Part shown: piece by piece, positions 1 to 64,000 of the stretch
Numbering within the stretch: the stretch's first letter is position 1
How the letters are laid out: the number at the start of each line of letters is the position of its first letter
Origin: Hemileia vastatrix
Lineage: Eukaryota; Basidiomycota; Pucciniomycetes; Pucciniales; Zaghouaniaceae
DNA: 64,000 bases
Assembly: GCA_030280995.1 (NCBI GenBank)
Contig: JASXTE010000016.1
Coordinates: 25,753,501-25,817,500, forward strand
Reading direction: 5' to 3'
Notes under the pieces: generated by a model
What the model was told of the DNA's origin: nothing
Seen by the model: only the letters and a program-made list of their open reading frames with translations
The model's database searches: none
Made by a program: the position numbers and the translations under genes

Positions 1-1025
1 AAGATAAAAGGTAGGTTAAAATCTGGCAGTCCCAATATTGGAGCTGACATTAAACATTCCTTCAATTTATTAAAGGTGTGTTGTCTTTTGTTATTCCAAA
101 TGAAAGCCTCATTTTTCCTGATTAATGTTGTTAAAGGATCTGCAATGGATTGGTAGTTTTTTATATACTGTCTATAATATCCACACATACCCAAAAAACT
201 TTGAACATCTTTTACATTTTTAGGTATACCAATGTTTTTAATTGCTGCCACCTTATTCTGTTCAACAAAAATGTGTAATCCAGATACAACATGTCCAAGT
301 AATTTCAAGGATTGAAATCCTAACTTACATTTCTTTAATGCAATTGTCATATTAATTTCATCCATTTTTTAAAATATTCTCTTCAGTTAATTTAAATGTT
401 CATCATATGTTTTTGAAAAGACTATGATGTGATCAATATAAACCAAAAGCCATCCTTCAACCATTTCCTGATGAAAAACACTATCCATCAATTTTTGGAA
501 GACTGAAGGCACATTCTTTGTGTTAAATGGCATTCTCACATACTTATATATTCCCATATGTGTGGTTATTAATAAGTAATTTTGAGAATTCTTTCCCACA
601 GGAATCTGGTGGTAACCTTTGTTTCCATCTAGACAAGAAATATATTTTGCTCCTTGTAAGGTAGCATGGATAGAAGCTATCCTTGGTAGAGGGTAAATAT
701 CATCTACAGTGTATGTATTCAGAGCTCTATAATCACCACATAATCTTGCCTTATCTTTTTCATAAGAGATTAATACTGGTGAAATAACACAATACTTAGG
801 TTTTTTGTCCACTTTTTTAACAATACCTATTTCCAACAACATTTTTATATTGCTTTCAATAACTTTCCTTTTTGCAGGAGATGCTGGGTAAGGTTTCTTT
901 TTCAAGCTGCCAGGAATATTATCCAACTCACAGCTTAAAGAGATTTTCATCTCATGGTCTTTGACCAATCCTATTTCATTTGAACCATGAGCAAATGCCA
1001 TAGAATAAGATTTGATCAATCTCAA
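1..1025 (-). pseudogene. Reverse transcriptase / start of RNase H of gypsy A (broken)
   Basis: The open part at 387-1025 encodes the palm and fingers of a gypsy RT: an N-terminal stretch with ISPVLISYEKDKARLCGDYR, then LDGNKGYHQIPV and VRMPFNTKNVPSVFQ. The catalytic loop reads LLVYIDHIIVFSKT, so the second Asp of the usual YxDD is His, which should abolish activity. Two nearby in-frame stops follow at the 3' side. The same product resumes at 1-372, where FLGMCGYYRQYIKNY and a following APILGLPDF are the usual thumb/connection motifs before RNase H. The gene continues outside the window. A fungal Ty3/gypsy RT is a safe call; clade is not resolved. Confidence 0.85.
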
Positions 1026-1073
1026 AATATTGCCTTCTTTAATTTTTGAGAGTTGAGGACTGAAAGAGGCTTT

Positions 1074-1655
1074 TTAGATTTCACTTTCCAATTCTACCAC
1101 TTCAGTGGTGGTTCTTCCACCTTGCAGTTTTTCCTCTTTAGGAGAAATGGAATAAACTGAATTTTCAGAACATATCTTGAATTTTCTCTTACCATTTACG
1201 CCTATAGTGAAGCAACAGTTTTCAGGATCTAGTTTAATGCCATATTTTTTCAATAAGTCATTTCCAATAATAAGCCAATCAATACAATTATTATTATCTA
1301 TTACAACAAATTCACACACTTCTCCTACATATACATTATTATATTTAAAGAATACAGCAGTTTTGTATTTTCCAATTGGATTTAATACTGAACCAAAACC
1401 CCTCCAGTTCTTTGTCTGTACAGGTTATAGTTTTTCTTTATAATTACTTTCAAGTTTCATTAATGTATTAATAGAAACTACACGACCTGCAGCCCCAGTT
1501 TCAAGAATGGTATTCATTTCTCTTCCACATATATTAACAGGTGCTCTTATAGGTGCTATTTTGTAAATATCATGAGATACATCTTTAATTATTTCAGCTT
1601 CTCCAATTGAAGTTAAAGATTTATATGTATGTAGTATAGCATCATGCAGGAACAT
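1074..1655 (-). pseudogene. Retropepsin-like aspartic protease region of gypsy A (broken)
   Basis: Two open pieces (1425-1655 and 1074-1319) in the same frame as the RT downstream and gag upstream. The first has ILETGAAGRVVSI, matching the retropepsin active-site loop xDTGAxxxxI but with Glu in place of the catalytic Asp. The second has WLIIGNDLLKKYGIKLD, the usual second protease landmark ([LI]IGxDxLxxxx). A stop near 1425 and another at 1074 break the frame. Normally this domain cleaves the Gag-Pol polyprotein in the virus-like particle. Here it is a relic. Confidence 0.7.
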
Positions 1656-1679
1656 AATATCCTGTTCTTATACAAATAT

Positions 1680-3879
1680 CTCATGTTCATCATCACTGTA
1701 AGAAATTTTACTTTTAAAATCTTCACTGGATTCCATATTCTCATCTTCATGATTACTTGGCTCAGAATTTTGTGAGTTTTCAATAACATTAATTCTTTTC
1801 TTACAAGTGTGACCCTTAACCCAAGGTTAATTACATTTATAAAAAGTGTTATTTTCTTGTCTTTTAGGGACAAGGGGAGCTGAAGTTTTTTTCTTCTCCA
1901 CTGGTAACTTACTTGTAGTAGTTTTTACTACGTCAACACTTTGTTTGTAATTATTATACTTGGCTTCATATTTGTGGTTTTATAATATTATATTGCATAT
2001 ATTAATTAACCCAGAGGTATCTCTGATGGTTTCAGTTCTAGCTACAATAATGTCTCTAACTGATATAGGCAATTTATATATTATTTTTTCTTCCCACTCA
2101 TCATAATCCATTTTTGGATCCACAGCTTTCATGATTTTTATTAAATTCATTAAAAAGACCATGGGTTTATCTCCAGTATTTGGATTATATATGGCTCTTT
2201 CATACAATCTTTGTTGAGTGATTCTGAATTTTGGGCCACCAAATTGCCTTTCAATTAGTTCCTTCCATTCATTCCAGGAGTAGTTAATTCCCTCACTCAA
2301 TACAGATTCAAACCATAATAAGGCCACATGTTTAAATAATGATATTAACTTTGATGTAATTTTGTCATCAGGTATTATGTATGAAAACTTTAAGTTTTCA
2401 ATTCTTTGAATGAATTGTTGCTAATCAGATTTTAAATCCCCGTCAAAATAAGGGTACTGATCTAACTTAAGCCAGTTCTTTTGGTTAGTTTTTGCTTCCC
2501 TAACCTTAGGAATATTCAGTAATTCACTTACTCTGTAAAGATGATCATTTATTTCATCTTTTACTGATTTTATTTTCTCATAGCCCTTGACACTATTTTC
2601 ATGTTCAATCATTGGTTTATCATCTGAGTGTTTCATAAAAACTGATACTCTTTCCACATAAGGGGTATTATCTTTTACTTTCTCAGTATTTTTAAAAATG
2701 TTTTCTACTTCAATTTCTACTCTTTGTAACCTATCTTTTAATACAGGTACATGAGTCAAGGTATCATTTACATTTGAAAAAGAAAATTTTACACATCCCT
2801 CTATGGTAGAAATAATATTCAGAGTGTGTTCAAATTTACTTTCTAAATTTCTAATCTCAGAGTTCAATCTTTTATTTTCATTGGTTAATTCATTATTTGA
2901 ATTTTCAATAATTTTTAACCTATTGGCTGTTGTACTCAATGATTGTGTAAGTTTTAATAATAAACTTTCTGTATTATTGTTTGACTCTTTAGAGAACTCT
3001 TCCAATTTTTCAATTCTTAATAATAATTTACTTATTATCTTTGATTCCATTGGATTTTCTTTTAAAAAATATTCAATTTTTCCGTGTCTAACTCAGAAGA
3101 CTCATCATCAAGTTCAAGATTTAATTCATTTGGTTCAAATTTTATATTAATAGTATTATCCTGGAGATGAAAAAACTATTTACATTGTCCTCATTTAAAG
3201 AAATGTTTAACATATTATTATCAAATGAATAATTCTTTAGATCCTCATCAATTATATCTAAAAATTCCTTATCAATCTCATTACCAATATGTAATTCATT
3301 GTTAGGATGATACAATTGATCATGAGAAGATGGATGACTTACCAAGGTCTTATCCCACTTCCCCTGCCTCTCCTTGTCTTTCCCCTGTAAGGGTGACTGC
3401 TGGAGCCCTGTTGTTGAGGAGGGTTGTTGTAATTTTGGGCGTACCAATCCCACTTCCATTTTCTGACTGTAATTTTTTGATCCTCTTCTTGGACTGGAGG
3501 TGTTGCTATGGTACTGTTTTGTGCCACTTTTGGTGGTTGAGCCTTTATATCCACTAGAGCTTGGTTGACTTCCACAAAACCCTGAGCTGCCCTTTTCTCC
3601 AGATTGTTTAACGGGTCTACTATGTTGTTGACTCTTATTGTCAGGGTGTTCATTAGTGTGGAGAGGGAGTGAATTTGTTCTTGTAATCTGTTTTTGGTTT
3701 TCTTTATTGATACTTGTTTTAAAAGTTTTTCCCTTTCCTCCAAAGACATTGGTGGAGTGTTGTTTATGATGGGAGGGTCCTGTCCCTCCATTTGAATTTC
3801 CTGTAACAGGTCTTTCAGCTCTAGTTCTTAAGGTATAAGGTTTTGCCTTATTACTTACAATGTCATTGTTGTCACACAT
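1680..3879 (-). pseudogene. Gag of gypsy A (coiled-coil, capsid, zinc knuckle; broken)
   Basis: Three pieces share the pol frame. 3339-3791 is an N-terminal coiled-coil-rich part (LEEREKLLKQ...LNNLEKRAAQGF) ending in a basic RGKTRRGRGSG. 2421-3050 is a long coiled coil (LLLRIEKLEEF, NELTNENKRLNSEIRNLESK). 1980-2327 is the capsid-like 'retrotrans_gag' part (WNEWKELIERQFGGPKFR). Further left a zinc-knuckle remnant ends in PWVKGHTCKK, with a TAA inside it near 1828. Stops at 3339, 2421, 1980 and 1828 separate the parts. A second, different frame is also open from 3879 to 3142 for 245 codons, overlapping the first piece. The pol-frame reading is preferred because its protein looks structured and joins the later pieces in frame. 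Confidence 0.7.
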
Positions 3880-4457
3880 TTTGTACGTGGAATATATTGA
3901 AAGAATTGAAATTTAGATAAGAAACCTTCAAAAAGGAGTTTTAACAGTATTTATCAATACCTGAAGACAATTATATTGCTTACTTATAGGCATGAAGTGA
4001 ATTTCTAAGTGCCAAAAGTCAAATATGCTTTAAAGTGGTCACTTTATTTAACTGGTCTACAATATGTAGCCGTGTTTTTATATTTAAAAAAGAAAAACTG
4101 TCAGTAAGATTCTTTTTAAATATTGAATGAATGTTACAAACCAATAGAAAGGGATAAAGAGTCCTGTTTAAAAGAAAAACAATTAATCAGTTTTATTGGT
4201 TAATTATCTGAAAAGAACACAAATTTAATTGGTTTATTGAAAGACTCCCACTAATAAAAATTTTATGTTAAATTAGTGGTAAAATTGTTGATTCAATATC
4301 ACAATTTTATTATATAACAGGGATTCTTTTTCTGAAATCACTATATAGGTGACCCCAACCTGTTGTAATTATGTAAATATTTCTATAGGGATTTTATTTA
4401 CTTGTAGCCTCTTTTTTCAATTTTTACTTACTGGAAGATAACCAACAGAATTCTTGA

Positions 4458-4470
4458 GGAAAGGTCCCCA
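4458..4470 (-). other. Primer binding site of gypsy A
   Basis: On the minus strand the bases TGGGGACCTTTCC start two bases after the LTR end. This is where a tRNA 3' end (...GGTCCCCA) would prime minus-strand DNA synthesis. The particular tRNA was not assigned. The near-identical PBS at 13261-13272 next to the LTR at 13276 shows the two elements belong to related families. Confidence 0.65.
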
Positions 4471-4472
4471 AT

Positions 4473-5969
4473 TGTCAGGCTGAGGTCAAGTACAAGGACG
4501 AGAACTAGCTTGAATGGTCTATGTCTAGAAGATTTAAATAATCCTATATGAATACTGTAGTAAAAATTCAACAAGTAATAAAATATAATTCAAAATAAAG
4601 GTCTCAGAAATATAATTCTCACTAATTTTATATAAGGCTTACAATCTTATAGTTGGTAGAAAAATAGATTTAATTATTCAGATACTATTCAAAAGACTTT
4701 ATAAGTGCTAATTGATATGTATTGTAATTGGTTTGGTTATATGATTGAATTGTAATGATAAAGAATGAAGAAAACTAGACCCAAAACCTCCTCCTTTTAT
4801 ACACAATAATTTCCCCAATGAATCCCTTGATTTACCAGTCCAATATACAGTTAATGAAGCCTCCATCCAACTGATAGGAATTTCCATCAACATCTTAAGT
4901 TACTCATAACATAATTAGAAAAATAACACCCACCAAAATCCTGTAATAATAGGGAACATCCATCAAAATTAAAGAATAAGTAAAAAAGAGAGTATATGCG
5001 TATTATACATCAGTCTGAGAGACTAAAGAGGGAAAGTTAAGGTTAATAAGAGCTTAATAATAAGTGGGATTTACAGTAGAAATTATGGGGCTAATCCTGA
5101 CATTATACTACGTGAAATTCCCATTCAAAAATGACCAAAATTGACTGAGAAACCACCTAGAAACCCAAAAAAGGGCGTGAGATGTGGGGTAACTACATTC
5201 AGTCCTTGGCAGGCACTTTCACAGGTAAATCCTTGACTAATTTTAGGTGAATTTAAGCGTGGTAGTGAAATAAGGCGCCAAGAGTGAGGTTATTAATGAA
5301 ATTAGTGCATATTAAGACGGTCAATGCATTATTAATTAAGCTAGGACATTAAATATGCACCTCTCGCCTATTTTAGTGTGTTTCCCCACAGTGGGCATAG
5401 AATGTGGGGTAATTATAGTGTGAAAAAGCTAACTTTTCTAAAAATGAAGCTATTCACATGGGAAAAATGCAGGCAGTATGTGGCTAGTACACAGAAGCCA
5501 TTTCTGGCATAAAAAACACCAAATTTGAAAAGTGTTATTTTTATGCATTTAAGTAGCCAAATCAATATTCCTAAATGGAACAAATTGAACTGTCAAAGTG
5601 AAATTTTGATATTCTTTAATTTATAGCACATATAATCAACTTTTAAGTGATTTAAAGCGCATTTCATGTTTTTTGCATAAAACAATGAAAATAACAGCTT
5701 TAAGTGTACTTAAAAATTATGTAGCCTTATAATTAAGGTTCTTTAGATTACCCTAACATATTCCGACTTATTATTAAGTACATAAGACTTATAAAAGGTG
5801 GATATATGCATGTATCTAAGGTGTTATAATGGCATTTTTTGTGTATTATCATAATTTTACTTATGTATACTGTTTGTGTACTCTAATTTATTGTTCCCAT
5901 GTATAGTTAATGTGTTTAAAATAACTTATAAGTACTTTTTACTCAGTCCTGGGGATATACAGGCTGACA
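4473..5969 (-). repeat. 5' LTR of gypsy A (about 1.5 kb)
   Basis: The boundaries form an inverted repeat: TGTCAGGCTG at the left end and CAGGCTGACA at the right end. It lies directly upstream of a PBS in the minus orientation. The minus-strand start, TGTCAGCCTGTATATCCCC followed by AGGACTGAGT, matches the LTR start at 14452 (gypsy C) and more weakly the one at 7438 (gypsy B). No long ORF lies inside; a 70-codon frame at 5876-6088 overlaps the edge and is considered chance. No second LTR of this copy is in the window. Confidence 0.75.
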
Positions 5970-6405
5970 GTTGGCCTGTTCTTTACACCTTCAATATGCC
6001 ACTTCAAGGTTGGATTGAAGTTTGCCTTGAAGTCATGAAATTGTTCAAAGATAATTTTCAGTATGATGATTTATTCTTACATGAATAGGATTGAGTTGAG
6101 GATTTCTTCCATAGATAGTTGCAAAGGGAGTTTATTTTGTCAAGGAATGTGTTGAGTTATTATACACAAATCCAGCCAATGGTAATTGTCGGTCAGTCGT
6201 CTAGAAGAGGGAAGAAAAAGGGGAAGAAAGAGATAGAGGAGGACAAGGAGAACGGCTTTGAGGAATAAAAGAAATAAAATATAAAAAATTATTTAATTTA
6301 TTTAAAGGAAGGCAACCACGAGTAACTTGAGAGATGACAAAAGTGAAGGTTTTAAATAATATTATTTTGGTGTAAGGGTTTCTGCGCGGCAAACACTATG
6401 AGTAC
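5970..6405. other. Unannotated spacer between LTRs
   Basis: About 440 bp between the outer edge of the gypsy A LTR and the LTR-like sequence of gypsy B. It contains only short frames with no recognisable product. It may be target DNA or an older decayed insertion. Confidence 0.4.
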
Positions 6406-7438
6406 TATCAGACTTAAGGCAACCTCTGGTTAATTATATAGAATTTAAATTAGAGTTATAATACTAATAAAAAATAATATAAATGTAATAGAAAATATTT
6501 TCAAGTTTGTTGAGTGTATAGTAAGTGATACTTCTACAGGGGATTATCCAAGGCCCTTTTATAGGCAATGGGTCCTCTGAAGCGCTACAAGTGACTATAT
6601 ACAAAATAGTAATGAAGTAAAACAAGAAGATAAAAGAAGACATCTGTAACATAGTAATTAAGAGAAAATTATACAAAAAATAATAAGAATCCCAATTAAG
6701 AATATAAAATTCCCATCCCAAATTTCCCAAATCAGTTAATACAAAATAATGAGTAACTAAACAACCCTGTGATCTAAGAACTATGGGAAAAACAAATCAA
6801 AACAAGTATTACAATCTGTTTTCAGCATTTCTAAGTGAAACAAATAACATGTTTTGACGTAACAAGGCATGCAATCATTTTAATTCACTGTAAATTAATA
6901 TTTATTAATTGTTTTCACTATGTAATTTAATAACTAGTTTAACTGAAACAATTAATTAATTTAATTTGAGAATTTATAATACTATTTTATAAAATAAGTA
7001 TTATAATTTATTTGATTTTCTTCCTGACACAATTAAGGGTCAAAAGAAGCGCCATTAATTATTGTTTAATACTATATGAAAGATGTTATTTATTATATAA
7101 ATTTAAATAATTAATTTAATTATATTATAAGTCAATTTTACACTTATAATTATAATATATGTTTTTTAATTAATTAAATATAAATTTATAATTATTAAAT
7201 ACATAAAAATGCGCCATTATTTGTAGAATATATTATATTATGCTCAATTTAATTGTATATATAAAAATATATATAACCAATAAATTTAATGTAACACTTG
7301 TATATAATAAAATTCTTATATAATTTCATTATGCAATAAAATATTAAGTTATATTCATTAAATACAAGTCTTACCCACTCTTTAAGGTTTTATAATTTAT
7401 ATATCATTTACTGGACTCCTGGAATAGCCTGGCTGACA
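6406..7438 (-). repeat. 3' LTR of gypsy B (left edge uncertain)
   Basis: The right boundary is clear: on the minus strand TGTCAGCCAGGCTATTCCAG begins at 7438, directly after the integrase region of gypsy B and similar to the LTR starts at 5969 and 14452. The left boundary is only a guess from TATCAGACTTAAGG near 6406, which resembles TGTCAGGCTGAGG at 4473. The interior is extremely AT-rich with long A/T runs and no gene. Confidence 0.45.
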
Positions 7439-8126
7439 GTAATCATGTGGTCCAATTGTCTTGTTGATAATTAACATGCATTTGAAGGTATTGTTTGAGG
7501 ATTTGATTGACTCTTTCCCTATTCCCATTGATTTTAGGAAGATAATCAGTAGAGAGATTCCATGTAATATATATTTTTCAACATAATTGAGTCCAGAAAG
7601 TAGAAACAAAAAAAGAACCTCTATCTGAAATAATATCATTGGGTAATCCATGTTTAGAAAATATGTGTTCTAAAAATAACTTTTCTAAATCCTCTGCTGT
7701 TTCAGTAGTAAAAGTTTTAATAAAAATAGACATTTTAGAAAATCTATCAACTATAACTAGTATACTATCAAAATTATCTGATGGAGGTAATTGAGAAATG
7801 AAATCCATCAAAATTGATTCCCAAGGTCTAGAGGGAGCTGGAAGTGTTTGAATCAACCCATACTTCATATGTCAAGGTACCTTGTTCCTATTACATTTAT
7901 AACAGGCTTTATTATAGGTCTTTATTTCTCTACTCAGTCCTGGCCAGAAGAAATTCCTTGCTATTATATGGTAGGTTTCATCAACCCCAACATGACCAGC
8001 CAACAGAGAATCATGTCTAACATTGATAATCCAAAATTTTATATCCTTATCATCAGGGATGATTATTCTACCTTTAAAGACTAATAGACCTGCTTTGATA
8101 CTGAATCTTTTGGCCCCTTTCCTCAA
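7439..8126 (-). pseudogene. Integrase of gypsy B (broken)
   Basis: The piece at 7872-8126 holds the HHCC zinc domain: HVGVDETYHIIARNFFWPGL followed by YNKACYKCNRNK. The piece at 7578-7868 continues in another frame into the catalytic core: WESILMDFISQLPPSDNFDSI gives the first acidic residue and LPNDIISDRGSFFVSTFW the second. The core is then cut by a frame change; remnants of the ENP/GxxER part lie in the 84-codon frame at 7397-7651. The enzyme would insert element DNA into the chromosome. It is not functional here. Confidence 0.75.
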
Positions 8127-9560
8127 TAGTATTTTGTCTTTTACTTATGCACAATAATCATCTTTTGATTTAGCTTCTGGAATTTTTGATAGTGGATTTT
8201 GAATTGTTTGGGTTTTCATTGTATTGGGCTGATGAGTTGTTAACATTAATTTGTGGAAAATTGATTTGACCTTTCCTGGGTTCTTGCTGGTGAATGCCTC
8301 CCCCTGCTATGGGTAAATGTTGTCCCGATGTGACAATATGTCTAAAAATATGCAATTTTTCACAGGAAGATTGGTAATAGTAAAAGAAAATTCAGATAAG
8401 AATTCAGCCCATATAGCTTGATGTTGCATCAAGACTTTGGAACAAATAAAGTATTTTAAATTATTATGATCTGTTTAAATTTTAAAGGGACTATTAAGGC
8501 TGAGAAGAAAAGAACACCATTTTTTAAGTCAATGAATAATAGCAAGTAACTCTTTCATATGAATTTTGTAATTCAACTCTGCTTCAAGCAATTTGCATGA
8601 TTTGAATTCAACAGGATTAAATAATTTTGTATCAGGATTTAATAGGGATATACCCCCTAAAGTAGCATAATCACTAGCATCTGTCTTGTCAATTGGCAAG
8701 GCAGAAGGATCAAAATGTTGAATAATTGGAGCTGTGGTAAATGCAGACTTCAATGCTTCAAATTATTTTTTCGCTTTATCAGTGAAAACAAAGGGAATAT
8801 CTTTTCTTAGAATAAAAGTGATATTTTTAATAGTTTTAGAGTAATCTTTAATAAATCTTCTATAGAAATTTTTAAAACCTAAAAACTCTTGTAAGGATTT
8901 TACAGATTTTGGCTCCAGCCATTCCAATATTTTATTAACTTTTCTATCATCTATGACAAGGCCATCAGTGGATAATGTAAAAACTAAAAAGTCAATAGAA
9001 TTTAGGTGGAATTTGCACTTAGTGTGCTTATCTTAGAGACCTTGCTCTCAAAGGTGATTGAGAACCTGTTGGACATGTTAAATATGTTCCTCAAGGGTCT
9101 TCAAAAAATTTAAATATCATCTAGATAGACGACAACAAATTTTTCAACAACATCATGAAAGATATCATTAATAAAAATCTGAAAAGTTGAGGGTGTGTTA
9201 AATAACCCAAAAGACTTAACTAAATATTCAAAAATCCCCAACTTAGTGTGCATTGCTGTTAAACTTTCATGGCCTTCAGCAATACATATAAGGTTTTAAG
9301 TGGCTCTTAAATCAATTTTAGAAAAGAAATTAGTACAACTAAAATAGTAATGAGTAAAGAAATACAAGGAGCTAGATATGAGTTATTTTTAGTCACTGCA
9401 TTGAGTTTTCTATAGTAAATGCACAACCTAAGACTTTCATCTTTTTCTTGACGAAAAGAACTGGATAGCGGGTTAGAGATTTACTGGCTTGAATGAAACC
9501 TTTTTCCACATTTCCTGCAATTTAGTCTTGAAGAACTTGAGATACATAATTCAATATGGG
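8127..9560 (-). pseudogene. Reverse transcriptase and RNase H of gypsy B (broken)
   Basis: The best preserved piece (8529-8753) is the start of RNase H: FTTAPIIQHFDPSALPIDKTDASDYATLGGISLL, then FNPVEFKSCKLLEAELNYKIHMKELLAIIH. Upstream (8760-9560) reading the minus strand in shifting frames gives the fingers, palm and thumb of gypsy RT, including a stretch around 9110-9130 corresponding to the catalytic loop. 8127-8500 holds the linker between RNase H and integrase. Multiple stops and frame changes make it a relic. Confidence 0.7.
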
Positions 9561-10380
9561 GTAGACAGGACCTACTAACTCTATTTGATGATCATAGGGT
9601 TGATGAGGAGGTAGCTTGTCTGCCTTACAGACTGAAAATACATTGAGGATGTAATGGTAAACTTCAGGTAGAGTTGATTTAATGGCTTCAATATTGATTT
9701 GGTCATCCTGTTCATCATTTAAGGAGTCTGTCAAGGGTAGACCTGAATTTTGAGAGCAAGAATCATTTACCTTGAGTCTGTTGAAAACCACTTTGAGTGA
9801 AGTAACCAAGCTAGAGAAGTCAGCCAAATGCTCATTAAGAGAGAAATCAGATGGGTGCAAATCATCTGGCAGTGATATGTCCTCTAGCAGGAAAGGGTCA
9901 GATGGGCTGTTTAACTCCCTTTTGACCTGCATTGAAGAATCAGAAATATACTTAGAACAAGGGGTGATCAATCCCTCTGACCAATTAATTTGAGGATTCC
10001 AATGCATTAAAAAGTCTTGGCCAAGAATGGTATCATCCATCCACAGGGAATCCAAGACTGTTGATTCCTACTCAAAGGAAGACAAATTCAGAAAGTTGAA
10101 AACCCATAAAACCTTCTTACTAACCCAATACTTGTGTTCCTCTTATTCAACCAAGTAAATTGGAATTAGATTGGTATCTACAAATTTCAGCTTAAGTTTT
10201 TTGGAAATAGATAAACTGATAAGTGAAATTGAAGCTCCAGAGTAAATGAGACAACTGAAGGATATATCCTCCTTAAAAAGAATAAATATCAAACAGTTAA
10301 TGGAAACTCCAGTCCTTAAGACATGGAGGTTCTGTGCACTGGGATAAGTAAAATATTTTTCTTTTCACACAAGTAAACTA
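9522..10380 (-). pseudogene. Protease and protease-RT linker of gypsy B (broken)
   Basis: The open piece 9522-10055 starts in the second protease landmark (DDTILGQDFLMHWNPQINW) and ends with the RT entry motif LPPHQPYDHQIEL, which precedes the catalytic domain in gypsy elements. Upstream, around 10220-10250, the minus strand reads LIYSGASISLISLS, the retropepsin loop with Tyr in place of the catalytic Asp. Gypsy C keeps the same linker in weaker form at 15872-16117. Confidence 0.7.
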
Positions 10381-11218
10381 TCTTCTAGTTTTTCGAATTT
10401 GAACTTTTACCTTCCCTTTCCCTAAATTCTTTACAATCTTCCCACTTGTTTTTACCTCCACAATACGTACATAACACATTATCTGTCCGTCTTTTCCTTT
10501 TAGCTTCCTTTAATTCCCCTTTTGGATCCAATACCTTACTGATATTACTAAAAGTTTAGTTTTTGGGTTTAGACTTTTCCTTTCCCTTATGACTGGTTTT
10601 GGATTGAAATGATTGGGTTGGTTGGGAATTATTGTTTGAAGGAGGCTGAGATTTGAAATTTAAACAATGAGATTTTTGTGTGTTATGCCTTTGTTGAAGT
10701 CCTCCTTAATGTGCACCATCAAATTCAAGGGTTATATCAATTAAGTTCATCAGACTCTCCATTTTATGCCTGTGAAGATTCAATTGATCCAGAATCCTCA
10801 AAGGGAGTCGCTTTTTGAAATGTTATTTAAGAGCAGCATCATTCCAACTAACTTGAGTTTGTAAAGCCCTGAAATTTGGGATGTACTCAGCAGCTTTGCT
10901 ATTATTGCTCATTCAAAGGAAATCAAGTTCGATCTCCATGTTGTCGATTTCATTTGGGTCCCCAAAGAATGTAAAAAGTTGGTCCTCAAATACTTCTCAA
11001 TTATTAATGAGTAAGTGATGTTTTCATGATGAAAGCATGAGCAGATAAGGTTTGAACAACCGTGAGGCCTTTCCTGATAAATAAGAAGGGTTGTAAATGA
11101 CCTTGGCATGATCCATACTAAAGGTTTGAGGGTCATTGTGGAATAGTAGCTTGCATTTTTTCAAGAAGGGATGCAATCTTTCAGGATGTTCCCCATCAAA
11201 TTTGTCTGGAGATTTCAT
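10380..11218 (-). pseudogene. Gag of gypsy B (broken)
   Basis: Starts with MKSPDKFDGEHPERLHPFLKKCKLLFHNDP, a typical gypsy Gag N-terminus, at 11024-11218. It then continues in shifted frames leftward. A zinc-knuckle remnant (CTYCGGKNKWEDC) lies near 10430-10480. Stops and frameshifts occur several times. No upstream leader or LTR is found. Confidence 0.65.
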
Positions 11219-11246
11219 TGAAAGAGTTTTGAATTTAAATCACCAT

Positions 11247-11495
11247 GCAATATGGGGGGCGGACTTGTTAGCAAGTCCGCAACCTTGGACTCAAGTTCAC
11301 CACAGATTGAACACACATTGAGCTATTGACAAAGGAACCATACAATCAGGGATAAACACCACTCAGCAGAACAGTTTTAGGTGGGTCTTCAAGTAGAGTT
11401 CAATATGAGTTCAGTATGAGTTCAGTCTGAGTTCCATCTGAGTTGTGCCTGAGTTCAGGTTGGGGACTTGCTAGCAAGTCCACCCCCTATATTGC
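11247..11495. mobile_element. 249-bp TIR element (MITE-like) with palindromic ends
   Basis: The two ends are inverted copies over about 45 bp with few mismatches. The left end begins GCAATATGGGGGGCGGACTT and the right end, reversed, GCAATATAGGGGGTGGACTT. Each end contains its own small palindrome (GGACTTGYTAGCAAGTCC). The interior has no ORF but has short direct repeats of 'agttca(g/a)tatgagttc' type at 11396-11460. A target duplication was not recognised. Size and structure fit a non-autonomous DNA element; which transposase would move it is unknown. Confidence 0.7.
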
Positions 11496-11534
11496 GTAGT
11501 GAATCCTTAAGATGAGGCAGGATCAGTGAGTGGT

Positions 11535-13035
11535 TTAACCAGGAGTTTCATGAATTCCTTCAAGGAAGCATTTGGGCCAGAATTTTATGATTAGCCTGAA
11601 GATCTGGAATCCAGGGCTGATGGTACCTTGTGCATGGTGTGCTCCCCTTGATCTGATTCTGATTTTGCTTCCACTATCATGTTGTGTAAGATTATACAAC
11701 AGATCATTGTCTCCTTCACTTCTTTGATATGCCATAGACAACATGGCTGTGTTAGAATTCCCTACCTACTTTGCAGCACCCCAAAAGCACGTTCTATGTC
11801 CTTTCTAGCACTTTTTTGTAATTTAGAGTAATATCCGCTTTCCTCATCTTGCGGATGAGAAATTGTTTTGAGCAGTGTTGACCATGGTGGGTAAATACCA
11901 TCAGCAAGGTAGTAACCATTTTTATAAATTCTATTATTTATTTTATATGTTACACCATCTTGACTACCAGACAAAATTTTATCAAACAAGTTGCTGCGAT
12001 GAAGAAAATTGATTTCATTCAAAGCTCCAGGTGATGCAAAGAAAGCATGCCAAATTTGTAAGTTTTTGCTAGCTACAGCCTCCAATATCATTGTTGGAGT
12101 TTTTTCCTTCCCCTGGAACTGACCAGACCAGGCTGTGGGGCAATTTTTCCACTCCCAGTGCATCCCATCAATACTGCCAAGTCATCCTGGAAACCCCCTG
12201 TCTTTGTACTCCCTCAAAATCCTAGTTTACTCCACAGAGTTTGGTTCTTGTAAATTCTCGCTTTTGTATATAGATATGATGTCTTAAACAAAATTTTTCA
12301 ATGCCTTTAGTAAAGTGGTTTCAGCTATGCAAACATACTCGTCAGTTGAGTTGGCCAAAATCACATAGGCAAGCTGGCAAAGTACACTAGTTAGCTTTTG
12401 GTGAGGTTTCAATCCAAGTTTCCCGCAGCAATCCTGTAGTAATTTAGTTAGTAAAAAATTGAGAAAAAGTGTGATGGATATTATTAAAAAAATACTATAC
12501 TTACAGATTTTAAAACCCAATATTTATTGTGCATCTGTAGATCCTCGAAAATTTTTGTAAATAGATCTTTACTTATTCTAAATCTGTGTACAAAAATAAT
12601 ATTGTTGTAAACAGGGTTTTTCCAAAAGTAGTCTTTCATTAAGCGTGCATTACCAGTGTAAAAATCTCACTGTATCATTTTATTCTTTTGTCTTGGTGTA
12701 GTTGAATTAGATCATTGATTTTTGCAATAGGTAGTTAACAAATATGTAAGAAGGAGATCTTCTTCTTCCATTTCTAATAAATCATCAAGGAAACTTAAAG
12801 GCATGGGAAATGTAACATTTGAGTGAATAAAAATGAGTATGGTAGAAGGAGGGATAGAAGAAATTAGTGCCGTGGAAGCAGTGATGTTATTGAATAAACC
12901 AAGAAACACAAGTGATGAATATTTTGTGTAACTCGCAAATAGTGAATTTTTTGAAAAATGAGTGTGGAATGATATCATAAATTTTTTCAACTCAGAAGTA
13001 ATATGCATGTAAGCGGGAGTTACACAACCAAACAA
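11535..13035 (-). pseudogene. PIF/Harbinger-type DDE transposase (broken)
   Basis: The core at 11762-12163 plus the stretch just upstream reads GSIDGMHWEWKNCPTAWSGQ, EAVASKNLQIWHAFFASPG, FLHRSNLFDKIL, GYYLADGIYPPWSTLLKTI and SARKDIERAFGVLQSR. These are the conserved blocks of Harbinger (DDE_4/plant-transposon) nucleases, with the first Asp in SIDG and the second in LADG. 12284-12520 is the preceding helical part (LGLKPHQKLTSVLCQLAY...YVCIAETTLLKALKNF). An intron donor (GTAAGT) near 12505 links it to an upstream part (LMKDYFWKNPVYNN, ~12560-12640, and DDLLEMEEEDLLL, 12712-13035). The C-terminal end (LTQHDSGSKIRIRSRG) is at 11535-11744. In-frame TAA and TGA codons near 12185-12225 and a frameshift after 11762 break it. 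Confidence 0.75.
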
Positions 13036-13275
13036 GTTTGGATGCTCTAAAATTGGGTTTATATTGGGTACAGTTACTACTGTAAATACCTAATTTTTAT
13101 TATAAAAAATTATTAAAATTATTATAAGGTTTCTTTTGCAGAATAACTGAGCTATGAGGACCCACAAATGTGCTGAAGATCCAAATATTTGGTTTTTTTG
13201 AGATATACTAGAGTAACAATCACATCCTAAGGCTTATCCTAAATAATAAGTAAGAATTAAGGAAAGACCCCCAAT
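13036..13275. other. Spacer with PBS-like sequence
   Basis: No gene. At 13261-13272 the minus strand has TTGGGGGTCTTTCC, closely matching the gypsy A primer binding site and immediately adjoining the LTR at 13276. This LTR therefore also looks like a 5' LTR of something that once lay to the left. Confidence 0.5.
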
Positions 13276-14452
13276 TTTCAGTGTATGCTATTATCTAAGT
13301 ACAATTTAATAGTAAATATTAATGGTCCTACTACTTTTCCATAAATTATTTAGTGATTAAACCTCAAGGTAAGACTAATAAAATAGTTATTCTCAAGATA
13401 AACTCACAATACTTGGATTTTTATGTGTGTTAGTGATGGAAAATAGATAATTAAAATATAATTATAGCTTATATAAAGATAATAACAATTTAAAATTGCT
13501 TTATAATATATTTATATATGATAAAAATTGTTTTTTAGTGTTTATTTGAAGTGTAGTAAGTAAGTGATGTCTAATAACCCATCAAATCCTCTCTTACTTA
13601 TACCAAAATCCACTGGAGTGCACAGACCTTCAATCCAGATGTTGTCACTGCTATCCCCAGAAATTACAGAACTGTGAAGGCCCATCACCTCCCCATGGAG
13701 TCCAATTCAAGAATATACAACACCCAGACCTCCGGTAAGGACTCTCCATCACAATTAATGATACCACAGACCCATACCATAAATAGAATAAACAGATAAA
13801 AACGGATACCATAAAGAAACAGGTAAATAACTCATCCAAAGAGAATATAATGAAACCCAAAGGATATAAAGGAAACAAAATAACTTTCCAAGCCCCCAAT
13901 AACATCCCCAAGCATCCATATTAACCCAGTAATCATATCCCAACCCATAAATCTGTGAAAATCCATCCAAGGAAGCAGATTAAGTTGACCAAACTGGATA
14001 TATGCACCTGAAATAGGTGTATATGCTTGTGTAGGCCTTGTGATTACACTGAATACATCCATATTGCCTAAAATAAGCAGAAAAACAAAGGCTATAGGCT
14101 ATTAAGAGGTTAAAACCCACTTATAGACCTAAATATACAAAATATAGCTACATATTTCACTGAATATGAGGTTTGTGTATACATATAAGCTTATTCATGT
14201 CTATAATTACCTAATATCAATTAAGATAAGTATGTTATGACTCCATTAACACCTCAATAAGTATTATTAGTTTATTTATAAGCTAATTAAACTACTATAA
14301 GTCATATAATAGTGTAATAATTATATATATATGTATTATAACCATAAATATAAATATTTCAACCTTATTTTTAAGTTATAAGCTTAATGTAATTAAGGTT
14401 ATCTTTTTTTAAAACTAAGAAATACTCAGTCCTGGGGACACCTAGGCTGACA
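13276..14452 (-). repeat. LTR of gypsy C (about 1.18 kb)
   Basis: The minus strand begins TGTCAGCCTAGGTGTCCCCA at 14452, directly after a polypurine tract. The other end, near 13276, is TTTCAG, a mutated form of the TGTCAG found at the corresponding end of the gypsy A LTR. Several overlapping short frames (13651-14062) occur inside it in different phases; none resembles a protein and they are treated as chance. Confidence 0.65.
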
Positions 14453-14469
14453 AAATGCCTCCCCTCACT
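14453..14469 (-). other. Polypurine tract of gypsy C
   Basis: Minus strand CAGTGAGGGGAGGCATTT ends at the LTR start. Such a tract primes plus-strand synthesis of the reverse transcript. It supports reading the LTR at 13276-14452 as the 3' LTR of the element on its right. Confidence 0.6.
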
Positions 14470-16560
14470 GCAGATTAATGTTGACCCAACATGATAAAAT
14501 ATCTGGAACTACACAATTTCTTCCTGGGTGGTAGGTGATAGTAAAATAAAATTCAGACAAGAACTCAGCCCACCTAGCCTGATGTCTAGTTGGTACTTTG
14601 GAAGAAATGAAGTATTTAAAAGCAATATGATCAGTTAGTATCTGAAAAGAGCTATTTAGAATGTGAAGAAAAAACACCATTTTTTAATACAATGAGTAAT
14701 AGCTAATAAATCTTTCTGATGAGCTTCTTAATTTTATTCTGCTGAAATTTATTTTTTTGATTCAAACACAACAGGATGAAACAATTATGTTGTGTCAGGA
14801 TTTAATTGGGATATTAACCCTGCTATAGCATAATTTCTAGCATCTATCTCAAATATTTTTGAGGCAGTAGGATCAAAATGTTGAAGAATAGGAGCTGTGG
14901 TGAACACAGTTTTCAATGCTTCAAATTCTCTTTGTGTTATTTCTGTGAAGACAAAAGGAGTATATTTTTTAAGAAGAGAGGTAACATTTTTCATAGTTTT
15001 TGATTAATCTTTAATAAATCTCCTATAAAAATTTTCAAAACCTAAAAACCCCTGTAAGGATTTTAGTATTGTTGGCTCTGGCCATTCCAAGACTTTTTGA
15101 ACCTTTTTATCATCCATGACTAAACCATCAGTAGAAAATGTAAAATCTAAAAATTCAATAGATTTTAGGTGGAATTTACATTTAGTGTGCTTGGCATAGA
15201 GACCTTGTTCTCATAGTTGGCTAAGAACCATTTTGACATATTGGATATCTTTATCAAAGGCCTTTGAGAAGATTAAAATTTCATCTATATTGACAGCATC
15301 AAACATTTTGACAATATCTTGGATGATATCAGTGATAAAATTTTGAAAAGTTGATGGTGTGTTACACAATCCAAAGGGCATTACTAAATATTCAACACTA
15401 CCAAACCTGACATGCATTGCAGTTGAATTTTCATGACCTTTTGCAATTCATATAAGATTGTAAGTACCTCTGAGATCAATTTTTGAAAGAAAATTAGCAC
15501 CATTAAACAAAGTAAGAAGTAATTATATAGAAGGAACTGGATAAGTGTTCTTCTTAGTCAATGCTTTGAGCTCTCTATAATCAAAACATAAGCTAAGACT
15601 TCCATCCTTTTTCTTAACAAAAAGAACTGTAGAGCTGGCTGGAGATTTATAAGCTCAAATGATAACTTTTGCTACATTCTCTGCAAAGTAGTCTTGAAGA
15701 ACGTGAGATTTTTTTCTTTGGAAAAGAATAGACAGGACCTGCCAATGGTACTGGACCTATTAATTCTTTCTGATGATCCTACGGTCTATGGGGTGATAAT
15801 TTTTTGGCCTTAAGTGTTGAAAAAACATTGATGAAGTCATGGAAAAATTTGTGTAGAGTTGATTTAATGGCTTAAATATTAAATTGGTTGTCCTCTTTAT
15901 GTTTAAAGAAGTCTCTCAAGGGTAGACCTGTATTTAGATATTTAAAATCAATTACTTTGAGGCTATTGAAATCCTCTTTGATTAAAGTAGTTGATCTATA
16001 ATCGTTATCCAAGTGCTCATTTAAGGAAAGATCAGATGCTTGTAATACATCTGGCAGAGAAGTGGCCTCCAGAAGAACCTGGTCAGGCAGGTTTTTTAGC
16101 TCCCTATTCACCTGCATTGATTAATCAGAAATATACTTAGAACAGGGGGTGATAAATCCCTGTGGACAATCAATTTCATGATTCCAATTCTGTAAAAAGT
16201 CATGGCCAAGAATGGTATTGTCCATCCTTGAATCATCCAAGACTTTTAATTCCCACCCAAAGGAGGGAAAATTTGGAAATTTAAAACCCCATAAAACTTT
16301 CTTACTAACCCAGTATTTGGGTTCCTCTGATTTTCCCAGATAAATTGAAATTAGGACAATATCTACAAATTTCAGCTTAAGTTTTTTGGCAAAAGATAAA
16401 CTGATAAATGAAATTGAAGCTCCAGATTCAATAAGACACCTGAAGGGAATATTCTCCTTAAAAGAATTAGTCTCAAATGGTTAAAGGTAACTCCAGTCCT
16501 TAGGACATAAGGTCTAATAGTGCCCCCAGGAGGAGTAAATTGAGCAGGTGCCATTTAGAC
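14453..16560 (-). pseudogene. Gypsy C pol relic: protease, RT, RNase H; integrase absent
   Basis: Minus-strand pieces: protease-RT linker 15872-16117 (with a weak protease remnant to 16554), RT in shifting frames 15870-15211 (HVRFGSVEYLVMPFGLCNTPSTFQNFI, then FDAVNIDEILIFSK as the catalytic loop with VNIDE in place of Y-x-D-D), RNase H 14994-14465 (FTTAPILQHFDPTA, then LTDHIAFKYFISSKVPTRHQ and ITYHPGRNCVVPDILS). RNase H runs straight into the polypurine tract and LTR, so integrase has been deleted, and gag is missing on the right. It is the same family as gypsy B, whose linker and RNase H motifs it shares. Confidence 0.75.
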
Positions 16561-17467
16561 TTAGCACCTGAAAATATGTAGTAGTATGAAAGAATGAGAA
16601 CTATGGAAAATTAGATTATACTGTCACCGGAAGGCCTACACACAAGGTCAAGGGTGTTCCTGAGTAAGTGAGATTAGCAAGGATGATTGAAGACTACTTT
16701 GAAGCAAAGAGGAATACTTTGAGGGAGTGGTTTGAATATAAGTCAAAGATAGCTTAATACTGCTTCAAGATTATTTCTAGGTGAATAATAATGTAATTTA
16801 CAGTAACACTAAATATTTATGTTAATCTCACAAAGGGTTGGAATTTAATAATCAAAAGGGATTTAGGAGGTTAAGAATTCGAAAATAAATTTATTATTAA
16901 GAAATGTAGGAAAAAATAATAGCCTCATATAAATTTAACTACTATCACAATGATATTATAGTTTAATTCTATGGAATATTGGACAAAATCCACCCAGCTA
17001 TATAGAAAACTCCACATTGCATTGACCCCTTTACTAAACCATCCTTAATTTGTAACTGACCCTCCAATATATCCCACAGATCCTTTAACCTTACTCATAA
17101 TCCTACTTATAGACCTTTAATTACCCTCAGACACACAATAACCCAAAATTTGAAAATATATCATTTACCCTAGCACTAATACATTTCAAATTTGCTTATG
17201 ATTGAAAAGTATAAGCATATGATTGACTCATTTAGATTTAAGATTAAGATAGTGTTGTTGGTAGTGAAGTAAAATTGAGACACACAAAGGGGAAAAGAAG
17301 TTGCTATGTAGATGTTGCTTTCTGCACTTCAAGTATGGATGTGTGTACTGATTTATGGATTTAAATATTGACTTTTACTTTTAGTCTTATGTGGTATGTG
17401 ACAGGAAGAAAGAAAAGGGAAATAGGGAGAGATCTGTTGGCTCAGAATTAATTGTCATAAGGATTGA
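16561..17467. other. No recognisable gene
   Basis: About 900 bp of AT-rich sequence between the truncated protease end of gypsy C and the LINE-like ORF1 relic. I see no ORF of interest, no clear LTR end, and no reverse transcriptase that would be the ORF2 partner of the neighbouring ORF1. Confidence 0.5.
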
Positions 17468-19162
17468 TTAAGAGGACAGGCAAGCAGATGGGGCTGGGGG
17501 GTATTTTTCAAGGAGGGTGGAAAGGGAGGTTTTGGAATTCTTCAGGGGGTAGTCATGGGGGAGGTAATCAGCACATCTGAAACAAATTAGGGAAAACAGC
17601 TTTGGATCTTTGCAAAATTTGGTTTTGTGATGGCCAAGTAGTTTGAAAAGTGGGGGTGAAAGGAGAAATGGATTAACAAATGACCTTTTCCCCAGCACTG
17701 AAAACATGTGCTCTTCTCACAGTTAATTGCTTCAGTGCGTCTGACTTGACCTTCTAAAAAGAGGGGGCAGGAGAGGGGGGATATTATATTGTTGAAATAT
17801 TCTTTGTTGTGCAAATGGTGTACTACTGATGAATGGTTTTCCCATTCTCTCGCTTCAGGGAATCTGAGCCAGTAAATCCTGTAGAGAGATTTGAGGTTAT
17901 TTGGGTTATCTTTAATGAGGGAGTTAAGGCAATTTTGGTCATTGAGATCAAAATAAGTGGGAATACCATGGGCCACTACAGGGTATATGGGAGGTTTGAA
18001 GAATATATCTTGAGGAAGCCATTCCTGCCAAGAGTTTTTAAGGAGGACAAGCTCTTTTTCATTGGTGGTAATTATTTTCAGATCATTTGATTTGTGTCTG
18101 ATAACCCCTTTTATTTGGACTAGAGGGTGAGTTCAAGGGTTGGTTATCTTCTTGGAGCTGACTCTGTTTTTCATGAAAGCAAGACATTTGGCATTAGGGT
18201 AGCCTTTCATCACTGGGGAAGTTGGTTGGTTTTCTTGGTGGTTAAGGAAGGGAGGCTGGTGTGGGGTTGTGGGGAAGGGGTGGAAAGGTTTTGAGAGTGG
18301 AGGCCAGCTACAGTTGCTTGTGCAAATGAGGGGCAAGAAATAGAGGAGTGGTAATTTATAACACTGTGAGGAAGGGGATGCATTTGATGGAAGATGGGCC
18401 AGGATTTCATCTAGTTTTCCCTCTATTGATTTCAGGGATGGTTGAGGGTCTTTGTGAGGTAGCTTTTGGAAGGATGTTTGAGAGATAATTGGTAACATAG
18501 CAGCAGAAAGGGTGTGAATGTCCGACATATTATCTGTGAGGATAGTTGTGCAGGATCCTTTCCTGGGGGGCTCTTTGACTATTCCTAGGAGGTTGTTGAG
18601 GCATGTGACCAATGCAGATGGGTCATTGGCACATTTCAGGCCATCTAGGAGGATGATGTGAGCTGCTTGGGTGTTGGGATCAACAGAGGAAGGCAGATGT
18701 AAAACCAAAACCTGAAAAGAGGTTTTAAGATTATCGATTGATTCATTCAGAGAATCATGAGTGGGAGTGTGCCTGAGGGGGAGAGGGACAAGGTAGGGGT
18801 GGAACTTCCCTCTGAAATGGAGCCAGAGACATTTTGTGATGGTAATAGCTCTGAGTAAGCATCCCTTGAATCTTGAAGGGAGGGGACAGGTCTCAAAGAA
18901 GTCAAGTAAAACTGACATCTCTTGAGGGCAGGGTAATCTTTGGGTGCAGGGGGAGAGTGGGGAGACAGTGAGGAAGACTTGGGGATGGTATGGGACAAGA
19001 AAAGGGGAGGAGGGAGTGGCTCAAGAGGAGATAAGTTAAGTGAGGGGGGGAATCTATGAGCAGGGGAGGAGGAGGGCCAGGAGGCGCGGGAGGGAGTAAA
19101 TTTGGAGGCAGCATGTCAGGTGCGTAAATGGCCGTGTCATGGTTGTTAAGTTCAAGATCCAT
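17468..19162 (-). pseudogene. ORF1 (Gag-like) protein of a non-LTR retrotransposon, broken
   Basis: Overlapping minus-strand pieces form one decayed protein: a proline-rich N-terminus (18902-19162, MDLELNNHDTAIYAPDMLPP), a middle part (18133-18918, DPQPSLKSIEGKLDEILAHL) and a C-terminal part (17468-17976) with LNSLIKDNPNNLKSLYRIYW, then knuckle-like CFQCWGKGHLLIH, HHKTKFCKDP and CFRCADYLPHD. The RNA-binding-like region followed by several C-x2-C knuckles resembles ORF1 of fungal Tad1-like LINEs; that family call is from general resemblance only. At least three frame changes and a Cys-to-Phe change in the first knuckle show decay. No ORF2 follows on its 3' side. GC content is visibly higher than in the neighbouring sequence, so it may be a younger arrival than its surroundings. 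Confidence 0.5.
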
Positions 19163-19370
19163 GATGGTGGTGGTGTTAGGAAGAAAAAAAAGGCTGATAA
19201 TCTGGATTATGCATGCAACGGGTGATAATTATTGGCTAGGAACTGTACATTTGTAGGCAAGGGGGATGTGATAGGACTAGGAAATGATGTGTGAGAGTAG
19301 TGATGACATTAGAGTGATAAGGCGTCTATGTAAAGTATCTGTTGAAATGTGATAAAATAAAACTGTAGCA

Positions 19371-19458
19371 CAGTGTCAGCCTGTAGGACTCCAGAAAGAA
19401 GCCAAATGCATTGCTTACCTGTAGGACAGTGTCAGCCTGTAGAACTCCAGAAAGAACC
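19371..19458. repeat. Short tandem duplication, 56-bp spacing
   Basis: CAGTGTCAGCCTGTAGGACT followed by CCAGAAAGAA occurs at 19371 and again, with one change, at 19427. The first copy is followed by a further partial 'cctgtaggacagtg'. No coding sense was found. Confidence 0.6.
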
Positions 19459-19475
19459 AGAGAACAGGAGACACT

Positions 19476-19560
19476 GTGACTACAGACTATATACAATATA
19501 CATAACTAAGTACATACACCACAGAAAAAATGGGGGGGTATTGCTAGCAATACCCCTTGC
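19476..19560 (+). repeat. Copia-LTR-like start with G-run and GCTAGC palindrome
   Basis: TGTGACTACAG ... CACCACAGAAAAAATGGGGGGG then TATTGCTAGCAATACCCC. The same arrangement (TGT...TATCACCACAGAAAATTTGGGGGGG then TATCGCTAGCAATACCCC) is seen on the minus strand at the copia LTR start near 59413. This is probably a remnant or solo LTR of a related element in plus orientation. Its right edge was not found. Confidence 0.45.
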
Positions 19561-21457
19561 TTGAACTCCGTTGAGCCACAAATCTATGCTTGAATTATGC
19601 ACACATCATCACCAAGTAGGAAATTGTTTGGCCTTACATTTAGTCAGAGATTTGTCACAAATTGAGCTCAAGATGAACCTACATTGATCACCGTTTGATC
19701 TTGTAAAATCCTAATTTGATCATCAGTTGAACTCCCTTTGATCTCAATTTGATCTAACATAAGCTTTTGCATATCCAATATGTCAACTATTCACTTTCAA
19801 AAAGATTCGTAATGAATTTCACATGGAATATTAGAAACGAAACCAGTAATCTTGAGTAAATGGCTCATCAAAATGATTAATCTACAACAAAATGCCATCA
19901 AAATTCAATCTGATTACTGAAAACTTTTGGTAAAATGACTAATAGATATTTAAATTGGAAAATAATATTCCATTTCTCAATTTCAAATTCAAAATATAAA
20001 TCCTCGTTTGAAATGTGAATTTTGTAGATTCCTTGCCTTCCTATATTATGAGTAATATTTGAGGTATTTTAAACCTTTGTAAATATGGTGTTGTGCTGCT
20101 AGAAATTATCTCTGTTTCAATTCAACTTTATTGAAGCTTGATTCCAGAATGATACATATTTTATAACTATTTTGAGAAAAAAGTCACTAGTAATGAATTT
20201 AGCCTTTTATCTGTCCTTTATTAAACCTCACTTAATCCTACTTAAATCCAAATTGACCCACAAAAACCTTATTCAAGATATTTTTTAGCCCAGGATGATT
20301 CAAAATTGGAGCAAAATATTATTTTAAATATCCAATATGCCTATTGATTAAATTTCTTCAAGCTTACTTTAAATTCACATTAACATTAACTTTCACAGGA
20401 AATATTAAACACAAATCTTGAAAATATAGTATTTAAAATCATAATAAATATAATATAATATGCTTACAACAAAATTTTCTTTCTGGATTAATTGAAACAA
20501 AAAATTGTTCATTTGTGAAAATAGAAAAAATACTATCCATCCTGAATTTAGAATTCATTTTTAAAAATTTAATGCCCCCTCACTTTCAAGTTTATCATGT
20601 ATTTCGAAAATTATATTTTTAATAATTTTGTGAATAGTACACCTGAGATATAAACTTGGGGATATCAAAAACTAAAACATCAGCAAATTGAAATGTTTTT
20701 TATTGTTATGAATGGAAATAATGATTGAAAAACACCATTAGAGCAATTTTGATTTTGAATAATAGGCATACTTTCTCATGTAAATTTCAATAAAAATAAT
20801 TTTTATTCTTACATAAGTTGCAGTGGATACATTTGAGCTCAAAAAGAATTAAAATTGACAAAATAAGACTTCTATAATTCATATTCAAAAATGAAATCAC
20901 CCTTCATTATCTACCTGTAAACTATTTTAAATTGAATAATTTCAAAGTCAGTATATACTGATGTTATTTTTTCTTCTAAAAAATTTATTATATAGATTAA
21001 TAGTCATAAACAGTTGACATAGATGTTAAATTTATATAAGCAATCTTTAATGCATAAAATGATAAAACTATCTTTTATGTAAAAAGTGATGAAGGAAAAA
21101 AATATTATTAAATTTTTGATGCACTATCAATAAAATTGAAGATAGAGCATATCAAAAGTTTAAACTTAATTTCAATTTTGATATCATCATTTTATTTTAT
21201 TTTACTTGAGTAGAAAACAGATTTTAAATCTCAATATAATTTTAAATCCCATTAGTTTGTAGATTTCAACATTTGAAACTATGAAATAAATATTTATGAA
21301 AGAATTTTACAATATTTGCCCTTCTAAAAACTCATAAATCCAACTTCAAATCTTCTAACCTTCACAAGTAACCACAATGCATTCTGAAAATACTCTATAT
21401 TTGAATAATTAAAGGTAAATAAAATTATGTTTTTATTCTTTATTTCAATTTTTGATA

Positions 21458-21461
<4 letters not shown>

Positions 21462-21492
<31 letters not shown>
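21462..21492. repeat. (AT)n microsatellite
   Basis: About 15 uninterrupted AT dinucleotides. Confidence 0.95.
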
Positions 21493-21496
<4 letters not shown>

Positions 21497-23200
21497 CTTA
21501 AAAAGTCTAAGAGGGAACTTAATAGTGGTTTTGGCATTAGATATATAGATTCAACTCTCAAAAATTTTGTTTGGAATAAATTACAAAGACAAAAAGGATA
21601 TATTTTGATGAAAGAATACTGATTTAGGTTCTCTTAAAATTTTATTAACCATTTTTATGGAATATTAATCCATGGTTATCATTCTTTATGATATTATTAT
21701 AGAATTTTTTCCTTTTTTAATATAATGATTTTCTATTGTGTGGTATGTAGGCTAAGATAAGTTTAAAAGATTTATTGAAGATATATATACCAGATACAGT
21801 ATAATCTGTAGATTTATAACTATAACTTACTTTTCTGATGTTTTACATCATTGATAAGTAGCTCATGCATTACACACGTAAATAATTATAGTCTCTGGAA
21901 ATAATTCCTTGTGAATTTCAAATTTTTTGTTATTCTTAAAATCATTACTCAAATAAACTAAAAATTTCTTCAAATATTGATTGAAAGAAGGAGTTACAAA
22001 ATCTTATTTTGTAGTTATAAAAGTTTGAGTTATTTTTCATATTATCAAGTATAATGAACATTTGTAAATTTTAACTTAAAAACTAGTGATCATAGCAAAG
22101 TAATACTGAAAGAATCAGATAAAAAGGGTGGAATAAAGTCATAGCACAACAGGAAATGATACAAAATTTTTGATTTTTATCTAACAAAATTCAACATATT
22201 TTTAACATATTTTACCACCTTTAGATAATGTTTAGTGGATTTTAACATTATTATAACAAGCAAACTTAACAATGTTTTGATTTTTTTAACAAAAATAAAT
22301 ATTGTTAGATCATTTTTTTAAAAAATATGACTTATTTTTATGCTTTATCTACAATAGTTAGTAGTTTTTTTTGCAGAAATTACTTGTTTTGATATTCTAT
22401 TTTTGAATTTTTTAAGAGAGTTCATTGCATTAAAGTTTTGTAATAATTTTTCATTAAAGCATCATATTTTAAATCTAGAGATTTGGTTTTGAAATAATAT
22501 ATATTTTCATATTAATTGACTCATTATTTTTGGATTGATAAATTATGTTAAAATAGGGATTGCTTATTTCTAGTTAGTGTACATCATAGTTTGTTTTCAA
22601 ATCAAAGATTAATAAATGGTGAAATTTGGTAAAATTCTAAATATCTTTTAAACCTTTTTGATTTAAATAATGTTTAATGTTATGTAATCATTCTATAAGT
22701 AGAACACAGTTAAAATCTGATAATGGTACATTGCTTTCAATTTCTAATACTAAAATTCTATTCTACTTGAAACAATGTAAACTAAAGCTTGGTATCTCAT
22801 AAGAAACTCACAATTTTCAAAAATCATATTTCCAACTTTTAAACATGATACACATTAAAATATATTTTTAGAATAATTTCCTAATTAGTTTCAAATACTA
22901 GAAAATAATGACCTCAATTTATTTTAATACTTAAACCATTCTGATGAGTGAATTTCACAATCCTCTAAGTAACATATGGTTACCATTTATACACATATGC
23001 ATGATTTCTCCTTTTGTTTAATTTTAGCTGAATCTAAAAAGTAAAATCACATGTTGAATATCATCTATAGATAAACTTCTTATATTAGAAGCTAATATTT
23101 CATATGAGAAATTTTTTATTGAGTTTAGGAAACATTAATAAGTGTTGGGTATTATATTTGAGCCATTTATTCAAGTAAATAAAAAAGGATGACCTTCTAA

Positions 23201-23207
<7 letters not shown>

Positions 23208-23244
<37 letters not shown>
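23208..23244. repeat. (TA)n microsatellite
   Basis: About 18 uninterrupted TA dinucleotides. Confidence 0.95.
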
Positions 23245-23247
<3 letters not shown>

Positions 23248-25404
23248 AAAATTAATTATATAGTAGCATTTAACCATGTTTTTATACTAATGTCATATAA
23301 AAAAAGGGATTGAACTAAAACTTTCAGTAAAGAAAATAAAAATAAGATAAATTAATATTCTTGTTTATATTCTCATATTTTTAAAATGGCTTACTTAAGG
23401 GAGAAAATTATTTGGTTTTAGAGTACAAGAACTTCTAGATAAAAATCTTCACAATATAGTTTGACCCTCTCAAAAAGAAAATTCCTCAAATTTTACTATC
23501 ACATTTTATATATTTGTTAAGTAATAGAAAATGGAGTTGTGTCTTTGACAATGAAGCTTTAGAAAATGAAATAAATGATTTAAATTTATAATATAATTTT
23601 TGAAACAATAAATCATGTATTCAAAAAAAATTATATATCTTACAATCAAGATAACAGTATTAATTAAGCAACTCTAACAACTTTGGAAAGAAAACAAGAA
23701 AAAAATAATTAGTAAAATGCATAAGTTATTTTTAGAATTTAAGGAAACTTAATAGCTCTACCTGTAAACTAGCCTTAAAGCAGGTTTGGATTTAAAATGT
23801 GGAAATTCATACATAGTACCCTTCCATCATTAGAGCAGAATGAAATTTATGTAGTTTTATTTTTTTAATTTATAATAGTATTTTTTATTTTTAGCTTTTT
23901 CATTAGTATAACTATATATTTTTTAACTTTTTTGTTTTTCATAACATAAGTTCAAAGCTGCACATCACTACTTCAAGATGAAACTCCATATAATGTAATA
24001 AATGAATGATATATTATAATGAATTTTACTAGAGACTTTTCAAAAATGGTGATTAAGAATACTTATTATAATTTTTTAAATTTTTATTATTATTCTATCT
24101 CTTGAAAGGAGATGACCATATCTCAATTTAATTAGTTTTTCCTCAGAAAAATTTATTCTTGATCTAAATAAAATTGCATCACTATTAACTAGATGTTATT
24201 ATACAATTTTAACAATTTTTTTATCTGAAAATAGTTGAAAGTATGTATAAATTAAAGTGTTTCCACACAGTCTTACTATTATACCACCATTATTTTCACA
24301 TTTAGATTTCATTATAACTGTAAAATAAGTTTTTCAATAATTTTAATAATATCTTAATATTTAATAATTTAGTTACATAGTAGATTTTTTATCCTTTTTT
24401 TATATGAGGCTTATTATATAAACACCACTTTTAGATTTTATCCATTTTGATGTCTGATAATTTAAATTTTCATTTAACTACCCAAATTATATCAAAAAAA
24501 AATTCAAAAGTATATTTTTTTAATGTACTCTTTTTGATAAACTTATCATTTCTTATAGGTTATTCTTCAACTATTTATTGTAATTAACTACCCACTCATT
24601 TATGGTCTGTTATTGTTTTTCATTACATACAGACAAAATAAGGATACTCTCATATTATATTGGAGTTTTAAATTAAAAAGTAAATACTAGTGGCTGGTAT
24701 TAAATATGAAGTTGTTATAACTAAGTTGAACAATAATTAATGATTAAATGGCATTTTATATTACAAATTTTATTGAATGTATATAAAAATAACACTCAAG
24801 AAATATATATAAGATATATATATAACCATTGTATATCAAAAATGAAGTACTTATCAACATGGTCTTTTTAAATGATTTTCAAATTTACTTAAAGAGACAT
24901 TAATATTACCAATTCAAATTTTATATCAAATATAACAATATTATTATTTCATTTTTAATTATTTTACAAAAAGTTTGAGTTACAAAGTAATTTAATTCAG
25001 TATTTAATGAATGTTTTTGAAAAATATTTTTAAAAATAGAAATAACCCCTCACAAAAAAAAATATAATTTTTTTTACTTACAATTTGCACCATATTTCTA
25101 CCCTTAAAATATTGGTATTCTTCTAACAAAAATATTTTTTAAATAAATTTAAAATTTTTTTCATTATTCAATTACAAAATGTCAAATTTATAATTTATTT
25201 TACCTTACTAAAAAATTTAGTTGAAAATTTAATTTTGTATTTCCAAAAAATAAACTTAAATGTCAAAAATTAAAAAAACAAAATTATAAATATAATTATG
25301 AGAAAGAGGTAGATTAAATTTATAATATTCATATAAAAAAAATTCATATATTTTATGGTGTTTGAATTTTAAATTTAATGTATTAAAAAATAATTATTAA
25401 ATAA

Positions 25405-26062
25405 CCAAGCCAAATGAAATTGGCTTGGATTTTTGGTATCACTAGCACTTATTTTTTTTATTATACTCACATTTTAATTTTAATTTTTTTTTTCTATATT
25501 TCTCATTTTTTTTATGATTTTTAATGTTTTTAAGACCGAAGTTGCTTTCAAACAACTTCAGTCTAACATTTCTCTCACTTTCCCACCAGATTGCACCTGG
25601 TAGGGAAGGTCGCTTCCATTTTAGAGACCAAAGTCCCTTGCAGGGACTTTGGTTTCTCTGTGTGCATTGCACAGCCAGTTTTTTTCTGGCTGTGCAATGC
25701 ACTGCATGCAGCACATGCAACAAGAATTGCTGCTGCAAGTAATGCGCATTGCATGCAACGCGTGTTTCTGCTGCATGCAGCGCTCATTGCATGTGCTGCG
25801 CATATCTCATGCAGCTGACTTGATATCAGCTGCATGAGATATGGTAGCGATTGTGTAACGCGCGTTGCACACTGCTTTGGCCACCTCCCAGCCTAGTAAA
25901 TTAGCTGGGAGGGTGGCAAACATTACAGCAAGCAATCGAAGTCTCTTTTAGCCACTTCAATTGCTTGAAAGAGACATTTCAATGTAAGGGACCCAAGCCA
26001 ATTTCAAAGGCTTGGGTCATAAATTAAGGTTTCTAAAAAGCAGCCAGTATAAATCTGGCTGC
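25405..26062. repeat. Cluster of about a dozen different hairpins
   Basis: A chain of unrelated inverted repeats. Arms (left/right): 25405-25413/25420-25428 (9 bp perfect), 25533-25544/25553-25564 (11 of 12), 25579-25589/25597-25607 (one bulge), 25627-25638/25642-25653 (12 perfect), 25662-25678/25686-25702 (17 perfect, T7 loop), 25708-25720/25787-25799 (13 perfect, enclosing more TGCATGCA-type palindromes), 25801-25818/25826-25843 (18 perfect), 25853-25860/25863-25870, 25880-25892/25904-25917 (one bulge), 25929-25942/25954-25967 (13 of 14), 25990-25999/26009-26018 (10 perfect), 26040-26047/26055-26062 (8 perfect). The outer part is also related: TGAAATTGGCTTGG (25415) is the exact reverse complement of 25993-26006. 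ORFs read here on both strands mirror each other because of the palindromes and are not genes. Confidence 0.85.
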
Positions 26063-27106
26063 AATAAAAAGTAAATTTTTTAAATAAAATACATAAAAAA
26101 ATAAAAATGTGTTCAAATAAAGTATACAACACTCTTCAGCCAGTAAGAAACAGCCTTCCATTGTTACACATAGAAACAAAATCAAATGTTTCTTTCACCA
26201 ACATTGGTCATGTTTCAATATTTTGAACCAAGTAAGATCAGGAAAAAGGTCACGGCAAAAAAATTGCATAATTAAAAGTCTCCCAATTTAATATGGTGCG
26301 GAGGTTCATATTTTAGAAATAGGTGGTGCACATTATAGTTCACTTTAAAAAAATTCAAAAATGAATTAATTTTGGCGCAATGTAAATTTAAATGTGATGA
26401 GTGTATGTTTTTTAGCTACGTGAAACATGGTAGCTAGAATTATGTGGCGTCAATTTTTTTTAGATGTGAAATTCAGTGTTCCACAAATGTGCATCTGTAC
26501 AACATGCAGCCAAGTAAATTCTAGCTGGAATTAGTATATGCATAGGAAAAAATGATCATGCTGTGTACAGTGCCTTGGCAACATCATTCTTGGAATTTAG
26601 ATGAAGTTTATCATATGACTTGGAGAGCTGCATTTTTTTGAAAATGTGATCAGTGAAAATTCATGATATATACATCTGTTTGCCACCCAATTTATTTTTC
26701 CTTTCTCTTTCTCACTTACCTTTTTCAAAAATTATCAATCATATTTTTTCTTTATCATTTTGAATTATTGGTACTATTTTCTTGACTTTATCTAATTACC
26801 GGTAAGCAAATTTTTCTTGCTATTGTATTTCATATCATTTTGGTTTGTTACACTTTTTTACACTTTTGACAAGTTAATCTAATGATTCTAATTCTGAATT
26901 TATTTTTATGGTATCTTTTACTGTACCCTTTCGATTCATTATAAAATAATTCTTTTTCAGTTAACTTAAAGTTTTTTTATTTGTTTGTCAATTTACTTTT
27001 CTTTATTCCTTATCAAAAATGTTCAATTTATTTATCTAACCATTTATTTTTTAAAACAGTGATTATAAAATAAACTTTATAATTAATTTTGATCAATCAG
27101 CTACAA
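26063..27106. other. No gene; upstream region of the TET/JBP-like gene
   Basis: About 1 kb of AT-rich DNA between the hairpin cluster and the first ATG of the next gene. No ORF, repeat or RNA gene was recognised; it may contain the promoter. Confidence 0.5.
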
Positions 27107-29017
27107 ATGGAAGAAGATTTTATAGACATGTAAGTTCATGTTTTGCTTATTGTTTTTCTATATTTCTTTAATACTTTCTCAACCATTATATTATTAATAT
27201 AAAAAGTAAAACATCATCTCGTACTTGCTGAAAGCATACAGGATAATGTTTTGCTTTTCAAAATAATAATTAGATTGTTTGTACTTTACCTTTAATTTAT
27301 TGATTTTTAAGTTGTTTCAAAGTCTTGTACTTGCTGAAAGCATACAGGACAATGCTACAATTTAAAAATTAATAATTTATTGAAGTATAACTTTCTAAGT
27401 CATCATATTGATCAGAGCAAGATTTTTCATTTTATATATGTGGATATCATAATTCCGTAAATTTTTTAATATTACTAGTGTATTGGAGTTATACTTTCAT
27501 TTTATTATTAATATTAAGTGTAGAGCCAAATCTCGTACTTGCTGAATGCATACAGGATAAAGCTATACCCTTTATATGTATAATTTAATAAAGTATACCT
27601 TTGAAATGCTTTCTTAATATTTGAAATAAAGAAAAAGTATATAAATTTACTAATATGTAGATATGCTAACTTTTGTATTTCTAATATTGAAGATATGATA
27701 AAGTTAAAGGTATCATTGACTGATAATTGAAATTATGTTACTATTTTCTAATTTTTGATTTTTTTCTATTTTAAATCAAAATTGAATTCTCTTAGGATTG
27801 AACCATCAATGAGTAACGATTTGAAAAAAAAAACGGCCAGGGAAGAACTCTAACAATAGGTGGGGGAAAGACATTGCTACTGGAATGAAACTTGTAAACG
27901 CTCTTGGAATGGATTCAAACGGGAAGAAGCCACATTTCTATGCACGATCTTATGCAAATAATATGACAGATTGCAATAATTATTACAATTTTTTTCCTGG
28001 ATGTAGTATTTATAAACCAAAAGGTGTCTTAATACCTAATGTTCTTGTGCAGACTTTTGAAATTCATGAGCTCAAAGAACTAGATATGTTAGAAGCTACG
28101 GTGCAGTGCATTAAGGATCTTTCTTACTGCAAACATGAATTTAAAAATAATGGTTATCATCGAAGAGCTGGTGGTTTTAGAAAAATGTTTGGTGGTGGCT
28201 TTATTTTAGATAGAAAGAAATCTTTATATATTCGTAAGTATCACTTTTTTTAATTTAAATACTGAATTTTTGAATGCTTTTCCTTGCAGATGAATACACT
28301 GATGATATTGTAAAAGCGGATGAATATAAAAAACAAATGAAGAGGATTGCAATGTACTTTGAATATTTTTTATAAAAAATATCATATGTAAAGTATAATG
28401 AGGCAACTAATCTTTGTGCAAAACTTGGTATTCCTGGATTTTTAAAAGTTTCTAGTGAAGAAGAGGGTGTACCGTTTGCTAGTAATTTAACTTGGACATC
28501 TGGAGGGAATGGTAATGGGTTCTCTAATGAGGTTCATCTCGATAAGGATGCAAGTGAGTATACTTTAGGAATATTTTTTCCTAAAGATACAGAAAAAAAC
28601 ACCATTCATATGAAGTATGATAAGACCCAACCACGACAAATAGGTGGAGAACTTATGTTTCCCAAAATTCAAAGTAAAATCAACTTTGAAGCAACTAATG
28701 GAATAACAGTGACATTATGTCCTTCCAATCAACTAAGACATTTTACCTCAAGATGTCATGAAATTCCTGGCTTCACTAGGATAGGTTCTTCTATTCAAAT
28801 CAGCACTAGACTTTTTCATGCTATAGAAAAGCTTAATGTTTTTGATATTGATATTTCAGAATACTTACAAATTAAAAAAGAAAAATTTAGGTTAGAATAT
28901 TTGATTAGTGCTTTAAGAGATTTTTTGAAAAGAGATGACTTAATAGAGGAAGAAATAGAATCAGCAAAGTATTATTTATCTAATGTTAAGACAAATCTAA
29001 AAAATCTAGATATATAA
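27107..29017 (+). pseudogene. TET/JBP-like 2OG-Fe(II) oxygenase gene, three exons, one stop and one A-run shift
   Basis: Exon 1 (27107-27129) begins MEEDFID, intron 27130-27795 (GTAAGT...TTAG), exon 2 (27796-28233), intron 28234-28289 (GTAAGT...TTGCAG), exon 3 (28290-29017). Splice phases agree at both junctions. Exon 3 has the double-stranded beta-helix signature: GNGFSNEVHLDKDASEYTLG (iron-binding HxD in HLD), GGELMFPKI, a distal His in LRHFTS, and IGSSIQISTRL with a preceding Arg as the probable 2-oxoglutarate site. Rust proteins annotated as Tet-like oxygenases share this arrangement; such enzymes oxidise 5-methyl groups of DNA bases. An in-frame TAA lies at 28373-28375, before the HxD motif, and a 10-A run at 27824-27833 shifts the frame near the N-terminal basic stretch. 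Both could be recent mutations, so the gene is probably dead but almost intact. Confidence 0.7.
27217..27562 (+). repeat. Three copies of a 32-bp repeat inside intron 1
   Basis: The core CGTACTTGCTGAAAGCATAC occurs at 27217-27248, 27323-27354 and 27531-27562, each flanked by TCT(C/T) and AGGA(T/C)AA. The copies are 74-95% alike at the edges and nearly identical in the core, while the sequence between them is unrelated. Each copy ends in CATACAG, which could act as a 3' splice site. Confidence 0.8.
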
Positions 29018-30015
29018 ATATTAAAAATTTATATTATATATACACAACTTAATGTAAATTTAAACATGATAAATACTGGGAGTAGCTGTAACATTTTCAG
29101 TTTTGATAATTATAGTATTATCTATTTTTTTATTTGTGAAATAAAATAATTTTTTTTCATAATATTATAAGAAAATTTGATTTACTTTTGAGGAAATATA
29201 TTAGTTGTGAAATCTTTAAATGTCATTTTTATTAAATTGGTAGCGAAGGTTCTAAAATAAAAAAAACTATAATAAAGAATTTGAAATATATTAGCCATAA
29301 ACTGTGCTTTTAATGCTACCAAATTAACTGTATAGTATTTTAGGTCAAACAGGCTTATTAATAAAAAAGTTAATAATAAAGAGTTGAAGAAAGAATTTTG
29401 AATCAATAATAGATTAAATTGTATTTTTTTAAGAATGTACTCATTTAATTATTTAAATTGTTCTACTTCTGATTAAAAATGTTACAATCAACGAAAATAT
29501 TTGTAATAATTAATAGATTATATAATATTAAAGGTAAAGTAACAAAACTAGAGCAGTTATCATATTTTTATATAAACAATAAAATATTTAAGAATTTAAT
29601 ACAAGTATTTGAAATCATATAAGTAGATTTTAAAATCTTTGTTATTGCTGGACTTACAATAATTTTTTTTAATAATTAATTTAGAAAATCATGTCAAAGG
29701 TTACTTAATAAATTTCAAAGATGGTCACATTTTTGACGTATTTGAAGGAAAATAACTTGAATTATACAAGATATATCATATAGACAGAAATTTATCTATT
29801 TACATGTTGGAATATTAATTTATTGAAAGGCTATGTTTAGCAAAAAAAGGTGATACTGGCTGAATGGAGCTCAAGTGATTAAGAAAATCTGCAGAAATAG
29901 CCCTAGCAATTCCCGGAGGACTTGGGGTATCAAATTTTAAAGGAAATGGATCACACTTGCCTATAAAAGGTTTTATTAATGTTAAAATATAGTTATTTAA
30001 ATTTTTCCAAATTAT
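29018..30015. other. Convergent intergenic region, no gene seen
   Basis: About 1 kb between the 3' ends of two convergent genes. AT-rich; frames such as 29182-29406 are low-complexity and not supported. Confidence 0.5.
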
Positions 30016-32242
30016 TTATTCCATCAAATGATTTTTTTTTTCATGTAAATTAAGAAACTTAACTTCTGATATTACCTCCAAGCAATCAGCTGCTGAAGCC
30101 AATCTATGATCTTGAGAGCTCAGAAATAAACCATGGACACCATCGATTATATAGAATGTGAAAGATTGATATTGGTGGTGGGAGTATTCAGAATTTATTT
30201 TGTTTAGTGCAGCCTTTTTTTTCTCTCTCATTATAGTCAGTTCAGTATTTTCGTTTTTCTCACTTGATTGTTGAGCTTCACTAGTCTTGCCACTTGATAT
30301 TGTTGCAGCACAATATTTTGATTTAAGAATGATAATTGACATAATTATATCAATGATAATATTGCTGATTTGAAGAAGAGTTGACATTGATATATCACGG
30401 GTTTGAAGTGCAGTGGGACCAACTTCTAAGCCATCAGAAATCGGACTCTTCAGATTTAAAAGGTGAGCTAGAAGCTGAAGACCATGTTCAATTGGACAAT
30501 CTGAGTTAATGTTTTGATGTGATGGAAGCTGGCTGAATTCATGTGCGGTCAGATAAAGTGAAGATGATATAAGAGATACCCATGAAGAACGGCAGTGGTC
30601 ACTTGTGATCATTAATCTCATAAGCATTCGGATAAGATTGGATTCAGGGTGATCCGTTTTCTTTGTTGAGGAAAGAATTTCAGTATTTAAACCATCAGGA
30701 TCAGATAAATCTTCCATTTTTTTGAAATCAATATTATCAAGTACCCATAGCTGTGAGCTATCAATCTCTAAAAAAATATTTGCTACAAAAGGAAAAAAAA
30801 ATAAGTAAAAGAACAAAAGTCAAGACTAAAAATTATGGTAACTTACATAACTCAGTAAGTTTTGAAAGCCAATCTTCTCCACAAGATTTTTCCCAATGAA
30901 AAGTAAACATTGGAATATTTGACATGGGTTCTTGGGAAGAAGTAGAAGAGCGTAATTCGAGGAGAGTAACAATTTCCAACCACAACCTGAGGACCTTTGC
31001 CGTGCTGATTCTACCTTTATAAAAATTATGAATTTTACAGAATTCCTCCTGAAAATCAGATTCTTTTAGAACTGAGGGTGAATAAGTTAGAGGTTTTTTC
31101 GATATCTTGATTGGAGTTTATTTCATTGGTAGAGAAGCTTTCAAAGTGGTCAAAGTAGGTAATTTAGGAGGTGATGGGTATTGCTTCTTAGAAATGAAGG
31201 AATTCGGTGATGAGCTGTTTGAATCATCATCTTTATCAAACATATCAACATGTCTTGAAGAAGATTTTAAACTTTGCTTTTTTTTATGAACAAGCATAGC
31301 TTCATATTCTGACAGTTGATCATCGCTATTTTCATCGCTCTTTTCATCATCTTCATCAGGGAGAGGGCGTTTATGGATGGAACAATCTACAGCAGGTGAG
31401 TTTCTGGTACAAAATATCAAAAGAAAGATAAAAAGTAAAATATGTAAGCAATAAAAGAGATATATGATAGAATTTTAAAGATAAAAGAATAACAACAAAA
31501 AAAAAGGAAACAAGAATATACTCATTATCAAAACCTTTGCTTTTTTTTGAGATTTATTATTTGATACATCAGAAAATTCATTAGCAGAAGCCGGTTTAAT
31601 ACGTCGAACAAAAGAGGAGCCTTGGGATAATCTCTTTTTCTTGGAGCGGATAACAGGTGTTTCAAGATTTTCCTTAGAAGTTGAAGCATGAGTTAAATCT
31701 GATGATTCATCTGTCTCATCATCATCCCTAATGACAATGATTTCATCAGGAGGAATCATACCCTCCTCATAAGCTGCAAATATATATGAAGAAAAAAAAT
31801 ATTAATAATCTTATCTACTAATTTAAAAGGAGACGAAAAAGGTAAAGAATATACATTTTTCAAGGCTTTTCACATATTGGAGTATGTCATTACAAGGGTT
31901 AGATAAATATGAAGGAGAAGGATTATTGTTAAGGATCTTGACAAGCTCTTCTGTTTTATCTCTAGCCAATTCAAGTAAGTTGCGATACTGAACTCTCGTT
32001 ATTTCCTGCCTCTCATTGCTAAGTACAGGAGGGTTAGGTGCCATGCCATGTGGCAGACATGGTGCAAGCTCAAAAGCTTCAAAGCGAGTATCAATCAGAG
32101 AGTGGGATGAAACACATTTGGGTGCTGGAAAATCAAATTTTTGAAAAAAAAAGATATAGAACATAAGTGAAATATATAAATTAAGAGAGAGGAACATGAT
32201 ATACATACAAAGTGGAGGTGTAGGATTTTGTATACTAGACAT
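30016..32242 (-). pseudogene. Unknown multi-exon gene C (single in-frame stop)
   Basis: I do not recognise the protein. Exons on the minus strand: 32242-32209 (MSSIQNPTPPL), 32124-31855 (CLPHGMAPNPPVLSNERQEI), 31773-31522 (SYEEGMIPPDEIIVIRDDDE), about 31403-30847, and 30782-30016. Introns start GTATGT, GTATAT, GTATAT and GTAAGT and end in AG; the first, second and last junctions keep phase, the third does not join cleanly. The protein is acidic and serine-rich in the middle (KRPLPDEDDEKSDENSDDQL) with nuclear-looking basic patches (RSKKKRLSQG, SQKKAKV). The C-terminal half has helical segments (GLQLLAHLLNLKSPISDGLE). One in-frame TAA at 31118-31120 interrupts an otherwise open exon 4. Its place between the oxygenase and the transposase suggests shared ancestry as cargo, not a known function. 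Confidence 0.55.
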
Positions 32243-33289
32243 ATTGATTAATGAATATTAAAAAAAAGTTTTTGATATCAAAAAATTATGATGTAATATG
32301 ATGAATAATTAAAAGAAACTCTATTCTAGAAAATTGAAGTTGATAATTTAATAGGATAAAAAATTGAATGAGATTAAAATTAAGGTGAGGATGAAAGAAA
32401 CAGAAAACATAAAGAGGGGGATTTTATATTATTTGAGCTTTTTTTAACATGTATTATTCATAGTGGGGTAAACTGAGTAACATGCTAAATCACAATCTGT
32501 TTATATTGTAGCGAAATTTGATGTAGCTAACAGAAAACACTAGTAATTCTTTGGGGACTTTTAGTGTGAAAAACAAATAATAACAAATGTATATCCCATA
32601 TGCAAATTGCCACAGGTAAATTCAAAATTTTTTAAATTAGAATTTACTCCTAAACAATGGAGATACACATAATTAGTATATTATATGAAAAAAAAAGGAC
32701 AATACTTTATGAATATTTGTTAAATTTACTTTCAGATGACAATGCAAGATTCACATATATACTGATATGCCTCATCAAACAAGAAATGAATTATAAATAT
32801 AAAATTGGTAACATTAGAATTTAAGATAAGAATTTGTTTTTTAAGTGAAAGGAGGAGTGTCAGGCTAGGGTGTGGGCACCGTGACCAAACCTTTGATATA
32901 CTTGGATACAACTAAGGGAAAAAAAAATTGAATAGTTTTATTTTGCAATATATCTTAGTCTGCACAAGATATTGCATTGTTGTCCCTAGCTATACCAATA
33001 TTGTTACTTTTCAAAAGTTATAGGACTACTAAGTTGATAAAATATTATTATGAATCACCCAATGAAATACCTTAAGCAACATTCAAAATTATTAAAATAT
33101 TAATATTCAATTTGAGATTTGGATTAGCTAATTTTTCACAACTTACCACAGTTTTGATTAATATAATAAAACTTGAAAAAAATTGTTGAGATAACCTAGA
33201 AATGGGTGCAAGAAAATGATGAAACATATGACTTGAAACTTAACTCATACACTATTGATAAACTTCATGGATCCTGATTAATTTCTATC
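32243..33289. other. Upstream region of gene C; LTR-like start at 32860
   Basis: No ORF. At 32848-32880 a purine run (AAAGGAGGAG) is followed by TGTCAGGCTAGGGTGTGG, the layout of a polypurine tract and LTR start in plus orientation; the first 14 bases resemble the gypsy C LTR start. No matching LTR end was found. Confidence 0.4.
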
Positions 33290-35225
33290 AAAATTAATTT
33301 TGAGACTAGCATATTGAATTTTAGCTATGACCAAGTACTGTAAGTGCCATGGTTTGTATTCAATATATTGGTGTTGAAATTAACTTTGATAGGAATCAAC
33401 AAATATCATATGGCACCATGCATGAAACACTGACAGAAACCATCAAATTTATGAGGCAATGAACCTCATAATTTCGATCGAAATTAATATAGACCCCTGC
33501 ATATTGAATACAAGCCATTTCACATGGACTACACAGACATAGATAAAATTCAACATGCATGGCTTAAAATTAATTTTGATCGAAATTAACCAAGGCATTA
33601 AAACATCAATTTTTATATGGTGTACTTGATCAAACCAGTTTACCTAACTGCTTAGCTTACCTATACTTATAGGAATTTCATGCATAGTCCATGTCCATAT
33701 TAATTTCGATCGAAATTAATGTTGACTAATACATAATGAAAACATGCTATGCCACTTACACTTGCCAGGCATAGCTACCATTAAATATGCCAGTATCAAA
33801 AATTAATTTCGATCGAAATTAATGAGAATGATAATCATGAATTTCTGGAGTCAACTGCTTATTTTTATGCATGGTGCCTTGCCAACATTAATTTCGATCA
33901 AAATTACTTTTGATACTGGCATATTGCATGTATATATGCCTGGAAAGTGTAAGTGGCATAGTGTGTATTCATTATGTATTGGTCAACATTAATTTCAATC
34001 AAATTTAATGTTGACATTTGCATATTGAACCCAAGCCAGAAAACAACCCAGAAGATTCTTCATAAAACTTCCCATTAATTTCGATTGAAATTAAGGCTGA
34101 CCATATACATATTGAATGGTAGTTATATCTGGTCTGAGTAAGCGGAGATTACTTATATTCAATATGTATTGGTCAAAATTAATTTTGATCAAAATTAATG
34201 AGCATTTTGATCATGAACTTTCTCAGTCAGTTAGTTGTTTCAATGCATAATGGCATGCCAACATTAATTTTGATCAAAATTAATGTTGAAATGATATAAT
34301 GCTTTTTTGCATGACATGTAAAGGATGGCAAGTATTTTTAAGTATTGAAATTTACTATACATGTTGAGGGTAAATATAAAATTTACATATCCATATTAAT
34401 TTCTATAAAAATTAATGTTGACCAATACATAATAAATAGTAAATATGCCTGGCTAGTGTAAGTGGCATAACTTTTTTTCAATCTGCACTTGGCAACATTA
34501 ATTTCGATCGAAATTAAGGTTCATGATTATCATAAATTTATTCAGTCAGTTGCTTACTGTTATGCATGGTAACATGTCAACATTAATTTTAATAAAAATT
34601 GAATTTGACATGCCACTAAGCATTTTTATGTAAGATGAAAAGTAGGGCACTCTATTCTTAAGTAAACACATTACAATGCATATTGAGCATGTAAATATCA
34701 TTTACACATTAATATTAATTTCAATCAAAATTAATGTTGACCATTAAACATTGAACACAAGCTTTACAACTTACATACACCAGATATAACTACCATTCAA
34801 TATGTATATGGTGCTCACTAATTTCGATTGAAATTAATGAGCAGTTTTATGAAGAATTTTTTGGGTTGTTTGCTGGTTTGGGTTCAATATGAAAATGTCA
34901 ATATTAAATTCTATTGAAATTAATGTTGACCAATACGTAATGAATACACACTATGCCACTTACACTTTCCAGGAATAGACACCATGCAATATGCCAATAT
35001 CAAAAGTAATTTCGATTGAAATTAATGTTGGCAAGGCACCATGCATAAAAATAAGCAGTTGACTCCAGAAATTCATGATTATCATGCTCATTAATTTTGA
35101 TCGAAATTAATTTTTGTTACTGGTATATTTAATGGTAGCAATTCCTGGCAAGTATAAGTGGCATAGCGTGTATTCACTATGTATTGGTCAACATTAAATT
35201 CGATTGAAATTAATATGGATACATA
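33290..35225. repeat. Palindrome array inside a large inverted repeat
   Basis: About 20 copies of TTAATTTCGATCGAAATTAA or close variants (for example at 33699-33720, 33802-33823 and 34498-34517; variants with TTTTGATCAAAA or TTTCGATTGAAA at 33569, 33885, 34074, 34176, 34261, 34711, 34817, 35007, 35090, 35189) recur every 80-110 bp. The DNA between copies is arranged as an inverted repeat: 33695-34175 reads as the reverse complement of about 34735-35221, with blocks such as GTTGACTCCAGAAATTCATG and its complement. The array has no coding potential and lies between gene C (5' end) and gene B (3' end). Confidence 0.9.
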
Positions 35226-35428
35226 AATGTGACATAAAGAGGTATGGACCATCAATTTGTTGAAAATACATTTTTATATCTCATACATTATTTGTTTTTC
35301 TTAAATAAAATGTTACTCTCTCTCAATATCACTTTATAACATTTACCAAGCTGCTTTGAAAAAAACAGAATACATAAAATTCAATATAAGATAGCTATAT
35401 TACACAGAAGATCACCATTATACCTAAG

Positions 35429-37105
35429 TTATGATGATGTTGATGCTCTATTAATTGATTCCCGAATCTTTACCAGTTCAATATCAGCTCCAACCCCAAG
35501 TGACTCACGGTCATTCACAGATAATCCTTGCAAAAATGTTGCTGAATAGCAATTCTTGGGGAGGTATTTGGGAACATTGAATATACCATTTTGTGCAACT
35601 GTCCTTTCTGATGACCATGAATATGTTTTTAATGCTGATTTTCTTTGAGCTGGTGTATGGGCTATTTCCTGAATCATCTTATCCATTTTTTAAACAAATC
35701 ATTGAGTTCAGGATTTCGCCATCCAGGAATAGCTCGGATTGGTGCAGTTGGGGCTGGTTCTGGGCCTTCCTCGATATCAAAGATGCACCTAGTATCATGA
35801 AAAAGCACAAAAAAACCTGGAACATCACTGCAGAGATCTCTTGCTAACTTGTAGTGTGAACTAGCAATCTGAATTCCAACTAAATCAGCTTCATAATAAC
35901 AAAAAGCAAAGTAAAATAAAAAACTTACCTTGGTCCAATAACGTTTTACTTGTGCCCTTGCCCTCTTTTCGATCTTTTCTCTTGCTACCCTTTCCTCTTC
36001 TTGCCCAAACAACCTTATCATCTCCTTCCCCTTATTAACTACCCATTTCTCAATAACACATTGAGTGAACTGAAGCTTTGACTGATCGATTGTATTCAAG
36101 GTGGTGAGCCATCTGCTACAGTGGTCGCATACTATGCTTCCCATGACTTGATTCCAAGTTGATTCTGAAAAATCACGGCAAGTCCAATCAAACGCAAATT
36201 TCCGAAAACATTTTTCTTGCAATTCACGCTCTAAGTTTCTTTTGACAGAAAGTGGGATCGGTGCTCCTCCTTTTAGTCCTCGAGGCTCAGGTGCTGGAAA
36301 AAATTTGGGTAGTCGAATTTTGGATCGCAAGAAGGCTATAGAATTGGTTATCAGAAATTGTCGATCAGCTGCAGAATTGGCACGGTTAGAAGATTGGACT
36401 TGGGTTAGGACAGTTTGAATGGTTTTTAGTTTGAATTGGTTCCAAGCTTTCCAATTTTCAATCTCCAAAGGTGTTGGGCTGGCAGGATATTTTGATATTT
36501 GTGTTGGTCCCCCAAGACAATACTTCAGAAAGTGGTAAATATTTCTATTTAGACTGTCCGAGCTCCTGGGAACATCATTCCTTCTAACTAAGCCTCTTAC
36601 AGCCCTTAACCCCCGTTCTCACTCATGAGACTCTGCTGAATTGAGTCTGTGGTAATCACTGATACCCATAATGATTGAGGGATTCACTAACAATTCAAAT
36701 AAGTTAATTAAATTGGTTATTTTTCAATAAAAGAATACACTACAAATTTGACTTACCTGCTCCACTTGTGCTTGCTCCTTGGTTAAGCTGAGCAGATGAT
36801 GATTGGTCTCCGAAAAATTCCCTCAATACTTCACTAGCCCAATCTCTTCCTAGCTGATCAGCTTGCTGATCAGCACTTACAGAAGCAGAAGGATGATTGG
36901 GATTAAAATTTCTCAGTTCTGAATGAGACTCTTCGCCTGGATTGGGATTAGGTGGTGGGTTAGGATTAGGTGGTACAGATTGAGATGCATCTGGAGGTGG
37001 ATCAGCAGAGGGTGGTGGAGGAGTATTTCCAGTATTAGTATGTTGAGGCGGAAAACAATCAGAATCGGTTGGGTTAACAGACATCCCTTCAAAATTATCA
37101 TCCAT
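35429..37105 (-). pseudogene. Unknown gene B beside the Tnp2 transposase (stop and A-run frameshift)
   Basis: Exon 1 (37105-36757) encodes a proline-rich start (MDDNFEGMSVNPTDSDCFPP). After an intron (GTAAGT...TTAG, 36756-36687) exon 2 continues in phase to about 35930, with EIENWKAWNQFKLKTIQTVL and HCSRWLTTLNTIDQSKLQFT. A short intron or read-through region near 35890-35930 precedes the C-terminal part. The last part shifts frame at a six-A run around 35680 into MDKMIQEIAHTPAQRKSALK and ends with VPKYLPKNCYSATFLQGLS. An in-frame TGA sits at 36619-36621. The end motif LPxxCYSxxFLxxL is shared with the gene at 41987-43108, so the two are paralogues. No enzyme motif was recognised. It may be an accessory protein of the transposon. 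Confidence 0.6.
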
Positions 37106-37531
37106 AATGAACTGTAATAAAATAAAATAAAATAAAAATAATCAGTTGTTAAAATTTATACCTATCAAAGCTAAAGTAAAAAAAGATACTATGTATATAG
37201 TCTTGTAAACGTGTATGTTCTCTTGTCAAAAAATAAAGTGAATAATATATAGCTATCAGCTAATTTTGGAAGGTCAAACTATTTATAGTAGATGAATGAG
37301 CAAGAAGATCATTCATTAAGTAAAAATTTTATCATATTTCTCATTATCATGATTTTATTTCTTTCATTCTTACATTTAAGATAAAAATGACTCATTGAAA
37401 GCATGGGTTCTCTCGCAATAAAAGAAACCAAAGTAATTGTTCACTGATTTATGATAAGGTAAGCTGGATGCATTGCATTTTTTAATCGAGCATTGAATTA
37501 TTTCTTTCACCATTTACAAATATCACCAATC
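37106..37531. other. Intergenic region between transposase and gene B
   Basis: Just over 400 bp of AT-rich DNA between the transposase 3' end and the gene B start codon. Both genes are on the minus strand. No distinct signal was recognised. Confidence 0.5.
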
Positions 37532-40500
37532 CTACAAATTTCCCCAATCCCAAATTAACACAAAGATGTTAGTCAACAGAAAATAAATTTGATTAATTTT
37601 TTCACTCACTACTGTCTGCAGTCCAATGGCAGTGACAACCTCGTCTTTGATTCCAAACATTCCTTTTTTGTGCTCGACAGTAGCTGCATGTCCAATTATT
37701 GCATCTTTCTTAATCAAAATTTGAGTTGCTTTGGCTACTCTTACTAACCGACAATGCACTTGTGGGAAAAGCTCATAGGGATCCTTTGATGTTTCTTCTG
37801 GACGGAGCTCTTTGAAAGGACTTACTATTATATATATTTGATCAATCTCTTCCTTTGACCTGAAAAGATCATCAATTTGCCCAAACTGGCTATCTTTTCC
37901 ATAGTAGAATTCAATTGTTGAATTAGCAATGTGTCGATGGTAACTAGTAAACCTCTTTCCATGTATCAATATGCTTGCTACATTTTCAACTACCCGATCC
38001 CCACTTTTCTCCGATGGTGTCAAAGCCCGTCTTGAAGTTTCTTTTCCCATTCGTGCCCTTACCCATTTATTAAATAATGCCATACTTAGATGGATCCATT
38101 TGTTTTGTTTATCGAGATCAATATGGATTTTTTTAGTCTCACATTGATCATTATCTTCAGCTTCACCAAGATCTAATACCCTAGACTTCCGATACCAATG
38201 TTTGAGCATTGTTAGCGGTATCTCTCCTGTGGTAAATATTAATAAATTAGCACAGCTGAGTTTTTAAATCATTGCTTACAAACATTACATACGTGGATGG
38301 TGATTGTTTGGAATTTCAGATAATATATGATTCACCCGCTCTCCAGAACAAGTAGCTGTACCTGATGGTAGACCAAGACGCTTTATCATTTCAGGATAAT
38401 GTTGAGTGATATGCAGATTTGGCTTTGCATTAATATTCTTCCAACCCTCTTCAAGGCACTCACGATACTCTAACAGAAATTGATCTAGATCTTTAAGCTC
38501 ATTAGTCTGTATATTTTTTAATGTCAAAAAATTGGTGATCGAGCATAATGTTACAAGTGACTTGAGAAGATAATATTCTCTTGGTTTATCAGCTGAGGAA
38601 GCTGAAGATTCAGATTCTTTAAATTTTTCAAACCAAAGGGGTATAAGTGACAAAGGGAAGTAGAGAGTATACAGCATGTGCCATTCTGCTGCCTTGAGGG
38701 ATCCTGCCTTTTTAGATCCTACTGATTTTGGAACTCGTGTTAGCCAGGAAGGTCTTCTTACTTGATCAATCATCTTCCATACAACCTGTAGCTCTGCTGC
38801 TGTGATTCGTGGATTACTACTACCTTCATTTTCTTTCTCCTTACCTTTCCTTTTATTTTCTTCATCTCTAGCTGTCTCATTTGATGAGTGAGATCCTTCA
38901 CTCTGTGATATGCTAATGCTTCTTTGCCTTAAGTTATACAATGAATTCCTACTGTCACTGCTGTGAGACTGTATTGAGGCCAAATCGCTATATGGAGGAA
39001 TAAATTTGGAGCTGGATGACCTACTCTGGCTTCTTGATTGATTTGTTCCCAATCCTTCATTATCTAGTCCATGATGACTTGATGACTGTCTTGAACTCGT
39101 ACGTCTTTGCGGCTTGTGCTGTCTCGTGTGTCCTGTATCATCATCATCATTATTTGTGGTGCTTAAGCTACTTCTACGTTTTTTCGAATGTTTGTGCAGT
39201 GAAGTATCAGAAAAGAAATCATCATCTTCTTCTCTTACATGCCAATTTTTATCCTTTTCCAGCTTTCTTTCTAGATCTTTTGCTGCATTTTGGATTTGAA
39301 AATAGCTTAGACTGTGATCTTTTAGGTTGCCAAGCATACATGAATGCATAACATCAATTGAGCAATATTCAGTTGGACGCCAATATTCAAGGTTATTCAG
39401 CTCACTCCATCGTACCCCATGATTTTGAACAATTGATACACGCTCCCAATGTGACTTAGAATTTTTCCACTTTGTTGCCCAGCACATATGATCCTCATGA
39501 TTCCGTAATGAAAAATTTCCCACATTCTTTTCACTAATTTCATCTTTAGAGATATTACAGAAAGAGCAGAACATTTTTGCAGAGTGACTCAAAAAGCCAG
39601 CCAATTTTCGTATTGCAGGAATGTCACCTATCAAAGAGAACAATGCAACTCTTAATTTCCGGCCTCGTGGATAAAGATGTGTCTTTTCAATCAATATACC
39701 ATCCCATAGAGTTTGTAGATCATTAACCAGTGGTTTTAGAAGGTGATTAAGCTGTTCACTTGTGGGTTCTGTTGGTCCAGGTATAATAGCATACAAAAAA
39801 AGATTTTCCATTTTGTATCTATCTTCTTGAGGTAGGTTCATACACACCATCATAATATTGCCTACAGACTTCTGATGACCTCCAATCCTATTGCCACCAG
39901 GCCTAAACCAGTCAACATATAAAGTAAACATTAAGTTGCCTGAAGTTATCGTATATTCATCATCATTGCTATCCAGAGCTGGAGTGGTTATGGGAAAGTT
40001 TTTCCAAATTGAACCATCACAAACATCCTTCATCAAATCACACTCTACACGTTCTGCCACAGGGGTTTTCTTCTCAATCAGAAGCTCAAATTTGAACTGT
40101 TTGATCTTTTCCTTAAGCCAGTCGATAAAAGAATGGTGATGAAATGTTTTAAGAGATAAGTATTTTACATGTTCTTGATGTTCCTCCATCAAATAGAGCC
40201 TTTCATCACATTTAACTGCAATTTGTCCTGCTCCAAACATTTTTAAATAGCACTTTGATGATGAAAGAAACGTTTGATTGCAACATAGTATAGATGGTTT
40301 AGATTCAGAGTTATACTCATAAAGAGCAAAGCATTTAGGACAGCATGTTTTTAGTGAAAAATGATTGATTGAGCTTTAATCTACTAAAAACTGTATCTAT
40401 CGAGCGTGGGACCAGGCGGACAATGCTATCAGAATCCAGTATTCCACTATCACCTAGAAGTTTGAGCTTCTTAATTTCTTCATCCAAAAATTGAGTACAA

Positions 40501-40911
40501 CCTTCTTTGCTCAAATTATGAATAAGAGAAAGCTTTGCTGCCTGCCACATAATTTTTTGGCTATACCGTTCCCCAAGATTTGAGTTTCTAGAGACTGTTG
40601 AAGATACTTCTGCCCCCAATAGCAACTGCCCCTATGTAATAGATCATTGAAACATCATAAAGACTTTTATTCTCACATTGAACTTTAGATATACAGCTTA
40701 CTGTTTCTGTGGAGCTGGAACTTCAAATGTTAAGTGGATTGTTGGAAGAAACAGCCATCTGGGCCTTCCTATTTCTTTCCTCTTGATGTTTTGCATAAGA
40801 ATTAGAGCTTTTGAAAGCCATACCAACTTCAAAGGACTCAGAAGAAGTTTGATACTTTCTATTGACACATCCAAGATCTTGACAATGACATACATGAAAA
40901 AATGGAGGCAT
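37532..40911 (-). pseudogene. Tnp2-type (CACTA/EnSpm-like) transposase, spliced, with small breaks
   Basis: The N-terminal exon (40911-~40700) has a cysteine/histidine motif (PPFFHVCHCQDLGC) typical of fungal Tnp2 proteins, with a TGA at 40723. The second exon is 40640-40335. A second metal-binding patch, CCPKCFALYEYN with C-x2-C and later CCNQ, spans about 40340-40240, one frame away. The 651-codon exon 40240-38293 holds the catalytic domain: MFTLYVDWFRPGGNRIGGHQ, GPTEPTSEQLNHLLKPLVND, LFSLIGDIPAIRKLAGFLSH, CSFCNI and CSIDVMHSCMLGNLKDH. These are the conserved blocks and acidic residues of Transposase_21/Tnp2. A serine-rich insert lies at about residues 345-465. Intron 38292-38227 (GTATGT...CACAG) joins the C-terminal exon 38226-~37600. 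One frameshift near 40350 and one stop make it marginally defective. Confidence 0.8.
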
Positions 40912-40995
40912 TGTAATTGTGATAATTGTAGGAATAAGTTAGCTATTCTAAGTTACCAATTGAAGGTATTCCTTTTTTTGAAAGGCACTAGCTAA

Positions 40996-41986
40996 TATAA
41001 GCTACATTTTTTTATCAAAAGAATATGATGGAATATGTGTTGAAATTATTTAAGTTTAAATGTTTAATTTTTAATCAGATAAATTATATATTAATTTAAA
41101 GTTATGCAGTCTACTTTATTTGTATTCTGTATACTCTCTGCATTTGTACAACAATGCATGCATGTTTATCAGAATATTTTCTATCATAGAAAAAATTCTG
41201 TTGTACGCACAAGCATCTTAATTATTTTTCTATCAAATGCCTTCTGAGTTATATCTAACTACCCTATAATTATTTGATTTTGATAAAAATTCTTAGTTAT
41301 GGACTATAAGAAAAGTAATCCATATTTTTAACATAATTATTTAAAAAATTACCCCAAAAATAAAAGTTAAACCCAAAAATAAGTTTAATATTTTGTAAAA
41401 AACAATCACAAACATATTTCTTTCAATTTGAAAATTGGTCTGTACTAGGTAGAATTTTCTATAAAGAAAAAATCAAAAATACTCAAATAATAGATGCTAC
41501 AAAAGTGTAAACCTTAAAGAATTACATAAAAGCTGAAACCTTGTATAAGTTTTCATACATAAATGTGATGAAGTGACACTCTAGTCTATTTATTCAGGTT
41601 GAAAAAAATTACTCAATAGAATATGTATTACTATCATATTGGACCAAAAATAATTTTTTGGTAATCAAAAAATGAACATAGCCTCACATTTAACAAATTA
41701 TTTTTGTGGAATAATTTTTTGAAAAGAAAAAAAAATCCGTTTCTTAAATGAGTCTGCTTTTATCACATAATCATTCTCTTTATTTTATACCATTCCTTTT
41801 GAGTTCAAGTTGCATATAAAAATATAATTTATGCATATTATAATTCCATAAAGTCGAAATATTTCTTATTCTTAATTTTTGTGATATTTCTCCTTAAATC
41901 AACTTTGATCATAAAGTTTTGGAGCTCAACAATTTATCCTTCCTCTTTGTTTAATTTAATTGAACACTTTCTTAATCTAATTATTT
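40996..41986. other. Divergent promoter region, no gene seen
   Basis: About 1 kb between the divergently placed transposase gene (minus) and gene F (plus). AT-rich and without recognisable features. I looked for CACTA-type termini here and did not find convincing ones. Confidence 0.5.
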
Positions 41987-43108
41987 ATGAACCCTAGTAG
42001 CTCTTACTTTCCTCATGGAAACCTGCCCACAAACACAAGAACACTTAATAGAATTTTTAATGAGACTTTGCCTCCATTCAATTCTCACTTTTGTAGATCT
42101 ATACACAATTTTTGTCGTTCACTTTTGGATATGTCACCAGAATCAAATGGATAGAAACAAAACCCTACTGAAGAGCAATTAGACAGATTTTCATCATTCG
42201 ACATGAATTCTTGCAACATTGCCTTTGAACTACCTCATCCAGAATCAAATTCAGTGGTTTCGGAAAATTTTCCACCAATTTTCCGTGAATCTTTTATTGA
42301 GCACCTTTGCATGTGTGGTTTCCCAGGATCAACTTTCGCTTGGAACCTAGATTGGTTTGACAAATGGAACCAGGTCTTGGCAAATATTCTCATTAAACAC
42401 TGGGACAATGCCTTAAAAACCAATAATTTGATTGCATATCCAATTGACTCAAATCAAATTAGCTTCTCAAATCAAATAGGAATTCTTCACCGTTGGTTTT
42501 TAGGTCATGCTGATAGATTAAGACTTGGGAAGGATTCTCATAGCTTTCAAGAAATAATCAAAGTGAGAAAGCATAAATATAGAATAAAAAAAAAAGTATG
42601 AAAATCCCCTTTTTTTCAACCGTTTTTATTTATGACCTTTATTTCAAATAACAAAGATTCTTAGAATTCAGTTAACCGAACTAAACTTCTTAAACAACTT
42701 CCACATTGTTAAACTTATCACAACCTTTTCACAAACATCAAGTGTTGTTCAGACACCGAAATTGATAATGATGGATTGTTAAGACGTATCTTAATGCAAT
42801 GGAGGTCTGAAGATTTTTCTAAAGTTGCACAATATCTTGACCAACAACACTTTGATATTCGAGATAATTCAACCTACTCTGGAATTGTGCTAAAGGACTT
42901 GGCCTTGTACAAAAGAATAAGTTTGGTTTCAACATTATCGCCTAACCTTAATCCTTCTCATGTCCCCCGGGGTTTGCCGAATGACTGTTATTCTCCCTTA
43001 TATCTTGCATCTCTAAATCCTCAACAACTCAGACTTTTAAATCCTCAAAATCCCATAAATTTACCTGCTCTCCTTGAAATTCTTTCTTCCTCTAATGTGA
43101 GTGATTGA
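41987..43108 (+). pseudogene. Gene F, paralogue of gene B (two exons, one stop)
   Basis: Exon 1 runs from ATG 41987 (MNPSSSYFPHGNLPTNTRTL) to about 42596 and is open except for a TAG at 42152-42154. A GTATGA donor near 42597 and a TTCAG acceptor near 42752 lead in frame into exon 2 (TEIDNDGLLRRILMQWRSED), which ends at 43108. FDKWNQVLANILIKHWDNAL in exon 1 and VPRGLPNDCYSPLYLASLN in exon 2 match the arrangement WNQF... and LPKNCYSATFL of gene B. I recognise no catalytic motif. Such short spliced proteins are, as far as I recall, multi-copy in rust genomes; function unknown. Confidence 0.55.
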
Positions 43109-43240
43109 CAAACTCCCTTAATAATAGGTTTGAACACTCATACTCCTCATTTCCACTGTTTGGGACACCTAGCCTTGAAAACAAAAACATAATTTTAATG
43201 ATTACTATTATCATTAAAATTAATAGAAATGAAATTTGGC

Positions 43241-45079
43241 TTACATTGTTAGCTCCATTTTTTTCCTTTGAATCTTATACATGCTGAATTCTATACTTCC
43301 TTGTACAAAATAATTCAAAACATTTACTTGATTTTGCTGCCCCATTCTATACAGCCAATCAACAGCCTGTTGCTCAACTTCTGGATTCAAATTTGGCTCC
43401 TATTTCAACATTTAACATATAAAAAATTTAATATTTTTGTTCTTAATATGAAATAAAAGACATTGAGCTCACCATTATATATACATTTTGAGCACACCTG
43501 AGATCTATACCCACTCCTGCAGCCTGAATTGTTCCAACCAAAACTTGGCAATTTTTATTAAAATGGAATTCATGCATATTTTTGTCTCACTTTGTCCTGC
43601 TGAGTTCACCCGTAAGCTGGGTATACCTAATATTGTGGTAATCTAAAGCCATTTTTATTCTATTTTGAAATATTAGAAAATTGTTTTTAATAAGCCAACA
43701 CAATTTTGTAAAACAATTCATTATAGAATCACTTACATCTGCAAAAAGTCTGCAAAGTTGGAGAATATAACAGCTTTTGGAAAATTTATACCCCTTTCAC
43801 CAGAAAAAAAGTTTTTTAAGTGGCCTATAAGATGACAAATCTTTGCGGAATGCTGCCAGGTGAAATCAAAAGTTGGAGTTTCATCCAGATTTTCGTAGAT
43901 TGGATGGTTGCAGAATTTTCTTAAAATCATCAGCTCTCTTAGAAACTCAGATGAGTCCCAAGGGAAGTCAGTGCTTCTGGAGGGCCCATATTGCTCAGTG
44001 AATCCTTCTTGAAGCACATCAAGTTTAGACCTCCATGGATCTGCTAATTGAACCAATATCCCCCTTTGAATCTTTTTTGGAAGAGATAAAATTGCATCCT
44101 TTGTTCTACGTAGGCTTATGACTTTCATTAAGTGATTGATTGATTTAATAGAATTAGCCTTTCCTTTTTGCAAACCTGGAAAAAGGAAATTCTTCCATAA
44201 CCAGTCTTCTTGCCACTTTTCGATTCTAAGAAAAAATATGAGACTTTGAAGGTCAGTGGGCCTGTTCTGAAGTGGAGTTCCAGTCAAGCATAGTCGGTGT
44301 TGGGATTCCAAGTCAAATATTGTTTGAGCCCTCTGCCAGTAAGGATTTTTAATGTAACTAAAAGAATATTTATAAAAATTGATTATAAAAACTAAGTTTT
44401 AAGTTTTAGATATAGAAATGGGCACTAACTGAGCTTCATCTAAAACAACTCTATACCAAAAGAGCATTTGAGTCACCGGTATCTTTTTTTGGCTTTGATT
44501 TTTTGACATCATTGGGCCAGCTGTTTCATAGGTCATTAAAACAATAGCAGTGTCCTGTAGCTCATTGACATTAGTATTTTGAAAATCCTTCCCATAAAGA
44601 ACCTTGAAAGGAAGCACATTATCTTCAAAGTGCACACTTATTTCATTGATCCAATTTGATAGTGTTGCCAGGGGGCATATAATCAGTGTGGCTGAACTAC
44701 GATTAATACCTTCTTGATTTTCTGATACCTGGAATTGTCTTGCTTCACCTTGAGTTGCACTTATAAGAGAAAGAGTTGAAAGTGTCTTTCCCAAACACAT
44801 ATCATCAGCAAGTATTGACCCGTTTCCTTCAGGCGTTAATTGATTGTTAGGAAACTGATCTTTATAGTCATCGAATCCAGTTCTAAGCCAATGGTTGTCC
44901 TGGTGCCTCCACATGATACCCAACTTTTCCTTTAACATTCGTTCATTGTCAATCATAAAATTTATTGCTTGAAGTTGATGTGTTTTGAGAACTGTTTTGA
45001 TTCCTCGGATAAGTTGATCAGCTTTCCAATCTTGAGTACTCTGAGATATTTGGAAAGAGCCTTCAAAAATTACATGCGG
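43241..45079 (-). pseudogene. SNF2-family DNA-dependent ATPase, 3' part (split gene)
   Basis: Helicase motifs in order on the minus strand: HQLQAINFMIDNERM (Q-like motif), GSILADDMCLGKTLSTLSLI (Walker A; Cys where Gly is usual), CPLATLSNWINEI, WYRVVLDEAQ (Walker B, DEAQ variant), an intron (GT...; 44398-44312 region), LCLTGTPLQNRPTDLQSLIF (motif III), LRRTKD, AVIFSNFADFLQM, then after another intron ALDYHNIRYTQLTGELSRTK, VLVGTIQAAGVGIDL (motif V) and after a third intron YRMGQQNQV (motif VI). Sequence type is closest to the Rad5/Rad16/HLTF branch by my reading, without a RING finger seen. A TGA follows SRTK near 43610. The 5' end is cut at 45079 by a gypsy insertion; the rest is at 58055-58499. 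Confidence 0.8.
45076..45079. other. Target-site duplication, left copy (GCGG)
   Basis: GCGG just before the left LTR matches GCGG at 58055-58058 just after the right LTR. Removing the element and one copy restores an uninterrupted reading frame of the SNF2-type gene. Confidence 0.75.
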
Positions 45080-46216
45080 TGTGGTAGCCTAAAGTTTAGT
45101 ACGGCACCTAAGTACGTAAATGGAGTTATTACGGCGTGCAAGATTGGCGTTATTTTTTTTATTTTATTTTATTTTTTTTTTATATAAAAGGGTTTTATTT
45201 AATTTATTGGAGTTTTAAATATGAAGAAATTGGTCACGAGCAAATGCCTACACGAAAACAAATTATTTTACGGAGAAAACTTATTTTTACGGTCTGAAAA
45301 ATTTATAAGTATTAAGTCGAGTCACTCAAGAACCTTGGGAAATTTTCCCAGAATTTTTACTATTTTTCTTAAATTTTTAAATGAATTTTAAAGTTTTAAA
45401 GAAATATTTACGTTTTCAAAAATTACTTGACTTTGATGAATTTTCACGGGGTAATTAGAGCTGCGCAGACTACGAAAATTAGTTTGGTATGTAAAGGGGA
45501 AGTAGCTCTATTATGTGTAATTTTTCTAGATTTTTTATTATAGTTTTAAGGTTCTAAATTGAGTCCGGAAGTCCGGACGGACTCCGTTTCGACTCCGTAC
45601 GGACTCCGTACGGGCTCCGGATTGACTCTGGAAGAGCTCTGGAGGGGAAAACTTAGGCACGTGACTAGGAATACTTAAGCGCTTCTCAAACTCGAAATTG
45701 AGAGGGGGGACAGATCATACAGCTTAATCATTGACCACCACAGTCTCATTTTTTATTACTCAACAAATTAAAATAACTTGTAATACCCTTAAAACATTAT
45801 TATTTTTTTTTTACATAACATCTTAGAAATACAATTCAACAGTTTAAATAACACTTCATACAGGGTATCTTTAGAAAGGTCTTCGTCGCTGGGACTTGAT
45901 TATTGCTGTCTCATATAAATTTAAAATATTATAAAAACATAAAAGTCAATCTTTACAGATCTTTCACTGGTACACCTTAATTGTTGTCATCAGTATTTCT
46001 TTTATCAACAGCCACTTTCTTTAAATCTCAATAAGCGTTAAATATTTTAGAGTTTCATTATTTTTATCAATCAGATTCAAGTAGATTGGTTAGCTTAGTG
46101 ATTTAGAATTCCCATTTTGTTATTTTTATTGGAAGGACGGGGTTTTCAGCTAAATCCACATATCTCCTCCGGATTCTGCTTACAGCAAGGCGACTGTAAG
46201 AGTTTACCTTACCATA
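45080..46216 (+). repeat. 5' LTR of gypsy D
   Basis: Starts TGTGGTAGCCTAAAG and ends TTACCATA; the ends are imperfect inverted repeats (TGTGGTA/TACCATA). It contains a short run of ACTCCGTACGG-like repeats around 45585-45625. Nearly identical to 56900-58054. Confidence 0.9.
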
Positions 46217-46236
46217 GTTGGCGCCCAACGTGGGGT
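46217..46236 (+). other. Primer binding site of gypsy D
   Basis: TTGGCGCCCAACGTGGGG immediately follows the LTR. The start TGGCGCC would pair with a tRNA 3' end ...GGCGCCA. The tRNA was not identified. Confidence 0.75.
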
Positions 46237-46392
46237 TCGATTTCTCTAGCTTTCTTTAAAGACTTACTTGGATCAAGAACGTTATTAGCCTGCAAGAGGC
46301 TTATTTTCTGGAACTCTAATTGGATTTTTGTTATTGGCCTGCAAGAGGCTTGTTATTTTATCGATTGTTAACGCTTTTCATTACTTATTGGG

Positions 46393-49002
46393 ATGTCTTC
46401 TTCTGCTGTTGCTTCTGGATCTTCTAACCCTCTTACTCCCTCAGTTAGAATTGTTTCTTGGGATGGCCCAAAGTTTGATGGGGAGGAGGTTAAATGGTTC
46501 ATTAGCAGGTATGAAGCTGCTGCTGCTGTTGATGGTGCTTCTCATGTGGATATGGTGAAGCAAGTTAGATTTTTTATTGCTGATAGGGAGGTGGAAAAAG
46601 AGGTTATTGCTATGCAGGCATTCAAGGACAAGGATTGGGTTAAGCTTTCTAAAGCTATGGTTGATAGATGGGGTGTTAGGTTTACTATGATGGACCTCAA
46701 TAAAATTGTTGGAGACTGGCAAGCAAAAGGTGGTGTTTCTTCTATGGCTGACTTCAAAAAGCTCTGTGTTCAGTTTGATGAAGTGGTGGAATATCTCATA
46801 CTGGTGGACGAGTTAGTGCATGAGAACCAAGCAAAAGATTTGTTTTGGTCAGCATGCAGTAGGGATATTCGTATGGACGTCTTGAAGGATCTTTCAAGAA
46901 AAGATTTGATGAAGGAACTGCCTAATGGTGAGCAGAAACTGCCGGCTCTGGAGGTTATCAAAGAGAACATTCAGGCCCATCTCAAGTTATTGGCATTGGA
47001 CAAATATCAAGAGTCTTGCACTCAATATGTTAGCAAGGTTAGCAAAGTTTTGGCCGAAAATAACGATATTATGGTCAAAGCCCAGGAGGCCAAGAAGGCT
47101 CAAATGGGATTACCAGCTGCTAAAGTTGAGGGCAATGTAGATAATAAGATGGTCGATCATTTGGCCGATTTAACTAAACAATTAAAAATATTTGTTCAAG
47201 AAACCCAGAAGGCCAACAAGGCCTCAATCGCCTCTTCGTCGACGTCGACTTCTTATCAGTCCAGAGGTTATGAACGTCGAAATTATAATGGCAATAACAA
47301 CGGTAACCGCTTCCCAGGCAATGGGAGAAATGGTGGGAATGGTGGTAATGGATATAGAGGTGGCTATGATGAGCCAAAGGTGTGCTCCTATTGTAATAGG
47401 AGAGGGCACAGAGCAACAGTTTGTTTTGCTCTTGATAAGGATATGGATGCTGGGCGAGTTTTATTTGATGGTAAAGTTTATAAATTTCCTGATGGTTCGT
47501 TCATCAAGCCCAGTGATGGACAGTCTCCTTCTGATTTGGTCAGAAGAAGTTTAACGGCTGAAAGGAGAGCCAGATTTGAAGAGGTGACGGATGAAGATGT
47601 TAATGCCAAGAGTGGCAAAAATGGTAATGGTAATGGTGGTAAAGCTGACAAGGGCAAGGAGAAAGAGGTCAGTAAAGCCACATTTTCTACTTCTTTTGGT
47701 GGTTTAGAGCTGGCGACGGTTGCCCAGGTGGAGGGTAGCTGTATGGCTGGCGAATACGATGTTAATGCTGCTAGAAGAGCAGCTGCTACTAAGGCGAAAA
47801 GTAGCATTCAGAGCCAATTGAGGGCTAATCCTGGCAAGGCCAATAACAAAGTGAACCCTTACTCTAAGGACAAGAATTCTAGTGCTCAAACTGCCGCCAA
47901 CAAATTGAACCCTTACTCTAAGGACGAATTATATAAAATGCAGAAGGGGATTGCTGATATGGGGCCCCCTAGTTATGGAAAGTTTGATTTAAATGGTGAG
48001 CCTATGCCAGAGGATGATTCGGATTCTGAGGAGGACGTACCGTTGGCGTCTCTACCCAGACCAAGTTTTAGCGGTCCCATCCCAATGGAGGGTGTAAGAA
48101 GGACTAGTGATGGATCAGGATTAGTGCAAGAAGCTGGTGACGGAGTTAGGGTTATAGAAAGTGAAGATGTTATAATGGGGGGTGAAGATGGCTCGGTTGG
48201 ACCTCAAGAGGTACCCAGGGCCAAGGTTGTTAAATCAAAGGTCCAGTATGAGCGGCCAGTAGTTTCTGGTCAAGCTAATGCGATGGACGCAGTTTTGAAT
48301 AGGGTGAATCAACTTCAGATTCCCTTATCTTTGGGGGAGTTATTTACGATTAGTCCGGCGCTTGCTGAAAAGCAAAAGAAGCATTTGACGAGGCATCGGG
48401 TTTCCACTGGAGAGGTGGAATATATTTGTGAAAATGCTGAAAAGTTTGGGGAAGATGTAGATACACATTTTTCCGCTCCCCTGGGTTACCTGGTGGTAAC
48501 TCTTAACGGTAAAGAAGTAAAGGCCTTGGTCGATTCAGGGTCTCAAATTAATTTAATTTCATTGGAGCAAGCGACGAGTATAGGCTTGCCAATTAAAAGT
48601 GGAACTGGGGGAAACCTCAGAGGTATTGGAGGGCATGCAACAGAGCTGATGGGTACAGCTGAGCATGTCAGGTTAGGCATTGGTGGATCTGTTGGTAAGG
48701 TTCACTTTTATGTGGCCAGAGGAGCAGTCAAAACTGTTCTTGGTGGTCCTTTTTTGATGGATTTTGAGGCCAGGATAGGGTATCAAGCTGGCATGGGGAT
48801 TAGTTTGGAGATCACTGAAGAAGATATGCGGAGGTTACATATGCGGTTAGCGCCTCCTGGAGATGAAGGTTGGGAAACACGGCCAGGGATTACTACTCTG
48901 TGCCAGTGTTGTGTTTGCACCAAGAAGCGGCATATAAAACGGACGGCTTCTGGTGAATTATGTTTGTTAGAAAGGGATGGAAGCCCTCATTTTTTGGGGT
49001 AG
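46393..49002 (+). CDS. Gag-protease protein of gypsy D
   Basis: 869 residues. The N-terminal 200 residues form a helical capsid-like domain (VSWDGPKFDGEEVKWFISRY, DRWGVRFTMMDLNKI). Residues ~290-325 are a Gly/Asn/Arg-rich basic stretch, followed by a CCHC zinc knuckle at C331, C334, H339 and C344, which should bind genomic RNA. Residues 345-690 are a low-complexity linker. The retropepsin active site is ALVDSGSQINLIS (D714-S715-G716), with a second landmark VLGGPFLMDF downstream. The stop is TAG at 49000-49002. The pol ORF begins 43 bp earlier in the -1 frame. Gag and protease fused, with pol reached by frameshift, is a recognised retroelement layout. Confidence 0.92.
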   Translation: MSSSAVASGSSNPLTPSVRIVSWDGPKFDGEEVKWFISRYEAAAAVDGASHVDMVKQVRFFIADREVEKEVIAMQAFKDKDWVKLSKAMVDRWGVRFTMMDLNKIVGDWQAKGGVSSMADFKKLCVQFDEVVEYLILVDELVHENQAKDLFWSACSRDIRMDVLKDLSRKDLMKELPNGEQKLPALEVIKENIQAHLKLLALDKYQESCTQYVSKVSKVLAENNDIMVKAQEAKKAQMGLPAAKVEGNVDNKMVDHLADLTKQLKIFVQETQKANKASIASSSTSTSYQSRGYERRNYNGNNNGNRFPGNGRNGGNGGNGYRGGYDEPKVCSYCNRRGHRATVCFALDKDMDAGRVLFDGKVYKFPDGSFIKPSDGQSPSDLVRRSLTAERRARFEEVTDEDVNAKSGKNGNGNGGKADKGKEKEVSKATFSTSFGGLELATVAQVEGSCMAGEYDVNAARRAAATKAKSSIQSQLRANPGKANNKVNPYSKDKNSSAQTAANKLNPYSKDELYKMQKGIADMGPPSYGKFDLNGEPMPEDDSDSEEDVPLASLPRPSFSGPIPMEGVRRTSDGSGLVQEAGDGVRVIESEDVIMGGEDGSVGPQEVPRAKVVKSKVQYERPVVSGQANAMDAVLNRVNQLQIPLSLGELFTISPALAEKQKKHLTRHRVSTGEVEYICENAEKFGEDVDTHFSAPLGYLVVTLNGKEVKALVDSGSQINLISLEQATSIGLPIKSGTGGNLRGIGGHATELMGTAEHVRLGIGGSVGKVHFYVARGAVKTVLGGPFLMDFEARIGYQAGMGISLEITEEDMRRLHMRLAPPGDEGWETRPGITTLCQCCVCTKKRHIKRTASGELCLLERDGSPHFLG

Positions 49003-52000
49003 CAGGGGCTGATCACTCTAATGTTGTAATCTCTCCTCAGGATGAGATCCCGGATTGCAATAGGTCAGCTCACTTGGAGATAATTCAAGTGGATTCTCAA
49101 TTATTTTCTGTTAATATTACTTTGGAGTGCAAATACGTTTTGGACTTTTCTATATGTTTATTGGATTTACCCGGTTTTTCTATTAATTTTAAAAACGGTG
49201 AAAAAGGCAAAATGGGCCAAATTAGGTTGGATAAAAATTGGAAGGGTATGTTTTATAACCTCCAGCAAGAGGTTAAACTGAAATTAACTCCTTCTATCAC
49301 GGACCTCCAGCAAGAGGTTAAACTGCAATTATCTCCTTCTATTACGGACCTCCAGCAAGAGGTTAAACTGCAAAAATCTTATCAAAATACGATTAAAAAT
49401 CTTGGTATAATTAAAACACAAAAAAATAATTTATGTGAAAATGTTATTCAGGTTCTCCAGCAAGAGGGTAAACTGCGAAAATTTTATCAAAATCCGATAA
49501 AAAATCTCGGTATAATTAAAACACAAAAAAATAAATTTTGTGAAAATTCAATTCCGGTCCTCCAGCAAGAGGTTAAACTGCCGACTTTCTTTACGGGTGA
49601 TTTACTGTTGGATAAGGGAAGAAAAGGTGTAGGAAAATCTGTTTATAAATTAGACGAGGGAAAGGAGAAAAGGGTAAAATTTAAAAATGAAATAAAATAT
49701 TTTTCTAATTTTTCTTATTCTGATTCTGGCGATGAAGAAGATTCATTTGATGAAAGTTTTAATGGCGATACAAAAGTAAATGATTTACCTCAAGCTTATT
49801 TAGATGTGGACGCAGCCAAATATAAGAAAGTAGCAAATAAAGTTCGACCTATTAATGAACCGCTACCTGCTGAATTAAATCCACCTTTGAGAAGACCAAG
49901 GTTATCAAGAGATCCTTATGAAAGTCCCTTGGTAAAGAATCCGCCTGAATTTTCTGAGATGTCAAGAATCACTTTTGAGAGACTGGGTGTTGTTAATTTT
50001 GGACCTGATTGTTGGTTGTCTGGAGAAGAGAAGAAGTTGTTGTTGGATGTGATGGTCAAGCGAGAGAAGGCCATTGCTTTTGTAGAAGAGGAGAGGGGTG
50101 TGTTGAAGCATTCCTATGGGGAGCCTTACAAGATTCCTGTGGTATGTCATGAACCGTGGCAGCAGAAACCGATTCCTATTCCGGCTGCATTAAAAGAAGC
50201 CTATATTGAAGTTGTCAGAGAACGGATACGCACTGGACTGTATGAGCAATCAACGTCAAGTTATTCTAGTCCTGTATTTTGTATCAAGAAACCAAATGGC
50301 AAGCTTAGAGTTGTTCATGATCTTAGGGAATTAAATAGGGTTACAATAAAGGATGCTGGGATACCACCTAGTGCTGAGGAGTTTGTTGAAGCGTTTGCAG
50401 GGAGAGTGTGCTATGGTTTGGGAGATATTATGGGTGGATATGATGAGAGAGAGTTACATCCGGTCTCAAGGCCTCTCACTACATTCGATACGCCACTTGG
50501 ACGTTTACAGTTAACAAGATTACCTCAAGGAGCAACAAATTCGGTTGCAGTTTATCAAGCTCAGATGGCTTGGATCCTTCAAGATGAAATTCCACAATAT
50601 GCTGGAATCTTTATAGATGATGGAGGAATTAAGGGACCAACAACCGACTATGATAACCAGGTGTTGGAAGAGAATCCCGGGATACGCAAATTCATTTGGG
50701 AGTTTGCAATTACTTTAGAAAGAATCTTGTTTCGAATTGAAGAGGCTGGTTTAACTATTTCAGGTTCAAAATTTTCATGTTGTGTTCCAGCCTTAGAAAT
50801 ATTAGGCCATGTGGTATGTAGAGAGGGTAGGATTATGTCCAAGAAGAGAGTTAACAAAATTAAGTCCTGGCCGAGACCCAAGAATACGACCGAAGTTAGA
50901 GGGTTTTTAGGCGTTTGTGTATATGTTAGAATGTTTATCAAGGACTTTTCTTCATTGGCAGCTCCATTGAGATGGTTAACGAGAAAGGATGCAGACTGGG
51001 AGTGGGATGAAGAGTGTGAGAAGGAGGTTGTGGGGAAGGATTTAGTCCTGCACAAGTTGGATTATGGAAAAGATGCTGGCAGAATTTATTTAGCAGTTGA
51101 TTCAAGTCAGATTGCAGCTGGGGCGGTTTTGTCTCAGATGGATAAAGCTGGTTACATCAGGCCAGTTAGGTATGAATCTGTAGTATTTACTGAGGTCGAA
51201 TCAAGATATTCTCAACCAAAATTGGAATTATGTGGTGTGGCGAAAATACTGAAGAAACTTCAGCATATTTTGTGGGGGCAACATTTTGAGTTGCAAGTGG
51301 ATGCGAAATCGTTAATCCAGATGATTAATTCCCCAAGTTTACCGAATGCACCCATGATGAGATGGGTAGCTTTTATTCAACATTTTTCGTTTGATTTAGT
51401 TCATAAGCCTGGCAAAACTTTTACTATGCCAGATGGTTTATCAAGGAGACCACCCACTGAAGAAGATTCAGACTCAGAAGAGTTCGATGAAGATATACCT
51501 ATTATCAAAGCCAGCACTAAAGGAGCTGAAGACTTTCCATACCTCCCCCATGAGGTTAAACTGGCAGGACTATTGTGTTTAGATTATGATGATGATGACC
51601 TCCACCAAGAGGATAAACTGGAAAATAGTTTTTATGTTAATAAAGGTGTTGGAAAAGGTGTAGATAAATTCGGCAGAGAGGAGGTAGAAGAAAATGTGGT
51701 GTATGTAGAGGAAGATGGATTGGTAGTGTGGGATAGTAGTAAATTAAGGAATGGTGTATATGTTGGAGAATTAGAGAATTTAAATAAAAAGGTGGATAAA
51801 GAGAAAGAGGTATTTTCAAATACGGTTTTCGAAGGATCCAAAGGTTCAGAAGAAAAACGTCGACATAGCTCAATTAAAAATTTATTTAGGGGTCAACGAT
51901 TATTGGCTCATTCATGTGCAGGTGATATTGGTGATAGAGAAGTCCCTATTGATGTTATATTAATCGATTTTCAAGATGAAGTCTGGGGTCAGACTGGTTT

Positions 52001-53255
52001 TTATTTTTTGTTAGTCAAATATTTGTTGACTTTAGAGAGGCCAGAAGATTGTGAAGACGATGAATGGGTGGCTATCAAGAGGAAGTCATCTACGTTTTAC
52101 CTATCTGGTCGACGTTTAATGAGGAGGAGGTATCCAAATCCTCAAGTAGTTATAACTCAACAGAAGGGGCAAGAATTAGTTTTGAAATCACTGCATGAAG
52201 ATCTCGGGCATAGAGGCGTTGGAGAAACATTTAGAAGAATTTCTGATCGATTTTGGTGGCCTGGCATGAAGATGGCTGTTAAACAGTGGGTTCAGTCATG
52301 CGAAGAATGTCAAAGACGAAGTTATTTAAGGCCAAAAGAACCTGGACGCGCGACCGGTGAATATACGCTCTTTGGGAGAGTTAGTTTAGATGCCGTTCAT
52401 ATAAAAGAGGGACGGTATAAATATTTAATTGTGGCCAGAGATGATTTATCTGGTTGGGTAGAGGCAGCGCCTCTTATTAATTTAACTGCCAAAAATGTGG
52501 CAGAATTTTTTTTGAATAATTGGGTATATAGGTATGGGGTGATGAAGTTGGTAACGGTAGATGGAGGTCCTGAATTTGGGACAGAGTTTAAAGAGGCCGT
52601 ATTGAAAGTTGGATCAAAGGTTAGGGTAGCAACCCCATATTATCCTGAAGCTGAAGGCATGGTTGAAAGAGGGAATCAAGTTATTAAGGATGCTTTAGTT
52701 AAAATGTGTGGGACAAGTGCCGAAAAGTGGAGGCACTATTTACCTTTAGTTTTATTTGCTGATCGAATCACTGCCAAAAGGACGACCGGATTTTCACCTT
52801 ATGAACTTGTTTTTGGACAGAAAGCAGTTTTACCGGTTGATTTAGAAGCTGAATCATATCTTGGAGTTGACTGGGACACGGTCAAAACTACTGAAGAATT
52901 ATTGTGTGCAAGAATGATGCAGCTAGAAAAGAAAGAAGAATATTTAGAAAAGGCATATTCGCGGATGATGAAGATCCAAAATCAATCAGTTAGATATTGG
53001 GATGAGCGGTTGGCACATCGATTAAGGAAACCTTTGAACCCAGGAGATATGGTCCTGGTGTATAATAGGAGTTTGGAAAGTCAGTGGGGAAAAATGTTTG
53101 CAGATAGGTGGAATGGACCGTATAAAATCAAGGAGCAAGTTTCCGGCGGTTCATATGTGCTAGAAGAGTTGGATGGAGTAGTATTGAAGAAGAGGGTAGC
53201 GGCCGATCAAGTGAAACGGTTCTATCCTAGAGGCACCAGGAGTGCCGAAGTCTAA
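48960..53255 (+). CDS. Pol protein of gypsy D: reverse transcriptase, RNase H, integrase
   Basis: 1431 codons, in frame without a break. The first ~320 residues are a linker containing five LQQEVKL/LQQEGKL repeats. RT follows: SSPVFCIKKPNGKLRVVHDL, LGDIMGGYDERELH, LPQGATNSVAVYQ, and the catalytic FIDD at residues 551-554. RNase H includes IYLAVDSSQIAAGAVLSQM and ends in MPDGLSRRP. An acidic spacer with two more repeats (LPHEVKL, LHQEDKL) precedes integrase: HEDLGHRGVGETFRRISDRF and CEECQRRS (HHCC), then the catalytic triad D1144, D1201, E1236 (34 residues between the last two, as expected), and a C-terminal RWNGPYKIKEQVSGGSYVL module. The true N-terminus is probably made by frameshifting from gag, so the first ATG at 48960 is nominal. 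Confidence 0.92.
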   Translation: MFVRKGWKPSFFGVAGADHSNVVISPQDEIPDCNRSAHLEIIQVDSQLFSVNITLECKYVLDFSICLLDLPGFSINFKNGEKGKMGQIRLDKNWKGMFYNLQQEVKLKLTPSITDLQQEVKLQLSPSITDLQQEVKLQKSYQNTIKNLGIIKTQKNNLCENVIQVLQQEGKLRKFYQNPIKNLGIIKTQKNKFCENSIPVLQQEVKLPTFFTGDLLLDKGRKGVGKSVYKLDEGKEKRVKFKNEIKYFSNFSYSDSGDEEDSFDESFNGDTKVNDLPQAYLDVDAAKYKKVANKVRPINEPLPAELNPPLRRPRLSRDPYESPLVKNPPEFSEMSRITFERLGVVNFGPDCWLSGEEKKLLLDVMVKREKAIAFVEEERGVLKHSYGEPYKIPVVCHEPWQQKPIPIPAALKEAYIEVVRERIRTGLYEQSTSSYSSPVFCIKKPNGKLRVVHDLRELNRVTIKDAGIPPSAEEFVEAFAGRVCYGLGDIMGGYDERELHPVSRPLTTFDTPLGRLQLTRLPQGATNSVAVYQAQMAWILQDEIPQYAGIFIDDGGIKGPTTDYDNQVLEENPGIRKFIWEFAITLERILFRIEEAGLTISGSKFSCCVPALEILGHVVCREGRIMSKKRVNKIKSWPRPKNTTEVRGFLGVCVYVRMFIKDFSSLAAPLRWLTRKDADWEWDEECEKEVVGKDLVLHKLDYGKDAGRIYLAVDSSQIAAGAVLSQMDKAGYIRPVRYESVVFTEVESRYSQPKLELCGVAKILKKLQHILWGQHFELQVDAKSLIQMINSPSLPNAPMMRWVAFIQHFSFDLVHKPGKTFTMPDGLSRRPPTEEDSDSEEFDEDIPIIKASTKGAEDFPYLPHEVKLAGLLCLDYDDDDLHQEDKLENSFYVNKGVGKGVDKFGREEVEENVVYVEEDGLVVWDSSKLRNGVYVGELENLNKKVDKEKEVFSNTVFEGSKGSEEKRRHSSIKNLFRGQRLLAHSCAGDIGDREVPIDVILIDFQDEVWGQTGFYFLLVKYLLTLERPEDCEDDEWVAIKRKSSTFYLSGRRLMRRRYPNPQVVITQQKGQELVLKSLHEDLGHRGVGETFRRISDRFWWPGMKMAVKQWVQSCEECQRRSYLRPKEPGRATGEYTLFGRVSLDAVHIKEGRYKYLIVARDDLSGWVEAAPLINLTAKNVAEFFLNNWVYRYGVMKLVTVDGGPEFGTEFKEAVLKVGSKVRVATPYYPEAEGMVERGNQVIKDALVKMCGTSAEKWRHYLPLVLFADRITAKRTTGFSPYELVFGQKAVLPVDLEAESYLGVDWDTVKTTEELLCARMMQLEKKEEYLEKAYSRMMKIQNQSVRYWDERLAHRLRKPLNPGDMVLVYNRSLESQWGKMFADRWNGPYKIKEQVSGGSYVLEELDGVVLKKRVAADQVKRFYPRGTRSAEV
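48990..48996 (+). promoter_or_regulatory. Probable -1 ribosomal frameshift site (T TTT TTG)
   Basis: In the gag frame the codons read CAT TTT TTG GGG TAG. The heptamer T-TTT-TTG has the X-XXY-YYZ form and sits one codon before the gag stop; slipping back one base enters the pol frame at once (TTT GGG GTA GCA). The sequence between it and the repeats at 49259 could hold a downstream structure. Confidence 0.65.
49259..49580 (+). repeat. Five hairpin-TAAACTG repeats inside pol (CCTC/GAGG form)
   Basis: Copies at 49259-49280, 49304-49325, 49349-49370, 49454-49475 and 49559-49580 read CCTCCAGCAAGAGGTTAAAC plus TG (the fourth has GGGTAAAC). CCTC and GAGG can pair around a six-base loop. In pol they encode LQQEVKL, always in the same phase. 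Two further copies are at 51542-51563 and 51599-51620. A second longer repeat (IKNLGIIKTQKN) accompanies copies 4 and 5. Confidence 0.9.
51542..51620 (+). repeat. Two more hairpin-TAAACTG copies in pol
   Basis: CCTCCCCCATGAGGTTAAAC (51542) and CCTCCACCAAGAGGATAAAC (51599), each followed by TG. Same stem and downstream motif as the copies at 49259-49580, with a changed loop. Confidence 0.85.
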
Positions 53256-53567
53256 CTCCGAAATGAGGGTAAACTACAATTTTAATGACTTTTATTAAAT
53301 TTATGGATTCCTCCGCAATGAGGATAAACTATGATATCTACGAAATTTTATGGATTCCTCCGCAATGAGGATAAACTATTATATCAATGAAACTTTATGG
53401 ATTCCTCTGCAATGAGGATAAACTATGATATCTACGAAATTTTATGGATTCCTCCGCAATGAGGATAAACTATTATATCAATGAAACTTTATGGATTCCT
53501 CCGCAATGAGGATAAACTATGATATCTACAAAATTTTATGGATTCCTCCGCAACGAGGATAAACTAT
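53256..53567 (+). repeat. Seven hairpin-TAAACT copies after the pol stop, six as a 47-bp tandem array
   Basis: The first copy (53256-53276, CTCCGAAATGAGGGTAAACT) starts at the base after the pol stop codon. Six copies of CCTCCGCAATGAGGATAAAC plus T follow at 53310, 53357, 53404, 53451, 53498 and 53545, exactly 47 bp apart, with the spacer TATGGATT kept. All can form the CCTC/GAGG stem. A later copy in the GGTC-like form is at 53891-53913. Confidence 0.92.
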
Positions 53568-53569
53568 CA

Positions 53570-54368
53570 TCTTTTTTTATCAAAATACTTTACTATCGTT
53601 ACATTGTATATGGTCGACGAAACTATGATGGAACTTAACGAAATTCAAGAAGACCTTCTTTGAAATTTTCAAAAACTTAAAATTCTTTAAATATGGGTGA
53701 AGATAGTGTTGGAAAATTTTTAAAAATTTATTGGAAGAAGTGTTCACAGGGGAACCTTCTTAATTTAATATTGGCAAGTGTGGGGGTAATTGATGGGCTG
53801 GCTGCTCTATACACAATTACCCCATAATGTTCGTTTCCAAAATTTTCCCTGTTTCTAGTTGAATCCTGGCTTTGTCTTTTAATTATAGGAAGTCCACTAA
53901 GACTATAAACTGGAACGAATCAAGAGACACCGCTCTCAACGCCGGATTCAAGATTTTTTTTATTTTGTTTTTGATTTTTTATGTAAAATTGTGATTTCTT
54001 TTCTTTAATATATATTATGAATTATTGTAAAGGTGATGCTCACTGGTGGTCTCTAATCATTTTTATAAATTGGAGGGAGCCCACCCAGTGATCATCATTA
54101 TAAAAATTATCTTCTAAAAACTTTCATTTATTTTCTTTTCTTTTCAATTTCTTAAAATTGTGTAACCACATCAAGTTGCACTTGGATGTGGGTATGATGT
54201 CGAGGGTACGGCTCATCAAATGGCCGGGGGGCATCTTTTAAAATTTTATTTTAAATTTTTTTTTTTTTATTACTTTTTTTTATCTTTCTTTTCACATTCG
54301 TTTATCTTTCTTTAAAAATTAAATTTTAACTTTTATTTCAAAACTATCTTTTCTAAAATCTTTTATTT

Positions 54369-54410
<42 letters not shown>

Positions 54411-54452
54411 AAAAAATTAAAATTAAAATAAAAAAAAAATTAAAAAAAATAA

Positions 54453-54490
<38 letters not shown>

Positions 54491-54640
54491 AAAAAATAAT
54501 AAAAAAAAAAAAAAAAAAAAATAATAAAAAAATAAAAAAATAAAAAAAAAAAAAAAAATAATAAAAGGTATTTTAGTTTTAGGTAGTTTAGATGTTTATA
54601 TTTTATTTTTCAAACATTATTCAAGAAAGCTACATACCAG
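53570..54640. other. Non-coding 3' region of gypsy D with two long hairpins and poly-A-rich tract
   Basis: No ORF. A hairpin with ~20-bp arms pairs 54034-54053 with 54077-54097 (TGATGCTCACTGG...CCAGTGATCATCA, some mismatches) and another pairs CCACATCAAG (54166-54175) with CTTGGATGTGG (54181-54191). From 54376 to 54572 the plus strand is almost only A with occasional T. The GGTC-family repeat at 53891-53913 also lies here. Confidence 0.75.
54376..54572. repeat. A-rich low-complexity tract
   Basis: About 197 bp of A runs (the first 33 A long) broken by single or double T. On the minus strand it is a long T tract just downstream of the antisense gene's stop (54652), where transcription termination or 3' processing signals might lie. 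Confidence 0.9.
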
Positions 54641-54651
54641 GAAGAGCACCA

Positions 54652-55665
54652 TCAAGGGTTGTTATCTTTTGAAGAATCGAAATTAGAAAATTTAGAAGGA
54701 CCTTGATCGATTTCCTGGGATTCGAATCTTATTTCACGGTCACGATAGTGTTGAAGCCAGTTGGCTATTTTGAAAAGGTCTCTTAACAGTTGCTCTCTCA
54801 TCCAAGATTCTGATCTATCAAAGGGCGGGTATCGTTGGAAATAAGCGATAAGGTTATTAAAATTGGCAAAAAGCTTTTCAGACACTAGGTGAATGGGAAC
54901 TCTAGGAAAGCTTGGATTAGGTTCTGGTAGTTCATAAGCAGAATATGAAATTGGAGAACCGGTGGACGCTTATCAAATTAAAATATCAGCAAATTAAAAC
55001 CTGAAGATTAAGAAAATAAAAAGAGACAACTAACCTGTGTCAACACTATCATGATCATAGATAAATGGCTTACTTGGTAATGGAGTGGGATTTTTTATGT
55101 TTAGAAAAGGATTTTTTATTTTTGATAGATGAGGAGGACTGGTGTTGGATTTGGTGTTTGAAGTAGATGTTCTGGGCCTTTTGGATGATACAAGAGAAGA
55201 TGAAGACTGCTGGCTATTATAGGACCTTTTGTGCTTTAAGATGTTGGAAGAAGGAGAAGAATTGTTAGAAGGTTGAAGCATGGCCCTGGGAGCAGCAATA
55301 GTTCTTGGGGGAGTAGCAGCAAGTCTAGATTGGAGAGAAGGACCCAGAGGATTAGGTGATGGAGAAAGGTTTAAATAGGCTGATGGAGAAAAAGGTATGG
55401 GATCTTTAGAGGTTGATGGAATAGGGGGTGGAGTAGAAGGTGAAGAAGAAGGAGGAGGATTGCAGAAGGCGGCGAAGCTAGTAGCAGTGATGGGGAAAGA
55501 ACCACAGTTCAAGCCAGAACATTTTCTTTTCTTCTCATAGCAGGATAAACAGGCCCTGTTATAAGTGTGCTTTTGCCAGTTAAAAGAGAAGATACATTCC
55601 CTATGGGTGAAGGCACAGTATTTGCAAGATTGATCAGCTGAAGCAATGAAGTCAGAAGGTTTCAT
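54652..55665 (-). CDS. Antisense two-exon gene in gypsy D: Cys6 zinc-cluster-like protein
   Basis: Minus strand, between pol and the 3' LTR. Exon 1 is 55665-55035, intron 55034-54969 (GTTAGT...AAG), exon 2 54968-54652; phases agree, giving about 315 residues. The N-terminus has C14-x2-C17-x6-C24-x14-C39-x2-C42-x6-C49, with ACLSCYEKKRKCSG in the second half. This spacing and the basic residues resemble fungal Zn2Cys6 DNA-binding domains, though the linker is longer than usual and the classical basic signature is in the second half. The middle is Ser/Pro-rich; a basic patch LVSSKRPRTS could be a nuclear signal. The C-terminal exon is helical (LIAYFQRYPPFDRSESWMRE). A regulatory DNA-binding role is inference. 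Its upstream side faces the GGTC dyad cluster. Confidence 0.7.
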
Positions 55666-55759
55666 CTTGTTAGGAGATATTTTTTTGAAGAAGAAAACTT
55701 GAAACTAGGATGAAGAAAGCTGGTGGCAAAATCTGGGTTCAAGGATAGAGAAGTTGTTA

Positions 55760-56228
55760 GGTCCACCAAGACCTTAAACTGGACTATTATCAAGCTGTTG
55801 GGTCCACCATGACCTTAAACTGGATTTCTTATTGATTAAATGTTTGGTCCACCATGACTTTAAACTGGTAGTTCATTCATTGTTTAGTCCACTATGACTT
55901 TAAACTGGAAAATTAATATCTGCAGGATAATTCAACATTCATTGGACCACTATGGCCTTATACTGGATTACTTGTCGATCAAATGTTTGGTCCACTATGA
56001 CATTAAACTGGATTATCAAATTTATTCAATCTTTGGTCAAGCCTAGGCCTTACTTAGGAATTTATCAAGTTATTTATGCACCTAAACGATCTTTGGTCCA
56101 CCAAGACCATAAACTGGCAATCGATTATATGTTTGGTCCACCAAGACTTCAAACTGGAATGTCAATCTTGTTTGGATAACTCAATTCAATCTTTTAATTT
56201 ATCACTGTCCACTAAGACTTTAAACTGG
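55760..56228 (+). repeat. Ten hairpin-TTAAACTGG copies, GGTC/GACC form
   Basis: Copies at 55760, 55801, 55846, 55886, 55944 (weak), 55989, 56035 (weak), 56095, 56135 and 56206, each about 23 bp: GGTCCACCAAGACCTTAAAC plus TGG or a close variant. GGTC pairs with GACC around a six-base loop, the same geometry as the CCTC/GAGG copies, and the tail TTAAACTGG is shared. Spacing is irregular (38-60 bp). The cluster starts 95 bp upstream of the antisense gene's ATG. Confidence 0.9.
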
Positions 56229-56899
56229 TTATTCAATTATTTCTGGAATTGGGTGCTGATAAGCTTTAAGAGGTTAAAATTTTAGGTGGTAATGATGCTA
56301 AGGAAAGCATAATGGTTAATTAGGTGAAATTTGTGGCGCTTTAACATGGTCTAAAGTTGAAATTATTATTGGAAGCCTGGCAAAAGTATTTTATGGGTTT
56401 GCTGTATAGCAAAGTTTGAAAATTGTGATGAAGGAATCAGAAGTTAGGATGGTAGTTGGATTTTAGGAAATGATTTTTTTTAGTGCCTCACAGTTAGGCC
56501 ATTTTTTTTGGTGTGAAGCATGGAGGACCTTATGGCGAGATTGGAATCATAGAATTCGGCTCAGTGGGGGGCCCTATGAGGTTGGAATCAGGAGTATTCG
56601 GCTCATAGGAAGATCCACTCTCTCAATGCTGTGACAAGAAGGAAGACTGGTATATGGGAGTCTGAAGGGATTCAAACCTTGCTCTCAGTAGTGGAATCAT
56701 CACAAGATTTATATTATTTTATTTTATGTTATATCAGGCCAGAGAAGAAAGAAAACATCATTTATGTTGAAAGTTTAATAAGACCAAGCAAAAACAAAAT
56801 TTTATCAAGTTATACTGTTAGAAAAGATAATTTCTTTGAAATTGTTCAACCACTTATGCAAAGTTTTAAGAATGGGGACATTCTCGATTGGAGGGAGGA
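56229..56899 (+). other. Region before the PPT; small plus-strand ORF and imperfect tandem repeat
   Basis: 56524-56608 has a ~45-bp imperfect duplication around GAGATTGGAATCATAGAATT and GAGGTTGGAATCAGGAGTAT, each followed by CGGCTCA. A 93-codon frame (56631-56912, MTRRKTGIWESEGIQTLLSV) runs into the LTR. Its composition looks protein-like but no family is recognised; it could be the last exon of a spliced transcript or chance. Confidence 0.4.
56888..56899 (+). other. Polypurine tract of gypsy D
   Basis: TTGGAGGGAGGA directly precedes the right LTR. Confidence 0.75.
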
Positions 56900-58054
56900 T
56901 GTGGTAGCCTAAAGTTTAGTACGGCACCTAAGTACGTAAATGGAGTTATTACGGCGTGCAAGATTGGTGTTATTTTTTTATTTTTTATTTTTTTTTATAT
57001 ATAAAAGGGTTTTATTTAATTTATTGGAGTTTTAAATATGAAGAAATTGGTCATGAGCAAATGCCTACACGAAAACAATTTATTTTACGGAGAAAACTTA
57101 TTTTTACGGTCTGAAAAATTTATAAGTATTAAGTCGAGTCACTCAAGAACCTTGGGAAATTTTCCCAGAATTTTTACTATTTTTCTTAAATTTTTAAATG
57201 AATTTTAAAGTTTTAAAGAAATATTTACGTTTTCAAAAATTACTTGACTTTGATGAATTTTCACGGGGTAATTAGAGCTGCGCAGACTACGAAAATTAGT
57301 TTGGTATGTAAAGGGGAAGTAGCTCTATTATGTGTAATTTTCTAGATTTTTTATTATACTTTTAAGGTTCTAAATTGAGTCGGAAGTCCGGACGGACTCC
57401 GTTTCGACTCCGTACGGACTCCGCTTTGACTCCGTACGGACTCCGTACGGGCTCCGGATTGACTCTGGAAGAGCTCTGGAGGGGAAAACTTAGGCACGTG
57501 ACTAGGAATACTTAAGCGCTTCTCAAACTCGAAATTGAGAGGGGGGACAGATCATACAGCTTAATCATTGACCACCACAGTCTCATTTTTTATTACTCAA
57601 CAAATTAAAATAACTTGTAATACCCTTATAACATTATTATTTTTTTTTTTACATAACATCTTAGAAATACAATTCAACAGTTTAAATAACACTTCATACA
57701 GGGTATCTTTAGAAAGGTCTTTGTCGCTGGGACTTGATTATTGCTGTCTCATATAAATTTAAAATATTATAAAAACATAAAAGTCAATCTTTACAGATCT
57801 TTCACTGGTACACCTTAATTGTTGTCATCAGTATTTCTTTTATCAACAGCCACTTTCTTTAAATCTCAATAAGCGTTAAATATTTTAGAGTTTCATTATT
57901 TTTATCAATCAGATTTAAGTAGATTGGTTAGCTTAGTGATTTAGAATTCCCATTTTGTTATTTTTATTGGAAGGACGGGGTTTTCAGCTAAATCCACATA
58001 TCTCCTCCGGATTCTGCTTACAGCAAGGCGACTGTAAGAGTTTACCTTACCATA
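56900..58054 (+). repeat. 3' LTR of gypsy D
   Basis: Same ends as the left LTR (TGTGGTAGCC...TTACCATA). Differences include one extra ~22-bp unit of the ACTCCGTACGG repeat near 57420, changes in T-run length near 56970, and about ten base changes. Confidence 0.9.
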
Positions 58055-58499
58055 GCGGGATATTAAAAAAGATAGTGGAGTTGTAGTTCAGGATTGGCCA
58101 TAAATCGATTTGAGCAGAAGAAAATGCTTCTTTAGCAAGACTGATTAGTGTACTTGAAGAAAAGAGGCATCCCCAAAGTTGATACTGATTACCAAAAACT
58201 GGAACTAAGTAAGCATGAAAATAGAAAGGCTTCATAGGATTCAAGGCACTTCTTTGGTTTAAATGGTGAGATCCAGAGCCAATGTCACCCAATAGTGGTC
58301 CAATGTGCTGACTCTGCACTTGAGAAAGATTACCGACAAGGGTTGGTTTTCTTTCTTCAAATAGTCCAAAAATATGAACATTCAAATGGCCTCGCTGTAA
58401 AATTGTGGGGGTCGGTGAGTTTTGAAATCTTGAAATTACATTCATATAAATTTGATTGATTGTTATTGAGAACTGTCCAACACATCTGAGACTTGACAT
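58055..58499 (-). pseudogene. SNF2-family ATPase, 5' part (split gene)
   Basis: Reads MSSLRCVGQFSITINQIYMN from 58499 and is open to the LTR at 58054, ending in NYNSTIFFNIP. The reading frame continues across the insertion into the piece at 45079 (HVIFEGSFQISQS...HQLQAINF). The ~147 residues have no obvious domain, as is common for N-terminal regions of such ATPases. An in-frame start farther upstream was not seen. The gene is interrupted by gypsy D, and its 3' half also carries a TGA, so it may have been dead before the insertion. Confidence 0.75.
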
Positions 58500-58866
58500 A
58501 TTAAGTAAGAATAGTATCTGAAGATAGTTGTTGTTAAAAGATGAATTGAAGCAAAAAATAAATAATAAGTTTTGAATAAAACGACAAAATAACTTTTTAG
58601 CATATGCTATGCTAAGCTCATAATTCTTTCACATGTATTATTATTATCTTTTTAATAAATATTGGAAGTAAATCAATGATAACTGAAATGAATAATATGG
58701 CTTAAAAATAAATCTTGAGCCTATAGAGTAAATTTTGGTTTGTGGAGGAAGAAAAATTTTCTCAATAAAAATGTGCTTTATTGTTACATTATAATCACAA
58801 AATAGAATAATTTCACTCTTATTACACTTATTTATGTTTCTGTCTAATAGTAAAATGCTTTAGATG
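58500..58866. other. Upstream region of the SNF2-type gene
   Basis: AT-rich, no ORF. A small palindromic stretch TAGCATATGCTATGCTAAG lies at 58599-58617. Probably contains the promoter of the split gene. Confidence 0.4.
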
Positions 58867-59413
58867 TCAGTTCGAAATCCAAATTGAAACTACTACCTAG
58901 AACGATGTCTTGATACTAACATACTTTTTGTAAGTCTTTGGACAGACACTTATGGTGATCTCAATAATATTAAAATTGATTTGAATTGTATGTTTTATCA
59001 AATATCTATGTAGCCTAGTGTAATAATTGAGATACTACAGTTTAACCTTCTGTTACCAACTTGGCAAGAAAATATATGTAGATATTCTTAGAACGAATAT
59101 CAAATTTTGATTTCCACAAGATGGGAAAGTGAATATTATGATATTTTAAGTGATATGTTCAAGCTTTGCTCAATCTGTGCTCAGCTCAAAATCAAAGTAA
59201 TCACCAAGCTCCAAGAAACCTGTGATTGAGTTTGGTTGAACCTAGGTCTAACTGATTACCAAATCTTTTTCCATTAATTTAAATCTGGTTTCACAATGAA
59301 CTCCCAACAGCCTTCCAACAGCTTTCTAACCACTTCCCAACATTTTTAAATGAGGGGTATTGCTAGCGATACCCCCCCAAATTTTCTGTGGTGATAGTCC
59401 TAGTGACAAAACA
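58867..59413 (-). repeat. Probable 3' LTR of the copia element (left edge uncertain)
   Basis: On the minus strand the LTR starts TGTTTTGTCACTAGGACTAT at 59413 after a purine tract (AGTGGGGGGAA, 59414-59424). It contains G7 followed by TATCGCTAGCAATACCCC. The left edge at TGTCAGTTCG (58867) is only a guess. Confidence 0.45.
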
Positions 59414-59558
59414 TTCCCCCCACTTAGTTTTGAAAAAATACTACTGATATCCCCCCATGCAACTATAATCAACTCCATAACAGATAAAAAGTAAGAAAAA
59501 GAAGAAAGAAAAAGAAAAGAAAGAAATAGATATTAAAGAAAAAAGATAAATAATGCCA

Positions 59559-61103
59559 TCACCATAAACAGATACCCTTCCTTCTAAGCATAGTAAGAGA
59601 TGGACCCAGTGATTTAGTAAGTATATCAACCCACATTTGAGCAGTGGGAACCCATTCTAAAGTCCCTTTTTTGATGAAAAGCTGTTCATTCACTATGTAG
59701 AAACATCTATCCACATGCTGCATCCTCTTTTTTCCCTGATTTTCTTTTGCATTTTCAATGTCTCCTTTTTTGTAACAGAATATTTTGATAGGGGGAATAT
59801 AAAAGAATATATCTTTTAGAAGATTTGAGATCCAAACTTCATCCTTCATACCACCACCAAGTGCCACATATTCAGCTGTGTAAGATGAGTTGCTTACTTT
59901 CAATTGGTGTCTTGATGTCCATACAATAGGGAATGAGTTGAGGAGAAGAAGGTGTCCACTTTGAGCTCTGGAGAACTCTTTGTTGTTCCAAGTGGAGTCA
60001 GAAAGGGATAGGAGTTCAAGTGGAGAGTCGCAGTAAGGGTTACCGTGAAGACATAGTTTAGCTGTGTGCTGTACATATCTTATTAGGTGGTTTAAAGCTG
60101 TCCAATGAGTATTTGTAGGCTTGGATGAGAATTGTGCCAAGAAATCAACGTGAAAAGACAGATCTTGTCTGGTAGCTACTTCTGCATAACTGAAAGCACC
60201 TAGATTAGATAGATATTTAGTTGTGTCAATAGCTAACCCTTCATCTTTGGCAGTGGTAATCTCCAGATTATTTGGTAGGGGAGATCTTGTTGTCAATCTT
60301 GATAGCAACACATACAATACCATCCAAAATATCATTCCACTTTACCTTCAAACTACCATCCAAACCATCCTCCAACTCCTTCAACACCCCTTCATTGCTC
60401 CCAGTAACTATACTGCCATCAACATGGATCCATATGACACCCAAAAATCCCTTTTTTCTGAGAATATAAAAAAGAATTCATACTCTCTTATCTTATATCC
60501 CAGAGCATCCAATTTTCTAGCTATATGAAGCCACCAGCATCTTGAAGCTTTTTTAGTGCCATAAAGCACATATTTTAAATGTAGGGAATTTCCAGTTTCA
60601 TGCAGCTGGTAACCTTCAGGAGGTAAAACCCAAATTGCTTCATCAATTGGGCTATGAAGGTAAGCAGCAGTGACATTAAAGGATTTTACAGGCCATTTAT
60701 GATAAGCAGCTAAAGTGAGGATAATGCGCTGTGAAGCAAAAGTGGCAGTTGAAGCATAAGTGTCAGTGAAATCAATACCATATTGTTGCAAGAAACCTTT
60801 GGCAACATATTGTGCTTAAAATGTTGGTGATTTGAAGGAGGGATTTTTGATGGTGAAGACCCATTTTTCATTGGTAAGTTAGGCACCTGGAGGAAGTTTT
60901 TCTTCATACCACACATCCATATCTTTCATTTTTAACAGTTCCTTTTGCATACTTGGTCCACTTGCACTTTTCAGGTGAAAGTATAGCTTGAAAATGGGTT
61001 GTGGGGATTTAAATGATTGGGAAAAATATTTCTCTACAGTGTCATCTACAGCTTTCTCTTGAAAAATAACAGGTTTCTCATTCTTGAAATCACCTAGTTT
61101 CAT
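59559..61103 (-). pseudogene. Reverse transcriptase and RNase H of copia element (broken)
   Basis: 61103-60879 is the RT entry (DVWYEEKLPPGA). 60791-60408 holds QQYGIDFTDTYASTATFASQ, FNVTAAYLHSPIDEAIWVLP and VLYGTKKASRCWW, standard copia RT blocks. The catalytic region follows one frame away around 60430-60400 and reads IHVDG where copia has VDD, so the second Asp is lost. RNase H in 60335-59559: LSDSTWNNKEFSRAQSGHLL, QLKVSNSSYTAEYVALGGGM and WVDILTKSLGP. A plus-strand frame at 60223-60528 is a shadow. Confidence 0.8.
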
Positions 61104-61462
61104 GGTGTTGAGGATACAATCAAGAGAACCTTTGGATGCTGGTGGTTGATTAGCAGCTTTTTAAGCAGGAATTTGGTAACCAGGCAAAATAGCCATAGCT
61201 GATTCAAAAAAAGAGTTTGATTCTGGATGCCAAAAAATCCAACCTGCATTATTTAATGAATACCAAACACACTTACAAATCAAAGCACATTGATATAGTT
61301 TGCAGCGAGTTTTATTATGGATGTGGATGTAAGCTGTTTCACAAATAATTCTGAGGTTGGAGTAAGTTAGGTTGCAGTTGTACATGAGTTTTAAGGGAGT
61401 CTTGTCACCAGTCTTGAAATTGGGAAGTAAATTTTGAACATGTGCTTCCCATTTGTATTCCA

Positions 61463-62107
61463 CACCCCAGAAACATTTGGGTATCTCTCTTGTTAGTAGA
61501 ATAGTCCAAGAAATGTCACCAACTGTTGTGATGAAATTCTCAGCTGATCAATTTTTCTCATGGTAATGTGGACAAGTAACTTCATAATTAGCTCCAATGT
61601 CAGATAGGATTTGAGCCATCTGTCTGCTGTGCATTCCCCCCCCCATCAGTTTGTAATGCTTGAAGCTTTTTTCCTGTGATATTTTCCAGATTTTGTAAAA
61701 ATTGATAAATGCAGATGTGGCTTCAGATTTGTCATTGATTAGAAACACCTCACCATAAGAAGTGGAACTTTCCTTGAATGTAGCTGCCCATCTAGCACCA
61801 TAAATGGTAGGGTCCATAGGGCCAACCAGGTCTCCAACAATAAGGCTCATCATTGAATCAGGTCTTGATTTGTGAGTGGCTGAAGTTTTTCTGGTACTTT
61901 TTGTTATCAGGAAATCTTCACAGTCAATGTTACCTGGTGGAATAGAAAGGGGTCATCCAGAACCAATCCTAGTTCTGATGATATTCCAGATTGTGTGTTC
62001 ACTGGTATGACCGAGTCTTCTGTGCCAATCCATAAGGGAGACTTTAGCAGCTGGAGGTCCATTAATGTGCTCTTTTTTTTAACAGTACACAGAAGGGAAG
62101 GATGCAA
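61463..62107 (-). pseudogene. Integrase of copia element (broken)
   Basis: Around 62060-61960 the minus strand reads HRRLGHTSEHTIWNIIRTRI, the HH part of the zinc domain. 61853-61548 holds the core start MMSLIVGDLVGPMDP with its first Asp, then FLINDKSEATSAFINF and YKLMGGGMHSRQMAQILSDI; the usual RxDxGGEF has become KLMGGGMHS, so the second acidic residue is gone. 61463-61161 is the C-terminal part (VQNLLPNFKTGDKTPLKLMY). Several stops. Confidence 0.75.
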
Positions 62108-62140
62108 GGAATAGTGGTAAGGAGAAATATCATTTGGATT

Positions 62141-62584
62141 TCAATCACTAAACCTAATTAAATCAAGGATCAAATGTCTCCTTGTACTTTCTAATTTCCC
62201 TGTCATAATTAAATCATCTTTAAAATAAATCCCAAGGTTTTTGTCTTCAGAAAAATAAACAAAACAGAAACCACTATCCAATAAATCAAAAAGAGAAATA
62301 AGATTAGCTCTAACATCTGGACAGTAAAAAAAATTGGTAATAGTAACAAATTTTCCATCTCCTTTTATTTTCAAGTCCCCTATACCAGTAATAAATGAGG
62401 AAGGGCAGTTAGTTTCTACTTTGATTGGGATTTGATTTTTAAGAAGTTTGAAGTTTCTGAGAAGGCTCACATTTCCAGTGACATGGTGGGCTGCTCCAGA
62501 CCTCAAGATAGCCACATTTCTTGCAATTGCTTCTGGCGACCACTTAGCACTGTTGAAATAAATATGTGCAATTTCTTCATACAA
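62141..62584 (-). pseudogene. Protease of copia element
   Basis: 147 open codons. The active site reads AILRSGAAHHVTGNVSLLRN; copia proteases have DSGAxxHM, so the catalytic Asp is Arg here. VTITNFFYCPDVRANLISLF is the typical downstream block. Directly follows gag after a stop at 62600. Confidence 0.75.
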
Positions 62585-62599
62585 GGCCTCAACATTTTC

Positions 62600-64000
62600 T
62601 TAAAAACTAGTGACTTCATTTTCTTCAACCTGGACATCTCTGGCTCTAATCTGCCTGTGTTGGGGCCTCTTGTAAGGGATGTACACTGGTTTTTCTTTTG
62701 CATTTGGATTGAATGCAAAAGTGTTGGCACAATCCCTTATAATATAGAGTCTTTTTGAAAATTTTGAAGAGTAAACATTGTAAGGACAATGAGAAAAAAT
62801 GTGAGCAGTTGATTTGCATTCATGGCATTGTCTTTGAGCACCAGGAGGTCTATATGAGTCAGTTTGATGTGTTGTGTGAGCAGCCACATTAAATATGGAT
62901 TCTGTTGATAAAGAGGCAGTGGATGTGGAGGTGACAGCATCTCTATCTGCTTTTTTTTGCGCTAAGGTTGGTATGAGCTGGCAGAAATCTTCAAAGGTGA
63001 CCAATTTTGAGTCAGGACCATTATCCAGAGAAACACAGAGATTAATGTAGAGGTCTTTCAGAGATGATGATAACAAGGCATGAGACATTAGTGCTTTAAA
63101 TACTTTCTGATCAAACACAATCTTCTTTGTTCAATTATGTCAAAGTATTTGTTGAAGGCTTAAAAAAATTCACTGTGAACCATAAATGGGGTTTATTTCA
63201 AATTTATGAAATTACAGATAGCTCTCATAATGGATGTGTAATTGAATCTGGTAAATTTTTTACTAATGTGAAGATATGTTTGATGGGCTTTCCAGTAAGT
63301 AGAAATCCCATGGTGTAGGTTAGGTGAAACTGAATGTGCAAGAATTAGGTGGGTGACTCTATCTTCAACATCATCCGGTCCATTATCATCATTTAAGGCA
63401 TAAGCTCTAGTGCTAACGAAGTCTTTTATTTATGCCATCGCATTGCTATGCCATTCAGAGTAATTGCTACCATTTTTATCAAGATTTGGTATAGATTTGG
63501 TGAATTCTATTACATTTTCCAAGGTGCATTGTCTCTCTATCATGCTAATTGGGGCTGGTGCTGACATTTGTGGTGGTAATGGGCGTGAAAAACTGACAGG
63601 ATTGACCTTCCTAAATGGGGAGACTGATCTCCCTGTCAGTGTTGGCTTACTAGCTTTGCTCATGTTGGAAACAGAGGATATTGGGCTTTTAGATGGGGAG
63701 ATTAGAGGTATAGGGTTAGGATGAGGTTTTATGGTGGGAGGAGCAAACAAAGTGGGTTGACCTATGATTAGGTATCCAATCTCATTTTTAAGGTCCTTGA
63801 TTGCATTTGGGATCTGTGTTAGAGTTCCACGCAGTTTTTCTGCATTGGACGGTTTGCAAGCAAGAGGCGACTCTGTAGGAGAGTTGTTACGGTGATTTTT
63901 GAGGGCAGAGGGGGAGTGAGGGAAGGTTGGAAATGAATGTGCTGTAGGTGAGGTAGTTGGGGGCTCTATGAGGAAAGAGGAAGTGATAAGAGTAGGTGAG
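62600..64000 (-). pseudogene. Gag of copia element (broken, start outside window)
   Basis: 62600-63118 encodes the C-terminal capsid part and a CCHC knuckle, CHECKSTAHIFSHC (C-x2-C-x4-H-x4-C). 63430-63750 encodes part of the N-terminal half (IPNLDKNGSNYSEWHSNAMA). The two are joined by a stretch (63119-63430) with stops. A Ser/Pro-rich extension, MFAPPTIKPHPNPIPLISPS, precedes, and further N-terminal sequence continues past base 64000. Confidence 0.7.

What the first reader, a model, noticed from the sequence alone, without database searches (positions are those of the whole stretch)
49259..56238. About 25 copies of a covarying mini-hairpin plus TAAACT(G) spread over one retrotransposon
Every copy is a 4-bp stem, six-base loop, second stem arm, then (T/A)TAAACT. 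In pol and just after it the stem is CCTC/GAGG (14 copies), in 53891 and 55760-56228 it is GGTC/GACC (11 copies). Both arms change together, so pairing or dyad symmetry is conserved, not the sequence itself. The copies cross the boundary from coding to non-coding DNA, which argues against a purely protein-level repeat. I know of no described retroelement motif of this kind. It could be an RNA structure (packaging, translation, export) or a protein-binding dyad.
Basis: seen in the sequence. Interest (0 to 1): 0.88.

Follow-up and report, generated by a model that had tools for sequence, protein, structure and literature searches.

The report
Repeated mini-hairpin in rust retrotransposons
A virus-like jumping gene of a rust fungus carries about two dozen copies of one tiny fold-back motif that distant cousins also keep, probably as a repeated handle on the element's RNA rather than as part of its proteins.

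Summary
The repeat is real. A Ty3/gypsy-type LTR element (45080-58054) holds 23 clear copies plus one decayed copy of a 22-base hairpin-and-tail motif, all on the sense strand. One stem class has 12,569 exact matches in the 747.6-Mb assembly, none for the reversed pattern; all 30 matches examined lie in related LTR elements. A diverged family B keeps the motif at matching places, coding and non-coding. So does one element without pol, which otherwise matches the window element only in a gag piece, 3'-UTR hairpins and the LTR edge. Covariation is real but narrow: pair 2 swaps C-G/G-C, pair 1 varies with mismatches, inner pairs stay fixed, and no compensated change was seen within single places. 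Leucine codon choice shows nucleotide-level constraint. Best reading: a many-copy cis-acting RNA hairpin, most likely a Gag-binding packaging signal (inferred). A DNA-binding array or an RNA export/processing element is not excluded. Genome-wide counts of broken stems could not be made: the search tool stayed busy.

The parts
45080..46216 (+). 5' LTR (1,137 bp); no motif copy; GCGG target duplication at 45076-45079 and 58055-58058
   Evidence: self-BLAST 96.8% with 3' LTR; sequence
46219..46235 (+). primer-binding-like site
   Evidence: sequence directly after the LTR; near-identical in L037, L003, L050 and, with changes, L051
46372..49002 (+). gag-protease ORF; CCHC-like knuckle by eye; no motif copy
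   Evidence: protease matches; no zinc-knuckle family reported at E<=1
48957..53255 (+). pol ORF (RT, RNase H, integrase) with seven in-frame motif copies
49259..49580 (+). five in-frame copies, protease-RT spacer: 49259, 49304, 49349, 49454, 49559
51542..51620 (+). two in-frame copies, RNase H-integrase spacer: 51542, 51599
53255..53566 (+). seven copies starting in the pol stop codon: 53255, 53310, 53357, 53404, 53451, 53498, 53545 (47-bp units)
53780..53823 (+). hairpin H1 (GGGGTAATTG / CAATTACCCC)
   Evidence: 25 matches in 22 of 22 elements; 1 of 14 pairs compensated in 10 distinct sequences
53891..53912 (+). single copy AGTC/GACT after a splice-acceptor-like TAG|G
54041..54090 (+). hairpin H2
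   Evidence: 22 of 22 elements
54166..54238 (+). double hairpin H3-H4
   Evidence: H3 in 22 of 22 elements; 4 of 20 pairs with double changes
54652..55704 (-). antisense gene that stands in place of the AGTC array in the window, L034 and L044 (3 of 19 family-A elements)
55760..56227 (+). GTC-class copies: 55760, 55801, 55846, 55886, 55944 (decayed), 55989, 56095, 56135, 56206
56900..58054 (+). 3' LTR (1,155 bp); no motif copy

Best explanation
The repeat is a cis-acting RNA element of a rust Ty3/gypsy lineage: a short hairpin (3-4 stem pairs, hexaloop C-N-N-N-A-N) with a conserved 3' tail (NTAAACTG). It is present 17-34 times per 10-kb stretch of a family-A element, on the sense strand, in the window from the protease-RT spacer to the 3' UTR. 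Shown here: conservation at nucleotide level in coding and non-coding sequence, in two pol-bearing families and one pol-less element, and arm complementarity between copy classes. Inferred: it acts as RNA; the copies are equivalent protein-binding sites; the likeliest partner is the element's own Gag, so that the copies work together as dispersed packaging/assembly signals that also let pol-less derivatives be packaged. Copy number changes by tandem duplication of units that include their linkers.
For: 23 copies on the sense strand, 0 antisense; one strand only in 20 of 20 loci. 47 distinct copies: 93.1% of cells paired, covariation score 0.478 against shuffled mean 0.149 and at most 0.270 for slid registers. 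Pair 2 Watson-Crick in 480 of 486 copies; G.U-type mismatches 14, A.C-type 4 over 89 distinct copies, a lean to the sense RNA. CTC, GAG, AAA, CTG in 7 of 7 in-frame copies although CTC is 3.3% and CTG 5.8% of 120 other Leu codons in pol. Family B, about 54-79% identical in long pol pieces, has copies at matching places. L051, without pol, has 17 copies at a looser threshold and otherwise shares with the window element only a gag 5' piece, 3'-UTR hairpin blocks and the polypurine/LTR edge at E below 1e-3. Neighbouring hairpins H1 and H3-H4 show compensatory changes.
Against: Copies are related by duplication, so covariation may rest on a handful of events. Pair 1 shows no excess pairing inside the C-G class of pair 2 (32 seen, 32.0 expected of 44). 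No compensated double change was seen within the 14 places tested, while fixed mismatches exist (55989, 56206); three places (55944, 56135, 56206) vary as much as or more than their flanks. Hairpin pairing is not favoured by context (mean probability 0.48, 0.57 with shuffled flanks, 0.33 for the antisense strand). Uniform orientation is weak evidence, since the DNA-bound VANC21 motifs are also arrayed in one orientation (PMC5735166, passages). Only one pol-less element was read. Gag binding and packaging were not tested; Pfam reported no zinc-knuckle family for Gag at E<=1.
Confidence: 0.4

Rival explanations
1. DNA-level binding array: a host or element-encoded protein recognises the motif on duplex DNA to oppose silencing, open chromatin or insulate the element, as VANC does on VANDAL transposons or Su(Hw) on gypsy.
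For: Same-orientation arrays that grow by tandem duplication, with stem types that differ between arrays, resemble VANC21 targets (PMC5735166, passages). The gypsy insulator has 12 sites separated by variable AT-rich sequence (PMC2374998, passages). A dyad would also keep both arms.
Against: Loop and tail are asymmetric, so this is not a simple homodimer dyad. Copies lie in coding sequence and are absent from LTRs, 5' UTR and gag of the window element. They stand among other structured RNA blocks. The antisense gene, the one in-element binder candidate seen, is in 3 of 19 family-A elements.
Confidence: 0.25
2. RNA export, splicing or stability element: the hairpins and H1-H4 together let unspliced genomic RNA leave the nucleus or control use of the splice-like site before 53891.
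For: In 9 of 9 aligned H1 modules a YAG|G lies directly before a mini-hairpin. Copies follow stop codons (window 53255, L050, L051). LTR elements need export of unspliced RNA (PMC10309623, abstract start in the listing).
Against: Copies inside pol are far from the splice-like site; no RNA-seq was available, so splicing is not shown.
Confidence: 0.2
3. No function for the element: a selfish mini-palindrome or plain tandem duplication that spreads and is merely tolerated.
For: Arrays are tandem units of 45, 47 and 105 bp and copy number varies (17-34 per family-A 10-kb stretch). The last three places decay.
Against: Seven single-copy places vary less in the motif than in flanks (0.005-0.014 against 0.029-0.065 differences per site). 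The motif is kept between diverged families where the flanks are not.
Confidence: 0.1
4. Protein-level motif (LxQExKL-like peptide), for example a polyprotein cleavage site.
For: In-frame copies sit in the two spacers where Pol would be cut, in the same frame. A similar peptide is in the protease-RT spacer of P0007 (2) and P0014 (1).
Against: 17 of 24 window copies are non-coding; synonymous sites are fixed. Apart from P0007 and P0014, none of 163 related proteins has the peptide.
Confidence: 0.04

Closest known systems
Dispersed packaging signals of single-stranded RNA viruses, MS2 type (review PMC6281560, passages read)
   Same: Many stem-loops with a shared recognition motif spread over coding and non-coding genomic RNA
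   Different: Here the copies are nearly identical, partly in tandem arrays, with a conserved tail, in an LTR retrotransposon; capsid binding untested
VANC-bound motif arrays of Arabidopsis VANDAL transposons (PMC5735166, passages read)
   Same: Short motif, one orientation, tandem-repeat growth, subtypes that differ between arrays
   Different: VANC motifs are mainly non-coding and in DNA transposons with a known binder; here an LTR element, coding copies too, arm complementarity, no binder known
Su(Hw) site array (gypsy insulator) of Drosophila gypsy (PMC2374998, passages read)
   Same: About a dozen copies of one site in an LTR element, separated by variable AT-rich sequence
   Different: Gypsy sites lie in the 5' UTR and have another consensus; here pol and 3' UTR
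Retroviral constitutive transport elements (recalled; only listings seen)
   Same: Structured RNA in the 3' UTR, as H1-H4 here
   Different: As recalled, one or few large hairpins rather than many mini-hairpins; no sequence comparison made

Membership tests
Ty3/gypsy LTR retrotransposon | LTRs, gag, then protease-RT-RNase H-integrase order | tested here: met
Dispersed RNA packaging signals | multiple dispersed RNA sites with a shared motif in the genomic RNA | tested here: met
   sequence level only:
Dispersed RNA packaging signals | sites fold as stem-loops in the RNA | tested here: inconclusive
   complementarity kept between classes, but predicted pairing in context is moderate
Dispersed RNA packaging signals | bound by capsid protein; loss impairs assembly | not testable with these tools
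   no binding or packaging data
VANC-type anti-silencing targets | same-orientation tandem arrays of a short motif | tested here: met
VANC-type anti-silencing targets | element-encoded binding protein | tested here: inconclusive
   antisense gene in 3 of 19 elements; only a sub-threshold Zn-cluster match, E 0.58; a trans-acting binder is not excluded
VANC-type anti-silencing targets | motif mainly in non-coding sequence | tested here: inconclusive
   17 of 24 window copies non-coding, 7 of 24 in pol
gypsy insulator (Su(Hw) array) | array in the 5' UTR | tested here: not met
   no copy from 45080 to 49258
Rfam RNA family | match above gathering score within 45000-58100 | tested here: not met
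   run with an E-value threshold: one match only, snoR639, 21.9 bits against a gathering score of 42

The most novel reading that the evidence does not exclude
A rust LTR-retrotransposon lineage carries an explicit, near-identical, two-dozen-copy RNA packaging/assembly code that runs through pol and the 3' UTR, is shared by autonomous elements and pol-less parasites, diversifies in stem class by compensatory change, and leaves a peptide-level trace in a Puccinia coronata element.
Probability: 0.3. Interest if true: 0.8.

Novelty: new variant of a known kind. Interest (0 to 1): 0.6.

Why it matters
My literature searches listed no description of such repeated hairpins in LTR elements. If they are packaging signals, the question whether many dispersed RNA contacts drive assembly becomes readable from sequence, with thousands of natural copies in one genome and a pol-less element as natural evidence for cis function. 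If they are DNA sites, they would be a VANC-like system in an LTR element outside plants.

Tried and rejected
Tail-to-LTR pairing: CAGTTTA, complementary to the tail, is in both window LTRs but was not found outside pol in L049-L051, so it was dropped. Hairpin favoured by local context: not supported. Antisense gene as the in-element binder: only 3 of 19 elements. Rfam: one sub-threshold match. DNA of relatives: none in viral contigs or genome contigs. Peptide trace: 3 of 3 strict regex hits among 163 proteins fall in P0007 and P0014, but shuffles of all 163 give a mean of 1.26 and a maximum of 5, so only the location speaks. One search used a mis-registered structure and is void; one search replaces it. 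Genome-wide counts of kept and broken stems could not be made, as the genome search stayed busy. No random sample of the genome was obtained: confinement of the motif to these elements rests on 30 of 12,569 matches, all on contig C2 and from about a dozen elements.

Full report
What the window holds. The window is G000:C531:25753501-25817500 of a 747.6-Mb assembly in 791 contigs. The finding lies in one LTR element, 45080-58054, with LTRs of 1,137 and 1,155 bp (96.8% identical), a GCGG target duplication, a primer-binding-like site at 46219, a gag-protease ORF 46372-49002 with a CCHC-like knuckle seen by eye, and a pol ORF 48957-53255 with RT, RNase H and integrase.

The observation. A scan blind to the two outer stem pairs finds 23 copies on the element's sense strand, 0 on its antisense strand and 1 elsewhere in the window; a decayed copy at 55944 makes 24. 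One stem class (CCTCCNNAANGAGGNTAAACT) has 6,178 forward and 6,391 reverse exact matches in the assembly and none for the pattern read backwards. I examined 30 of these 12,569 matches, all on contig C2 and from about a dozen elements; all 30 lie in elements related to the window's, with at least 65% of each 3-kb locus aligned.

Families. Of 20 ten-kb loci, 18 are the window's family A (long pol pieces about 88-98% identical) and two, L049 and L050, are a family B (about 54-79% in long pieces). Copies lie on one strand only in 20 of 20 loci. An extra AGTC/GACT array is present in 16 of 18 family-A loci; in L034, L044 and the window an antisense gene stands there instead. B has copies at matching places: in frame between protease and RT, between RNase H and integrase, across the pol stop codon (L050; a weaker match in L049), and after a splice-acceptor-like site in the 3' UTR. 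L051, a 5-kb locus, has a gag-like ORF, no pol match and 17 copies at a looser threshold of 10 of 12 core bases. Against the window element it matches at E below 1e-3 only in a gag 5' piece (46444-46618), stretches containing mini-hairpins, three 3'-UTR blocks (about 53733-53914, 54040-54093, 54160-54253) and the polypurine/LTR edge (56868-56905). That is what one expects of cis-acting sequence; only one such element was read.

Is it a stem? On 47 hand-chosen distinct copies from the three families, 93.1% of cells pair and the covariation score is 0.478; no shuffle of 500 reaches it (mean 0.149), and slid registers reach at most 0.270. Two of the five measures do not exceed the shuffles: pairs with a change on both sides (2 against 2.0) and further pair types (6 against 5.5). 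Pair 2 is G-C 26, C-G 20, other 1; pair 1 is A-U 18, C-G 14, G-C 4, G-U 2, U-G 2, other 7; pairs 3 and 4 do not covary. Over all 486 copies in the window and 20 loci, pair 2 is Watson-Crick in 480. Limits: copies are related, so there may be only a handful of events. Inside the C-G class of pair 2, pair 1 shows no excess pairing (32 seen, 32.0 expected of 44); inside the G-C class it does (36 against 26.9 of 56, 0.0015 of permutations, whose looser scan takes in a few chance matches). In the 14 places compared across family A (one variant row at 56135 not displayed) no compensated double change was seen; one-arm changes were, for example C to T at position 1 of the 49559 place in 6 of 18 elements. 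G.U-type mismatches number 14 and A.C-type 4 over 89 distinct copies, a lean to the sense RNA. Predicted pairing in context is moderate (0.48) and lower than with shuffled flanks (0.57).

Is it constrained as nucleotides? The seven in-frame copies use CTC, GAG, AAA and CTG in 7 of 7 cases; elsewhere in pol CTC is 3.3% and CTG 5.8% of 120 Leu codons. Across 18-19 family-A elements, seven single-copy places vary less in the motif than in the flanks (0.005-0.014 against 0.029-0.065 differences per site). Against this, 55944 varies as much as its flanks, and 56135 and 56206 more, so the last copies decay; 49559 differs little (0.036 against 0.046), and for 53310, 55760 and 55801 the flanks are misaligned by array length.

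Neighbouring RNA structures. H1 matches 25 times in 22 of 22 elements searched, with 1 of 14 pairs compensated in 10 distinct sequences. H2 and H3 are in 22 of 22. In H3-H4, 4 of 20 pairs show double changes among 11 sequences. In 9 of 9 aligned H1 modules a YAG|G precedes a mini-hairpin. The region therefore looks like structured RNA.

Beyond this genome. In 163 related proteins, L-x-[NQHD]-E-x-K-L occurs three times, all in the protease-RT spacers of P0007 (unnamed metagenome protein) and P0014 (Puccinia coronata f. sp. avenae). Shuffles give a mean of 1.26 and a maximum of 5 over all proteins, so the place, not the count, is the evidence. No DNA of these relatives was reachable.

Mechanism. 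I commit to a repeated cis-acting RNA hairpin with a tail, bound by a protein; Gag is the likeliest partner and packaging/assembly the likeliest job (0.4). Shown: nucleotide-level conservation, sense orientation, complementarity between classes, retention in a pol-less element. Inferred: RNA rather than DNA, the partner, and packaging. A DNA-binding array (0.25) and an export/processing element (0.2) stay open.

Literature. Searches on rust LTR elements, dispersed packaging signals in retrotransposons, palindromes in LTR elements and Pucciniales hairpins listed nothing that by title or abstract start describes this motif; only listings were seen. Passages were read of PMC5735166, PMC6281560 and PMC2374998.

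Noticed in passing
window 53780-54238; L049, L050, L051: Four structured 3'-UTR blocks (H1, H2, H3-H4) shared by families A, B and the pol-less element, with compensatory changes in H1 and H3-H4; H1 modules may sit in a short intron. No Rfam match above threshold.
   Followed up: partly
L051 1-5000 (G000:C2:4122400-4127399): LTR element with a gag-like ORF and no pol match but with 17 motif copies. L003 joins a related gag-like ORF to a family-A pol, which suggests recombination between the two RNA types.
   Followed up: partly
window 54652-55704, - strand: Antisense ORFs, one cysteine-rich, in place of the AGTC array in 3 of 19 family-A elements; possibly a captured gene.
   Followed up: partly
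window 48990-49002: T TTT TTG run just before the gag stop with pol in the -1 frame: a likely -1 frameshift site (read and the ORFs).
   Followed up: no
window 46287-46302 and 46336-46351: Two copies of another small hairpin (AGCCTGCAAGAGGCTT and GGCCTGCAAGAGGCTT) in the 5' UTR; the same core twice in L037 and in L003, not seen in the printed L050 and L051 5' UTR stretches.
   Followed up: no
P0007 residues 739-832; P0014 around 800 and 1000: Other in-frame peptide repeats in the protease-RT spacer of related rust-type elements; whether they hide hairpins is unknown, as no DNA was reachable.
   Followed up: no
window 33270-35230; 8293-10324 with 14454-16508: A cluster of nested direct and inverted repeats, and a 2-kb direct repeat pair at 76% identity.
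   Followed up: no
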